A DNA stretch of 64,000 nt from positions 6,245,493-6,309,492 of the forward strand of contig OU612071.1 in the NCBI GenBank assembly GCA_914767715.1, given 5' to 3'. The position numbers and the translations under genes are program-made. This stretch comes from Membranipora membranacea (taxonomy: Eukaryota > Bryozoa > Gymnolaemata > Cheilostomatida > Membraniporidae). Below are positions 1 through 64,000 of the stretch, in pieces. The notes beneath the pieces were generated by a model. That model did not search any database. It saw only the letters and a program-made list of their open reading frames with translations, and was not told the DNA's origin. Numbering within the stretch: the stretch's first letter is position 1; each line of letters starts with the position of its first letter.

Positions 1-289
1 TTGAAGCAAGGAGTTGGCCAAATTTCATTAATAAGTTCCTGGAGTTCTTGTCTGACAAAAAAGAGAACACAACTGGCAACAGGAAAATTGTATCATTAGA
101 TTTAGCATTTTGGACGTATTTGCAGTACATATATATATATATATATTTATACTATATAGTGAATACTACAGTGTCGATTCATTTGGAACAAAGTTCCTTA
201 TAACAAAGCAAGCTCTTCACTCTTGCAATGGAAACCATGTCTTATTTAATCACTCATTGATTCTAATAATTTACATAATTTCTAATAAC

Positions 290-2860
290 TATTTCTTGGA
301 TGAACGTGTAGTGGTGACAGGTGATGGTCGATTCGACTCACCCAGACATTCGACCAGATACTGCCACTATCTGTTCGTAGACTATGTAAGTAGAGCAGCC
401 TTTGCTGGTCATGAGATCATTGATTCCAACAAAGAATGAAGGCGATTACCAACAGTCAGCAGTGCTTGTTTGTACCAGGCTTATCGATATACTCTAACAT
501 CTTCACTGCATCTAAGAAAAGAAATAACAACCGAAACATTTATATTTTAAACTATTAATAATTCAATCTAAATTGTATATGCAGGAAACAGGAAAAGTGT
601 GTAAAAGTATAGTAACACAGAGCAGCACAGTTGGAAGCGCAACTGCCGCTGAGAAAGCCGGTTTCATCGAGGGCTTGGAGGAGATCACCTCCGCAGGTGT
701 CGAAGTAGGCTGTGTTGCTACTGATGGGCACACAGGTAAAATATACACTACACATGTGATTCATTCAATGGAAAAGGGATATATACATTGTTAGCTTATG
801 AGTAGTAAATTATGAAATTTTATGGATTTTCCATGAAAAATTGGTTTGTAGATCCACACCGAACACAAAGCGACCCATATAATAACGATGATAATAATTT
901 GCTATTATTTGTTCTTCATAGGAATAGGTGCCTACATGAGAACGGTCCATCCGGAGAAGAACCACCAACTAGATGTGTGGCACGTATGCAAGGGTTTCGT
1001 AAAGAAACTGATTGCTGGTGCCACAAATGAGGTAAGAACTTAGGTCAATATAAATTAATAACTTTCATGCATTTTCCTACTGGGAGAAAGGTCTTATATA
1101 GAAGCTGTCATAGCATTATTTTGATGCAAGCTCATGCCAAGTGGAATCAAAATTCAGGTCGTGTCATGCCATGAGAATAGAGATAAATACAGATTTATTC
1201 CAGATATATATATTGTTGGTTTTGTAGAACAAGAAGAAACTCCTCCCCTGGATCAAACACATTACCAACCACATGTGGTATGCCGCTTCAAACTGTGGTG
1301 GAGACCCGGACCTGCTGGTTCAGATTTTTGACTCTTGCCGGTTTCATGTGGTGAACAAGCATGAGTTTGAGGGGTATGATGCTATCAAACGGTGCCTACA
1401 CGACCCCATGTCCAGGTAAGAGAAATGATTGACAGGACTGAACGCCAGAAAAATATCAGACATGATATATATTTTAAAGTTGTCCTCTCGTGTTTTCCTT
1501 ACCCAAAGAGAGGGCAACTTTGTGAACATCTGAATACAAATATTTATAGGGAGCATGAACTAAAGTAATCTGTTGGCTCTCAGATTGCTATTTCTGTCCA
1601 CTTGTGACAAAAGTTTCACTTACCTACCAATATAATTTGTAGAGATGAAATTCGTCAATGGGAGTGGCTCGAGAAGGGCAGCCCTGCCCACAATCTTCTA
1701 ATTACGGAGCTGGAGAAACCTCACTTCCGTAAATATCTGGCTAAATTGTCAGAGTCAATCCACACTGGTCTGTCAGTTCACCACACAAGCTTCTCTGTAT
1801 ACATACAACTATTGTCAAAATTGAATTATAATATAACGGTAAAATTAATTGTGTGACAGGGCATTGGTCTAACCAACAACCAACCAACCAACCGGACAAA
1901 TCTTATGGGATAGACATCACATTTATTTCAATTGAGATCGTCCAAGTTTTATACACATCATGAATGGTCCAGAGGAATCTGGATAGCCTAATACTACTTC
2001 TAATCTTATATACTTACAGGGATGATTGTGAACATCAATAGTTTGACAAATAAGTATGCTCCGAAGAGGCTGAACTTTGATATGCCCTCGTTCCAGGCTC
2101 GTGTCAGACTAGCAGTCATTGATCATAACGAAAACACAGGTCGTCCGGTGCTCCTCGGTGAGTTACGCTTCATCATTTTGAAAGTGCTAAAAAATAAATG
2201 GGAATTACCGTTCGACTTAGATGCTCTTGACCATATGGAAAAGATACCAATCACAGCTGGACGAGTATTGATCACAAAATCAGATTGGGGAATTAAAATG
2301 CCATCGTCTAATAAGTTGGTGAGATGGTTTTTTCCTCCATCCACCGATGTTTAAATATTAAAGTCCATTTGTTTTGCTAAACAGATGATGACGGAGAGAT
2401 GAAAGTTAAAAGAACTTGGAACAAGTTCTCCAAGGAGTGGCGCTGTGCCAGAGTGTACGAGAGGAAATCTCGTAACTTTGTCAAACTGCTGACTGCTGAG
2501 GTGTTAGACGCAGCTCAAAAACCAACGCAGAGAAAGCGTCCAGTAAGTAACTTAAAATTAATCATCCCCAGCAGAAAATCGCATGATATCCTGTGCAGTG
2601 TAATACGATATGCAAAAAAAAAACAATTTACTAGTGTGTTGCTTCAATGATGAATTCAATGGAATTACAAAAATGCATCTGATCGATACTGGTAAGTCAA
2701 CATCTTTCATCCAATTTAAAATACATCAACCATATCAACATTAGGCTAGATCATCTTATGATTTCCATTTTGTCCAGGATACCCAAGCAGTGAGGCCAAC
2801 TCGAGTGATCCCACCAACTCATGAGCAGCTCAGGAAAGACTTCATCAGCCGAATGAAGAA
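290..2860 (+). CDS. Transposase-like multi-exon gene, partial (unnamed metazoan family)
   Basis: Chained exons with GT-AG borders and consistent phases: unresolved start to 385, 585-735, 922-1031, 1228-1415, 1643-1767, 2020-2157, 2385-2542, 2778-2860. The joined protein shows a row of motifs in order: GDGRFDSP, FVDYETGKV, VATDGH, HQLDVWHVCKG, ITNHMWYAASNCGGDPDL, GSPAHNLL, ESIHTG, NKYAPKRLNF, RLAVIDHNEN. From memory this order recurs in uncharacterised transposase-derived proteins of fish and marine invertebrates. The acidic residues in GDGR and TDGH could be the first two of an RNase-H-like catalytic triad, which is inference. The 5' end is outside or unclear: the frame is open from about 110 and no convincing acceptor is visible. 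The 3' end is also unclear; an acceptor near 3254 could give a short last exon. No frameshift or stop is seen inside the chained exons, so the gene looks functional or recently so. Confidence 0.7.
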
Positions 2861-2864
2861 GTAA

Positions 2865-3024
2865 GTAAAAGAGGCGGCCTCACGTGGCGACGACGGGTGC
2901 ATGAGGGGTTAGACTCCCCCGTTGTCACTGAGGTGGCGAGCCAGCCGGGAGTAGGGGAGGGAGGGAAACCGCTGAGCAAACTGAAACCATTAGCATCAGG
3001 CTTCACGTGCCGCCCTCTGTGAGT
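2865..3024. mobile_element. Small GC-rich MITE-like insertion
   Basis: A compact GC-rich block in AT-rich DNA. It begins GAGGCGGCCTCACGTG and ends CACGTGCCGCCCTC, so the ends are imperfect inverted repeats. It lies directly after the 5' splice site of the last chained exon (GTAAGT at 2861). The flanks GTAAGTAA and GTGAGTAA are similar and could be a decayed target duplication. It could alternatively be an internal GC-rich intron segment. Confidence 0.35.
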
Positions 3025-3526
3025 AAGCAATTAGCATTCATTCATTATGACCAGTGTCAGCAATATAATTGGCAATAGTTATCAAAGCTTATGAAAAATG
3101 ATACAGTAATGCTACTTGGTGAAACTGATGGATGCTTTCGAAATTCAACGGCTATGAAATAGTAATGATACATTGGAGCTTGTTAGCAGTGTATTTATCA
3201 TTAACTTACCGTGAACAGGGTATAGTGTTATTACAACCAGTACACAGATCAGAGATCGTGAGAGAGACTACTGTAAGGATGTGCTGTCATATGAAGGCCT
3301 GCTGATGGCTGATCAAGGCATCAACTGCATATATATATATGCACTGTACACTACAACACCAGTGCGTATGAGGTTGAACAAACTCTTTGGGTAAAGAGAT
3401 GATGGCCCTGAAAAGGGCCGTTGTGGGGTTACATAGATAAATACAGTGAGTTAGTGCTGATGGAGGGCACAAAGGATCTCATCCACATCACCATTCCTTC
3501 CTGGTAAGAAGCCTGTGTACTCTCCT

Positions 3527-3963
3527 TTAGGATCTGGAAATCGGTGTCGAAGATGTTTGGTGACACAACCGTCTATGCTTCCCTAGGTGACCATGAATGA
3601 AAGAGATATAATTTCTATATCCATGGTACCTAAAGTGGTTGTTCTCCATGAGAGCAAAGTGCAGCATCTCAGGTTGTCTGTACCCATCATTTTTCTGGGT
3701 CTGTCTCCATGCAAGCTTAATTGCAGTGTCAGAAATGGCTTCAGCCACAGAAGCCAGTTTTAAAACACACATTGTTCCTGTGAGGCAGGTTCTACAAGTT
3801 TGGTGTCCCTTGTACATTCCACAGGAAGAGAAGGAGAACTAGCTGTAACACCAACTTCCTCTTCATCTTCCTCACTAGCTGTATCACTGAGATCAGGGTA
3901 CTCAACATCACCAATATCTCTTTTCCTTCTAGGCATAAAGGCATATGCTGATGGCTCTGCCAT
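3527..3963 (-). other. Acidic N-terminal ORF and adjoining open frame, unrecognised
   Basis: On the minus strand an ATG at 3963 opens 67 codons beginning MAEPSAYAFMPRRKRDIG, with a basic patch followed by a strongly acidic run (DTASEEDEEEVG). An overlapping second frame stays open to 3527. One frame change would join them, so this may be a decayed exon of a transposase-like or nuclear protein. No domain can be named. It converges on the transposase-like gene to the left. Confidence 0.25.
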
Positions 3964-4020
3964 AGTAGCAAAAATAGCAGCCGGAAGTGATTGAGTACTC
4001 TTAAAAAAACTATATTCATG

Positions 4021-4370
4021 AATTTTTTTGTTTTTTTTTTGATAGAAACACCAGATTTCTTGTATTTGTTGTTATTTTAATACATTAAGATTTGAATAAG
4101 TAACAAAAATAATTGCCAAAACAATGTTCATGCATAAAATAAAAAAACAATTCCACCTTATTTTGTGAGATTGTAAACAAATCATAGCTTTTCAACTTAG
4201 TGCAGTTTATTACAGCCTTTGGGGTTTGAGGGCTGCTGACTGCCCTGGGGTGCACAACCAAGGCTAATATCTTGAATATTCAATGGTGAGTATGTTGCCT
4301 ACCTGTGAAGGCAAATTGCAAGTTGATTCATATTTAGTGATTCCAGTGTTGTGATCTACTTTAAGGATTA
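4021..4370 (+). repeat. Dispersed repeat, copy 1 (partner at 55420-55770)
   Basis: The segment including GGGCTGCTGACTGCCCTG and GAGTATGTTGCC aligns in the same orientation with 55420-55770, where the matching words are GGGCTGCTGACTGCCCTG and GAGTATGTTGCC. The similarity extends over about 350 bases with many substitutions and short indels. No coding frame or terminal repeat was recognised. Confidence 0.6.
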
Positions 4371-4479
4371 GTGAATGTCATTTTATTATGCTATGACAAC
4401 TCTGACGAACTCATTGATAGATATAATCTACCAAATTACATCTAACGATTGAAATAAAACTTCACTCAGACTTAACATC

Positions 4480-4863
4480 AAATCGTTATCGTTATCTTAT
4501 CAGCTATCTTTACACTTACGCCTCACCATCTTGGTTTTTCCTTTTATCTGAAGGCGATAAGAACAAGCCCGAAAAGATTCAGAGAACTGCTTCTCGTTTT
4601 ATTTTGCCGGATTTTAGCTATGATGATAGATTAGCTATTTTAGAGCTACCTTCTGTATGTGATTTTATATTTACTCTTGGCGAACGACACTTTAACAAAA
4701 TAGCCTCTGATCCACAGCATCCACTTTTTAGTAGAGTACACTTTAATACACGCAGTAGAATATCCTCTCGTCGAAACACTATTTTTAGGCCTGTCGTATG
4801 CCGAACACAAAAACGTGCCAAATTTTTTTTCCCATTTTTTATGTCTTATCTGAACAAGTGATA
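4480..4863 (+). mobile_element. 5'-truncated non-LTR retrotransposon, reverse transcriptase C-terminus (CR1/L2-like)
   Basis: An open frame ending at the stop at 4861-4863 reads SYLYTYASPSWFF, IQRTASRFILPDFSYDDRL, AILELPSV and SRISSRRNTIFRPV. This is the usual carboxy-terminal pattern of non-LTR reverse transcriptases: the tyrosine and ASPxW motif, the IQ..A.R.I helix, the Y..RL..L.LPS segment, then a basic tail. Only the last 120-130 residues remain, as expected after 5' truncation. The sequence after the stop is short and AT-rich, consistent with a 3' UTR. The superfamily is clear; the clade is a guess. Confidence 0.7.
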
Positions 4864-4969
4864 ATTTTGCCTAGTAGACTTGTTTTATTCTTTACACTGT
4901 TAACATTCGTTTTTATCACACAATGCTACCGAATGTAAAATTAACTGAAACTGAAACTGATTACTTTAT

Positions 4970-7395
4970 TTATATCAATCTGGATCTGATTTACAATAAA
5001 AATAATTTAGCGTTGGCATATGAGGTATGAAATTCAGCTGCTGATTAGCAATGTCATAAATCACAAAATAATTAGAGCAAATTGCAGAACATCACAATCA
5101 GACATTTGGTAGCAAGAGCAGCGCTGGATTGTAGAATGACAATCACACCCCTTAGCAGGTGTAAATAATGTCATAATAGTGGAAGAATCAAAACTTAACA
5201 CAGCCATAACAAAAGCAAGACCTCTAGGAGCGAGGATCAGTGTAACACTGCTAATAGTGACGCTCTCGGACAATGTAGGCCAGGCTTGAAGTACGCGGGC
5301 ATTGTACAAAGTAAGACACACCCAACCTTAAACAACCAAAAGGTATATTCTATAACCAGCTTTAGAGTACGAGAGGCTGCTGAAAATGCAATGCCGGAAC
5401 TCGAGATGTTGTTGTGTCCTATAATGCTAATAATAATTGTCACGAGAAGTTAATTATATTTTTTTTCTCTCATTGCAATTATACACATAGAATTAGGAAG
5501 TGTGGTGAGCGGACACAACAAGGAAGACATTTATAAGCAATGAGTTAATCTATACCTGCTGTTCATCGTTATTTGTTTGTGTCTGTAAAGCACCAATTCT
5601 TATATAAAACACTTGCTCACTTAAGACTAATATTCATGCTATACCCGAAGCAACTGGGACGAAAATGGAAAAGACTAGTCTGAGCCCCCCAGACTTTCCA
5701 CCCGCCCGACAACCCCCCCCCCCCCCCCGGGACGGGAAAGTCTGAGCACAATGCAGGATTTTGCTGGAGTTGTCTGGTCTTAGATAATAAAATTTATAAA
5801 GGGGTTAACTAAAACTGCAATATCTATTGATTTCTATTCATGCCACCTACTATATTGCTCCAGGTATAAAAATTTTCCAGTCAGACAGTAGGAAAAGACA
5901 TGTTTGACACTTTTGCAGCCCCCCCCCCCCGCCCGCCGCGTTTATATGCATCAGCCTTGTGGCAACGCTATATATGAGTGTCAGACTGAATTTGTGAAAT
6001 GTGATATGATCTGTATTATAGTCTGAGCCACACACACTTTTGACTCATCCCCACACCTGCCCGACGGCACCCCGGCAGTGAAGTTTCCTCCCCCGACACC
6101 TATAAATATTTTCAGCAAATGCCAGCAAGCGATGTCCACCAAGTAAAGTACATGCCCACGTAAAAACAATAATACTTTTGTACATAATCTGCGTATCAAA
6201 TAGCGCCTCATGAATGGTCTCCTTCATATCATTGTTATCACAAGGGTGGCCCCTGTGCCCAACCGTTTGATAATTGCATCTCAAAATGGTCTGAAATAAG
6301 AGCGCGATACCATGACTCATAAATAATGTGTGAATATATCAAAGAAGAAATAATTCTCCCAAAGCAACTAAGATTAAAAGCTTGAGTTTCCTGATCTTTG
6401 GTTGAGGTGGATATAAAGATACTTAATGTCATAGCAACACCCGTATAGCAGATGAAGGCACATCCTGAAATGTTAATTCCTAATGTAAATACTTATTTTT
6501 ACCGATGAAAATTACGCCTAACCCGTTTGCTGGGGACAGCACACTGGTATTAAATATTTTCCATCAGATCAATGCAAATTTTTCGCATTGCAGTGAAAAA
6601 TTTATTGTTGCTTTGGTGAAAACATTTGAACGGGTAAGCACATTCAACCTAAATGACATGGAAACAAAATTTTGCAGGACTGATGGCCTCACAATCTACC
6701 TCGCGTCACTATTTTAAGTTGTATTTTCAAGAAATGAAAAGAAACATGACAAGCTGTACTATGATCATGGTGTTCGACTGCACACTACCTCTTCAACCAA
6801 ATAAATACAACTCATCCGTTTCTCCATTTGAAATAGACTTGGATGTCAAATCTTACCATGGTTTATTTTCAAATTAAGTAAACTGCTAGAAGCTAAACTT
6901 CCTATAGATGACTTGGTCATATGTGGCATTTCTACCGGACCAAATAGGCAGATCTTCCATGGATTGACTTTTCACAAACTATACGCTCTGCGGGTCGGTT
7001 AATGCCAATCAAGCTTTGGTGCATGCTGACTGCAAGGCCTATCGATCAAGTTTCATCTGTGAGGTTTAAATGATACATTAAAACATCACTTAGGTAGTAA
7101 GAAGGTGGTAGATGTAAAAGATCATGCAGGACCGGAAATAGAACCAATAGAAAATGGAACTTGACGAATCCACCTCGTAAGAAAAGGTAAGTGTTATTGG
7201 AAGGTTAGAGGATAAGAGGGAGTGTCTAAAATACCAGAGTAGCCATTGTGTTATCTAGCAAATAGCTGTTTAGTACTTTTCAAAATTTTGTCTGTTTCTC
7301 TTTATAAAGAAAGGTAATCTAACATTAGGTGTTAGCAATGACGCTTCTGACATTCTGTCTCCTGTATCCGGATAATGTACCATGAGACTTTTTTG
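4970..7395. other. Intergenic DNA with homopolymer C tracts; no gene recognised
   Basis: No coding frame here has recognisable domains or splice structure. Visible features are a C run near 5710-5728 inside a hairpin (CAGACTTTCC ... GGAAAGTCTG, about 5691-5746) and another C run near 5919-5930. The remainder is AT-rich and unremarkable. Confidence 0.6.
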
Positions 7396-7413
7396 AAATT
7401 ACAAGATAGATGC

Positions 7414-7419
7414 TTTATT
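7414..7419 (-). terminator. Polyadenylation signal of TRIM gene A
   Basis: The minus strand reads AATAAAGCATCTATCTTGTA here. The same block occurs downstream of TRIM B (45734) and TRIM C (58056), with AATAAA in the same place, so it is a conserved 3' UTR signal. It lies about 400 bases past the stop codon of gene A. Confidence 0.6.
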
Positions 7420-7817
7420 TTGATAAAATGATAAGTTTAGAGATATCATGAGTTCAGCCTACGATACACACTGTTATGATTTATTTTAATAAAAAAAAGA
7501 GGTTTTTGTATGGAAATGAATAATACGTGTAATAAATTGATAGCTAAGCAAAAATGTGGTTATGAAAACATCGATATATACGCCAAGCTATAAACTATTT
7601 GCAGTTTGGCAGTCAACAATATACATGTAGTCAGATTTACAGACAAAATCTTATGTAAAATATGTGAAATGGTCACTGTGCTTGTGCATGCAGAGGTTCG
7701 ATAGCGAGGGCCATACAAATAATACTGTAATATATTCTCTCTGTGAAGAACAATGTGTCCAAATTTCAGATTGAAATTTTTACCAATAATATAACTGGCA
7801 ATAAGTTGGATCGGTGT

Positions 7818-9348
7818 TTATAGACTTGGAACACCAATACTCCAGCAATGAACCGTTTGCTCAATATCCATCTTATAATGCTGTATGGACCTCCCGTTAG
7901 GCACCATGAGTACATCCCCATCAATATGAAGGTCATAGTGATTGTCAGAACCTCCCTTCTCACCAGTCATCTTACCCAGAAGTTCACCTACAGAACAAAG
8001 ATATGTGAACATGGCTATGAGTGTGATGTTATAAATACAGTTGGAGTTAGGTGAATGTCTTTTAATTAAGGTATCACCGAGGTATATCAACATAGTATGT
8101 CAAGATTTACTCTACCCCTGATACTGAAGGTTATATGAAGGCCGCTGAAAGATTACATCATAATAATATTTAAATACCATATACCTCCGCATCAAGCATA
8201 ACTGTATCAATAACACAGTAATTAGCACTTACAATTATGTACATATTTGGAGAAAGAACGATCGAAAGCAACATAGCATATAATCTTCATTTAGAGCCAT
8301 TAACATAATATAACAATATGTATGTAGTGTTTGAAGTGTACTCACCTGAATCAATATCCAGTATCCATATAAAAGTGTCAGCTGAGTAGTTAGAGACAAG
8401 TACATATCGGTTCTTGTAGCAGACAACTCCCTGTGGTTGCGGAATCTTCTTTGAGGTCCACAGCACCTCACCACTATCTATATTAACCCTAAACACGCTG
8501 CTAGTGCCATGATCAGTTGCAATCACTGATTTATCCCCACACACAGTCATTGATTTCATGCTGCCACCTATTTCGGGACATGGGATTTTTTTCACAACCT
8601 GCCCGGTGAGAGAGTACATAATCAGACATTTCTCTGACCCGTGTGGAACAACAATTTTATCATCCAAAACCCTAATTTTGTCATAATTACTATTTCCAGT
8701 GAGGTTCCAGGATCTCAAAAGTTGACCTGCTTTGTTAAAAACCTTAAGGATATCACCAGCATTACAAGCACAGAAAAGGAAAATTTCACCTTTGTAAACT
8801 TGAATACTGGATACCCAACCATCAGCATTTCCAAGATTTGTTTGTACATCTGTCTCCCCATTGATTTTACAAAGTTGGTAACTAGTTGAACCTATATATG
8901 TCACATCATTGTGGGTGGTCACAGACAGGGCACGATACCCAGTAGCAATCTTGACTGTTTTGATCAATTGCAGAGAGGTGAGCGAGCCCGGCTGCAGTGG
9001 TGAGGGCTGACTCAGGAGATCTTCTTTAGTAACAGACAACTCCATGGAAGTCTGAATTTCTCCACAATGTGTTCGAAAAAGGAAAAAAAATCGAATCTGC
9101 CTTGTTGGCTAATATTTGCTTGATGATAATTTATCATAATAATAAATGTTTTATAAATATTTAAATGTACAAGTCACAGTTTATCACTTAAACAAAAACC
9201 AGAACAAACTAGTTTATCAGTGGATTGGAACTTGCGAAGCAAACCTCTTTTTGAAAGTTTCACATTGTTGGTTGATTCTTTGAATGTTGGGATCTTCATT
9301 TTGGTAAGCTGATATATCAAGTCCTCCGTCTCATTGTACCTCGCAGTG
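7818..9348 (-). pseudogene. TRIM gene A, 3' half (coiled-coil end and beta-propeller-like domain), severed
   Basis: Three exons match the last three of TRIM C: remnant of exon 6 (9245-9348: TARYNETEDLIYQLTKMKIP), exon 7 (8346-9068, MELSVTKEDLL onward) and exon 8 (7818-7987, ending WSIGVPSL). Exon 7 has about 240 residues and shows repeated blades such as VVKKIPCPEIGG, KSMTVCGDKSVIATD and PQGVVCYKNRYVLVSNYSAD, like the NHL-type propeller of TRIM2/3-class proteins, which binds RNA or protein partners. The frame is open throughout. Two lesions are visible. The acceptor of exon 7 reads AC instead of AG at 9070-9069. Exon 6 lacks its first codons because the transposon begins at 9356. The 5' half lies at 33756-38165. 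Confidence 0.8.
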
Positions 9349-9355
9349 GTTCGGT

Positions 9356-9436
9356 CCCAAAACGGCCCGCGGCCCAAAACGGCCCGAGGCCCAAAACGGC
9401 CCGAAGCCCAAAACGGCCCGCGGCCCAAAACGGCCC
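9356..9436 (+). repeat. Left terminal 17 bp repeat array of the giant element
   Basis: Four units CCCAAAACGGCCC followed by GCGG, GAGG, GAAG and GCGG, then a 13 bp partial unit leading into AGCATGATTTATGAG. The right terminus has the mirror arrangement with exactly the same unit number and junction. Confidence 0.9.
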
Positions 9437-12400
9437 AGCATGATTTATGAGTTCTCCATGTCCCAAAACCTCTAAAAAAGGAGTCAAGTCAACGAACTTA
9501 AGTATTTGGGAAAAAACTTAACTTTTTGGGAAAAAACATAAGTTTTCAAATTTTTCAAAAAAACGGCCCATCTTGATTTTTCAGTTCTCCAAGTCCCAAA
9601 ACCTCTAAAAAATGAGTTAAGTCAACGAACTTAAGTCTTTGGGAAAAAACTTAAGTTTTCAAACTTTTCGAAAAAACGACCCATCTTGGTTTTTGAGTTA
9701 TCCAAGTCCCAAAACCTCTAAAAAAGGAGTTAAGTCAACGAACTTAAGTTTTTGGGAAAAAACTTAAGTTTTCAAACTTTTCGAAAAAACGGCCCATCTT
9801 GGTTTTTGAGTTATCCAAGTCCCAAAACCTCTAAAAAAGGAGTTAAGTCAACGAACTTAAGTTTTTGGGAAAAAACTTAAGTTTTCAAACTTTGCGAAAA
9901 AACGGCCCATCTTGGTTTTTGAGTTATCCAAGACCCAAAACCTCTAAAAAATGAATTAAGTCAACGAACTTAAGTTCTTGGGAAAAACTTAACTTTTTGG
10001 GAAAAAACTTAAGTTTTCAAACTTTTCGAAAAAACGGCCCATCTTGGTTTTTGAGTTATCCAAGTCCCAAAACCTCTAAAAAAAGGAGTTAAGTCAACGA
10101 ACTTAAGTCTTTGGGAAAAAACTTAAGTTTTCAAACTTTTCGAAAAAACGGCCCATCTTGGTTTTTGAGTCATCCAAGTCCCAAAACCTCTAAAAAAGGA
10201 GTTAAGTCAACGAACTTAAGTTTTTTGGAAAAATCTTAAGTTTTCAAACTTTTCGAAAAAACGGCCCATCTTGGTTTTTGAGTTATCCAAGTCCCAAAAC
10301 CTCTAAAAAATGAATTAAGTCAACGAACTTAAGTTCTTGGGAAAAAACTTAAGTCTTTGGGAAAAAACTTAAGTTTTCAAATTTTTCAAAAAAACGGCCC
10401 ATCTTGGTTTTTGAGTTCTCCAAGTCCCAAAACCTCTAAAAAATGAATTAAGTCAACGAACTTAAGTTCTTGGGAAAAACTTAACTTTTTGGGAAAAAAC
10501 TTAAGTTTTCAAATTTTTCAAAAAAACGGCCCATCTTGGTTTTTGAGTTATCCAAGTCCCAAAACCTCTAAAAAATGAATTAAGTCAACAAACTTAAGTT
10601 CTTGGGAAAAAACTTAACTTTTTGGGAATAAACTTAAGTTTTCAAACTTTTCGAAAAAACGGCCCATCTTGGTTTTTGAGTCATCCAAGTCCCAAAACCT
10701 CTAAAAAATGAATTAAGTCAACGAACTTAAGTTCTTGGGAAAAAACTTAACTTTTTGGGAAAAAACTTAAGTTTTCAAACTTTTCGAAAAAACGGCCCAT
10801 CTTGGTTTTTGAGTTATCCAAGTCTCAAAACCTCTAAAAAATGAGTTAAGTCAACGAACTTAAGTCTTTGGGAAAAAACTTAAGTTTTCAAATTTTTCAA
10901 AAAAACGGCCCATCTTGGTTTTTGAGTTCTCCAAGTCCCACAACCTCTAAAAAATGAATTAAGTCAACGAACTTAAGTTCTTGGGAAAAACTTAACTTTT
11001 TGGGAAAAAACTTAAGTTTTCAAACTTTTCGAAAAAACGGCCCATCTTGGTTTTTGAGTTATCCAAGTCCCAAAACCTCTAAAAAAGGAGTAAAGTCAAC
11101 GAACTTAAGTCTTTGGGAAAAAACTTAAGTTTTCAAACTTTTCGAAAAAACGGCCCATCTTGGTTTTTGAGTCATCCAAGTCCCAAAACCTCTAAAAAAG
11201 GAGTTAAGTCAACGAACTTAAGTTTTTTGGAAAAATCTTAAGTTTTCAAACTTTTCGAAAAAACGGCTCATCTTGGTTTTTGAGTTATCCAAGTCCCAAA
11301 ACCTCTAAAAAATGAATTAAGTCAACGAACTTAAGTTCTTGGGAAAAAACTTAACTTTTTGGGAAAAAACTTAAGTTTTCAAACTTTTCGAAAAAACGGC
11401 CCATCTTGGTTTTTGAGTTATCCAAGTCCCAAAACCTCTAAAAAATGAATTAAGTCAACAAACTTAAGTTCTTGGGAAAAAACTTAACTTTTTGGGAAAA
11501 ACCTTAAGTTTTCAAATTTTTCAAAAAAACGGCCCATCTTGGTTTTTGAGTTCTCCAAGTCTCAAAACCTCTAAAAAATGAGTTAAGTCAACGAACTTAA
11601 GTCTTTGGGAAAAAACTTAAGTTTTCAAATTTTTCAAAAAAAGGGCCCATCTTGGTTTTTGAGTTCTCCAAGTCCCAAAACCTCTAAAAAAGGAGTTAAG
11701 TCAACAAACTTAAGTTTTTGGGAAAAAACTTAAGTTTTCAAACTTTTCAAAAAAACGGCCCATCTTGGTTTTTGAGTTATCCAAGTCTCAAAACCTCTAA
11801 AAATGAGTTAAGTCAACGAACTTAAGTCTTTGGGAAAAAACTTAAGTTTTCAAACTTTTCGAAAAAACGGCCCATCTTGGTTTTTGAGTCATCCAAGTCC
11901 CAAAACCTCTAAAAAAGGAGTTAAGTCAACGAACTTAAGTTTTTTGGAAAAATCTTAAGTTTTCAAACTTTTCGAAAAAACGGCCCATCTTGGTTTTTGA
12001 GTTATCCAAGTCCCAAAACCTCTAAAAAATGAATTAAGTCAACGAACTTAAGTTCTTGGGAAAAAACTTAACTTTTTGGGAAAAAACTTAAGTTTTCAAA
12101 CTTTTCGAAAAAACGGCCCATCTTGGTTTTTGAGTTATCCAAGTCCCAAAACCTCTAAAAAATGAATTAAGTCAACAAACTTAAGTTCTTGGGAAAAAAC
12201 TTAACTTTTTGGGAATAAACTTAAGTTTTCAAATTTTTCAAAAAAACGGCCCATCTTGGTTTTTGAGTTCTCCAAGTCTCAAAACCTCTAAAAAATGAGT
12301 TAAGTCAACGAACTTAAGTCTTTGGGAAAAAACTTAAGTTTTCAAATTTTTCAAAAAAAGGGCCCATCTTGGTTTTTGAGTTCTCCAAGTCCCAAAACCT

Positions 12401-15240
12401 CTAAAAAAGGAGTTAAGTCAACAAACTTAAGTTTTTGGGAAAAAACTTAAGTTTTCAAACTTTTCAAAAAAACGGCCCATCTTGGTTTTTGAGTTATCCA
12501 AGTCTCAAAACCTCTAAAAATGAGTTAAGTCAACGAACTTAAGTCTTTGGGAAAAAACTTAAGTTTTCAAATTTTTCAAAAAAAACGGCCCATCTTGGTT
12601 TTTGAGTTCTCCAAGTCTCAAAACCTCTAAAAAATGAGTTAAGTCAACGAACTTAAGTCTTTGGGAAAAAACTTAAGTTTTCAAACTTTTCAAAAAAACG
12701 GCCCATCTTGGTTTTTGAGTTCTCCAAGTCCCAAAACCTCTAAAAAAGGAGTTAAGTCAACGAACTTAAGTTTTTTGGAAAAATCTTAAGTTTTCAAACT
12801 TTTCGAAAAAACGGCCCATCTTGGTTTTTGAGTTATCCAAGTCCCAAAACCTCTAAAAAATGAATTAAGTCAACGAACTTAAGTTCTTGGGAAAAAACTT
12901 AACTTTTTGGGAAAAAACTTAAGTTTTCAAACTTTTCGAAAAAACGGCCCATCTTGGTTTTTGAGTTATCCAAGTCCCAAAACCTCTAAAAAATTAATTA
13001 AGTCAACAAACTTAAGTTCTTGGGAAAAAACTTAACTTTTTGGGAAAAAACTTAAGTTTTCAAATTTTTCAAAAAAACGGCCCATCTTGGTTTTTGAGTT
13101 CTCCAAGTCTCAAAACCTCTAAAAAAAGAGTTAAGTCAACGAACTTAAGTCTTTGGGAAAAAACTTAAGTTTTCAAATTTTTCAAAAAAAGGGCCCATCT
13201 TGGTTTTTGAGTTCTCCAAGTCCCAAAACCTCTAAAAAAGGAGTTAAGTCTACAAACTTAAGTTTTTGGGAAAAAACTTAAGTTTTCAAACTTTTCAAAA
13301 AAACGGCCCATCTTGGTTTTTGAGTTATCCAAGTCTCAAAACCTCTAAAAATGAGTTAAGTCAACGAACTTAAGTCTTTGGGAAAAAACTTAAGTTTTCA
13401 AACTTTTCGAAAAAACGGCCCATCTTGGTTTTTGAGTCATCCAAGTCCCAAAACCTCTAAAAAAGGAGTTAAGTCAACGAACTTAAGTTTTTTGGAAAAA
13501 TCTTAAGTTTTCAAACTTTTCGAAAAAACGGCTCATCTTGGTTTTTGAGTTATCCAAGTCCCAAAACCTCTAAAAAATGAATTAAGTCAACGAACTTAAG
13601 TTCTTGGGAAAAAACTTAACTTTTTGGGAAAAAACTTAAGTTTTCAAACTTTTCGAAAAAACGGCCCATCTTGGTTTTTGAGTTATCCAAGTCCCAAAAC
13701 CTCTAAAAAATGAATTAAGTCAACAAACTTAAGTTCTTGGGAAAAAACTTAACTTTTTGGGAAAAACCTTAAGTTTTCAAATTTTTCAAAAAAACGGCCC
13801 ATCTTGGTTTTTGAGTTCTCCAAGTCTCAAAACCTCTAAAAAATGAGTTAAGTCAACGAACTTAAGTCTTTGGGAAAAAACTTAAGTTTTCAAATTTTTC
13901 AAAAAAAGGGCCCATCTTGGTTTTTGAGTTCTCCAAGTCCCAAAACCTCTAAAAAAGGAGTTAAGTCAACAAACTTAAGTTTTTGGGAAAAAACTTAAGT
14001 TTTCAAACTTTTCAAAAAAACGGCCCATCTTGGTTTTTGAGTTATCCAAGTCTCAAAACCTCTAAAAATGAGTTAAGTCAACGAACTTAAGTCTTTGGGA
14101 AAAAACTTAAGTTTTCAAACTTTTCGAAAAAACGGCCCATCTTGGTTTTTGAGTCATCCAAGTCCCAAAACCTCTAAAAAAGGAGTTAAGTCAACGAACT
14201 TAAGTTTTTTGGAAAAATCTTAAGTTTTCAAACTTTTCGAAAAAACGGCCCATCTTGGTTTTTGAGTTATCCAAGTCCCAAAACCTCTAAAAAATGAATT
14301 AAGTCAACGAACTTAAGTTCTTGGGAAAAAACTTAACTTTTTGGGAAAAAACTTAAGTTTTCAAACTTTTCGAAAAAACGGCCCATCTTGGTTTTTGAGT
14401 TATCCAAGTCCCAAAACCTCTAAAAAATGAATTAAGTCAACAAACTTAAGTTCTTGGGAAAAAACTTAACTTTTTGGGAATAAACTTAAGTTTTCAAATT
14501 TTTCAAAAAAACGGCCCATCTTGGTTTTTGAGTTCTCCAAGTCTCAAAACCTCTAAAAAATGAGTTAAGTCAACGAACTTAAGTCTTTGGGAAAAAACTT
14601 AAGTTTTCAAATTTTTCAAAAAAAGGGCCCATCTTGGTTTTTGAGTTCTCCAAGTCCCAAAACCTCTAAAAAAGGAGTTAAGTCAACAAACTTAAGTTTT
14701 TGGGAAAAAACTTAAGTTTTCAAACTTTTCAAAAAAACGGCCCATCTTGGTTTTTGAGTTATCCAAGTCTCAAAACCTCTAAAAATGAGTTAAGTCAACG
14801 AACTTAAGTCTTTGGGAAAAAACTTAAGTTTTCAAATTTTTCAAAAAAACGGCCCATCTTGGTTTTTGAGTTCTCCGAGTCCCAAAACCTCTAAAAAAGG
14901 AGTTAAGTCAACGAACTTAAGTTTTTGGGAAAAAACTTAAGTTTTCAAATTTTTCAAAAAAAACGGCCCATCTTGGTTTTTGAGTTCTCCAAGTCTCAAA
15001 ACCTCTAAAAAATGAGTTAAGTCAACGAACTTAAGTCTTTGGGAAAAAACTTAAGTTTTCAAACTTTTCAAAAAAACGGCCCATCTTGGTTTTTGAGTTC
15101 TCCAAGTCCCAAAACCTCTAAAAAAGGAGTTAAGTCAACAAACTTAAGTTTTTGGGAAAAAACTTAAGTTTTCAAATTTTTCAAAAAAACGGCCCATCTT
15201 GGTTTTTGAGTTCTTCAAGTCCCAAAACCTCTAAAAAACG
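9437..15240 (+). repeat. Left satellite arm, about 48 monomers of 113-133 bp with higher-order structure
   Basis: Monomers carry the landmarks CGGCCCATCTTGGTTTTTGA, CCAAGTCCCAAAACCTCTA, AAGTCAACGAACTTAAGT and AACTTAAGTTTTCAAA. Short monomers are about 113 bp; long ones carry one extra 19-20 bp CTTAA...TTGGGAAAAAA subunit. A diagnostic variant (GGGCCC instead of CGGCCC) recurs at 11643, 12360, 13191, 13908 and 14625, giving steps of 717, 831, 717 and 717. This shows a six-monomer higher-order unit, with one step longer by a monomer. The last copy decays from 15240 to about 15355. Confidence 0.95.
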
Positions 15241-15355
15241 AGTGAAGTCAACAAATAAAGTGTTTTGAGGAAAGATTTTATTTTAAATGTTTTTGCAAAA
15301 AAACGACCAAGTATGAATTTTGAGTTCCCCTAGTCAAAGTATAATCTGATAAAAA

Positions 15356-16703
15356 CTACCGTAACAATTGACATTGAATTTCGGAAACTGGATTGTGTAT
15401 AGAAAATCGAAGATTACCCCATTGTTAGCAAGACAGTCAATTTGCCTAGAGTCATGTATGGTTTACTATGAAGTTTATGTTTGATGTTTCCTAGTAATTA
15501 ACTTCTCATCCAATTTATTGCGATGAAGAAGTTGTCTTCACATTTTGTGAGTTAGGACAACTCTGTATAATGGTGATTTTCATGTAATATCCAGTTTCCA
15601 TACAAATTTTCCATGATAAAATGCATCACTTATTTGCAACTAACGGGGTAATCGAGCAATCACCATCGGCTCAATTACTGGGTGTTCCAATAAATAACCA
15701 CCTACACTGCACTGGAAATGTGGATTACAGTATTGAGTAGCAGTTTATGGGTTATTAATATTAAAGCGACATGGCATAAGATCAGATTTACTTGTAACAT
15801 TTTTTCTGGCAAGAATTTTACCTATTTTAACATATGTATGCCCATCATGGTTTACATACACCACCCAGATTGCCAAGGATCGACTAGGACACCAACAAAG
15901 CCTCTGTCTTCCGATTATCTATCCAACAATCACGTCCTACACTGAGAGGCTAAACAGAGCTGGCATACCACATCTAGTTGATACTAGTGGACAAAATAAC
16001 TTTCAAGCATAGAACTGCGCTGATGAACAGCTCGCTGTCCAACACGACTGGCTAATCTAATTTTTTTAAAGTGATAACGTATTATTGTCATCTTTTTACC
16101 TGACTGACACAAACAACTATTCATGCATATCTTATGTAAATCACAACCTCATTGGTATCACATGATATACTGGTTGGATGAATAAAGTTTGTATTGTATT
16201 ACATAACTATGCTGTTACCACCCCTCGAGGGACAAAGAAATCCATTGTCATGAGGTCAACTCTTTAGTTGAATAGAGTCAGCTTGGAGAGCTCTAAACGT
16301 TTTTTCTTCGTTTGCTAATATATAAAATATTCGTTATGGTTCTATGCGTAGAAGGGGCGGGGGGGGGGGGGCATTGAATGTGTTGACAACTCACGATTCA
16401 ATGATGCTAACGATTACCATGATGATAAAACGTAAAAAAGGTCTGCCATTGGTGGGATTTGAACATGGGCCTCCCGCATCACAGTATGCAGAGCTATCCA
16501 TTCATCCACACAGCCATGGTCACAGATTGAGTTATATGGGTATCTATATGAGCTCAATTTGACTTAATGCTATCCTTTTAATCCAATAGATACTAGAATT
16601 GACTTGACGTTGACGCAACGAACCATAGTGATTAACAGATTAATAAAGGAAGAGCTTGACTATCATTTCCTGTTGTGCATTCATGATCTAAAGTTCAGTT
16701 ATC
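15356..16703. other. Inner left non-coding region of the giant element
   Basis: This lies between the left arm and the first coding exon of the transposase gene and should contain its promoter. It is AT-rich, with a G run at 16361-16370 and a tRNA-like segment at 16443-16516. No other gene was recognised. Confidence 0.5.
16443..16516 (-). repeat. tRNA-like sequence (SINE head or tRNA relic)
   Basis: The minus strand reads GTGGATGAATGGATAGCTC, resembling a D-arm/A-box, and about 40 bases later GTTCAAATCCC, a good B-box. Arm pairing is partial, so a SINE-derived or relic sequence is more likely than a working tRNA gene. Confidence 0.4.
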
Positions 16704-16742
16704 TTGAAAAGTTTCCTATCAGTGTCCTCATCTTTTCACAAA

Positions 16743-19700
16743 ATGTCTGACCCTCCTCAAATCCGTCAGTGCAACTGTAACCATGTCAGCAGACAAATAC
16801 AGTGTGATAATTGCCGTTATTGGTTGCATGTCACATGTAACATGTCAAATGCTCAGCACGACTATTTTAGCGGAGCTGATATCACTTTTCTTTGTAAGTC
16901 ATGCGTGTTTACACGAGATACTTATGACTCTATTTCTGCTCTGAGAAGGTGAGTGGTCGAAAATAAGTGTCTTTGCTGCATAGACAATCCACACATCTGT
17001 GTTTTGATAATGGTGCAGCAAATTAAAGATTTTGTGAATCCTTCTGATATCATTAAACTAAGAACTATTGTGTGATCGATTGACTGGTTTGACAGAGGCA
17101 GAGTCATTGTTATATTGCCATGTATTTACCAAATGGTCTATGTGCTGTTTGTGGGTATTTCTGAAGACCGTCCGTGTAAATTTCTTATATGCCGTAGTGT
17201 ATGCGGCATTGTCGATGATATTAAGGCTGATTTCATGTCATATCCTCTTGTTTTGCAATAAGTGTTAATCAAACAAAACTGATATGCAAGGAATGAATAA
17301 GAAATAATTTCCGGTATCAACCACTCCATTGCAGAGTAAAGGCATGTTGGTCCCTGGGGCCCTAGTCGGCCTTTTCTTTGATTCAAAATTTGTTGAATTT
17401 AGAATGGTAGTGGACCTTGGGCATTGTTATCTTTCTATTTGTATGCACTTTACTAGCTACATTATATTGTAAAAAAAATGACAGTCAGTGGTTGAATAGT
17501 AGGATTCCTTTTAATGTGTGCAAAGATCTTACCAGTAACTTATCAACAAGTGCTTGGATAGCTACCAACAAATTGCAATAGGGGGTGTTTTCTCTAAAAT
17601 CTGGAGGAAATAGCAAGAATTACAATAATTGGAGATAGGGGTAAAAATCTGGAGGGTCAGTCCTAAATCTGGAGACTTGGCAAGTATGGGTCTAATGAAT
17701 TAAATGCTTCCATTAGTACAACTTGAATGCCAGCATACCTAAATACCTTCAAAAAGAGTCAACAGTTTTAGCATGAATATTGTGACATTGATTCTTCTGC
17801 ATTGTAGACCAGGGTTTTGAAAATATGTCACACATCATGCAAAAATGTATAGTGCTCTATCCAAAAATTCATGGTCTAGGGTCTAGACCATAAACTTAAT
17901 AATAAATCTAGACAGTACACCATCACACATGAATATTGACAGCTATGAGTAATTAAGTTTATAATCCAAACATACCATAACATTGTGCAGCTACCATTAT
18001 TTTTCATTCCTCTGGTCACTTCTAGGATTTATCAGGCTGGACGTACTGCCCTTTCAGCACAGAATGAGCTTGCTCTTCTCAACTTGTATGGTGTACATTT
18101 ACCCGAAATAAACACTAACAGAGATTATTTCCTCGAAACAGGTATGTTTCTGCTAAACCTAAAATGAATTGTAAACTACTGGAGGGAACTTTTTTGCAAA
18201 TATCAAGAGGAAATACAGAATAATCACCGCCTTGTCTTTCATTATTTGGTGGAAAATAATTGTTAGTGTTAATGGATGGCAATTACCCTAGAAGAGGAAA
18301 GTATTTGCAGCAGAAAAATTTCTACTTTCGCACATGCCTCAAATAGCAAAAGTTAAGTCTAGCTAATATAAACTTAACAATTTTTTATAGGACGCAACTC
18401 AAGCTAGCCAAAGTTTCATGCCCAATGTAGTTTGAACCATCTGTTTGCCGCTATGTGACGAGTTTCTGGTTGTGACATGTTTTTTTATACCTTTTTACTC
18501 CTACCGCATATAAAACGGGAGTTGCTTTTACTGCATGCAAGGTGGGGCAAATCCAAAGTAATACATGATGGCCATTAGAAATTGGCTAATATTCAGTAGG
18601 GCTATAACAAAGTTACAAAATTGATTTTCAAAGGAGCCAGGATTTGCCCAACATCTCAGAAGATATTGGGTCACTACCTTCCACAATTGGCCTGTAAAAC
18701 AGCTGCCTTATATAGCTCCATGGATGGCAACTGCCTCTACAATGCAGTATCACTGGTTTTATTTGGAGATGAAGGTAGCCAGAGCCAGCTAAGGTTGCTT
18801 ACCGTTATAGAGATGATTCTCTATCGAGAATACTATGAAAATAGTGGGTATGTTCCACTCATCTTTCATTTTATTGTTTTCGCATGGGTTGGATAACAAT
18901 TGAACCTGACCTGAAAAATTTTCTACCTCCCAAATGTATGAAATGGCAGTGGTGATCAGTAATAAAAATCATCAAATGAGTTTGATTTAGTCGTTGACCT
19001 AAGGTATCCTGTTTGATATTTGTTTATGACAGGACAACATCTTTCATACTTTCTTTTGAGTTCTGAAACAAGTTCCTAACATAGAGAAGCAACTTATCAG
19101 TGCAGGACTCTAAACTAAGTGAACGAATGTACCAAACTGATAATACCATGATGTAGGTAATCATCTCAACAATAGTGTGAATATCATATTTGTACCTCAT
19201 TGCTCTATTTCTAATTAAAAAAAATCCAGTTGCCACCATTCAATGGAAAATGAACATTTCCAGTGATATGCTGATAAAAGGAAACTGTGTAGGCTACTTA
19301 ATTTAATGATTAATTTTGAGACATTTACTTCCTTCCTGCAAATTAACAAAAGTTCATAGCAACTCTTTACCACTGTATGTAAATGCTATGAAAATCAGCA
19401 GAACAAGTTGTATTGTTTGCATTGTTAGAGAAATTGATCAGCTGGACAGGTACGAATGGGATGCATATTTAGAAGTTTCATCGAAAAATGGAACTGCGCA
19501 GAGTAAAACATCTGTATACGCTCTCTCTGCAATACTGGAGAGACCACTACGTCTACTATGGCCTCAAGTAGAATACCTTGATATGCCGGAGAATTCGGGT
19601 CGAGTCTTTGGAAGGGATGTTCCAAACAATGGAAATCCAGCAGCAACCCTTATGTTTACATCTTGCCGGTTCGATGGCCAGTCATTTAATTTTAACCACT

Positions 19701-22700
19701 GGGTCCCACTAGTCCAGTCGACTGAGGTGGGTTTACAATAATATTTTAAAATTCTAGCCTTTACCTGACAGAGGTGGTTCAATCATGTTAACAAGCATAC
19801 ATTGCATGTTAAATTTAAGTTGAACGCAGAGCTTCAGTTGTTATCGTTATATTCACATTTATTTGTTGCTTGCTGGCTTTACATGACAAAAGTATATTAC
19901 AGAAAAAATGTAAGATGTGGTAAGCTTTTGGCATCATGTTCATATATATATATATATATATGATTTATATTGCTTTACAACCTAAGCTGATATATATATT
20001 TATACATATCAGCTTAGGTTGTAAAATCATACGAGGGATAGGATAGATTGAAAAAAATCGTATCAATATTAGTCATGGTAAAGTTAAGTCAGGGTTAAAT
20101 TGTAAAATTGCAATTTACCTGACTTGTCTTAGTGAAATTGTGAATTGACTTAATTGAATATTTGACTCGATTTGTCGTACAGAATCTGATGACCATGATA
20201 ACTTCATAATAATATGTCATATTTGGGGCAATGAATTGTGAGTTTGTGAAAGGTACCAATTTCGTATTTGGGAGTTGTGGTCTCTCTTGACAAGTGTGGA
20301 CAACTCAAATATCAAAACTTGACACTTCCTTTTTCCTACTGCCTAGGTCAAACCTGACGTTTTTTCAATGTTAAGAAAACAGTGGCGATGTTTTGTGATC
20401 TTATAAGTTCTATTCAGATCAAAGGCACAAACAAGGTGGATAGTAAAACTTGAATTGTGATACATTGAGACTATTATCGCTACATTAATAAATACCACTT
20501 AAAACTCCCACGTCGTTGAGAGACAGTATGATAACTAAGAATGCATCAGATGCTAGTATCACATTTCAGATTGTTCCTTGATTTAGCAAGATTCATGACT
20601 TGACATGACTCTAAGTCATTTTATCACGGCTGTGGTAATCAATATTCCATGTTTTAAACTACATTCATTCTTTACCAGGAGGTGATAGATCTCGATAGAT
20701 ACCATAACGATGGGGTGGTCGATGAAGAGGTATCATTGGTGGGTTTACAGTATTGTAATGTATTCAAGCTAATATGTACATCTATGGCTCTTATGCCTTG
20801 GTTACTGTAATAATAGTGAGAGCACATGAATAGAGTAGTTAGGTGGCACAGAAGCAAAAATACCACATACTCAGTACACATATGAGACCACCTGTTTTTT
20901 CTTGGTTGAAAATGCCACCTGTCAGTGGATATCCCCACACAATAATCTGGCTGCAAATTATGTCAGAACTTTGGAATTTGATAAGTAATTGCTTCAAATT
21001 ACCTGCAATATCATATTTGTAATGGATAAGATAAACAATTTTTTTGTACCATTTGATTAACATCTTTGCCAGGTACATGCCACCCATCCAGGACAAGTTC
21101 TTGGGCAGGAAAGAATACGTTCACTGAAGGCTATAAACAAGCAGAATTATACTGAGGTATCGTCATAAATTTATTTAATGTACAGTGCAATATCATCTTG
21201 AACTGAATGAACAGCTCACCACATTTGATTATCAATAAACACCTACTTGAATTAGGGCATTAGGGCTACATAAATCTAAGCATATCATATATGTTTCATT
21301 AAACATAGTATGTGGCTCGGACGGTTACATAAAATTTTAGTCCGAAAGGGCACTCGCCAGTGGAAAACACTACAGCAAACCCTGGCTTTGGAATCTGATA
21401 AGTAATTGCTTGATATTTCCAACTATACAATATATGTCATAGAAAGATGAAATTATATTTGAACCCCTTCGACAGGTACCTACCACACACCCAGGGCCAG
21501 GTCTTGCTCAGGAAAGAGTACGCTCACTAATACCTATCAACAAGCAGAAGTATGCTGAGGTATTGTCATAAATCGAATTACTCTACAGTGCTAATTATTC
21601 TTGAACTGAATGAACAGCTCATAACACTTGATTGTCGATAAAAACCAGCTTGAAAAGGGCATCGATGTTCAATAAATCTAAGTATATCAATATATGTTTT
21701 CATTAATCCAAGTATGTGACTGGGAAGGGGACAGTGAAATTTTGGTTAGTAAGGGCACTTGCCAGTGGACAACACCACACCAAAATCTGGTTGTATATTT
21801 GTGTACGAGGGTAAGTAATCGATTAAAAATCCGGGCAATATTACATCTGTAATGTAAAAGATAAGATTTTATTTTAACCCTCTGTTAAACATCTTTGGCA
21901 GATATCTACTAAAAAGCCAATGCCAGCTCATCAGAATAAAAGGAGACGTTCCCCAAAGCCTATAATCAAGCAGAAATATACAAAGGTATTGTCACATTTC
22001 TGAAATGATACTCCAGTTCTGTAAAGTTTTAACCTCAATGGCTTACAAAACTTGGTTATTGATAAATACAAAAATAGATATGGACATTTGAATCATATTA
22101 AGACATGTCAGCATACCTAATATGCAGCTGCAATCACAATGTTCAGTTAAAATATAGCAATAAGATTCCTTTTGCTTTTGGACAGATTTTGAGGACGCCA
22201 GTGGCTCGAGTCTCTTCTTCCCCGATTGCAGATGTAAGCAGCACAATTTACCTGTACCGTCTTTATTTTGTTCCTTTACAATCGAGCTGTAAATTTATTT
22301 AAAGCTTATTATGTCACTTGAACTTCACTTCTTTCACTTTAGAGCGTTTTTAATAATGCAATATTTATCTGCAATTGATTTGATAACTAAAATAAAAATC
22401 TTGTGAAAAGTTTTAATGTGCAAAGAGGCGTCAAGATGACTTTACTGAAAATGTCTGAAGCATAGATATTACTTGTTGATAAATGTTTTCAAGGGGTTAC
22501 AATGATTGTACATGTCCACTTGTGTTAGCTTACGGATCAATTAATATTACATACAGCCGAATGTGGTGAAGGACAAATCCATGTTGGTATCGCCTTTATT
22601 TATTTGACTGGTGGGAATGCTACAGTGAATGTTAAGTTGAATTAGTTGGGAAGAGGTATCAATTCAGAATCTTACGGATTATGACCTTGTTTGAAACATC

Positions 22701-25700
22701 TTTGGATTAGGTATGAGGATGTATCATTTATCATACAGGTTGAGAAAGTAATGGATTTAATTTTGGGTGATTCTCTCGCTGGGCTAAGCAATGATGGAGC
22801 TGACAACAATTTTCAGGTACCACTTACAATTCTTTCAACATTATTAGATATGGTGAACTTTTCTGATTTAAAGCAGGCACAAGTTCTCATCATAACAAAT
22901 GTGTCTATATGTCTAACGAACTAAAAGTCACAACTACTTCAAATTTTCAAATTAATGCTTCTGTTCATATAACTGGTTATGCCATTTATTCAAAAAATCA
23001 AATTTGTTGGGGAAAGTAGCTAATAATTTATATTAAACCGTGTTAAGAGGAAATTTTGGGAAGTTATTTTCACAGTTTTTTTAACTATTAATATTTTTTA
23101 GACACAATATTTGATAATCATTATAAAAAAGCTGAGTCTCCGTTATTCGCATTATGATTACAGCAATCTGTAAGCAATAAATGACCTTTTGGTAACTGAG
23201 TTTGTATGTAGCTACGATTCAGGAAAACAACTGAAACCATTTTCTGCTATCCCACAGGAAGATGAAAGGGTAGAGGAGGAGGGTTCGCTGCTCCTAGAGT
23301 ACACGACTCCATTTGATCCCGAGGAAAGGTAAAGTTGGTGGAAATCCTTTCATTTTGAAAACCAAGCTATTCAGACATTTTCTTTTGGTCATTACATACA
23401 TATCACAGCGATAAGTTTGGGCTTTGCTGCTGTGCATGCAATGTTATAATTGCTCACCAACTTGGAATAAGCAGCATATACGTAAGAAGAAAGCACATTG
23501 TACAGCACTGCTGACTTGACTACAACATTCTTTTAACACAGAGATGAAGAACCGGACCCTTTCAATGAGGAGATAACTACAGATCAGGATGAGGAGGAAG
23601 CCGGCAGATTCATCATTGTAGACTCCGGGACACAAAAAAAATCACGTGCTTTAGTTCATACCAGTGGTTACAGGTTCACTGAGAAAAACTATGGTCGTGA
23701 TAATGTAAGAATATTTTAAGGTCATCAGTACTGAGCATTGCTGTTGAAAATCATCTCATTGCTTTCTTCACTTTATCTAGATCTCACATAACAATATGAG
23801 TCATTTTCTACGGTGGAAGCAATTTGGTTCCTAATACTGAATTTTCATCGGAAACCCTGATGTGACCTCACACATGGCCTATAAGTTCTCATGTGAGAAA
23901 TTTGATAGGGACAACTTTGATGTCATATAACACAGCTTCTGGTGGTACAAAAGGGTGAAATTAAAATTTCAGTGTAGAGTCACTAGCTTTGCTGAGTCTT
24001 GTACACAACAGGAGCTACTCTCACACTATATTTCATCACACTCTGAAATCCTGCTCTTTATAGGGTGTCACAATTATTGCATTTCCAGGTAAACCAACTG
24101 ATGATGAATATCCAAGGTACTGGTTCAGGTTCACATTTGGGTTTAATTTTTTTTATTTTTATGAAATAACTTTCAGCCCTATGTAGATTGGCGATGCTCA
24201 AAAAGGCCGAGCTGTCCAGTGATGATTCGTATGTCTCTTGAATCTGAATATCAACAGAAAGAAGTGCACAATCACCCTCCCAACCACAACATACTCGCAG
24301 ACACTGAGTTTTGCAGATCAGTGAGTTATGATGTATGAGTGGCTGTTAAAAAAATATGTTACTGACCAGTTCCTAACAAAGCATACATTGGTTGTTTTAC
24401 ATGTTGCTAATTGGCAGTTATACATATATTGTTAGATGTTCTAGTTATTTTTATATGTTTGCGCTGAGTAAATGTCGACTGTGTCCACATGGTCTATTTT
24501 TGCACAGATAAAGGAAAAAGCCAGTGACATCTTCCTTGAACCTGCTGAAGTCTATGACAAAGCTGTGAATGAAGCGGAGGCGGTACATCAGAAGATATCT
24601 TCTAATCAACTGAATAGCCGAATAACCAAAAAGAAAATACGGTATCACAAATCTAAGACACATCCAAGTCACCCGCAGTCTCTTGACTTTGAGGTGAGAC
24701 CGACCATATCCAACTTACCAAAACCATGTAAATTTACATTGTTGAAGTTTGAAATATACAGTGCTCCAACCATACCAGGGGGATTGCCAACGCAAAAAAT
24801 TGATTAATATGCGTTAGCAGAAAAATAGCCCCCAGTCTGTTAAGATGGCTTTGAAATTGTTTTAGACAAACACATCCTTGCGATAAAGCAAGGTCCAACA
24901 GTTTTCATCAAAGATTGTTGCGAAAATTAACTTTGATAATCTCAGTATTCTAAGGTTGCCTGCGGCGATGCCAAAACGTGTACAGTAACTTCTCTTGTAG
25001 CTAATCATCAACCTATTGTTTCCCACAATGTTTCCTGTTTAGATTCCCTTATCTTGGAGAGAATCCATAGTTGATGTCAGTGTCGAGGATCAGAGGCACA
25101 TAATATACTCTAACACTTCACTCCTAAAATTGCTAAAAACACGCAAGCAATGGTGATGTATACGAAAAAAAAGCCAATAATATTGCCCTTCACAATGCTC
25201 AGAATTTCAGACTATTCAGAAGACATGCCCCTGTAACTGATCACGACTCATACCATTGATTTAGGAACAATATCACAGTCCTTGATACTATTAAGATTAT
25301 GAGAGAGTCTGCAGTCTGTTGATCAATAAAGATTTCTGTTACACACTTATTGATCATCATCGTATATGCCGATATAAGTTGAACAAAACACGCTTCTTAT
25401 TGATGTACATACTTTCAACTCATAGGTATTTAGATGGAACTTTCAAGTGTGTTCGAGAGCCATTCAAACAGCTGTATACTTTACATGCATTTGTGAAGCA
25501 GGGAGAAATTATGAAGCAGGTTCCCCTAGTATTTGCTCTGATGTCACGGCGTACAAAGCAGGACTATGTTGCAGTATGTAGCTTTACAAAATCATTTAGG
25601 CTAGATATGATTGACATTGTGTTAGCATTATCCCAATCTATCTGGACAACATTTGTAATTGTTGCCTGTAAGTTCTAAAACCGCTGACTAAATATTTGTA

Positions 25701-28700
25701 TTTGAAATGCAAGTGTCAAACATGTGGAAGGTTAAAGGATTATATACAAGGAGTTAGTTTAGTTTGCTTTTGTTATCAGATCCGAAATTACCATGTGGTA
25801 ATAAAAATTGATCCCGGGTTGCTCTGGGTAAAAAATGGTACTAAAAATGATTCAGCTTACATGAAAATTTTTGTCATGGTATGACTTAACAACATTAAAA
25901 GATCTATGACATCAACATCGCATTGGTGTGAAATTGGTGACTCAATGAGAAGATGAGTTGATAGCCTAATGGATGTCATATCTGAATTTTCCATGCTCCA
26001 TTACATATTGCCACCAATTTTTATCACTCTGCTGCCATTCAGTGTTGAGATATACACCATGTTTTCATTTGAATGGTGAGGTTGACCTCAAAATATGCAT
26101 CAATTTCCAATAAAGAGCTGAGAAAAAAAATATCAAAAAGAATTTGCAGCCTTCAGGGATTGAAATCGGAACTCTCTTGCAGATATCAAATATCCTAGCA
26201 GCTCAGCGCGAACTGGCAGGTGTTTCAATGGCTCGAGGAGCCCTGTAAATAGCCTCAGGTCTATCCATCAAAACGCAGTAATAGACAGCAATAATGGGTG
26301 TAAAAAACAAAATTTGAGGGCCTTTTATGGGAGTATCCTCAAAGCTGTGACATCGATTGAGGGAGTTCCATCTAGTTCATGGGACATACCGCATTGAAAA
26401 GCATGAGTAATTTAGTATTTTAGTACCTATAGATAAGCCCCTGGTATAGGCCTTTAGCTTCTAAACCCTGAAATGAGCCTATAAAAAATTATTGAAATAA
26501 ACTCACACAATCATCATAACACATGTTTATTAACCTCTATCAACGTCATGATCTTTGGATCTAGTTCCACCTGACCCCAACTTTTCTTACACAATATTTG
26601 GAGTATGATACTAATAGTTATGAAAAATGGTGGACAAATGTAATGGACCATAGAAATTCTATCATAGGTAGTCAAGTCATTCCTTGTCTATCAGACTTTA
26701 ATGTAATAACAGGAGTCCGCTTTGTCACTAGGTACTCAAAAAGATATTAGACATTGCTGGTGATGTAGCAGTTCAAGTCTGCAACTTGGACTTTGAAGCA
26801 GGTAGGTTATTTTTTTATATCATTATGTCTTGGAGTGATCAAAAATTGGATAAGGCTAGATGTGTTTGTTTTCAACATAAAATGAAATAGTAGAATGCAT
26901 AATTTGTATCAATAATCACTTAGTTGATCAATTATTGTAGCTATGTGGGCTGCTATACGTGAGGTGCTGCCGAACGTAAATGTTCACGGATGCCATTTCC
27001 ATCACAGACAACGAATTATGAAGAAGGTGAAAGCCATTCCTGGTATGAGAGCTTAAATTATTTATATTATTTCATCTCACAGATGAATTGGTATTGCAAT
27101 AAATCTGCTTCATTTTTCTTCTACCAAATCAATTACAATAGTTGGATGACAAATTGCTTCACATTATTAATCTCTCTGATGAAGCTAAGTTATTTGCAAA
27201 TGCAAAAGATATTTGCTGGCAACAATGCGCACAAATAGGCTTTTGGTAGGTGTAGAAAGGAACATCTATTTTTGATAATTACGTATCAATGTCCATAATA
27301 TAAATGTTGGCACATGATATAAGATGTACTATCACATGGTAATATTTAAAATCGAAATGAAGATATGTGGTAAAGCGCTAAGCCTTGTAATCTGGCTTTC
27401 ATCCACACCAAAAGGTCCAACATAGTTGGATATGTCATGTCATATATGTCATGTATTGTTACTCAAATTAAAAGGCTGCAAGCTCGTGAGTTGATTCATA
27501 TACTTATATGTACAAACCATTGTGTCAGGTACATATAAGTGCAAATGACTGGGAAGTTTAAGATGCTGACGGTTTAGGAATGTATTCTCACTCAAGCTGT
27601 GATTATTCTTTCCTGAGTGTTCCACCATGCACATCTGTTGATCTCTAGAGTGTTGGAAAACCGGTCTTAAAATTGAGATTTGCCAGTCTACAAAACTTTG
27701 AATTTTTGTCAGATGGCGCCACTCTTGAAATCAGTCTACAGCTATATAGATAATTTTATAACTAGCGAATTTCAGAGTTGTTTTCTGCACTGCTTTTGAT
27801 TTTCTTCAAAATTCTGAGCTCTGAGAGGAATGATAATGACCTTTGCACACTGTGTACACTGCTGTTTAGGTAATCAGGTTCAAAGTAAGGCAAAATAAAT
27901 CACTTAAGGACTCTGGTCTCTCTTAGCCTGTAATCTTAATAGACTCACAATATAAGAGGCCAAATCCTAAATTAACAACAACTACAATCATCAAATACAT
28001 ATTTGATTTGATTAGTTTTCGATATTTTAGCATTTTTTAAAGTATATTTGATTCCTTTGAGAAATTCAATGTGTGATATATATCTGTCTATGAAGACCGG
28101 GATCTTTCCATTTCTGTCTCACTTATACCAAGTGGGCCACAAGCATTTATTGTGAAACTAGGCATATATACATATTGTACTATTCAGTGTCTTTCTAAAA
28201 GCCCATCATCTATTGTATACACACCATACATGTGTTCTATCTAATTAATTATTGGTTTAGGTTATAGGTTTGGGTTTGGGCTGGGCGGTTGGTGTTCAGG
28301 TTTCAGGAAATATTACATCTGGTCGACTATGTCTCTGATGAACTTCACATAAATCATCATTTCTGTTACATATAACTGTACTTTAAAATAAAAATGCTTT
28401 CACAAGGAGGTTATGTTTTTATGATAGACGGCAAGGTTTATCTCTTTTTGAATCAACATTATATTAAAATAATGTAAGTATTATATGTAGCACCTATAGA
28501 CATAAAAACAGTTTTTATATCTATGGTAGCACCCTATCAACATCATCGACTGGAAATGTTGGTACTCAGTGTTGGTTTACAATCCAGTAGTCCCATTTAA
28601 ATACGACGCCAAAATCTAATTACTGATCGTAGAATGCAGTTTTCCAAAAACGTAACCTATATGTTAAGTCGCTGGGCCTAATCTATGCTGTTCTGGTCAT

Positions 28701-29638
28701 AGAAAAGCCTGTGCCAGTTATAAAGCAGTTATCAACAGGTACAAAATCAATCAAACACCTAGCCCGGATTATGTTATAACTGGTCACGCTTAAAACTAAA
28801 CATCCCCTATATTTTGAAACACAGGATGGTACAGGAAATATTGCCAGGATAGCGAGACCAAACAATTTGTCCAAATGGTAATGGGACTAGCGCTACTTCC
28901 ACCTGAGGGAGTGGTTCCAGCACTAGGTTGGCTAAGAGAAATGGCAAAGTCAGCCCCTGCCAAAGAATTGCTGTTGTATTATGAAAATGTTTGGACAAGG
29001 AGATGGAAGCCATCAGAAGTTTCAGTATTTGGCCGAAAGATACGTACCAATAATGACTTGGAAGGTAGGGAAAATCCAAGGATCATCAAAGGGAATGCAA
29101 CACATGTTTACAATGCTTGTTGCGTATTTATCTACAAGTTTTTTTTTCTCATTCCAAAAAATGATTTGATTTGTTTATTTTTTACTGAACACCTTCCAGA
29201 TCAACACAATAATAATATTTAGCATCTTTTCTAACAATGCTGAAGTAACTGAGGACCTGACGATCTGCCGGTGTGTTGGTATTAATAATTTTGTGATTAA
29301 CTGCCAATTTGTATACTGTCATTTGGTTGTAACATTCTTCCATAGGCTACCACAAACGGCTGAATGACCTGACCAAAGCAAAATCAAACACGTGGAAGCT
29401 CATGGCAAGGCTTGCTTTAGAGGCCAAGGAGGCCTTGAGACAGGTGCAGCTGGTGAAGGTGGGAGAGGCCACCAGGATCAGGAATAAACGTTTTCTTAAA
29501 ATAAATAGGTCAATTTTTTCAGCCTTTGATAAATTTAATCGTACGAAAAACCTCAAAGACCTACTACGGTTCAGTGCATATCAGGCTGATGAGCTAGGCA
29601 TATCTGCAATTACGATGGAAGAAACGGAATATGATTAG
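16743..29638 (+). CDS. PHD-OTU-FLYWCH-MULE transposase, 20 exons, 929 residues
   Basis: Exons: 16743-16948, 18026-18141, 18634-18847, 19429-19726, 20679-20729, 21073-21156, 21476-21559, 21902-21985, 22186-22233, 22739-22816, 23258-23328, 23542-23704, 24177-24320, 24508-24693, 25043-25152, 25426-25573, 26732-26801, 26941-27042, 28825-29064, 29346-29638. All junctions are GT-AG, phases agree, and the sum is 2790 nt with no internal stop. Residues 10-55 form a PHD-type finger (CNCNHV..QCDNC..WLHVTC..LCKSC). Residues 108-278 form an OTU/vertnin-like domain with MDGNCLYNAVS (Cys141) and FNHWVPLV (His269). Residues 490-535 are FLYWCH-like (WRCSKRPSCP..HNHP). The transposase core has Asp649 (WYLDGTFK), Asp715 (CNLDFEA), GCHFHHRQR near 735-743 and Glu832 (TNNDLEGYHKRL), a complete DDE set as in MULE transposases. 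An alternative in-frame ATG lies at 16704. The protein would cut and move the element in the nucleus; the role of the OTU protease is unknown. Confidence 0.88.
19961..20030. repeat. AT-rich hairpin in an intron
   Basis: TTTACAACCTAAGCTGATAT is followed after a short AT loop by ATATCAGCTTAGGTTGTAAA, a near-perfect inverted repeat beside a (TA)n tract. Confidence 0.7.
20920..22020 (+). repeat. Triplicated exon-plus-intron unit inside the transposase gene
   Basis: Three diverged copies of a roughly 400-425 bp unit, each containing an 84 bp phase-0 exon (21073-21156, 21476-21559, 21902-21985). The intron parts also align: CCAGTGGA..ACACCAC, GATAAGTAATTGCTT, GAACTGAATGAACAGCTCA. The encoded 28-residue peptides share the pattern VxTHPG..GQER.RS...INKQ.Y.E, with the third copy most diverged and basic (NKRRRSPKP). 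Confidence 0.85.
26150..26222 (-). repeat. Possible tRNA-like sequence in an intron
   Basis: The minus strand reads GAGCTGCTAGGATATTTGAT and later GATTTCAATCCC, reminiscent of A- and B-boxes. The match is weak. Confidence 0.25.
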
Positions 29639-29733
29639 TTAAACATCACTGCACTGTATGTTTGTCATAGTCTAGTTCAATCTTTGTCAATATTTTATTA
29701 TCCAATCATTGTTCTGTTAGTGCTCTGATGAAA

Positions 29734-29739
29734 AATAAA
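29734..29739 (+). terminator. Polyadenylation signal of the transposase gene
   Basis: AATAAA about 95 bases after the stop codon and before the right satellite arm begins. Confidence 0.5.
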
Positions 29740-29917
29740 CGAAATATATACTGGTGTAAACTACATTGAGAAATGTACTACGAAAACAAACACATTCTGC
29801 ACGTAAGTTAGACACCCTTGCATTTACATAGTATTTTATTGTCCTAAGCCATGTCAACTGTTACATTTATTTCTATCAGGTTAGAATTTACTTAACTTTG
29901 TTGACTTGTTGTTTTAC

Positions 29918-32799
29918 AGAGGTTTCAAGACTTGAAGAACTCAAAAATCACGCTGGGCCAATTTCTTGAAAAGTTTCAAAACTTTTTTTTTCACAAAATC
30001 TTAAGTTTGTTGACTTAACTCATTTTTTAGAGGTTTTGGGACTTGGAGAACTCAAAAACCAAGATGGGCCGTTTTTTTGAAAAAATTGAAAACTTAAGTT
30101 TTTTCCCAAAATCTTAAGTTTGTTGACTTAACTCATTTTTTAGAGGTTTTGGGACTTGGAGAACTCAAAAACCAAGATGGGGCGTTTTTTCGAAAAGTTT
30201 GAAAACTTAAGTTTTTTCCCAAAAAGTTAAGTTTTTTCCCAAAAACTTAAGTTCGTTGACTTAACTCATTTTTTAGAGGTTTTGGGACTTGGAGAACTCA
30301 AAAACCAAGATAGGCCGTTTTTTTGAAAAATTTGAAAACTTGAGTTTTTTCCTAAGAACTCAAGTTTGTTGACTTAACTCATTTTTTAGAGGTTTTGGGA
30401 CTTGGAGAACTAAAAAACCAAGATAGGCCGTTTTTTTGAAAAATTTGAAAACTTAAGTTTTTTCCCAAAAAGTTAAGTTTTTTCCCAAAACTTAAGTTCG
30501 TTGACTTAACTCATTTTTTAGAGGTTTTGGGACTTGGAGAACTCAAAAACAAGATGGGCTGTTTTTTTGAAAAATTTGAAAACTTAAGTTTTTTCCCAAA
30601 AACTTAAGTTCGTTGACTTAACTCATTTTTTTAGAGTTTTTGGGACTTGGAGTACTCAAAATTCAAGATGGGCCGTTTTTTTGAAAAATTTGAAAACTTA
30701 AGTTTTTTCCCAAAAACTTAAGTTTGTTGACTTAACTCATTTTTTAGAGGTTTCGGGACTTGGAGAACTCAAAAACCAAGATTGACCGTTTTTTCGAAAA
30801 GTTTGAAAAGTTAAGTTTTTTCCCAAAAACTTAAGTTCGTTGACTTAACTCATTTTTTAGAGGTTTTGGGACTTGGAGTACTCAAAAACCAAGATGGGCC
30901 GTTTTTTTGAAAAATTTGAAAACTTAAGTTTTTTCCTAAAAACTCAAGTTTGTTGACTTAACTCATTTTTTTAGAGTTTTTGGGACTTGGAGTACTCAAA
31001 ATTCAAGATGGGCCGTTTTTTTGAAAAATTTGAAAACTTAAGTTTTTTCCCAAAAAGTTAAGTTTTTTTCCCAAAAACTTAAGTTCGTTGACTTAACACA
31101 TTTTTTAGAGGTTTTGGGACTTGGAGAACTCAAAAACCAAGATGGGCCGTTTTTTTGAAAAATTTGAAAACTTAAGTTTTTTCCCAAAAACTTAAGTTCG
31201 TTGACTTAACTCATTTTTTAGAGGTTTTGGGACTTGGATAACTCAAAAACCATGATGGGCCGTTTTTCCGAAAAGTTTGAAAACTTAAGTTTTTTCCCAA
31301 AAACTTAAGTTTTTTCCCAAGAACTCAAGTTTGTTGACTTAACTCATTTTTTAGAGGTTTTGGGACTTGGAGAACTCAAAAACCAAGATGGGCCGTTTTT
31401 TTGAAAAATTTGAAAACTTAAGTTTTTTCCCAAAATCTTAAGTTTGTTGACTTAACTCATTTTTTAGAGGTTTCGGGACTTGGAGAACTCAAAAACCAAG
31501 ATGGGGCGTTTTTTCGAAAAGTTTGAAAACTTAAGTTTTTTCCCAAAAAGTTAAGTTCGTTGACTTAACTCATTTTTTTAGAGTTTTTGGGACTTGGAGT
31601 ACTCAAAATTCAAGATGGGCCGTTTTTTTGAAAAATTTGAAAACTTAAGTTTTTTCCCAAAAAGTTAAGTTTTTTTCCCAAAAACTTAAGTTCGTTGACT
31701 TAACACATTTTTTAGAGGTTTTGGGACTTGGAGAACTCAAAAACCAAGATGGGCCGTTTTTTTGAAAAATTTGAAAACTTAAGTTTTTTCCCAAAAACTT
31801 AAGTTCGTTGACTTAACTCATTTTTTAGAGGTTTTGGGACTTGGATAACTCAAAAACCAAGATGGGCCGTTTTTTCGAAAAGTTTGAAAACTTAAGTTTT
31901 TTCCCAAAAACTTAAGTTCGTTGACGTAACTCATTTTTTAGAGGTTTTGGGACTTGGATAACTCAAAAACCAAGATGGGCCGTTTTTTCGAAAAGTTTGA
32001 AAACTTAAGTTTTTTCCCAAAAAGTTTTTTCCCAAGAACTCAAGTTCGTTGACTTAACTCATTTTTTGGAGTTTTTGGGACTTGGAGTACTCAAAAACCA
32101 AGATGGGCCGTTTTTTTGAAAAATTTGAAAACTTAAGTTTTTTCCCAAAAACTTAAGTTCGTTGACTTAACTCATTTTTTTAGAGTTTTTGGGACTTGGA
32201 GTACTCAAAATTCAAGATGGGCCGTTTTTTTGAAAAATTTGAAAACTTAAGTTTTTTCCCAAAAACTTAAGTTTGTTGACTTAACTCAGTTTTTAGAGGT
32301 TTTGGGACTTGGAGAACTCAAAAACCAAGATGGGCCGTTTTTTCGAAAAGTTTGAAAACTTAAGTTTTTTCCCAAAAAGTTTTTTCCCAAGAACTCAAGT
32401 TCGTTGACTTAACTCATTTTTTGGAGTTTTTGGGACTTGGAGTACTCAAAAACCAAGATGGGCCGTTTTTTTGAAAAATTTGAAAACTTAAGTTTTTTCC
32501 CAAAAACTTAAGTTTGTTGACTTAACTCATTTTTTAGAGGTTTTGGGACTTGGAGAACTCAAAAACCAAGATGGGCCGTTTTTTTGAAAAATTTGAAAAC
32601 TTAAGTTTTTTCCCAAAAACTAAAGTTCGTTGACTTAACTCATTTTTTTAGAGTTTTTGGGACTTGGAGTACTCAAAATTCAAGATGGGCCGTTTTTTTG
32701 AAAAATTTGAAAACTTAAGTTTTTTCCCAAAAACTTAAGTTCGTTGACTTAACTCATTTTTTAGAGGTTTTGGGACTTGGAGAACTCATAAATCATGCT
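29918..32799 (-). repeat. Right satellite arm, about 24 monomers, inverted relative to the left arm
   Basis: Same satellite as the left arm in reverse complement: landmarks AACTTAAGTTTTTTCCCAA, GTTGACTTAACTCATTTTTT, TTTTGGGACTTGGAGAACTC and CAAGATGGGCCG. Many monomers have a second CCCAAAAAGTTAAG subunit. The arm is roughly half the length of the left arm and its variants differ, so the arms have evolved separately by unequal exchange. Confidence 0.95.
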
Positions 32800-32880
32800 G
32801 GGCCGTTTTGGGCCGCGGGCCGTTATGGGCCTCGGGCCGTTTTGGGCCGCGGGCCGTTTTGGGCCGTGGGCCGTTTTGGG
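32800..32880 (-). repeat. Right terminal 17 bp repeat array of the giant element
   Basis: Mirror of the left end: four 17 bp units plus the 13 bp partial unit, read on the minus strand from 32880. Unit tails are ACGG, GCGG, GAGG and GCGG, with one unit carrying CCCATAACGG. Confidence 0.9.
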
Positions 32881-33202
32881 CGTTTTCCACAATAACTACT
32901 TCATGTATCACATATAAATAAATGAGGTATTACAAACACATGATTCAGCATACCAACCAATCAGCGGAGTAACATGCTAAACCTGAAGGGCTGTATTGTT
33001 TACAGGCGTGTATTTGATATCAAATAATTTTCTGCTTTGCTTTGTAGTCCCTTTAGCAGTTGTGCATTGTGAAGGAGATGTAAGGTCAAGAATGACCATA
33101 ACAAATTTGATTTATTAATAGGCAATGGCTGAATGCTATGAGTTTGCGAGATGCTTTTGCATGGCTCTGAGTAGGGAATTTTACTTGTAAAGGTGAGATG
33201 AC

Positions 33203-33290
33203 ACAATCGGTTAGAGCGCTAGTTTTCAACTGCCAGGGAACTATTTAGTGTTGCAGGAGATGTGGTTTGAGTTTCACTCTAGAAATTTTC
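33203..33290 (+). repeat. tRNA-like sequence just outside the giant element
   Basis: ACAATCGGTTAGAGCGCTAG resembles a D-arm/A-box, and GTGGTTTGAGTTTCAC is a weak B-box after a long variable-arm-like stretch. It is probably a SINE or tRNA relic in the former intron 5 of TRIM A. Confidence 0.3.
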
Positions 33291-33755
33291 AAATTAAATT
33301 GTCCCAGCTACTAGCAAGGGTTTTGTATACTTCCTTTCAAAATGCTTCCATTGTGAGATTGACTTGGTTGCCGTAGATTTTTATTTAAGTAGGCATTTGA
33401 TATATAAATGTTTTCATCATCATAGACGAAATTGTCCCACAATGTAAGTATGACCACTGTTTCACCAGTTTAACCCAGAATTATTTCTGCGTTGCACCAA
33501 AGGCTACAATATAGCCTCGCCGTGTAATACAAGGTTGATAATGGTAACATATAACGACATTGAGGTGTTATACGTATCTCATTTACAAATAATTGAGGTT
33601 ATTCATACAAGTGCACATGTTATTTTATGCGCTCCTCAGCAGTCCAATAAAAATTTTTTAAGATTATTGTTTTCTTTTAATAACATGAATGATACATTAA
33701 CAACCAGTTATATTAGAACTTGGGTTTGAAGCTCTAATAAGGCAAAAGAAATTAC

Positions 33756-36700
33756 CTGATGATATGTGAAGAGTCGAGACTCAATCCTTAAGGTCTGCCT
33801 GCTTATCCTCTCCAACATAACTCCGACTTCATCATCTAGGAAACCAGTCACCTCAGCCTTAAATTTAGCTCTCGTTTCTTTCAGTTCGGTCTCAAGCTCT
33901 GCATATTTTTTCATGATCTCATCAATCTGGAACCGAGGAGAAGAAAGAAGATATTTGTATTGAGGTACTGAGTAGTACAAGTCTTAAAAAGGGAGTTCAG
34001 TTCAGATTCACTTTCTCCCATCCCTATCCAGGTTGATAGATCAACCAATTCCGATTCTGTACATGTGCTCCATTTTGGCGCCAAATACATCAGAACAATT
34101 TGTTTACATTGATAAGGAAGGATTTGATGTCATAGGTGGGAGACTCATAAACAATGCCCTATCAATCAATAATGACTGATTTACATTTAGCAATTTTTCT
34201 CAGTAAACAGTTATTATTTTTGAAAATCATTATAGCTACACATTCCTCAACTATATTTAACTCTGCAGATGGATTTTTGAAAGCTAATTTTTATTTTTTA
34301 AAAGAAAATTAGATATGAAAAAGTGTAGGGATACATAATTTTGAATTCAGGTTATTGTTAAATGACAGGGTCACAATGTGTGCCACAGCATGTGCACTGC
34401 AAATATTGATTTTCAAATGAATTATAAATCAATATATCATTAATCATCATGATTTAAACTATCAAATATGGCTCAATGTAGCCTGTCTTGACAAGGCATG
34501 CTATGCTCCTTGTAATTACCGTGATGTCAAAAGATATAAGGATGTAAATTTGAGCATAGCAAATTGTTAAAAGTAAGTCGCATAAAAATTTCTTTGGTCA
34601 ATATTATTACTCTCCGCACAAATAAATCCCTGTAGATGGACTACCAAGTGTCTACAATTAATGCTGGATCTGAATTACACTTCCTCTTTAATATCTTGTG
34701 GATGGTTGAACTCTTACTGACTACCCAAGACCAAATCATGTCATACTCAGACAGTTACTGTTATAACAGTTATGCAAGATTATCATGGTAAGAAAATCCA
34801 ATGCTCTTCTTGGCATGAGTTATTGATGGTGGAAAAATACCTTTCATGACAGAAGATAACTCCCATTCTCAACATTATGATGTCACAGTCTCCCGGAAGT
34901 GATTGTTTCGTTTATTGCACATCAAGGACCTGTGACATCATAATGCAAAGAATGGGATATACCTGCCCTTATGGAAGGCTCTTTACCACCATCAATAATT
35001 CATGCCAAGTAAAGCATTGTCGGTTTTTTCCATGCAAATGTGACACAACTTTATCGTATGTAACTGCCTGACTAAACTATGCTTTGGTCTTTGAATAGCC
35101 TTTAAACACTTAACCCCTCAGTCCTTGTTAGGATTTGGCTCTGCTGTCTTTGACTGATTTACCATTAAGAAAATTTCTTGTGTCACACGTGATAGCACAA
35201 TTAGCTTTTGTGCAATGGATATTTTTCAAAACTTTACGATTTCTGTCTAATGGCTTCAACATGTACCTGCTTGTCTCTCGCTTCATGGAGTTGTTTTATC
35301 ATTGCTTCTGTATCTTGCTCCCATTCCGATATGACAGCTGTCAGTTGTTTAGACATTCCTAGTAGGTGCTCCTCCTTTTCATAAACCCACAGCTTCTTCT
35401 CGTTTGCCCTTTCCAGTAGATCTGCTACCAATGTCTCCATCGGTAAAGTTTTATGAGCCAAACCTAAAAGAAATAAATGTTCTCTAAGTTATTTTATGTA
35501 GGATGGTATTTATAAGTGGGCAATTGTAAAATTGTTTTCAATTTTCATGTCACCATATATAGAGGTAGATCGTGCACCATAGATTTTAAATCACCTTGCC
35601 AAGCATAAGAAATTCTAAGCACATGGGCTCACCTGCAAACTGAAAGCAATCTGACACCATATGTGAGGTCACCATTCATTAATCTCATACATTATCTTAG
35701 ATTGAGTATACACAATAATGTTTTTTGGATGTTCTAAGCAGTGTCAATGTTTGTGATTAGATGTCTACCCATGAAATGTTTTCAAAGCTTATTTAAAAAC
35801 GCCAATATTTTGTTTGAAAAAATGAACAGATGTCTTCGGCAAACACTGATGTACAGTGGGAATCCAAATGTTTTTATACAAAATATGAGGCACGTCTGTA
35901 AAATGCTCAGACAATGTGACATTGGACAAAAAAACTCTCCAAATTCTGAAATCCAAACCCAAAAAACCGTCCTGGTATGAATTCACTTAAGTGCTTGAAG
36001 TACTAAATTTTTACATCTTGCGCTTTAGAAAACTGATAGCCAGGGACTGCAACAAAAAAGTAAGAGAGACAAACCATCAGTACACGATCCAATCCCCTGG
36101 ACAAGAAGACATGTAAGACAATAGACGTTATGACATCTCTCACAGCCTACACTGTAGGGTCGATCTGTATGAGTTTGACAGTATCTTGTCTCCATCGTTC
36201 TGAAATCTTTCTTATATTCATCCATTCTGATTCGGGCATGATCATCCAAGGATTCGTTGTGGTGCTTTAAAAAAGGATAATAAAATGCTATATAGTCATT
36301 CAGTCTGGCTTTAGCCTAACCAATTATACCTATGCTTTTGTTTTCTTGAGAATATTGTTGCATCCATTGATTTCTTTTTTCACAAAAATGTATTAAACTT
36401 TTTTGAATTGGAACCAACAACAAACTCATTGGCGTGTGTATGTCTGCTAAAAATTAGTATATACCTTTCCAATTGAGAACATGGCATAGTTACTTCCACA
36501 TCTAAGACAGTAACTTTGATTATATCAAACTTACCTTCTCATGAGTCGTACAGAACTTCTTCTTACAGATTATGCAGTAAATCTGAGCCAGCTCTCTTTT
36601 ATCTTCTTTTCTCATACAAACATCACAGCAGAGAAACGCATCTAGTGGATCTGATGCATTTGGTAAGGAGCCGATTCCTTCTTCAAATACAGCCCTAAAA

Positions 36701-38165
36701 TTACATTAATTGTCATAATTCTGTCAGTCCATGGCTACAGTCTACAGGGAAATGTTTAGAGCGCATGGTTTATGTATTATCATCACATTTACACAGGCCC
36801 TCTTATCTTCAACTGAGCTGGACCAAAAACAGTGCTCAGAAACTTTTTTTGCCCCAAAAATAATAGATTAAACAAATAACATTATTATATTTATTCCCTC
36901 CTATTTCATTGTTTGATGCTCGTTTTAGGAGCAGGGTATTTCAATATAAAGTGATGAACCGAAGGCCATCGAGTGAAGAAGATTTTGGACATATTAATAC
37001 AGGAGCAGTATCCCGCATCACAGCATCATTTACATCATTAACTTAGCAACCAATGACAGGCGACAATCTGGGATATTGAATGATAATAATATAACCATTA
37101 TATGAACACTAGTTTCAATAAATAGACTAAAGTTTTATCAAAGTGATTGGTATTACATTTACAGTGAGGCCATCGCTCAATTGATTTATAGTTAGTGGTT
37201 GGTGATAGGGAAGAGTTATCATGGTAACCAAGATGAAACAATGTTTCTGTCTTCAGATAAAATCGCCATTGTTCTTGGTCTTCATTGTGACAGCCCCTAT
37301 CAGAGCTCTTATCAATCTTTCTGCCCATTGATTGTTATCTAATAGTGAAAGTATACTTGTTCCCATTAGTCATCGCCTCATGGAGTGTACCATCTAAATT
37401 CAAATGATGACGATGGCGATTAGGGCATTTAAATCGAGAAAGCGCAACTGATAATCTGAAGCCTTGATCAATTCCTAGCAACCAGCTTTGTGGCAATGAC
37501 GGCATATCAGCCTGAACCCAGCACTATTTTCATCATTGCCACAGATTATGGCAGGGAGTTTTTGGGCATTGGCCACATCCATGACAAACATGACCGGAAG
37601 AATATTGGCTATGATTTTGGTTATGTTTTAGTATAAGAGTTTTATTTCCCTGTATATTAGCTCTTTTGAGTACTTAGAATGAAATGAAATGACAAACGGT
37701 TGTGACAATGGGAGTGACACTGCCTGGGATGAGAACCTTTGTGAGAAAAAAGAAAACTATGTCCTACTGATTGACAATCCCGAGTCTGATGCGTTTCAAG
37801 CACAAGCCTGAAGCCAGACATGAAATCAGTTTAGACATAGAAATTAATACCGAAAGTGATTGACAGTGCCCTGAGAAGCAAATCTCTCATAAACACATGA
37901 ATCGATATGATAATCGGCCTGTCCGTTGCCATAATATCTAAGAATATTTCCAGGCGTCAAAGCACTTAATGATTATATATACAAGGCAACTGAATTCTCA
38001 CCTGCATAGAGAACACTTGACTACCTTGGTGACCTCAGAATCCTTAGTCAAACATTTCACACAGAATATATGTCCAGGATGACACGGTAGCCTCTTCAAC
38101 TCATCGTTCTCATAGCAGAGAGAGCACTCCAGAAATTCTTCTTCTCTTTCAGTAGATTCGGCCAT
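33756..38165 (-). pseudogene. TRIM gene A, 5' half (RING, two B-boxes, coiled coil), severed
   Basis: Five exons with intact splice sites: 38002-38165, 36535-36694, 36075-36264, 35267-35463, 33756-33926, together 882 nt or 294 residues in frame from MAESTEREEEFLECSLC. The RING has all eight ligands (CSLC, PCHPGH, FCVKC, CSLC), which in TRIM proteins supports E3 ubiquitin ligase activity. Exon 2 has B-box 1 (LCCDVC..YCIICKKKFCTTH) and exon 3 B-box 2 (CQTHTD..GCERCHNVYCLTC). Exons 4 and 5 form the coiled coil (KKYAELETELKETRAKFKAE). The donor after exon 5 is GTAATT; the next exon is beyond the transposon, 24 kb away and truncated. A shortened TRIM lacking the propeller could still be made, which is inference. 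Confidence 0.82.
34810..35008. mobile_element. Short fold-back element in intron 4 of TRIM A
   Basis: Arms of about 78 bp: TGGCATGAGTTATTGATGGT to ATTATGATGTCACAG on the left, and CTGTGACATCATAATG to ACCATCAATAATTCATGCCA on the right, with a loop of about 43 bp. The arms are imperfect, so it is an old MITE-like insertion. Confidence 0.75.
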
Positions 38166-38372
38166 TTTAACGTTGAATTATTTAAATCAAAGAGCAGGCT
38201 ACTGTGAAGCGCAAGCCAATATTGTTTGTGACGATCACCTGTCTGCGTTTATAAATGTAGCTAGGCGGTGAAACTATGGCATTCCTCTGAGATAAGCATA
38301 TTGCATAAACCTGATAACACTGCTTGCTCTCTATGTCACAATGCAAACAAAACTGATAATATCCGCTTCAAA

Positions 38373-38400
38373 GTTCACATAAAAGGGGATTTCTCAGCTT
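38373..38400 (-). promoter_or_regulatory. Conserved upstream block of TRIM A with kappa-B-like site
   Basis: CACATAAAAGGGGATTTCTC followed by AGCTTGATG lies about 220 bases before the start codon. The same block precedes TRIM C (63410-63436), and a diverged version precedes TRIM B. GGGGATTTCTC resembles an NF-kappa-B half-palindrome. Function is inferred from conservation only. Confidence 0.45.
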
Positions 38401-38567
38401 GATGTTGACTGACAATGAAATTAGCAAGGTTAGGTCCTATTTTATGATCTTTCCATTATGTTTTCAGTCTGAATAGGTTGTACTGTGGTCATGACAGGTT
38501 GCTCATCAATCCAATCAGAAAGGGCACCCCTATTTTACCCTCTACTGATCATGTATTGAGCTACCCT

Positions 38568-38990
38568 TTCCTATTGAGGTAGTGGGCAACTCAATGCTAA
38601 AGGTGTTACTCATTTTTACTCAAATTGGTCCAGCTTATTTGTTTTGGATCAATTTTTATAAATATTATTCTTGCTGGGGAGGAAATCCGATCAATTTAAA
38701 ATACAAAAATGTACAAACCATTTCAGGGTAAGCTAAGCTTTCACGTTTTAAATGATAAATTCCAGAAGTTCGAATGTAGATAGTGATACATCAAAGAGCA
38801 TTGCACAGATGTTGCAATTCGTTGGCTTCGATGGTTGAATTTTCCTGAAAAAGTTTGTCCGTTTTTGTATTCAATCTAATAGGATTCATATCAAGGAGTT
38901 TTGATTCAATTAAATAAGCTGGATCAATTAGAGTAAATAAACTTGACAGCTTTTGTATGGAGTTGCCCATTACCTCAACAGGAAGGGATA
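38568..38990. repeat. Inverted pair of a dispersed repeat between TRIM A and TRIM B
   Basis: The left copy (38568-38665) reads TTGAGGTAGTGGGCAACTC and GGTCCAGCTTATTTG. The right copy (38890-38990, minus strand) reads TTGAGGTAATGGGCAACTCC and GATCCAGCTTATTT. Related copies lie at 42048 and 46659. The minus-strand copy contains a 68-codon open frame (MELSLPVEVMGNS...), so the family may derive from a coding exon. Confidence 0.6.
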
Positions 38991-39283
38991 ACTCCATACA
39001 AACTAAACATGATCAACATCGAGTAAAATACAGGTGTTGTTATGTTTGGGTGTTGCCCTCACGGGTGGAGTCACCAACTCGGGCAGCCTAAATTCAACTC
39101 TTTCACAGATGTTTGATGTTCAAAATTGTGTTATATTTTGTCACATAAACCATTATCAAGTTATCTACTCCTTTATTATTTACTTTGTAGGCCAGTTTGA
39201 TGAACTAGCTGTCATGTTTATGGTGCAACCCACTAAGATCATAAATAAGGTCATAAAATAATTCCATAATCATTTGCGTCATT

Positions 39284-39312
39284 GAGCTGCGAAATCCTCT
39301 TTTATGTGAACC
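39284..39312 (+). promoter_or_regulatory. Conserved upstream block of TRIM B, degenerate kappa-B-like site
   Basis: In the orientation that matches the A and C blocks this reads TTCACATAAAAGAGGATTTC. The G-run is broken (GAGGATTTCG). It ends about 80 bases before the ATG of B. Relative to the gene, the block is inverted compared with A and C only because B is on the opposite strand and read through its reverse complement here; exact orientation relative to the start should be treated cautiously. Confidence 0.35.
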
Positions 39313-42047
39313 TTGAAGCCGTTATTGTAACATACAACATTTGCTTGCGCTTAAAATTATCCCGCAGTTGGGTTTTAACAAGTAAACATCAAAATGGCCG
39401 AGTCTACTGAAAGAGAAGAAGAATTTCTAGAGTGCTCTCTTTGCTTTGAGAACAATGAGCTGAAGAGGCTACCACGTCATCCTGGAAACATATTCTGTGT
39501 GAAATTTTTGACTAAGGAATCTGAGGTCACCAAGGTAGTCAGGTGTTTTCTATGCAGGTGATAATTCAGTTGCCTTGTATATATTATCATTAAATGCTTT
39601 GACGACTGAAAAAATCATAAAATATTGTGGTAATTTGTGATAGGTTGATGATCATATCGAGTCCTGTATATATTAGAGATTTGCTTCTCAGGGCGACTGT
39701 CAACCTTTTTCAAAATTCGTTTTTAACTCCAAAATTTCATGTCTGGCCGATGCACAAGACTCCCAGCCATAGTTTGCCGAAATAATAACATGTAAATAAT
39801 GATAGTTTCAGACCATAAAGCCATATTTGCCAGAAAACCGGTTGTTATTATTTGATCAAGGCTTTGGATTATAAGTTTAGGTGCGCTCTTCTCGATTTAA
39901 ATTCCCTCCTCGTCATCGTAATCATTTGAGTTAAGATGGTACCACTCCAAGACAAATTGACTAATGGGAAAAATTTCTTGCATTATTAGATAACAAACAA
40001 TTGGCAGAACATTGTTTAGAGCTCTGATCGGGTTGTCACAATGAAGACAAAGAACAATGGCAAATGGATCTGAAGACAGAAACATTGTTTCATCTTGTTT
40101 ACGTTGATAACTGTTCCCTATCACCATTGTTTTGAATAATTCTTACCGACAGCTAACTTCAGATAGATTGTGCGATTGCCTCACTGTGAATATTAGACAC
40201 CCATTATTTTTATAAAACTGTAGTCAATTTATCGAACCTATTGTCTCCTTTGATGGCAATTCCCCATAGATTTTAAAACTTATCTATGCTATTCCCTTAT
40301 TATATTAAATATCCTCATTGTTCCTTGTCCTTGGTCGCGGTAATAAAAAGCTAGGGCATACTTGATTATGACATAACAATATATACACGAATGATATGTT
40401 CACAGTCTTCCATTGTGTTCAGAGACATCGATTGATATGATAACTCATGTCTTTTAAGGACTGTGTTTGATGAGGGAATTGGCTCCCTACCATCTGCTGG
40501 AGACCCGTTAGATAAATTTCTCTGCTGTGATGTCTGTATGAGAAAAGCAGATAAGAGAGAGCTGGCTCAATTTACTGTATAATCTGTAAGAAAAAGTTTT
40601 GTACAGCTCATGACAAGGTAATTGTACTACAACTACCAAAAGTAAGGCAATGTCAAGGTCTTTCCTCAAAGTACCATACGACCTGGCATCAGCTCTTTTA
40701 CGCAACCCAGCCAATCAGAGCCAACACCTTGGCTACTTTAAGTATAAGATCATCCCAATTTGCTATTTATGCCTACAAATGTAGAAAGATATTCAAATAA
40801 CAATCAGAACACTAATTTGATAGTCATGATTGAGCTCTGTGACTTTTTTCATTGATTTTGACAGTGAATTTAAATTTGTTAAAGCTGAGTTTTCCTTATA
40901 TAAAACTGTCATGTTTACCTAGAGCCACAATGATTCCCTGGATGATCATGCCCGGATGAGAATGGATGAGTATAAGAAAGAGTTCAGACGACTGGAGACC
41001 AGATACTGTCAGACTCACACAGATGAGCGGTACAGTGTAGGCTGTGAGATATGTCACTATGTCTATTGTGTCACATGTCATCTTGTACAGGGGATCGGCT
41101 CGTGTACTGATGGTTTGTTTCTCTTAGTGGCAATCAACCATTAGACATCAGCTTATCAAAAGCTATTCAAGGAACATGATCATAAAGAATCAATTTTTAT
41201 CCAAAGTTATGCTGGTCTTAAATATCACCAGCAACACTTAAATAGGGGCAGATAACCCTTGTACCAAGGAATATTTTGGGATAGGGACTCATGTATATGG
41301 TTACATCTCTTAAAAGAGAAAACAACAGAAAGGTAATTCGGAAGCAATGCTTCGCTCAGACTTACAACACAAGTTTGACAGTTAAATAATGCACCTTAAC
41401 TTTTTTAGGTTCAGCCCATAAACTTTTTCCACTTGACACTCTGGTCGCAGAACTGATAGAAAAAGCTAACGAGATGAAACTGTGGGTTTATGAGAAAGAG
41501 GAGCACCTACTAGGAATGTCTAAACAGCTGAAAGCTGCAATATCTGACTGGGAAACAGATGCAATGAAGAAACAACTGCTGAAGCGAGGGACAAACAGGT
41601 ACAACTTATCAGACAGAACATTTTATATTTGGCTGTGCAAAGGAATGACCAGGCGCAAAAGAACATACAGTGGTTGACAGTGGTTAAAAGCTTGACAAGC
41701 TCCAATCAGATACTAAAACTCAATAGAAATATTCTTTCGTATCATGCCTTCCAGATTGAAGAGATCATGAAGACATATGCAGAGCTCGAGAATAAATTGA
41801 AAGATATGAGAGCCAAATTTAAAGCTGAGGTGACAACTTTTCTAGATGATGATGTTGGAGTTATGTTGGACAAGATAAACAGACAGACCTTAAGGATTGA
41901 GTCTCGACTCTTCACATATCAACAGGTAAACAACTTCACCTAATTTTCACAAGAATGTCGCATATTCGACCTACTTGGGGCCGAATACCCGAGCAGAACA
42001 GACACCACTATTTTATTCATTTTGCTCATGTTTATTTTGTATGGAGT

Positions 42048-42215
42048 TAACTTCTTCCTGTTGAAGAAGAAGGCAACTCCATACAAAAAGTGTTTTGTTT
42101 ACCTAATCAAATTTATCCACAACATTGTTCTTTAGAATTTTGTTACAAGTAGGTATCAATTCAATTTACTAATGACTCATAGTTGAGATGCCTTTTCGAC
42201 ATTAAAATCAATTTA
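42048..42215 (+). repeat. Copy of the TATGGAGTT hairpin repeat family
   Basis: GTATGGAGTTAACTTCTTCC forms a hairpin with GAAGAAGGCAACTCCATAC, and is followed by GACTCATAGTTGAGATGCC. The copy at 46659-46820 has the same order of features. Confidence 0.55.
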
Positions 42216-42319
42216 TATTCTTGAATAACAAACTGAGTTAGATACCAGATACCAGTTTTTATATGCACCGGGGTTCATCACTGTGGGTGAGCATGGCCAA
42301 AAAACCGGAGGTTGCATTT

Positions 42320-42605
42320 GCCCATCCTCTCGAAAAACGGCGAATGGATTTAGATTTTTCGTCTGATAAAAAGGTTTAATTATACACATTATTTATATGA
42401 TAGCGATTGAACCCTCCAAAAAAGCGGAGATTGGATTTAGATTTCTTGTCTGATAAAAAGGTTTAATTATACACATTATTTATATGATAGCGATTGAACC
42501 CTCCAAAAAAGCGGAGATTGGAATTTAATTTTTGTCTGATAAAAAGGTTTAATTATACACATTATTTATATACTTGCGATTGAACCTCCCAAAAAGGCGG
42601 AGATG
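42320..42605 (+). repeat. Three-copy tandem repeat in intron 5 of TRIM B
   Basis: A unit of roughly 85-95 bp with GTCTGATAAAAAGGTTTAAT, TACACATTATTTATAT and GCGATTGAACC repeats three times, with a partial first copy. Confidence 0.8.
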
Positions 42606-42946
42606 GGGTGTCTGATAGCTGACAGTAATTTAATTACGCCTAATACATAACAGATTTCACCAAAAGATAAAACTGAGATTTGTCTCTGATTTGAAGTGGT
42701 TGACGCCGTCTGGTATCACTTGCTCCCATCTTCTTGGTTTTATTCTCTCTATTCGAAATCTCCTGAGCTGTGAGAACTTGAGATCTAACAGCTTCTGCCC
42801 TCCCTTTTTATTGACTCTCTTGAGTCATCCGAGAAAGCTGTGAGGTTATCTCACAAGAATACAACTTTCGATGCATCAGCCATGTGAATAATATGTGCAA
42901 CTGCACTCTAAGATTCTGACCTAGTCATGTATTATGACTCTGTTGA

Positions 42947-43005
42947 TAGGTAGCCTGTATTGACAAGCTCCCACTGAACAAAGCTTGTCAAGACAGGCTA
43001 GTTGA
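42947..43005. repeat. Hairpin in intron 5 of TRIM B
   Basis: TAGCCTGTATTGACAAGCT is followed after about 12 bases by AGCTTGTCAAGACAGGCTA. Confidence 0.7.
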
Positions 43006-43896
43006 TAGGTTGCTACGCGTTTAAATAATTATAATTGTTTGTCTTCTTTGACTCATAAGTACTGCACTTCGGTAGATGGATCCATATCAACCAGTCATTG
43101 CTTGCTCATGTCCAATTTTTGTCCTGTCCAGGTTGATGTGACTGCTAGGTACAATGAGACGGAGGTCTTGATACATCAACTTATCAAGATGAAGATTCCT
43201 GTATTCAAAGAATCAACCAATCATGTGCAAGTTTCCAAAAAAGGTACGCATCGTTCTTCTCCGCTCTGTTGGTCTGGTTTTGTTTAACTAATACTTCGTA
43301 ACTTAGTACATCAGAATACATAATGAATAATTACTTACTCAATATTAACCCCCATATGATTGATTTTTGTTATCCCAAAATTGCATTTATATCTACTGTT
43401 TTATTAGAGTGTGGAGAAATTCAGCCTTCAATGGAGTTGGCAGTTGCAAAAGACGGCCTCCTGACTCAGCCCTCACCGCAGCAACCCCACCCACCCAGCA
43501 CCTTAAAATTAATAAAAATGGTTAAACTCACTAGTGGGCAGCGCCCCCTGTCTGTGACTGCCCACGGATATAACACTTACATAGGCCTTTATGGAGGTCA
43601 ACTTTGCAAGTTTGTTGGGGAATCAGATGAGCAGAAACTCCTGTGTAGTCCTGGAGGTCAAGTGTTAAGTGTTCAAGTTTACAATAATGATCTGTATGTT
43701 TGAGCAGGGAATGTGTTGAAATTTTTCGAACAATCAGGTCTACTACAACGATCATGGAATATACCTGCTGGCAGTGGAAATGATTGTATAAGAGTTTTGG
43801 ATGACAAGGTCGCTGTACCTAATGGGACCCAACAATCATTGGTTGTGTATTCACTTACAGGGCAGGTAGTAAAAAACATCCAATGTCCGGATCATA

Positions 43897-44857
43897 GAGT
43901 TATTATATACTCTAGAGTGGACAATGCAGTGCTAAAAACTTCCTACTTAATTATTGCGAAATCCATGACACAACGCAATCTGGTTGTGCATGGCTAGTGC
44001 CTGTATCATAATTATAACTTTTCATTGAGAATATACGTATTGAGTATGGAAATTTTGATTTTTAGAGCGCTTAGAGCCATTTTATCGGAAATGTTTTATG
44101 TGACACTATGTGGATCACTTGCAGGTATTCTAACTTTCAATTCTATGACGCAACAAAATCTGGTTGTGCGTGGATAGTGCATGAATCATTGACTTTATCA
44201 TTGAAAATATTAGAATTTGACATACAGATTTAGTTTATGGAGCACTTATAGCCATTTTTTTCAGAGAATCTCACATGCAACATCATTTACATCACCTGCA
44301 GGTATTTTCTCTTCCAGTCAGTAGAAAACAGCTGCTAGCCCTGTCATGGCAATTTAAGCTCATGTGTTTGCGGTTTATATTTGGCTTATTTTAATGGGAG
44401 AATAAGAAATTTTTTTATACTGACTGGAAGATAAAATACATGCAGGTGATGTAAATGGTGCTACATGTGAGATTCTCTGAAAAAAATGGCTATAAGTGTT
44501 CCATAAACTAAATTTGTATGTCAAAATCTAATATTTTCAATGATAAAGTCAATGATTCATGCACTATCCACGCACAACCAGATTTTGTTGCGTCATAGAA
44601 TTGAAAGTGAGAATACCTGCAAGTGATCCACATACTGTCACATAAAAAGATTTCAGAGAAAATGGCTCTAAGCGCTCTAAAAATCTAAATTTCCACACTT
44701 AAAACGTATATTCTCAATGATAAGTTATATGATACAGGCACTAGCCATGCACAACCAGATTACGTTGTGTCATGGATTTCGCAATAATTAAGTAGGGCAA
44801 AAGCTGATGCTACTTTTGTACACATTGTCCACTCTAGAGTATATAATAACTTTATGG
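43897..44857. mobile_element. Fold-back transposon inserted in exon 7 of TRIM B
   Basis: Nearly the whole element is an inverted repeat: left arm about 43898-44323, loop about 95 bp, right arm about 44418-44851, with termini AGTTATTATATACTCTAGAG and the reverse complement. Each arm holds two diverged direct copies of a 200-240 bp unit (CAATCTGGTTGTGC, GAGCGCTTAGAGCCATT, ACTTGCAGGTATT). Flanks TCCGGATCATA (43886) and TCCAGATACATA (44858) may be a decayed target duplication. It splits the propeller coding frame. There is no coding capacity, so it is non-autonomous. Confidence 0.85.
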
Positions 44858-45733
44858 TCCAGATACATAAAATAGCCTTAAATCAATGGCTGTGTGTGGG
44901 GATAAATCAGTGATTGCAAGTGATAATGGCACTAGCAGTGTGTTTAGGGTAAATATAGAAAGTGGTAAGGTGCTGTGGACATCAAAGAAAATTTCATACC
45001 CAGAAGGAGTTGTCTGCTACAAGAACCGATAAGTTGTTGTCTCTAACTGCACCAGCACTCCGATATGGACACTGGATACTGACTCAGGTGAGCGCACTTC
45101 AAACACTGCATACATCTAACAACTTAGGAGTTATTATCTCAAAATAGCAATTTTGTATTCTATTGCATTCTCTCACGCTGTCTCAGCAATTCTAACATAT
45201 CCTTCTACCGTAGGTGAGCTTCTGGGCAAGATGATTGGAGGTGCTTACTGGCACTATGACCTTCATGTTGATGGTGATTTACTCATGGTGCCAAAATGAA
45301 GTGGGTGCTCAATAGAGTATTGTAAGCTGGATGTTGAGCAATTGGTTTATTTCTGGAGCATCAGTGATTTAAATATATGGACACTCAATGAACACAGAGA
45401 GATCAAAATTCGGTATTCACTGTTTCTACTGGCATGGAAGATTGGGACCTTTGCTATAGAACCTTTGCAAGTACAGGCACTGTGAGCCTATTAACATAAC
45501 AGGTTTACATAAAATTCCAGTAGTTTATTTCACTATACCAAATAGTGAACACTCTTGTATCATGAAAGGTCAGAGAAGTACAGCTCAGCAAAGTCAGCAG
45601 GAGGCAATGTTTTCAAAAAATTTTACCAAATTTTACATCCTATTATTGTGAAGATTATTATTCTCCTTACTCAAAAGATTGTCAGTATCGTTGAACTTAG
45701 TCTGAACTCCCAATATATCTAATTTAATCATAT

Positions 45734-45739
45734 AATAAA
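45734..45739 (+). terminator. Polyadenylation signal of TRIM B
   Basis: AATAAAGCATCTATCTTGTA, the same 3' block as downstream of TRIM A and C. Confidence 0.6.
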
Positions 45740-45762
45740 GCATCTATCTTGTAATTTAAAAT

Positions 45763-48035
45763 AAATCCTTATAACTTATAGTTTGGTTAGAGGAAATAAA
45801 TTGCTGCTAGTGATATGTTTAAGAGCGATCGCTATTGCATGCACCTTATTTTTCAAAGGAATCCAAATTTAACTTTACAAGTATCTGTACAAATTGGATG
45901 AACAGCCATTATTTAGAGAACATTATTCCGTCTCTGGAATTCGAGGGCCTCCCTCTAAGACATACACCTTTAGTTAGCCTTCTACTATTGGCTCCATTAC
46001 AAATATACTACATTTTTGCTTGCGATAAATCATAATGTTATAACATAAAAGCCTCACAGAGAAAGCCTGGTAGCGAAGCCACTTATAGCCATGTTATCTC
46101 AAAGAAGTTTAGGTTTTAACGGTGTCCATTGTCTTGGAAAAAAAGATATATATAAGAAGTGACATGCCAGTCTCTCTCAAACAGAGAAATGACCTTATTG
46201 TCCTCTTAAGATATCTTGGAAGCATTGTCACCATGTTGAAACCTGGGCCAAATCAACTAACAGAGTTTGTAAATATTAACAAAATACAAAAAATTGACAT
46301 GACTATTTTATCCCTAGTTCACGCTTTTGTTGTACAATAATAACTGCACTGAGCTCTCAACCCACATAGTCATAGGAAACATAATTCGTGGCAAGGAAGA
46401 AAATACCCATGGGTACCAGCAACAAAAACACAGGTGGATATCGAAATCGATGATAATATGGTACAAAAGCCCATAAGAATGATTTTTTTGGGAAAATAGG
46501 CATGATGCTAAGCCTATGACCAATATCAATAAAACAAACCCAAACAAACATGATAGGATGAGATTTGGTATTTGTTTGTCTCATTTACTTAGAGGCTCAG
46601 AGACTCACGCAAGCAGAATAAGCACCTGTCCCTTATTCTTTGATAATGTTTAGTTTGTGTGGAGTTTCCCCTTGCTGTTGAGAAAGGGGGCAACTCCATT
46701 CTTGAATTTGTTCAGCTCATTTGTTTTTCACTCAGATTCGGTAGGTTAAAGTGTTTTACCAGTGACTCAAAGTTGAGGTGCCTTTTGGGCATTATAATCA
46801 GCTATTGTTTTTGAGGAATAAATTAAATTTAAACAGTCATCGTGCAAAACAAAAGCATGCTTTATCATATCATTAGAGTATCCAATACAGCGAAAAGATG
46901 ATATAGAATATATGAGAATAGATATAAGCAAAAGAGAATAGGGTCTAATATACTCTTGAGGGCTCTCCGTAGAGAACTCCCTTCCTTGATTACCGCCTGC
47001 TTTTTCATGTAGTGGCTGCTTACAATTTTCAGTGATTAAGGCTGAGTGTTTTACAAAAATCAAAGAGTGTCATCGAATCAGAAAATTTCAATGTGTAGAT
47101 TTTAAAACATTTTGAACATTATTGAACTTCAGATGCAGAAGACAATGACTGGGTTCTAGATTCATGACTTTGAGGCTAGGCTCAATAAAACCATTTGTTT
47201 TGCTCTTTGCTCACGATAGACATCAGGCTTGTAGCTGTTAGCAAAACAGATTAAAAGGTTTATGGGTAAAAACATATTGCAGAGTCTTTCAAAATCTTCT
47301 TGTTTCAGTGGCAGTTGCAGGGTCACTTAATTGCTAACTTTATGTGGTTTGTACCTTGCATATGACCATTTTTATATCCTACCCAGGTGAATATCAACAT
47401 TCCGACTCTTATGCTGCTTTGATTTGTCAATTCGACCCTCAAAGATAATGCGTAAGAAAAGGTCAGTCAACAAAGCCCAATCCATTATATAATAAAACCT
47501 TCGTCTGAGATCAGAAAGCAAAAAGCACCTAACCTCAAAATTCAGTACTCGCAATCTTTATCTCTCAGTTTTCCTTTGTCCCATTGTGGATTCAAATCTG
47601 TATCCGTTTTTTTATGACTCTGTTTAATTTCGATGTGGTCATTTTAAAGGCACGTTTTTATGGAAACTTCCCCATGCCTAAAACAGATTCATTCTAGCCC
47701 TATGAATATTTGGATTACTAATTGAGCTGGCCATTGGCACCACTGTTGGTTGAAAAATGTTTCTTCGGTTGTTGGAAAGATCTTTCTGCTGTGTTTGCGA
47801 TTGTTTATGACAAAAGTCAATGGGAGATAGATCTGTTTACAAGTAAACGACAATTAAAACCATTGTAGGTATCTAGGCTGTGTAAAATCAACGTCAATCT
47901 CCTATACTATCTGAAAGAGCTATTAGACTGTTGTGTGAGTTTTTTTTGGTTCAAAAGAAACACTGTACATCTATGCACACAACCAATTGTTCTAAGAATT
48001 TGAAGCTTTATCTGACTATCAGGTTTATTGTCATG
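45763..48035. other. Intergenic; one repeat copy, no gene recognised
   Basis: Contains a copy of the hairpin repeat at 46659-46820 (GTGGAGTTTCCCC ... GGGGGCAACTCCA). The remaining open frames lack domains or splice support. Confidence 0.5.
46659..46820 (+). repeat. Copy of the TATGGAGTT hairpin repeat family
   Basis: Hairpin TGGAGTTTCCCCTTGC ... GGGGGCAACTCCA, then GACTCAAAGTTGAGGTGCC, parallel to the copy at 42048. Confidence 0.55.
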
Positions 48036-48072
48036 GTAGTTTTCAGTTTTCTGTACCAGAGTATCCTATACA

Positions 48073-48850
48073 TTGCCTGACTGCCAGGATAATGTAGCCT
48101 CAGATTTGGATTATGTGTATGCTGATGACTGTGATTTCAGTGATGAGACGATACCCTCTATGTGCTGCATTGCATTGAGACCTGAGGCCAAACGCTGCAG
48201 TGGGAAGATTATTGTGCCACAACATATATCAGACTGGGGACGGAGATTCTGCAAGACTCATGAGTATTTACAAATATTAGAATTGTTGCAACCTACCGGA
48301 TCGGGTAGATACATCAGCAGAAGCGTTGATGCTGACCAATGAAAGAGTTTTTATTATTGAACATAACTGAGCTGGGATCTCTGAATATCTCAGATGCAGC
48401 CTCAAACTCAAACTTGTTTTTGTTCACCTATAATACCTAGGTTATTATAGACCTCTATGCAATAACTTGAGAAATGAAATTAAAGTTGTGTTCGCTGTCA
48501 AAGCATTTTTATACGTCTAGTGAGTCGTCGGTTATGGGTGATGACCTTTGCGTGTGATATTGCCATACATTGAAATGAAGCGATACAGAAATTTTTAGTC
48601 TGACCTCAATATATTTTCAGTTCGCTTTGAGGTTGGTATGTTTGGTGAGACTGTCGTCATACCAGTAACCAATTGTGATGAGTTCAACCTACAAGGAAAG
48701 GTCGGACAATGTTCATTTACGTTACACAGGTTTGACCTTGACACATGTAGTTGCAGTGTTTCCTCCACAACCATATGCACTGTATGATCATGAGAGTACA
48801 GAGGACAGCTTGTTGCGTGTTTGTCTTTCATATTTTTTTGAGAAGACATT
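48073..48850 (+). other. Unknown coding-like segment, copy 1 of a duplication
   Basis: An open frame from 48073 to 48342 encodes a cysteine-containing peptide (DDCDFSDETIPSMCCIALR, AKRCSGKIIVPQ). After a gap the frame from about 48623 reads RFEVGMFGETVVIPVTNCDE and LHRFDLDTCSCS. A diverged copy lies at 51087-51590. I do not recognise the family. The second piece looks like a beta-rich cysteine protein exon but ends at a stop. It may be a gene remnant or the coding part of a mobile element. Confidence 0.35.
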
Positions 48851-48989
48851 CATTACAAACATGCTCTCAATACTAGCGGTACAAATTAACTGCAGGACAC
48901 TTTTATGTGCCATTCCAAGCCGAATAAATATTACTAAAAGGTTTTATTTATACTCTTTGCAATTAATAAATTCTTTTAAATAAAACCTT

Positions 48990-51080
48990 CACCGTTACCT
49001 GACTTCTGCTGATATCTTTAAGATGCACTGAGACAGTTTCAGGTTATGTGAACTTGTTCGGCAACTAACTATAGTATTGTTAACTGAGTGTAGTTAATTC
49101 CAGATTAAATTTCGGGACAGACTGTTGCAATCAAAACTGACCTACCATAAAATGCGAAACCATGCCTTGCCCGCAGTAGGAAGAAATATGTGTTCAGAAA
49201 ATCCTGAAGTTGTTAGTTGAGCTTTGTCTAGCCCAGAGCCTTATGATTTGATGGCAAGGCAATTTTTCTTCCAGCCAACTAGTTCGCTGCTAACAATTTA
49301 TAGTACTACGACACATGCAACAACTCTCTTGTTCTGTTATTTATTGAATTCATGCTTTTGAGAATTCTGGTAGTCTGCGGACAGCAGGCGGAACTGAGAG
49401 GATATATAAAGTTAAAAAAGAAAATAATGTTTGGGTGATAAGGTAGGCAATAAATTTTTGATTATTTTTATTTTTAAGGCTCCATATTTAATCTAGTCAA
49501 CAGTAATTTAGTGTCATAAAAAACTTTGATCTTTAAACTAGAATATTATTTGTCAACATAAACCTCTTCAGAACATTGATGTTGGCACAAGGCAGGGTCA
49601 TATCCTAGTATACGGCTTCACGGGCCTGACTGGGCCACTCATCTGACCCCTGTGTTTGCTGAAGCTTAATTGAGTCGATCTCCCTCAGAAAGTAACACAT
49701 CATTTAGATACAAGCAGCTGCCTTGTGAATTAAAAGTGGAATATTCATGTCCTGTTAAATCCAATCGGGGAAAATTCTCTCTGATCCAACTGACGAGCAC
49801 CTTGATTGCATGGTGAGATAGATCATAACGAACAAAATCCACAGCCAGCCCTTAATGACATAAGGAATGGTGGCCTTCTCCCTAGACGGTCGTTTACGAC
49901 CGCTTACGGCTGCGATCGCCATTGCAAGTTTTCTTTCAGGATTGACCTCATCTGTGGCTGCTCAGTCACAGACGACCTAACTGCACCGCTGCATGTTCTA
50001 TACATAATGCATACCTTATTATTAACAAAGAAAAGCAGGAACCAAAAAAAAAGACTTGCTGGTTACAAGTCAGAACTTTCTATAAATAGAGTAGTTTATT
50101 ACTTTGCATTTTTTTCTTCAAGCTCTCTCATTTACGCCTACACATCTACCCATCTACCCATGAACAACATGAACAACATAAATCTCAATAATGTACCATT
50201 GTAACCAGAGCCAGATAGCTTGTTTTTCACGAAGGACAAGCGAGACTGATCAGCCAGCTGAGTCTTTTCTCTATATTCAACAACAACATACACTTTGGTA
50301 GAGATTATAATACAATCAGAATGAGCATTGACAGGTTGGTGGGATCTTTATGATATTATCCAAAAGAAAATAATAATAATAAAATCCCATTTCCCCTCAA
50401 TCTCGCCAGCCCTACAACACTCAAATTTCCAAACTCAATCGTCCTTTGCCAAAATCCACATCTGCCTGTGAAATATAGAGCATCTGACAATCAAAACAGC
50501 TTGCCTGCTCCTCTCTTGGAGATTGAAAATTTTTTTGTCTTCCAGAATGGCGCTGTAGCGGTATCTACTTACCGCCCTGGATAGGTTAACACAAGCAGTG
50601 TGCAATGCTGGTAGGTTTTTCATAATTTCCCTTCTTTCCATGTTTTGACTGCCTACAGTGCCAACTTATTTGTGGGCTCTACGTTATCAATAGCATCTCA
50701 TATGCTTACGCAAACATGCAGCCTCATTGACTCATGATGTACAGACTGTCAATTTTGTATTACCTGATGATGAAAAATACACCAGCCGATCCAAATTAGA
50801 AAAAACAGTGCAGTCCGTTTCAAAAAGTTCCACAAGCAAAGCTCCTTTTGCCGATGAACATACTGTAATCTAAACCCATCACTGAACCACGAATCAATAT
50901 CAAGCTCACTGTAGAGTTTGGTCATGCTGCATTGAATCTAAATTCTGGATATTTGATGTTGTTGCCCCTTATGAAAGAAGGCAGACATGCCACAAAATGA
51001 TATGAAATAGTGTGGCATACAAAGTCTGTGGTTGAAACTGTGAAATTCAAAGACTAAATTGATATATTAATGAACAACAT
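48990..51080. other. Intergenic; no gene recognised
   Basis: AT-rich sequence. An open frame at 49806-50204 has no recognisable domain, signal peptide or splice structure and is probably chance. Confidence 0.5.
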
Positions 51081-51086
51081 TAAAAT

Positions 51087-51590
51087 CTGATGACTGCAAT
51101 TTCAATGATTTGGTGGTACCCTATATGTGCTGCATCGTGAGGCTTAGGGCCAAACGTTGCGGTGGGAAGATTATTGTGTCAGATGTCATCTCAGATGCAG
51201 CCCCAAACCCAAAATCGCTGTCAAAGCTTTTTCATATCTCTAGTGAGTTGTCAATGCTGGGTGTTGTCCTTCACATGTGATATTGTCGCACGGTGAAATG
51301 AAGCAATACACAATTTTTTTTTTCTCACCTCAATCAGTATGAAAAACGTTGCGAATAAAATTTCAGTTTGAGCATGGAATGTTAGGTGAGATTGTCGTTA
51401 TTCCACGGACCGATTGTCATAAGTTCAACCTACAAGGAAGAGTCGGAACAAGTTCATTCACATAACAGAGGTTTGGCATTGACACTTGTAGTTTCAATTT
51501 GTCTGCCACAACCATAATGCACTGTATTACCATGAGAGTTCAGAGAACTGCTTATTGTGTGTTTGTTCATTATTCATACTTTTTTAAAAA
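51087..51590 (+). repeat. Copy 2 of the 48073-48850 segment, degenerate
   Basis: Shared words include ATGTGCTGCAT, AAACG(C/T)TGC, GGGAAGATTATTGTG, AGTTCAACCTACAAGGAA and ATGAGAGT(A/T)CAGAG. The frame is broken (for example TAA within the TCATTCACATAA stretch). It lacks part of the middle of copy 1. Confidence 0.65.
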
Positions 51591-51902
51591 GACATTCAGA
51601 CACCCTCTCACTGCTATCGGTTCAACTTAACTCAACGGAAAGTGAACTGAACCACGTATACCACATCTTCTATATAGGGGCCTTTATATGCTGAGTGGAA
51701 ACCTTGATTTGGGAACAAACTATAGTACTGGGATCAGATTGGATAATTTAGGGCCCAATTTCAGGTCAGACAGTCGCAACAAAACTGACCAGACAATAAA
51801 CTAAAAAGTACTACAACAACAGATTCATGTGCATATAATCCAAAAGTCTTTAGGACGTTGTTAAGCCAGGAACTTCATGTTTTTAATTAATATTATAATA
51901 AC

Positions 51903-52372
51903 AACTGATTCATTGGAATTTGTGCAAGAGATATCAACTAGAACACAAGAGAAACTGGTACGAACATCAGGCAGAGAGCGTGACAGAAAATGAGAAAGCA
52001 AAGATCCTGTGGGATTTTACAATTCAAACAGACCACATCATACAAGTCCGCAGGCCAGACATCGTTGTGCAAGACAAAGAAATCAACCACACTTGGATCA
52101 TTGATATAGCAGTCCCAGGAGATGCAAGAGTCACAGAAAAGGAGAGGGAGAAGGTGGAAAAAATCAGGATCTGGCGAGAGAAATAAGAAAAATATGGAAC
52201 ACATCAGTGACAGTTATACCAATCATTGTAGGAGCACTAGGAGGTGTGGCTAACATACATGAACAAATGGAGATGCTGGAGATAGAGAAGAAGGAAGTAG
52301 ACAGAGTGCAGTTCCCTGCTTTACTAGGATCGGCAAGAATACTGAGAAAGGTGTTGAATATTCCAGGTTAGA
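51903..52372 (+). mobile_element. 5'-truncated non-LTR retrotransposon, C-terminal endonuclease region (RLE type)
   Basis: The frame reads HWNLCKRYQLEHKRNWYEHQ, KILWDFTIQTDHIIQ, RRPDIVVQDKE, WIIDIAVPGDARV, KEREKVEK. This is the PD..D/E.K-like carboxy-terminal endonuclease region of restriction-like-endonuclease retrotransposons (R2/NeSL-like groups). A one-base deletion near 52161 shifts the frame; the neighbouring frame continues QDLAREIRKIWN, VIPIIVGALGG and LLGSARILRKVLNIPG to a stop at 52372. AATAATAAT-rich sequence follows, as at a 3' end. It is dead by frameshift and truncation. Confidence 0.75.
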
Positions 52373-52465
52373 GGTCCTAACCCGATACCAACATATCACC
52401 GGCTGAAGAGCTGAAGAAATCAACAAGGAAAAATAATAATAATGAGGAAATCAACAGGAAACAAC

Positions 52466-53190
52466 AAGAATAATAATAAATTTTATTTATGAAACGCTTA
52501 ATAAAATTGTTTAAAACCAATGATTTCTAAGTGTTGTACATTGTGATAAAACGTTAAAATAGAAAAATATACTATGAAATTAGCCTGTTTCAGGTAAAAT
52601 TAATAAAATTGATTAAAATTTCGTTATCATAAGAATAATTATTGAGATGAGAAAAAATGATGAAAGATAAGATAATTAAAACCTACAAGTGGCAACTGCC
52701 CAGCACCTAAAACTCCACTATAAAACCTACATATATGGGGTATATGCATTGCAGAAAAGATGAGTTTTTAACTGTGATTTAAATAAGGAGGTGGAAGAGA
52801 GATTGCGAAGGTAAGATGGTAGGGAGTTCCATATATCTGGTACAGTGGAATTAACGGATCGACCACCCACTGTATTTAGCCTACATTTAAAATTGCTCAC
52901 AAGAGTGTTGGCTTAGTTGAAACGAGTGGTTCGGGCATACTTAGAAGTTGTGAAAAATTATATAAAGCGCTTATCTGTGGGTAAGGATTAAACAACAATC
53001 AGGATCAGCTTGTTGTGTATAATAAAAGTGGGCTAACTGATAATAGTTCGAGGAACATTATCAGTAAAGTCGACCTAGACTCTGATGTAAATTAACAAGA
53101 CGCCGATCGAGCCAGAAGGACGAAGAGGAGAGTGAAACTATCAATGGAGACCGGCTGAAGATGAATGTACAAGAAACCTAGCTTGAGATA
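52466..53190 (+). repeat. Probable interspersed repeat
   Basis: Begins AATTTTATTTATGAAACGC and later has GGGAGTTCCATATATCTGG, wording that resembles abundant non-coding repeats in marine invertebrate genomes. No second copy is present in this window, so the call rests on recognition alone. Confidence 0.3.
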
Positions 53191-53199
53191 TTCGACCTT

Positions 53200-55415
53200 T
53201 GACCTGACTGCAGACTGCCCATCATTATGTCTATCTCCTAGTTGCGGGGTAAACTTCATAACACAGGTACACCAAGAAAACGCTACTGCTTGTTACAAAG
53301 TGAGAACTTTCTTAAAATGAGGGATAGTAAGTTGCAGCCTGACTATCCCCCTCAACTATTGGGATGAACATAGGCGTATACAGCACTCAAGATTATTGGT
53401 TATTGCTATCTCTGAATCCATCTTGTGATCAATAAGGCTATCAGTAATATTCTTAATGTGGCATCATGAGGATTTAGTGAATGACGATCAAAACAAGTGC
53501 CTGATGAGTGATGGGAAATAACCAGCAGTTAATAACCTGTCATAGGATGTGGCTTAGTTGGTCTAGGAGATAATTTGAGTTAAATTTGGCAGGATAAAGA
53601 GTTATTTTGAGAAAAAAAGAAAACAATTTCAAACGAGAGCAAAGACATTTACCCAGGCAATTGGTAATACATTTATAGATTTATAGCTGCATTGAAGCTT
53701 TGTTGGGTACGGAAAAACTAGAAATAATTAAAAGTACACAGAGTCTGGCGGATGAGATAAATCTCAATCCAAATTTGGTCTGAGGATAACAAAAGTATAT
53801 GAGTTCTTGGTATTAAATTTAAGCAAAAGATTATGGCAAATTTTTCCTCTACTCTAATCATGTAAGAAAATATGGTTGGTTTGAGATTGAATATATTTTA
53901 GATGTAACGAAAATAAAATAAATATAGTTCAATGTTGGTTGGTAAAGAAAGCATAAACTGTGGCGCATGACACTTTGTTTAGGGTTGCCAACCCTTATCA
54001 GCGTAACCAATTGCTGACCATGATCAGTGCAAAACGAAACCATTGCAGGGAATAGCTGGGTCCTTGTACCAGCGCAGAGCATAACAGAGGGCAAATGTCA
54101 CCTGACCTACACAGCCGCAGGGAAAAGAATGGTCCTCACAGCAGAGCAAATCAGGGCATATCAGAGCGTAAACGTCACTGGACCTACAAGTTGGTAGAGA
54201 AAAAGATGATCACTCATTCAAGGCTGATGTATCATCAGAGAAGAGTCTACATAGGGCAATAGGTAATAATTCTACAATTGAAAAACTCCAATGTCAGCAG
54301 TCATTCTGGATATGCAAGATTCATCACTTGATAGGGGCGATTAAATGTCTATGTTCACAGGCTGTGACCCAAAGTCAGAAAGATCGGTGTACTAGCAATA
54401 TGCATTCAACCCACAACCAATAGGAATAAGGCAGTTGTCAACTTAGAATGAGATATATGTATGTTTAAGGATTATCCTTTCTCGTACAAAATGAAGAAAA
54501 ATAACGATTTGCTGAAATCTCGTTTTTTGGAGATAAAGCTTATAATTGTGCATCTTTTTTACCCTCAGACATTATTAATAATGGATACGACTGCGCTCTT
54601 TTTGAGCATGGTTGTTCTTATTCGAAATTATAATACTAAGCATGCATAAGGAAGATCATCTCTCACCAACAAAATCGACATCAAAGTTACAGGTTCTGCA
54701 ATAGGTTCAACATTTCCTTTAATGTTGTTTTGCATTAGAATAGATGATGTTTAAAGGAAAGAGACGCTGAAGAGTATATCAACTATCGAAATAGAAATGT
54801 TTCTAGTAAATACCAACAATTCATACAAAATCAGCTTCCCCGGTAGTAAGTTTACACTGGATTTATAGCCTTCTGTCCTTCTGCACAATGCAACCTTTCT
54901 TCCATCTGGCTTTAATTTATTAGAGGGGAGCTTCCTCCATCTATCAGCTAAATACCATGCCTGCAATTAGGACTAACATTATTTCTAAATTGAAATATAA
55001 TCCTTTGACAAAACATCAACAAGTAACTTGATGCACACTGATATATGTTATTTAGAAAAGCGAAAAGAACATTGTATGTCCAAGTTAGCTGTGGCCCTAG
55101 TTCTGAGACACATAGAACTCTGACCAATGCAAATGAGTCACCGTAAACATTATAGGAGGGAGCAGAAATAAACTAATGATGTGACATACAGATATTGATA
55201 CTTAAAGTAGCAGACAACCATGAAAGCAATATTTTGATATTTGATGCGTAATGATGTGCTCTTTGTAAATTTGCATGTTATAAACAGATATTAAATTGGA
55301 AAATTTTAATTATTTCAATTTCAAACTCACTTCCACCATTTTGTATCAGTAACAGGCATACCCAGTATGATTGGCCAAGTTTTAATAGTCTCTAAATAAA
55401 TATTGTTGGCAAAAT
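53200..55415. other. Intergenic; weak tandem similarity near 54060-54210
   Basis: Two loosely similar stretches (CAGAGCATAACAGAGGGCAA and CAGAGCAAATCAGGGCATAT, each followed by GTCAC.TG.ACCTACA) suggest an old local duplication. No gene was recognised. A minus-strand frame at 54751-54966 begins MQAWYLADRWRKLP but has no domain. Confidence 0.4.
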
Positions 55416-55419
55416 TTTA

Positions 55420-55770
55420 ATGTATAAAAGTGTTTTTTTTTTGTAGAATTGAAGCAGTTATCTTTTGGTTGTTTTAATCTAAATAACTAAAACAGTCGTA
55501 ACAAATACAAAATCTATTTCAAAAAACAATATAATTGTTTTGAAAAACATGAATTATGTAATTTCTATGAGATTATAAACAAAGTATAGCTTGTCAACTT
55601 AATTCAGTTTGTTGCAGGCATTAGGGTTAAAGGGCTGCTGACTGCCCTGTGGTGCAGAACCAGAGCGTATACCTTGGACTTTCATTATTGAGTATGTTGC
55701 CAATCTGTGAAGGCGAATTGCAAGTGGATTCATATTTAGTGGAGCCAGGGTTGTCTGCTACTTTAAGATT
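55420..55770 (+). repeat. Dispersed repeat, copy 2 (partner at 4021-4370)
   Basis: Same orientation and order of features as the copy near 4021, including GGGCTGCTGACTGCCCTG and GGCGAATTGCAAGTGGATTC. Confidence 0.6.
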
Positions 55771-57420
55771 CCAAACAATGCCCAAAGGAAAATATTTTTA
55801 GTCAGGCGATTACAAAGGCATATTGCACACCTGCTCCTAATCATAGCTAACATTGTCTGCTGCTAGAGAACGCAACATTGTTTGGTAGCTATCCTCATAC
55901 AGCAAAACATTCTCAATAAATTCCATTCTCTGTTGCCAGTAAATTAGCCATTAGCCATCAAGACTTTACCAAATCAGCTTACCCTGAGTAATCAATCAAG
56001 GCAAAAGAACCAAACACATGTTAAAGTAGTTACCCTTCCATACCTAGAAGAAATATAGCTCTGCAACAGTGAGAAGCAGCAATCTCAGATTGTCTTGTTC
56101 GCTTGAACAGGGTGGTTGAAATAAATAATTGAATAAACCTTATCTTACAATAGGCCTATTTGTGTACAAAACTAAATGACATCAAAATTATCTGCAAACA
56201 GATCCTTATTGAGAGCTTGAAAATCGCTAAACATGAAAAATCGGGAAACTTGGGCCACTAGATCTCAAGTCAGTATCCCATGCGAAGCGTCTGTGTTAAG
56301 TTTATCTTTTTTATGTCATATCGTCATTTTGCTAGTAAGAAGGTAAAAGATGCAAAACAAACACGATTGAAATTGAACCAACAGTCTAATAAACTTGACG
56401 ACTTTGCAGGTTTAGTAAGGATACCTAGACCTAGTTTGAGGCTGCTATTTTGTATCACATCTTATTCTCCATATTTTATTTTATCATTTGAGCGATTTAC
56501 AGCCTTAGACTCCAAATATTGAGGAAGTTATGGGCTCTCAAACTTCCAGGGTGATCACCTTCAATACGCATTGGGAATCAGCGGGCACACCGTGTGGGTC
56601 GTCACATTGCGTCATATTTATCATACTAAGACCACTCCAAATTAATACCTTGATCTAGATGACAGTATGAAGATTTGTAGGTGGAGAGAGGTGTTTTTTA
56701 TTTTGTATTTTAGCCCTACAAAACAGCTGGAGGTAAAATGGTTTTTCATTTTATCTATCTACCCTGAACTCAAATGGATGAAAATTCTATTTTATTTGCT
56801 CTCTCCATTTCACATGCACAAATATTAAATGGTTGAGTTTGCCACATCACCAGTGTTTGATAATGTAATGCCACAAACTCACATTGCAAGCCATCTGAGC
56901 ACTAAAAGTCTAGCATAAGGCATATATGATATAAACAGTTCTTTAGTCTGCCTGTTATAACCATGTACTTTCACAATGTTTGTATACAAATAAGTAGCCA
57001 ATGACACAAGAGTAGCAAGCCACGCCTCCTATATACCCTGAGTCAAATTTTATTATTTGTAAAATCCACGATGAACAATGAACGAATGAAGAAAAATTGT
57101 ATAGAAAGTTTTATTTTCATATTTTTTGTTCTTTTCATCCATATTGAGTCACTGCTCATCATAATTGTTTTACATATATATATATATATATCATGCATAC
57201 CATGTGCATACATATAGGGAATTTACAGACGTTCAGGGGTATATGTTATATATTTTACTTGGTCAATTGACCAGGAGGTAAAATATTTCATCATTTTATG
57301 ACTATCTCCAATTGGCGTCTGGCGGTATTTTGATTTTATCAGGGCTCTGAAAAGGTGGCGGGCGTTCATCTAGATCGAGGAATTAATTTGAAGTGGCCTA
57401 ATAATCACACAAAAAAATCA

Positions 57421-57494
57421 GACCTAGGTAGGAATCGAACCTGGGTATTTCATACCAGCATGCAATGCGGCTCCCATCACATCACTAGGTACAG
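57421..57494 (-). repeat. tRNA-like sequence, minus member of a head-to-head pair
   Basis: The minus strand has ACCTAGTGATGTGATGGGAG (A-box-like), a perfect B-box core GGTTCGATTCC, and ACCTAG near the start able to pair with CTAGGT at the end as an acceptor stem. Probably a SINE head or a tRNA relic. Confidence 0.45.
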
Positions 57495-57510
57495 CCCCGT
57501 GAGCCTGTAG

Positions 57511-57580
57511 ACAATATAGCTCAGCCTTAGCGGCGCTGCCTTCTTGGCAATTTAGTCCTTGGTTCGAGACCTTAAATCTC
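57511..57580 (+). repeat. tRNA-like sequence, plus member of a head-to-head pair
   Basis: A-box TAGCTCAGCCTTAGCGG at 57517 and B-box GGTTCGAGACC at 57561 match pol III internal promoter consensus closely. The acceptor stem is poor, so a SINE is more likely than a tRNA gene. Confidence 0.5.
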
Positions 57581-58050
57581 TCTGAAAATTTTGATCATCA
57601 TCCTATCTATCAGTATATCATGATAAGTATGACGCGTTGTGACGTCCCACACAGTGTGCAGCTGATTTCTAATGCCGATAGACTGCCGTCACCTTGGAAG
57701 TTTGAGAGGCCCATTAATTCCTCAATATTTGGATTTTAAAGCTGGAAATCACTCACATGATAGAATAAAATATGGAGAATAAGATGTGATACAAAATAAC
57801 AGCCTCAAACTAAGTCTTTAAGGTAAGTAGCCAAAGAGGGAATGTTCCCAGTATCAAGCCAGCAAAGAAGCCATTGTGTGACCAGGAAATAAATATAAAT
57901 TACCGCTTTTTGAATGTGTACAGCAACTCAAGAAACTTAACTCAGTTTCCCTTAAAAGAAGAAAGTAGATTTAAAAGCGCTGTTAGTGATTCTGTTACGC
58001 GTAACCAAAGAACCAAAAAAGAGACTTGGTTTAAATTACAAGATAGATGC

Positions 58051-58056
58051 TTTATT
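58051..58056 (-). terminator. Polyadenylation signal of TRIM C
   Basis: The minus strand reads AATAAAGCATCTATCTTGTA about 270 bases after the stop. It is conserved with A and B. Confidence 0.6.
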
Positions 58057-58320
58057 TTATTATCCATTGGTTGGATACGAGATATTAAGACAAGTTTTAA
58101 AACATTGACGTTAATGTGAGTTAACAATGATGTATTACAAACCTGATTAAACGGTGATAAAAATAATAATATATCCTCTAAGTATTGTTAAAAGCATTTT
58201 TTATGCGGACCGCATAAAAGCTGTCCTTTTCTTACTTGCAGTGTCAAATAGTGAGGGTTGGAGTTTCACGAAATTGGTCACAACAATTATTACTGTGATA
58301 TGATTTTTCTGCGAACATGT

Positions 58321-61300
58321 TCAAAGATCATAACCACCAATGCTCCATAGATGAACTAGTTGCTCAACATCCAGCTTATAATACTGTATTGAGCACCCGC
58401 TGTATTTAGTCACCATGAGTATATCCTCGTCTATGTGAAGGTCAAAGTGATTGTCAGTACCACCTTTTTCTCCAGTCATCTTACCAAGAAGTTCACCTAC
58501 AGAATCAAGAAAGGCGAGATTTGACAAGAATGTGTTTTTATAAGTACAACTTGATAGGAGGGAATTCAATAATGAAAGTACCAAGTAGCAATTGTCATAC
58601 CTTGATTGAATTTTAACACTCCACTCAAATCCACATCCTCCTCTATTAATAGTTACCTAGAGGCTACTGGAAGACATTGATTACATCACTAAATAAAGTA
58701 AAATTATCATAGACCTCCGCATCAAACATCAAATAACTTTATTTGTACCACAGTAACTCAAACTTTCAATGAAAATCGTTGGCGGACAAAGAATGATCAA
58801 AATGAGATAACAGAGCATATATCATTATTCCAGAGCCAATGACAACTAACAACATGAAGTTGGTGTGACGTGAGCTAACCTGAATTGATATCAAGTATCC
58901 ATATCGGAGTGTCAGCTGAGTAGCTAGAGACAAGTACATATTGGTTCTTGTAGCAGACAACTCCCTGTGGTTGCTGAATCTTCTTTGTTGTCCACAGCAC
59001 CTCACCACTTTCTATATTGACACTAAACACGCTGCCAGTTGAGTTGTCAGTTACTATCACTGTTTTATCATCACACACAGCTATTGAATTGTAACCACCG
59101 TTTGCCACGGAACAAGGGATTTTTTTAACAAGTTGCCCTGTTAGGGAGTACACAGCCAATGATGACTCTGCTCCAATGAATACAACGACCTTCCCATTCA
59201 TAACCCTTAAACTATCATGATGACTGCCGGCATTCCAGGACCGTTGAAGCAGACCTGATTTTTTGAAAATTCTCACTTTTTTTGCTGCCCAGACATAAAC
59301 TTCGTCCTCATAAATTTGGAGGCTTTCTACACGACCACCAGGATTACACAGAAGTGTCTGCTCATCTGATTTGGAACCAGTTTCATAAACTTCATTTGAA
59401 TGTGAGCCCATGAAAGTGCTGTTTCCATCAGTGGTCACAGACACAACACTGTATCCATTTACTAGTTTGACTGTTTTAATCAATTGCATAGAAATGGGTG
59501 GGCCGGGCTGTTGTGGTGAGGGCTGAATAAGGAAACCATCATTGGCAACTGATAACTCCATAGAAGGCTGAATTTCTTCACTCTCTAGGAAAAAAAAGGA
59601 TTCAAATATGTGTATAAATTGAAGCAGTCATCTGGGTCAATATTGATTAAACAATTATTTATATATCATAAATGCTAAGTACTAAATTACCATGTATTAG
59701 TCAAACAACGACCAGCAGAATGCAGCTCACCTTTTGGGGAAAGTTGCACATGATTGTCTGATTTTTTGAAAGCTGGAATCTTCATCTTGATAAGTTGATG
59801 TATCAACCCTTCTGTCTCATTGTATCTCGCAGTTACATCCACCTGTCAGAGGAGGAGATAAGTAATGAACAGGAATACAAGATGGCTGGCTGGATGGATC
59901 CTGCTATATTGAAGCGCAGTCTTTGTGCATCAAATGAGATATGCCCATAACACAGCAAAACAAAATATATACACAATATTTGATCAAGAAATTGCTAATT
60001 AACTAAAACCCAGAACCAAATTCAATGAATTATCATAGTTGTGTTGCGTCAATAATTGTTTTGTATATTATTTATCAGATTAATCATTACTGAGATTTTA
60101 TTGGAAACTTTCGAATTTCTAAGTAATAAAGCCGATCACCTTGGAACTCTAACTTTGTTGGTAACAATTTTTTAAAAGCTTTTTCAGGGATCCAATTGCT
60201 GCTTAACTTGCTAAATATTTCTTTGTTCTACCTCATATCTGTATGGTATCAGATGGTTGAATAACAAGGCTCAACATCAAAGTGTAAAATAAACGTTTAT
60301 CTAGTGCCTGATCATTGAGAAAGTTTGAAGGAATTTGTGATCTTTCTCAGATAGCAGATTTACTTATCCACATGGCTGACACATTTGCAAACTGATCCAT
60401 CACAAGTTTAAGTCTTAACTAAATTCTGATGAGGTTGATTACCTGATGATATGTGAAGAGTCGAGACTCAATCCTTAAGGTCTGCCTGTTTATCCTGTCC
60501 AACATAACTCCAACTTCATCATCTAGGAAACCAGTCACCTCAGCTTTAAATTTAGCTCTCATTTCTTTCAGTTCGGTCTCAAGCTTCGCATATTTCTCAG
60601 TGATCTCATCAATCTGGAAGCCATGGAAGAAAAGAACATAAATATTCATAATTGGTAACAGAGTATTATCAGTTTTTATTCTTGCAAGCAATTGGAACTC
60701 TTTATCGCACAACCACTCAGAATTTTTGTCTTTGATTTTCTGAATATTACAGTAATTTCTAGCCTTTCATTATTTCATTGCAAGGTGTTCATCTGTGAGT
60801 TTCATTGTACCTGTTTGTCCCTTGCTCCTTGAAGTTGTTTTATCATTGCTTCTGTTTCTGTTTCCCAGTCAGATATGGCAGCTGTCAGTTGTTTAGACAT
60901 TCCTAGTAGGTGCTCTTCTTTCTCATAAACCCACAGCGTCATGTCGTTAGCCCTTTCTATCAGCCTTGCGACCAACGTGTCAAGCCGAAAAAGTTTATGA
61001 CTCGAACCTGAAAGAGATGAGGTGAAGTTTTCAATTTTAACGTAAACTACAAGCTAAGCTTCACGTTCAAACTAAAACTTCTTACTGTGTAATCGTTATT
61101 TTATCGAGCTAATTTAACCACATAAAGACTATGAAGTTCAATAGATTCCAAATGAGCCTGCCCTCAAATAAAGGGTATAAATTTGATTCTCATGAGCTGT
61201 GAGAAGCGTTCTTGAAAGGCTTGATATTAGAGTTACTAATTTTTTAATACCACTAAGAGAAACAAACCATCAATACATGTTCCGATCCCTTGTGAATAGT

Positions 61301-63276
61301 GGCATGTATGACAATAGCTGTTGTGGCATCTCTCACAGCCTAGTCTGTATTCTTCATCTGTATGTGTCTGACAGTATCTGGTCTCAAGTTTTCTGAATTC
61401 CTTCTTATACTCATCCATTCTGATCCGGGCGTGATCATCTAAAGATTCATTATGGGCCTATGGAATGAAAATTATAAGTTTAAGGACAAATTAAACTTGT
61501 TTGAGAAAAAAAAAGGGTTTGTTATCATTTTGGTACTTGGCATGATCATATAATGATTCATTATGGTGCTGAAAAAACACGGTGGGACGCTTCATTAAAA
61601 ATATGTTTATAACCTAGAACTCTGCAAGGTGTGTTCTTAATATAGCTATCGCACCTGGCTTTAGCCTAAACAACGATATCTATTGTGCCAATTCCTTGAT
61701 AAAATTGTTAGATATACGTGTTATGATTTGCTGGTGTCCACTAGGAATGAAAAATCATTCGGACAACTTGTCATTTTCAAATTTCTTGCTTAATACTCTT
61801 CACTCCTTTTTTCAATTAATTTAAATTGTTGTCTGACATTATTGGGCTGTTTTTTGTTGGCAAAATTTGTAGAACAAACCACCAATCATCACATGACTGC
61901 CGTGTTCGAAGAGATTGATTGACCCAGAAAAATTGCAATTGAAGACATTCGTTGCGGAGCCCAACTCATGTACAATCACTCAACCAATGTTTAACTTACC
62001 TTCTCATGAGTTGTACAGAACTTCTTCCTACAGATTTTACAGTAGATCTGAGCCAGTTCTCGCTGATCTTCTTTTCTCATACAGACATCACAGCAGAGAA
62101 ATTTATCTAATGGTTCCCCGGCCGATTGTAAGGAGCCAATTTCATCATCAAACACCGACCTTAAGATAAAAAACGATCAAGGAATCTTAAGATGATTCTG
62201 ACAATTTGTTTTTATTTCCAAAGCGCTGAGAAGCTTTCGAGCGCTTTCGGTCACCTTCAATATCCTCTGGCAAACTTCCAGAAATTAAAAGGCTAGAGTC
62301 ATGTCAATATCAATGTAAGGAATTCTAGTATGAGTGTTGTGAGTTTGTCCAGAATCGACTAAATTGGCAACATAAAGGCCACAAGAATACGTTACTGTTC
62401 TAGTAGTAATGTCTCAGTGTAAGAATTTCTATTCACACCTAAAAGCTCTCGTATTGTTTACAATAGAATCAAGGTCATGTTAGACAAAACAAAAGACTGC
62501 TCTTTTAGGAAGTGACCAACAATATGTCCTGTAGCTTTTAAAACAGACTCTCTTGGGGTATAATTTTATGCATTCTGTTAAGATATTCGATCGGACTTAG
62601 TCGATCGAATTGGATGCATACATTAGTCTGAAAAGTGCTTGCCGTTCAGTAAGAAACAGCAGATTGGGCTGCCCTTAAATAGGAGCGCAAGGTGCCCTTG
62701 ATACTCATACTGAGAATCTGATGCATTCTAGAAAACTAGAATGCATCCTTGTTGTGAGGCCATGAAATACGTCATGTACTGGGTGTGTAGAAAAATCTCA
62801 ACACCGAATCTGACACTAATCAGTCATTGGCATTGACACTTTGAACTTAACGAATATGCCTAGGAGCAAAATGCTTTGCAAATATGCCATGGAAAACTGT
62901 GAAAAGGTTAATACTGTCAATGACAAACTGTGATTGTATTACAATCAGAATGTCATATGCATGATAATTTTATTTCGCACAGAAAAACCATTAACAGGGC
63001 CCTGAGAAACAAATCTCTCAGTGCACATAATTCAATATGACAACCATAGTGAGCCGGTATCTGAAGAGTATATCAGTCATCGAAGCACAAAACAAGGGAG
63101 GTAAATACTCACCTGCATAGAGAACACCTGACTACCTTGGTGACCTCAAAATCCTTAGTCAAACATTTCACACAGAATATATGTCCAGGATGACACGGCA
63201 GCCTCTTCAGCTCATCATTCTCAAAACAGAGAGAGCACTCCAGAAATTTTTCTTCTCTTTCGGTAGACTCGGCCAT
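58321..63276 (-). CDS. TRIM gene C: RING, two B-boxes, coiled coil, beta-propeller-like tail; intact, 624 residues
   Basis: Exons 63113-63276, 62000-62159, 61268-61457, 60811-61007, 60443-60613, 59731-59842, 58880-59584, 58321-58496 sum to 1875 nt with matching phases and no stop. RING at residues 14-55 has all eight ligands (CSLC, PCHPGH, FCVKC, CSLC). B-box 1 is near 77-108 (LCCDVC..CKICRKKFCTTH) and B-box 2 near 135-178 (CQTHTDEEYRLGCERC..YCHTC). The coiled coil spans about 180-320 (KYAKLETELKEMRAKFKAE). The tail, residues 332-624, has blade-like repeats (LVKKIPCSVANGG, NSIAVCDDKTVIVTD, PQGVVCYKNQYVLVSSYSAD), like the NHL propeller of TRIM2/3-class proteins. It is expected to be a cytoplasmic E3 ubiquitin ligase; substrates are unknown. 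The start is the only ATG before the RING and matches A and B. Confidence 0.88.
62719..62750. repeat. Hairpin in intron 1 of TRIM C
   Basis: GATGCATTCTAG is followed by CTAGAATGCATC with a 4-base loop. Confidence 0.7.
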
Positions 63277-63409
63277 TGTGATGATAAATTGTTAGAAGCT
63301 AGCAGCAGGGTACTGTGAAGTAAAATGAAACACTGATCAGAGAAACTGATAACACTGTTTATTCTTGATGACACGTTGCAAAAAAACGTGATATACTCAC
63401 ATCAAACTT

Positions 63410-63436
63410 CACACAAAAGGGGATTTCTCAGCTTGA
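63410..63436 (-). promoter_or_regulatory. Conserved upstream block of TRIM C with kappa-B-like site
   Basis: CACACAAAAGGGGATTTCTC followed by AGCTTGATG, about 140 bases before the start codon, matches the block upstream of TRIM A. The surrounding DNA is much less conserved. Confidence 0.45.
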
Positions 63437-63439
63437 TGA

Positions 63440-64000
63440 TGTTGATCAAACAAAATAGCTATTAGCCTTCATGGCATGTTTATGTTATATCCATCAACTT
63501 GGCAGTGTGAACAGGTTGCGCCATAGTCAAGAATTTTTTATCATAATACTATGCGACATTATAGCATTGAGCCAAGGTAGCTTGTTGATACTGGGCGTGT
63601 ATTTCATCAACAAGTTGAAACTGTTTTAGGCATATTTCCAGTTCATACATTCTGTAACATGTAGCAACAGGATCTAGCTTACTCGATGATACCATATTGC
63701 GGGTTGCGGGTTTTATCCTTGCTCTATCATTTCTTTTGTCTAGCACAATATTTGAGTGACAAAGATTACAAAACTGATTACTGTGAAAACTGATGAAGAG
63801 ATATAAGTGGCTCCTATTCTTGTCTTTACAAGGCAATAGTCTTCAGAAAAATGTCTTTGTATAGAATAGATTGCGGGGTGGGAGGGAAATCTCCAATAAT
63901 CCAACACTAATAAGTGTTGGATCTTTGCTAGATTTTTAAGGCACCTGATCGGTTAGGGTCAACTTTTGACATCACTAATGGTGGATGGCTGGGAAGAAGA
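63440..64000. other. Intergenic; no gene recognised
   Basis: Includes a perfect short hairpin near 63898-63921 (ATCCAACACT ... AGTGTTGGAT). The minus-strand frame at 63549-63836 has no recognisable domain. Confidence 0.5.

Follow-up and report, generated by a model that had tools for sequence, protein, structure and literature searches.

A very large Mutator-like transposon with fold-back anatomy and long tandem arms in the bryozoan Membranipora membranacea

The fold-back transposons FB/NOF of Drosophila and FARE of Arabidopsis combine modular inverted repeats with a MULE-related protein and a majority of non-autonomous copies; they differ from the element described here in hosts, units and proteins, a distinction drawn by description and not by sequence. 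The MULE domain of FARE is cited in the account of Tm1 (PMC3169594), a Mutator/Foldback element of root-knot nematodes whose transposase that study assigns to the FLYWCH/MULE Phantom subclass. Most Tm1 copies bear a different 7-bp terminal motif at each end (24/39 and 20/22), and target duplications and MITE-like derivatives are also described (PMC3169594). Galileo of Drosophila, a P-superfamily element with a P-type transposase, has long inverted repeats whose internal tandem units vary in number and, as shown in one species, bind a domain of the transposase; in D. mojavensis the repeats reach ~1.26 kb, and the longest of them are reported never to lie on nearly complete copies (PMC3573991, PMC3688188). 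The fold-back element Tetris of Drosophila virilis shows target duplications of 8-10 bp and 220-bp arm units that grew into satellite-like arrays of up to 66 units, with no autonomous copy found (PMC4079207). Among the MULEs, Rehavkus is described with a PHD finger, a minisatellite adjoining its 3' repeat and a 9-bp duplication, and MuDR-6_HM is listed with an ovarian tumour (OTU) gene; neither is listed with kilobase arms in the survey, where inverted repeats measure 14-500 bp in the text and up to 613 in a table (PMC6446971).

In its anatomy the element reported here most resembles Tm1; further precedents are Galileo, Tetris, Rehavkus and FARE. Like Tm1, it couples a MULE protein with inverted repeats made of variable numbers of short tandem units and with asymmetric tips; whereas motif C of Tm1 is mostly 14 bp long and present in 1-9 units, the repeats here consist of 17-bp units followed by 113/133-bp units in numbers of up to 49, the target duplication is mostly of 8 bp rather than 9 bp, and, unlike in the Tm1 protein as far as it is described there, an OTU domain and a PHD-like part are found (PMC3169594). 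The 8-bp duplication likewise compares with the 8-10 bp of Tetris, whereas against the long arrays of that element a single isolated 8-unit array was met here; in contrast to Galileo, the longest arm seen is on the apparently intact copy. The fusion of OTU and MULE domains in one protein recurs in a database relative (P0002, below), and the likeness to MuDR-6_HM and to Rehavkus is one of description: of the Rehavkus traits, the PHD finger is below the Pfam cutoff here (C4HC3 by eye) and the arrays are at both ends. A literature search combining MULE, OTU, FLYWCH and transposase returned no paper. The sequence-only reading had named FB/NOF as a precedent and proposed a new, very large lineage. 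Tm1 with its asymmetric tips, tandem units and MULE protein is closer, and Tetris, Galileo, FARE and Rehavkus share some of the traits; the element is indeed very large, though it is a variant of an already known kind. Its novelty seems to lie in how these traits are combined and in their scale, viz. kilobase arms of up to 49 units and an OTU-MULE protein on an apparently intact element.

The window, i.e. the whole 64-kb stretch of DNA that was analysed (C7:6245493-6309492 of a 339-Mb genome in 18 contigs), contains the element between two inward-oriented 8-bp tips (Table 1). The two tips differ from each other and we refer to them as A and B, with A at the left and B at the right of the window copy. 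The element had at first been delimited at 9356 and 32880, by terminal arrays taken to be identical over 81 bp; its true ends are displaced outward by 8 bp at either side, each with its own tip, and the arrays agree at only 77 of 81 positions. The inward arms of one monomer in opposite orientations are borne out by two methods. Tandem Repeats Finder places the 17-bp arrays at 9356-9436 and 32800-32881 and reports rows of 113-246 bp period on the left, together covering 9515-15273, and rows of 113-361 bp period in the opposite orientation over 29918-32809, while a monomer scan of 7001-35000 recovers 49 forward units at 9426-15181 and 25 reverse units at 29940-32785, with none outside the two arms in that interval. 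The units are spaced at 113 and 133 bp (31 and 17 spacings, respectively, in the left arm; 17 and 7 in the right), and the arms are of unequal length (~5.9 kb versus ~3.0 kb), aligning with each other at 86.6-88.5% over ~3.0 kb. The termini are, therefore, long inverted repeats of tandem subrepeats that vary between ends and copies, as in fold-back elements. Scans of the window for tRNA and Rfam matches found nothing. Tandem Repeats Finder additionally reports an 87-bp tandem repeat of 3.2 copies at 42333-42604 of the window, which is unlike the arm monomer.

Table 1. Features of the element and of the interrupted gene, in positions of the 64-kb window
Feature	Position	Strand	Basis or remark
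3' part of interrupted host gene, propeller-like exons	6500..9347	-	collinear with paralogues
Whole element, 23,541 bp	9348..32888	+	A tip and B tip, inward orientation
A tip, GGTTCGGT	9348..9355	+	common to other copies, outside one 17-bp array
Left terminal array, 17-bp unit x 4.8	9356..9436	+	Tandem Repeats Finder
Left (A-side) arm, 49 units of 113/133 bp	9426..15330	+	Tandem Repeats Finder, monomer scan
Transposase gene model, 21 exons, 951 aa	16743..29638	+	open frame over hand-set splice sites
Exon 1, PHD-like C4HC3 finger	16743..16948	+	Pfam PHD below cutoff; cysteine spacing by eye
Exons 3-4, OTU cysteine protease domain	18634..19726	+	Pfam OTU, residues 138-244
Exons 6-8, three consecutive 84-nt exons, triplicated 28-aa unit	21073..21985	+	
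Exons 12-13, FLYWCH-like zinc finger	23542..24320	+	Pfam below cutoff; alignment with P0001, P0006
Exons 16-21, MULE DDE core (YLDGTF; NLDFE; CHFHH; RTNNDLEG)	25426..29400	+	Pfam MULE, alignment A1
Right (B-side) arm, 25 units, inverted	29918..32809	-	Tandem Repeats Finder, arm alignment, monomer scan
Right terminal array, 17-bp unit x 4.8	32800..32880	-	Tandem Repeats Finder
B tip, GGAAAACG	32881..32888	-	common to other copies, outside other array
5' part of interrupted host gene, B-box-like and coiled-coil-like exons	32889..36500	-	collinear with paralogues

Genome-wide searches with 21-base tip patterns, allowing up to 3 mismatches and with the reversed patterns as controls, recovered 63 A tips (0 with the reversed control) and 80 B tips (4 with the reversed control). 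Defining a pair as neighbouring inward-facing tips less than 30 kb apart, we obtained 37 pairs: 33 of the A+B type, 4 B+B and no A+A, with 30 A and 39 B tips left unpaired. Shuffling the labels among the paired tips gave a mean of 18.5 A+B pairs and a maximum of 29 in 20,000 trials. The pairs thus follow, almost strictly, a pattern in which each element has an A tip and a B tip; they range in length from 442 to 23,541 bp, the window copy being the longest. By their flanks, two A+B pairs on C2 are segmental duplicates of each other, as are two on C5, and hence the independent loci are fewer than the pair count. The four B+B pairs, the sole exceptions to the rule among the 37, are 1.7-1.9 kb each and all lie in C8:281084-573424; in two of them an A tip is found ~235 bp outside a B tip.

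The flanks were read for 32 of the 33 A+B pairs, leaving out one pair on C10 and using the outer of two B tips for the pair at C8:21.17 Mb. Exact target duplications lie beside the tips in 14 of these, 13 of 8 bp and one of 9 bp (both C2 duplicates being included in the count), and one further pair has an 8-bp duplication with one mismatch. A C5 element with a damaged left tip, which is outside the 32, also has an 8-bp duplication. Thus, the family shows target duplications in the ~8-11 bp range of MULEs, while the window copy does not. In all, 17 of the 32 pairs, i.e. the window copy with its junctions at 9348/32888 and 16 more, have no duplication at 0-1 mismatch, which implies that recombination, loss of flanks or wrong pairing of tips is common.

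These unduplicated junctions favor the strongest alternative, namely that the window copy arose from two elements by ectopic exchange between arms, so that two intact tips remain with no target duplication. Such an origin has been proposed for fold-back elements that cause inversions, and ectopic exchange is reported for Galileo (PMC4079207) and suspected for one copy of Tm1 (PMC3169594). The surroundings of the window copy speak against it: homologous exons flank the element on both sides in the same order as in two paralogues of the same window, at ~38-46 kb and 56-64 kb, such that a local loss at the right junction suffices. The exon cut by the element is continuous in the two paralogues, where AG is followed by GTTGATGTG-ACTGCTAGG and by GTGGATGTA-ACTGCGAGA, respectively. 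In the window copy, the cut exon begins at ACTGCGAGG, at 9347, directly at the A tip, and the paralogues therefore supply an element-free site for the left junction; a search of the 900 bp next to the B tip recovered neither the start of the exon nor its splice acceptor. Their absence there indicates that the flank at the right junction was probably lost together with the target duplication. Furthermore, within the 32 pairs whose flanks were read, the C2 duplicates are the only loci to share a half-duplication. A recombinant origin of the window copy is hence less likely than flank loss, and we regard it as unlikely overall. In the preferred reading, that of an insertion followed by local loss, the window copy would have entered an exon of a B-box/propeller-like gene and the flank at its right end would have been lost later. 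This gene belongs to a family with B-box-like, coiled-coil and propeller-like parts that has three members in the window, at 6500-9347 with 32889-36500, 38000-46500 and 56000-63900, one of which is split by the element; the Pfam matches to the B-box and to the propeller of the interrupted copy are below their cutoffs.

The single gene between the arms was modeled by placing GT..AG borders by hand over 16743-29638, resulting in a 2,856-nt open frame in which one exon is just 13 nt long. A Pfam search of the whole protein recovers the MULE domain PF10551 (residues 669-763; 40.5 bits versus a cutoff of 27.6; 3.8e-10) and an OTU domain (24.2 bits versus 23.3), and lists neither PHD nor FLYWCH. The open frame with exon 3 has OTUD1 as its best relative of solved structure in the PDB (E 0.003). 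On single open frames, the PHD match of exon 1 scores 18.3 bits against a 24-bit cutoff and the FLYWCH match 13.6 bits against 23.6; the product of exons 12-13 aligns with the FLYWCH part of the relatives P0001 and P0006, in both of which FLYWCH scores above the cutoff (below it in P0003). With respect to the Phantom subclass, defined by an N-terminal FLYWCH finger plus a MULE domain (PMC3169594), the window protein thus has the MULE domain above the cutoff and FLYWCH below it. A search with residues 500-951 recovered six relatives, including two Branchiostoma proteins. One relative, P0002 (1,075 aa), combines a MULE domain with an OTU match just at the cutoff, and its N-terminal stretch resembles the end of exon 1. 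In another, P0005 of Branchiostoma, the MULE core is joined to a reverse transcriptase domain, probably a gene model across a nested insertion.

In a seven-row alignment (A1), D672 is present in all seven proteins, as are G758, C759, F761 and H762, while D738 is present in six (P0006 is without it) and the E of NNDLEG in five (P0005 and P0006 are without it). The conserved acidic residues and the C-H motif of the MULE core are those that we take to be catalytic. Compared with an older copy at C3:3053192, the coding sequence differs at 61 of 1,802 aligned positions (of 2,856 bases) and the introns at 290 of 6,357, with 36 non-synonymous and 25 synonymous changes giving a pN/pS of 0.40. The remaining comparisons are uninformative due to too few changes or decayed copies: 0.70 on 14 changes with the C6 copy, three coding changes, all non-synonymous and none synonymous, with C3:2293643, 0.54 and 0.53 for two pieces with C9, and 2.1 on 9 changes with C4:10334960. 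Thus, the claim of one intact DDE gene between the arms agrees with a model that is open over all 21 hand-set exons, and the gene appears to be intact with some purifying signal.

A genome-wide search with the MULE exon gave 43 matches, of which seven, the window's own included, are at 87-100% identity. Other complete elements, for which the sequence-only reading had advised a search, are represented by two further copies in which the whole 14.6-kb interior lies between two arms, and they also sustain the description of a very large fold-back MULE. In the copy at C3:2293643-2310918 the interior is 99.35% identical over 14.6 kb and the coding exons are broken by one stop and a 25-nt gap; in that at C6:7492061-7514882 it is 98.8% and 98.5% identical in two pieces and the gene reads open to within two residues of its end. 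The older copy at C3:3053192 retains one truncated arm unit, and that at C4:10334960 a degenerate short array adjoining an A tip with two mismatches at C4:10328066. We checked for arms at the seven places at 87% identity or more and at one of the 36 more distant matches: copies of the gene free of these termini had been anticipated as contrary evidence, and all seven places keep at least one arm unit nearby, though some are without full termini. Hence, gene and arms go together in all seven.

This association bears on a second alternative, in which the gene is a domesticated host gene with another role and the arms are a separate non-autonomous family. Its length, its many exons, the OTU domain and the trace of purifying selection would all suit a host gene; however, the same arms enclose three near-identical copies, each on a contig of its own, and deletion derivatives share interior pieces with the gene copies, making domestication very improbable. 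In three derivatives, at C7:21435343, C8:21173426 and C10:11108877, the right 1.5 kb of the interior is duplicated as a mirror image, with a common break at window positions 27864/28397; the one on C10 has lost most of one side, and a target duplication is present in one of the three, that on C8. The latter suggests that the mirror-image form arose once and then moved. A related MULE at C7:159000-177200 (L077/L057) shows 47% identity to the window protein in one piece of the core, against 88% DNA identity along ~950 bp at the gene's 3' end. It has a B tip, a 17-bp array and just two or three arm units, with no A tip found in the 18 kb read, and MULE matches resembling it occur at several places in C7:0.17-2.3 Mb; it looks like a tail swap and may be a short-armed cousin.

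The arms vary considerably, with 4-49 units per arm in 16 arms of nine copies. Much of the left arm of the window copy (~11080-14900) consists of 717-bp blocks of six units that are 98-99% identical, and stretches of 794-1,581 bp recur at shifts of, e.g., 717, 1,548 and 2,265 bp with 98-99% identity, from which we conclude that the six-unit blocks were, by their identity, amplified recently. At the duplicated C5 locus (L058, L059), elements of 1,119 and 649 bp have the same flanks and the 470-bp difference lies in the right arm. The C2 duplicates measure 2,998 versus 1,123 bp; the additional central sequence in the longer element matches nothing in the interior of the gene-bearing copies and may thus be an insertion rather than arm growth. 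Homogenisation specific to each arm was considered and rejected: identities within arms are about the same as those between elements (0.91-0.97, leaving out an older C9 arm at 0.84-0.86), indicating no concert beyond the 717-bp blocks. Over 341 units, individual motifs average 0.90-0.95 compared with an overall 0.91; among 40 units taken from older copies, TTTTTGAGTT (0.94), GTCCCAAAACC (0.91) and ACTTAAGTTTT (0.88) exceed the mean of 0.80, with AAAACGGCCC (0.84) little above it. Motif conservation in these 341 and 40 units supports no claim of binding sites.

The monomer pattern has 560 matches genome-wide against 2 in the control, 70 of them in the window, a number that rises to 297 when 38 other loci are added. 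At ~120 bp each, the 560 units amount to ~67 kb or 0.02% of the genome, more diverged units being outside this count. Places were listed for 100 of the 560, all exact matches on contigs C1-C6: 93 are on the inner side of a tip and no more than 10 kb from it (91 of them no more than 3 kb), three are in the C5 element with the damaged tip and four in one isolated 8-unit array without tip or interior match (C3:7755737-7756650; L078), which alone of two tip-less arrays examined is without element parts. Apart from this one 8-unit array, transposon-independent arrays, which if long would be the mark of a satellite, are absent among the 100 matches listed (of 560). The monomer is, therefore, repeat DNA borne by the element and not a satellite of the genome, so that the proposal of a satellite DNA family carried or created by the transposon lacks support in that wording; satellite creation is a possibility inside the arms and not a finding. 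That the arms are instead ordinary chromosomal satellite, a finding that the sequence-only reading had named as contrary to its own view, with a MULE inserted by chance or misassembled between them, is scarcely credible in spite of their resemblance to satellite arrays with higher-order blocks, given the 560 monomer matches genome-wide, the placement of most of the 100 listed monomers on the inner side of tips, and the recurrence of the order tip, 17-bp array, arm and interior at independent loci, several with target duplications. A misjoin as the source of the anatomy is unlikely on account of the same independent copies with target duplications.

Taken together, we propose, with a probability of roughly 0.9 for this explanation as a whole, that the element is an autonomous, recently mobile cut-and-paste MULE transposon with fold-back anatomy, in which the class that carries the gene has the same two tips as the many shorter classes. 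In mechanistic terms, the OTU/MULE protein with its PHD- and FLYWCH-like parts is predicted to bind the 17-bp terminal arrays, and perhaps also motifs in the arm monomers; it would then pair an A end with a B end, cut at the tips and insert the element elsewhere with an 8-bp stagger. Unequal exchange or slippage would let the arms grow and shrink in situ, as suggested by the 717-bp blocks and by the two arm lengths at the duplicated C5 locus, while internal deletion and mirror-image duplication would give rise to derivatives moved in trans. A more far-reaching version, which we consider tentative and on balance doubtful, holds both that the arms are a working part of the element, arrays of sites bound by the transposase which continue to expand through satellite-like amplification of blocks on the intact autonomous copy, making the element a satellite nursery before escape, and that the OTU deubiquitinase-type domain counters host marking or silencing.

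In the cited accounts, what is known of fold-back elements comes largely from defective copies. The present genome combines an apparently intact copy with relatives of 4-49 units per arm and with the near-strict A+B rule. Thus, the role of long tandem arms, and the question of whether transposons seed satellites, become testable in this system, and the union of OTU and MULE domains in one protein offers a lead on how animal MULEs may handle host control.
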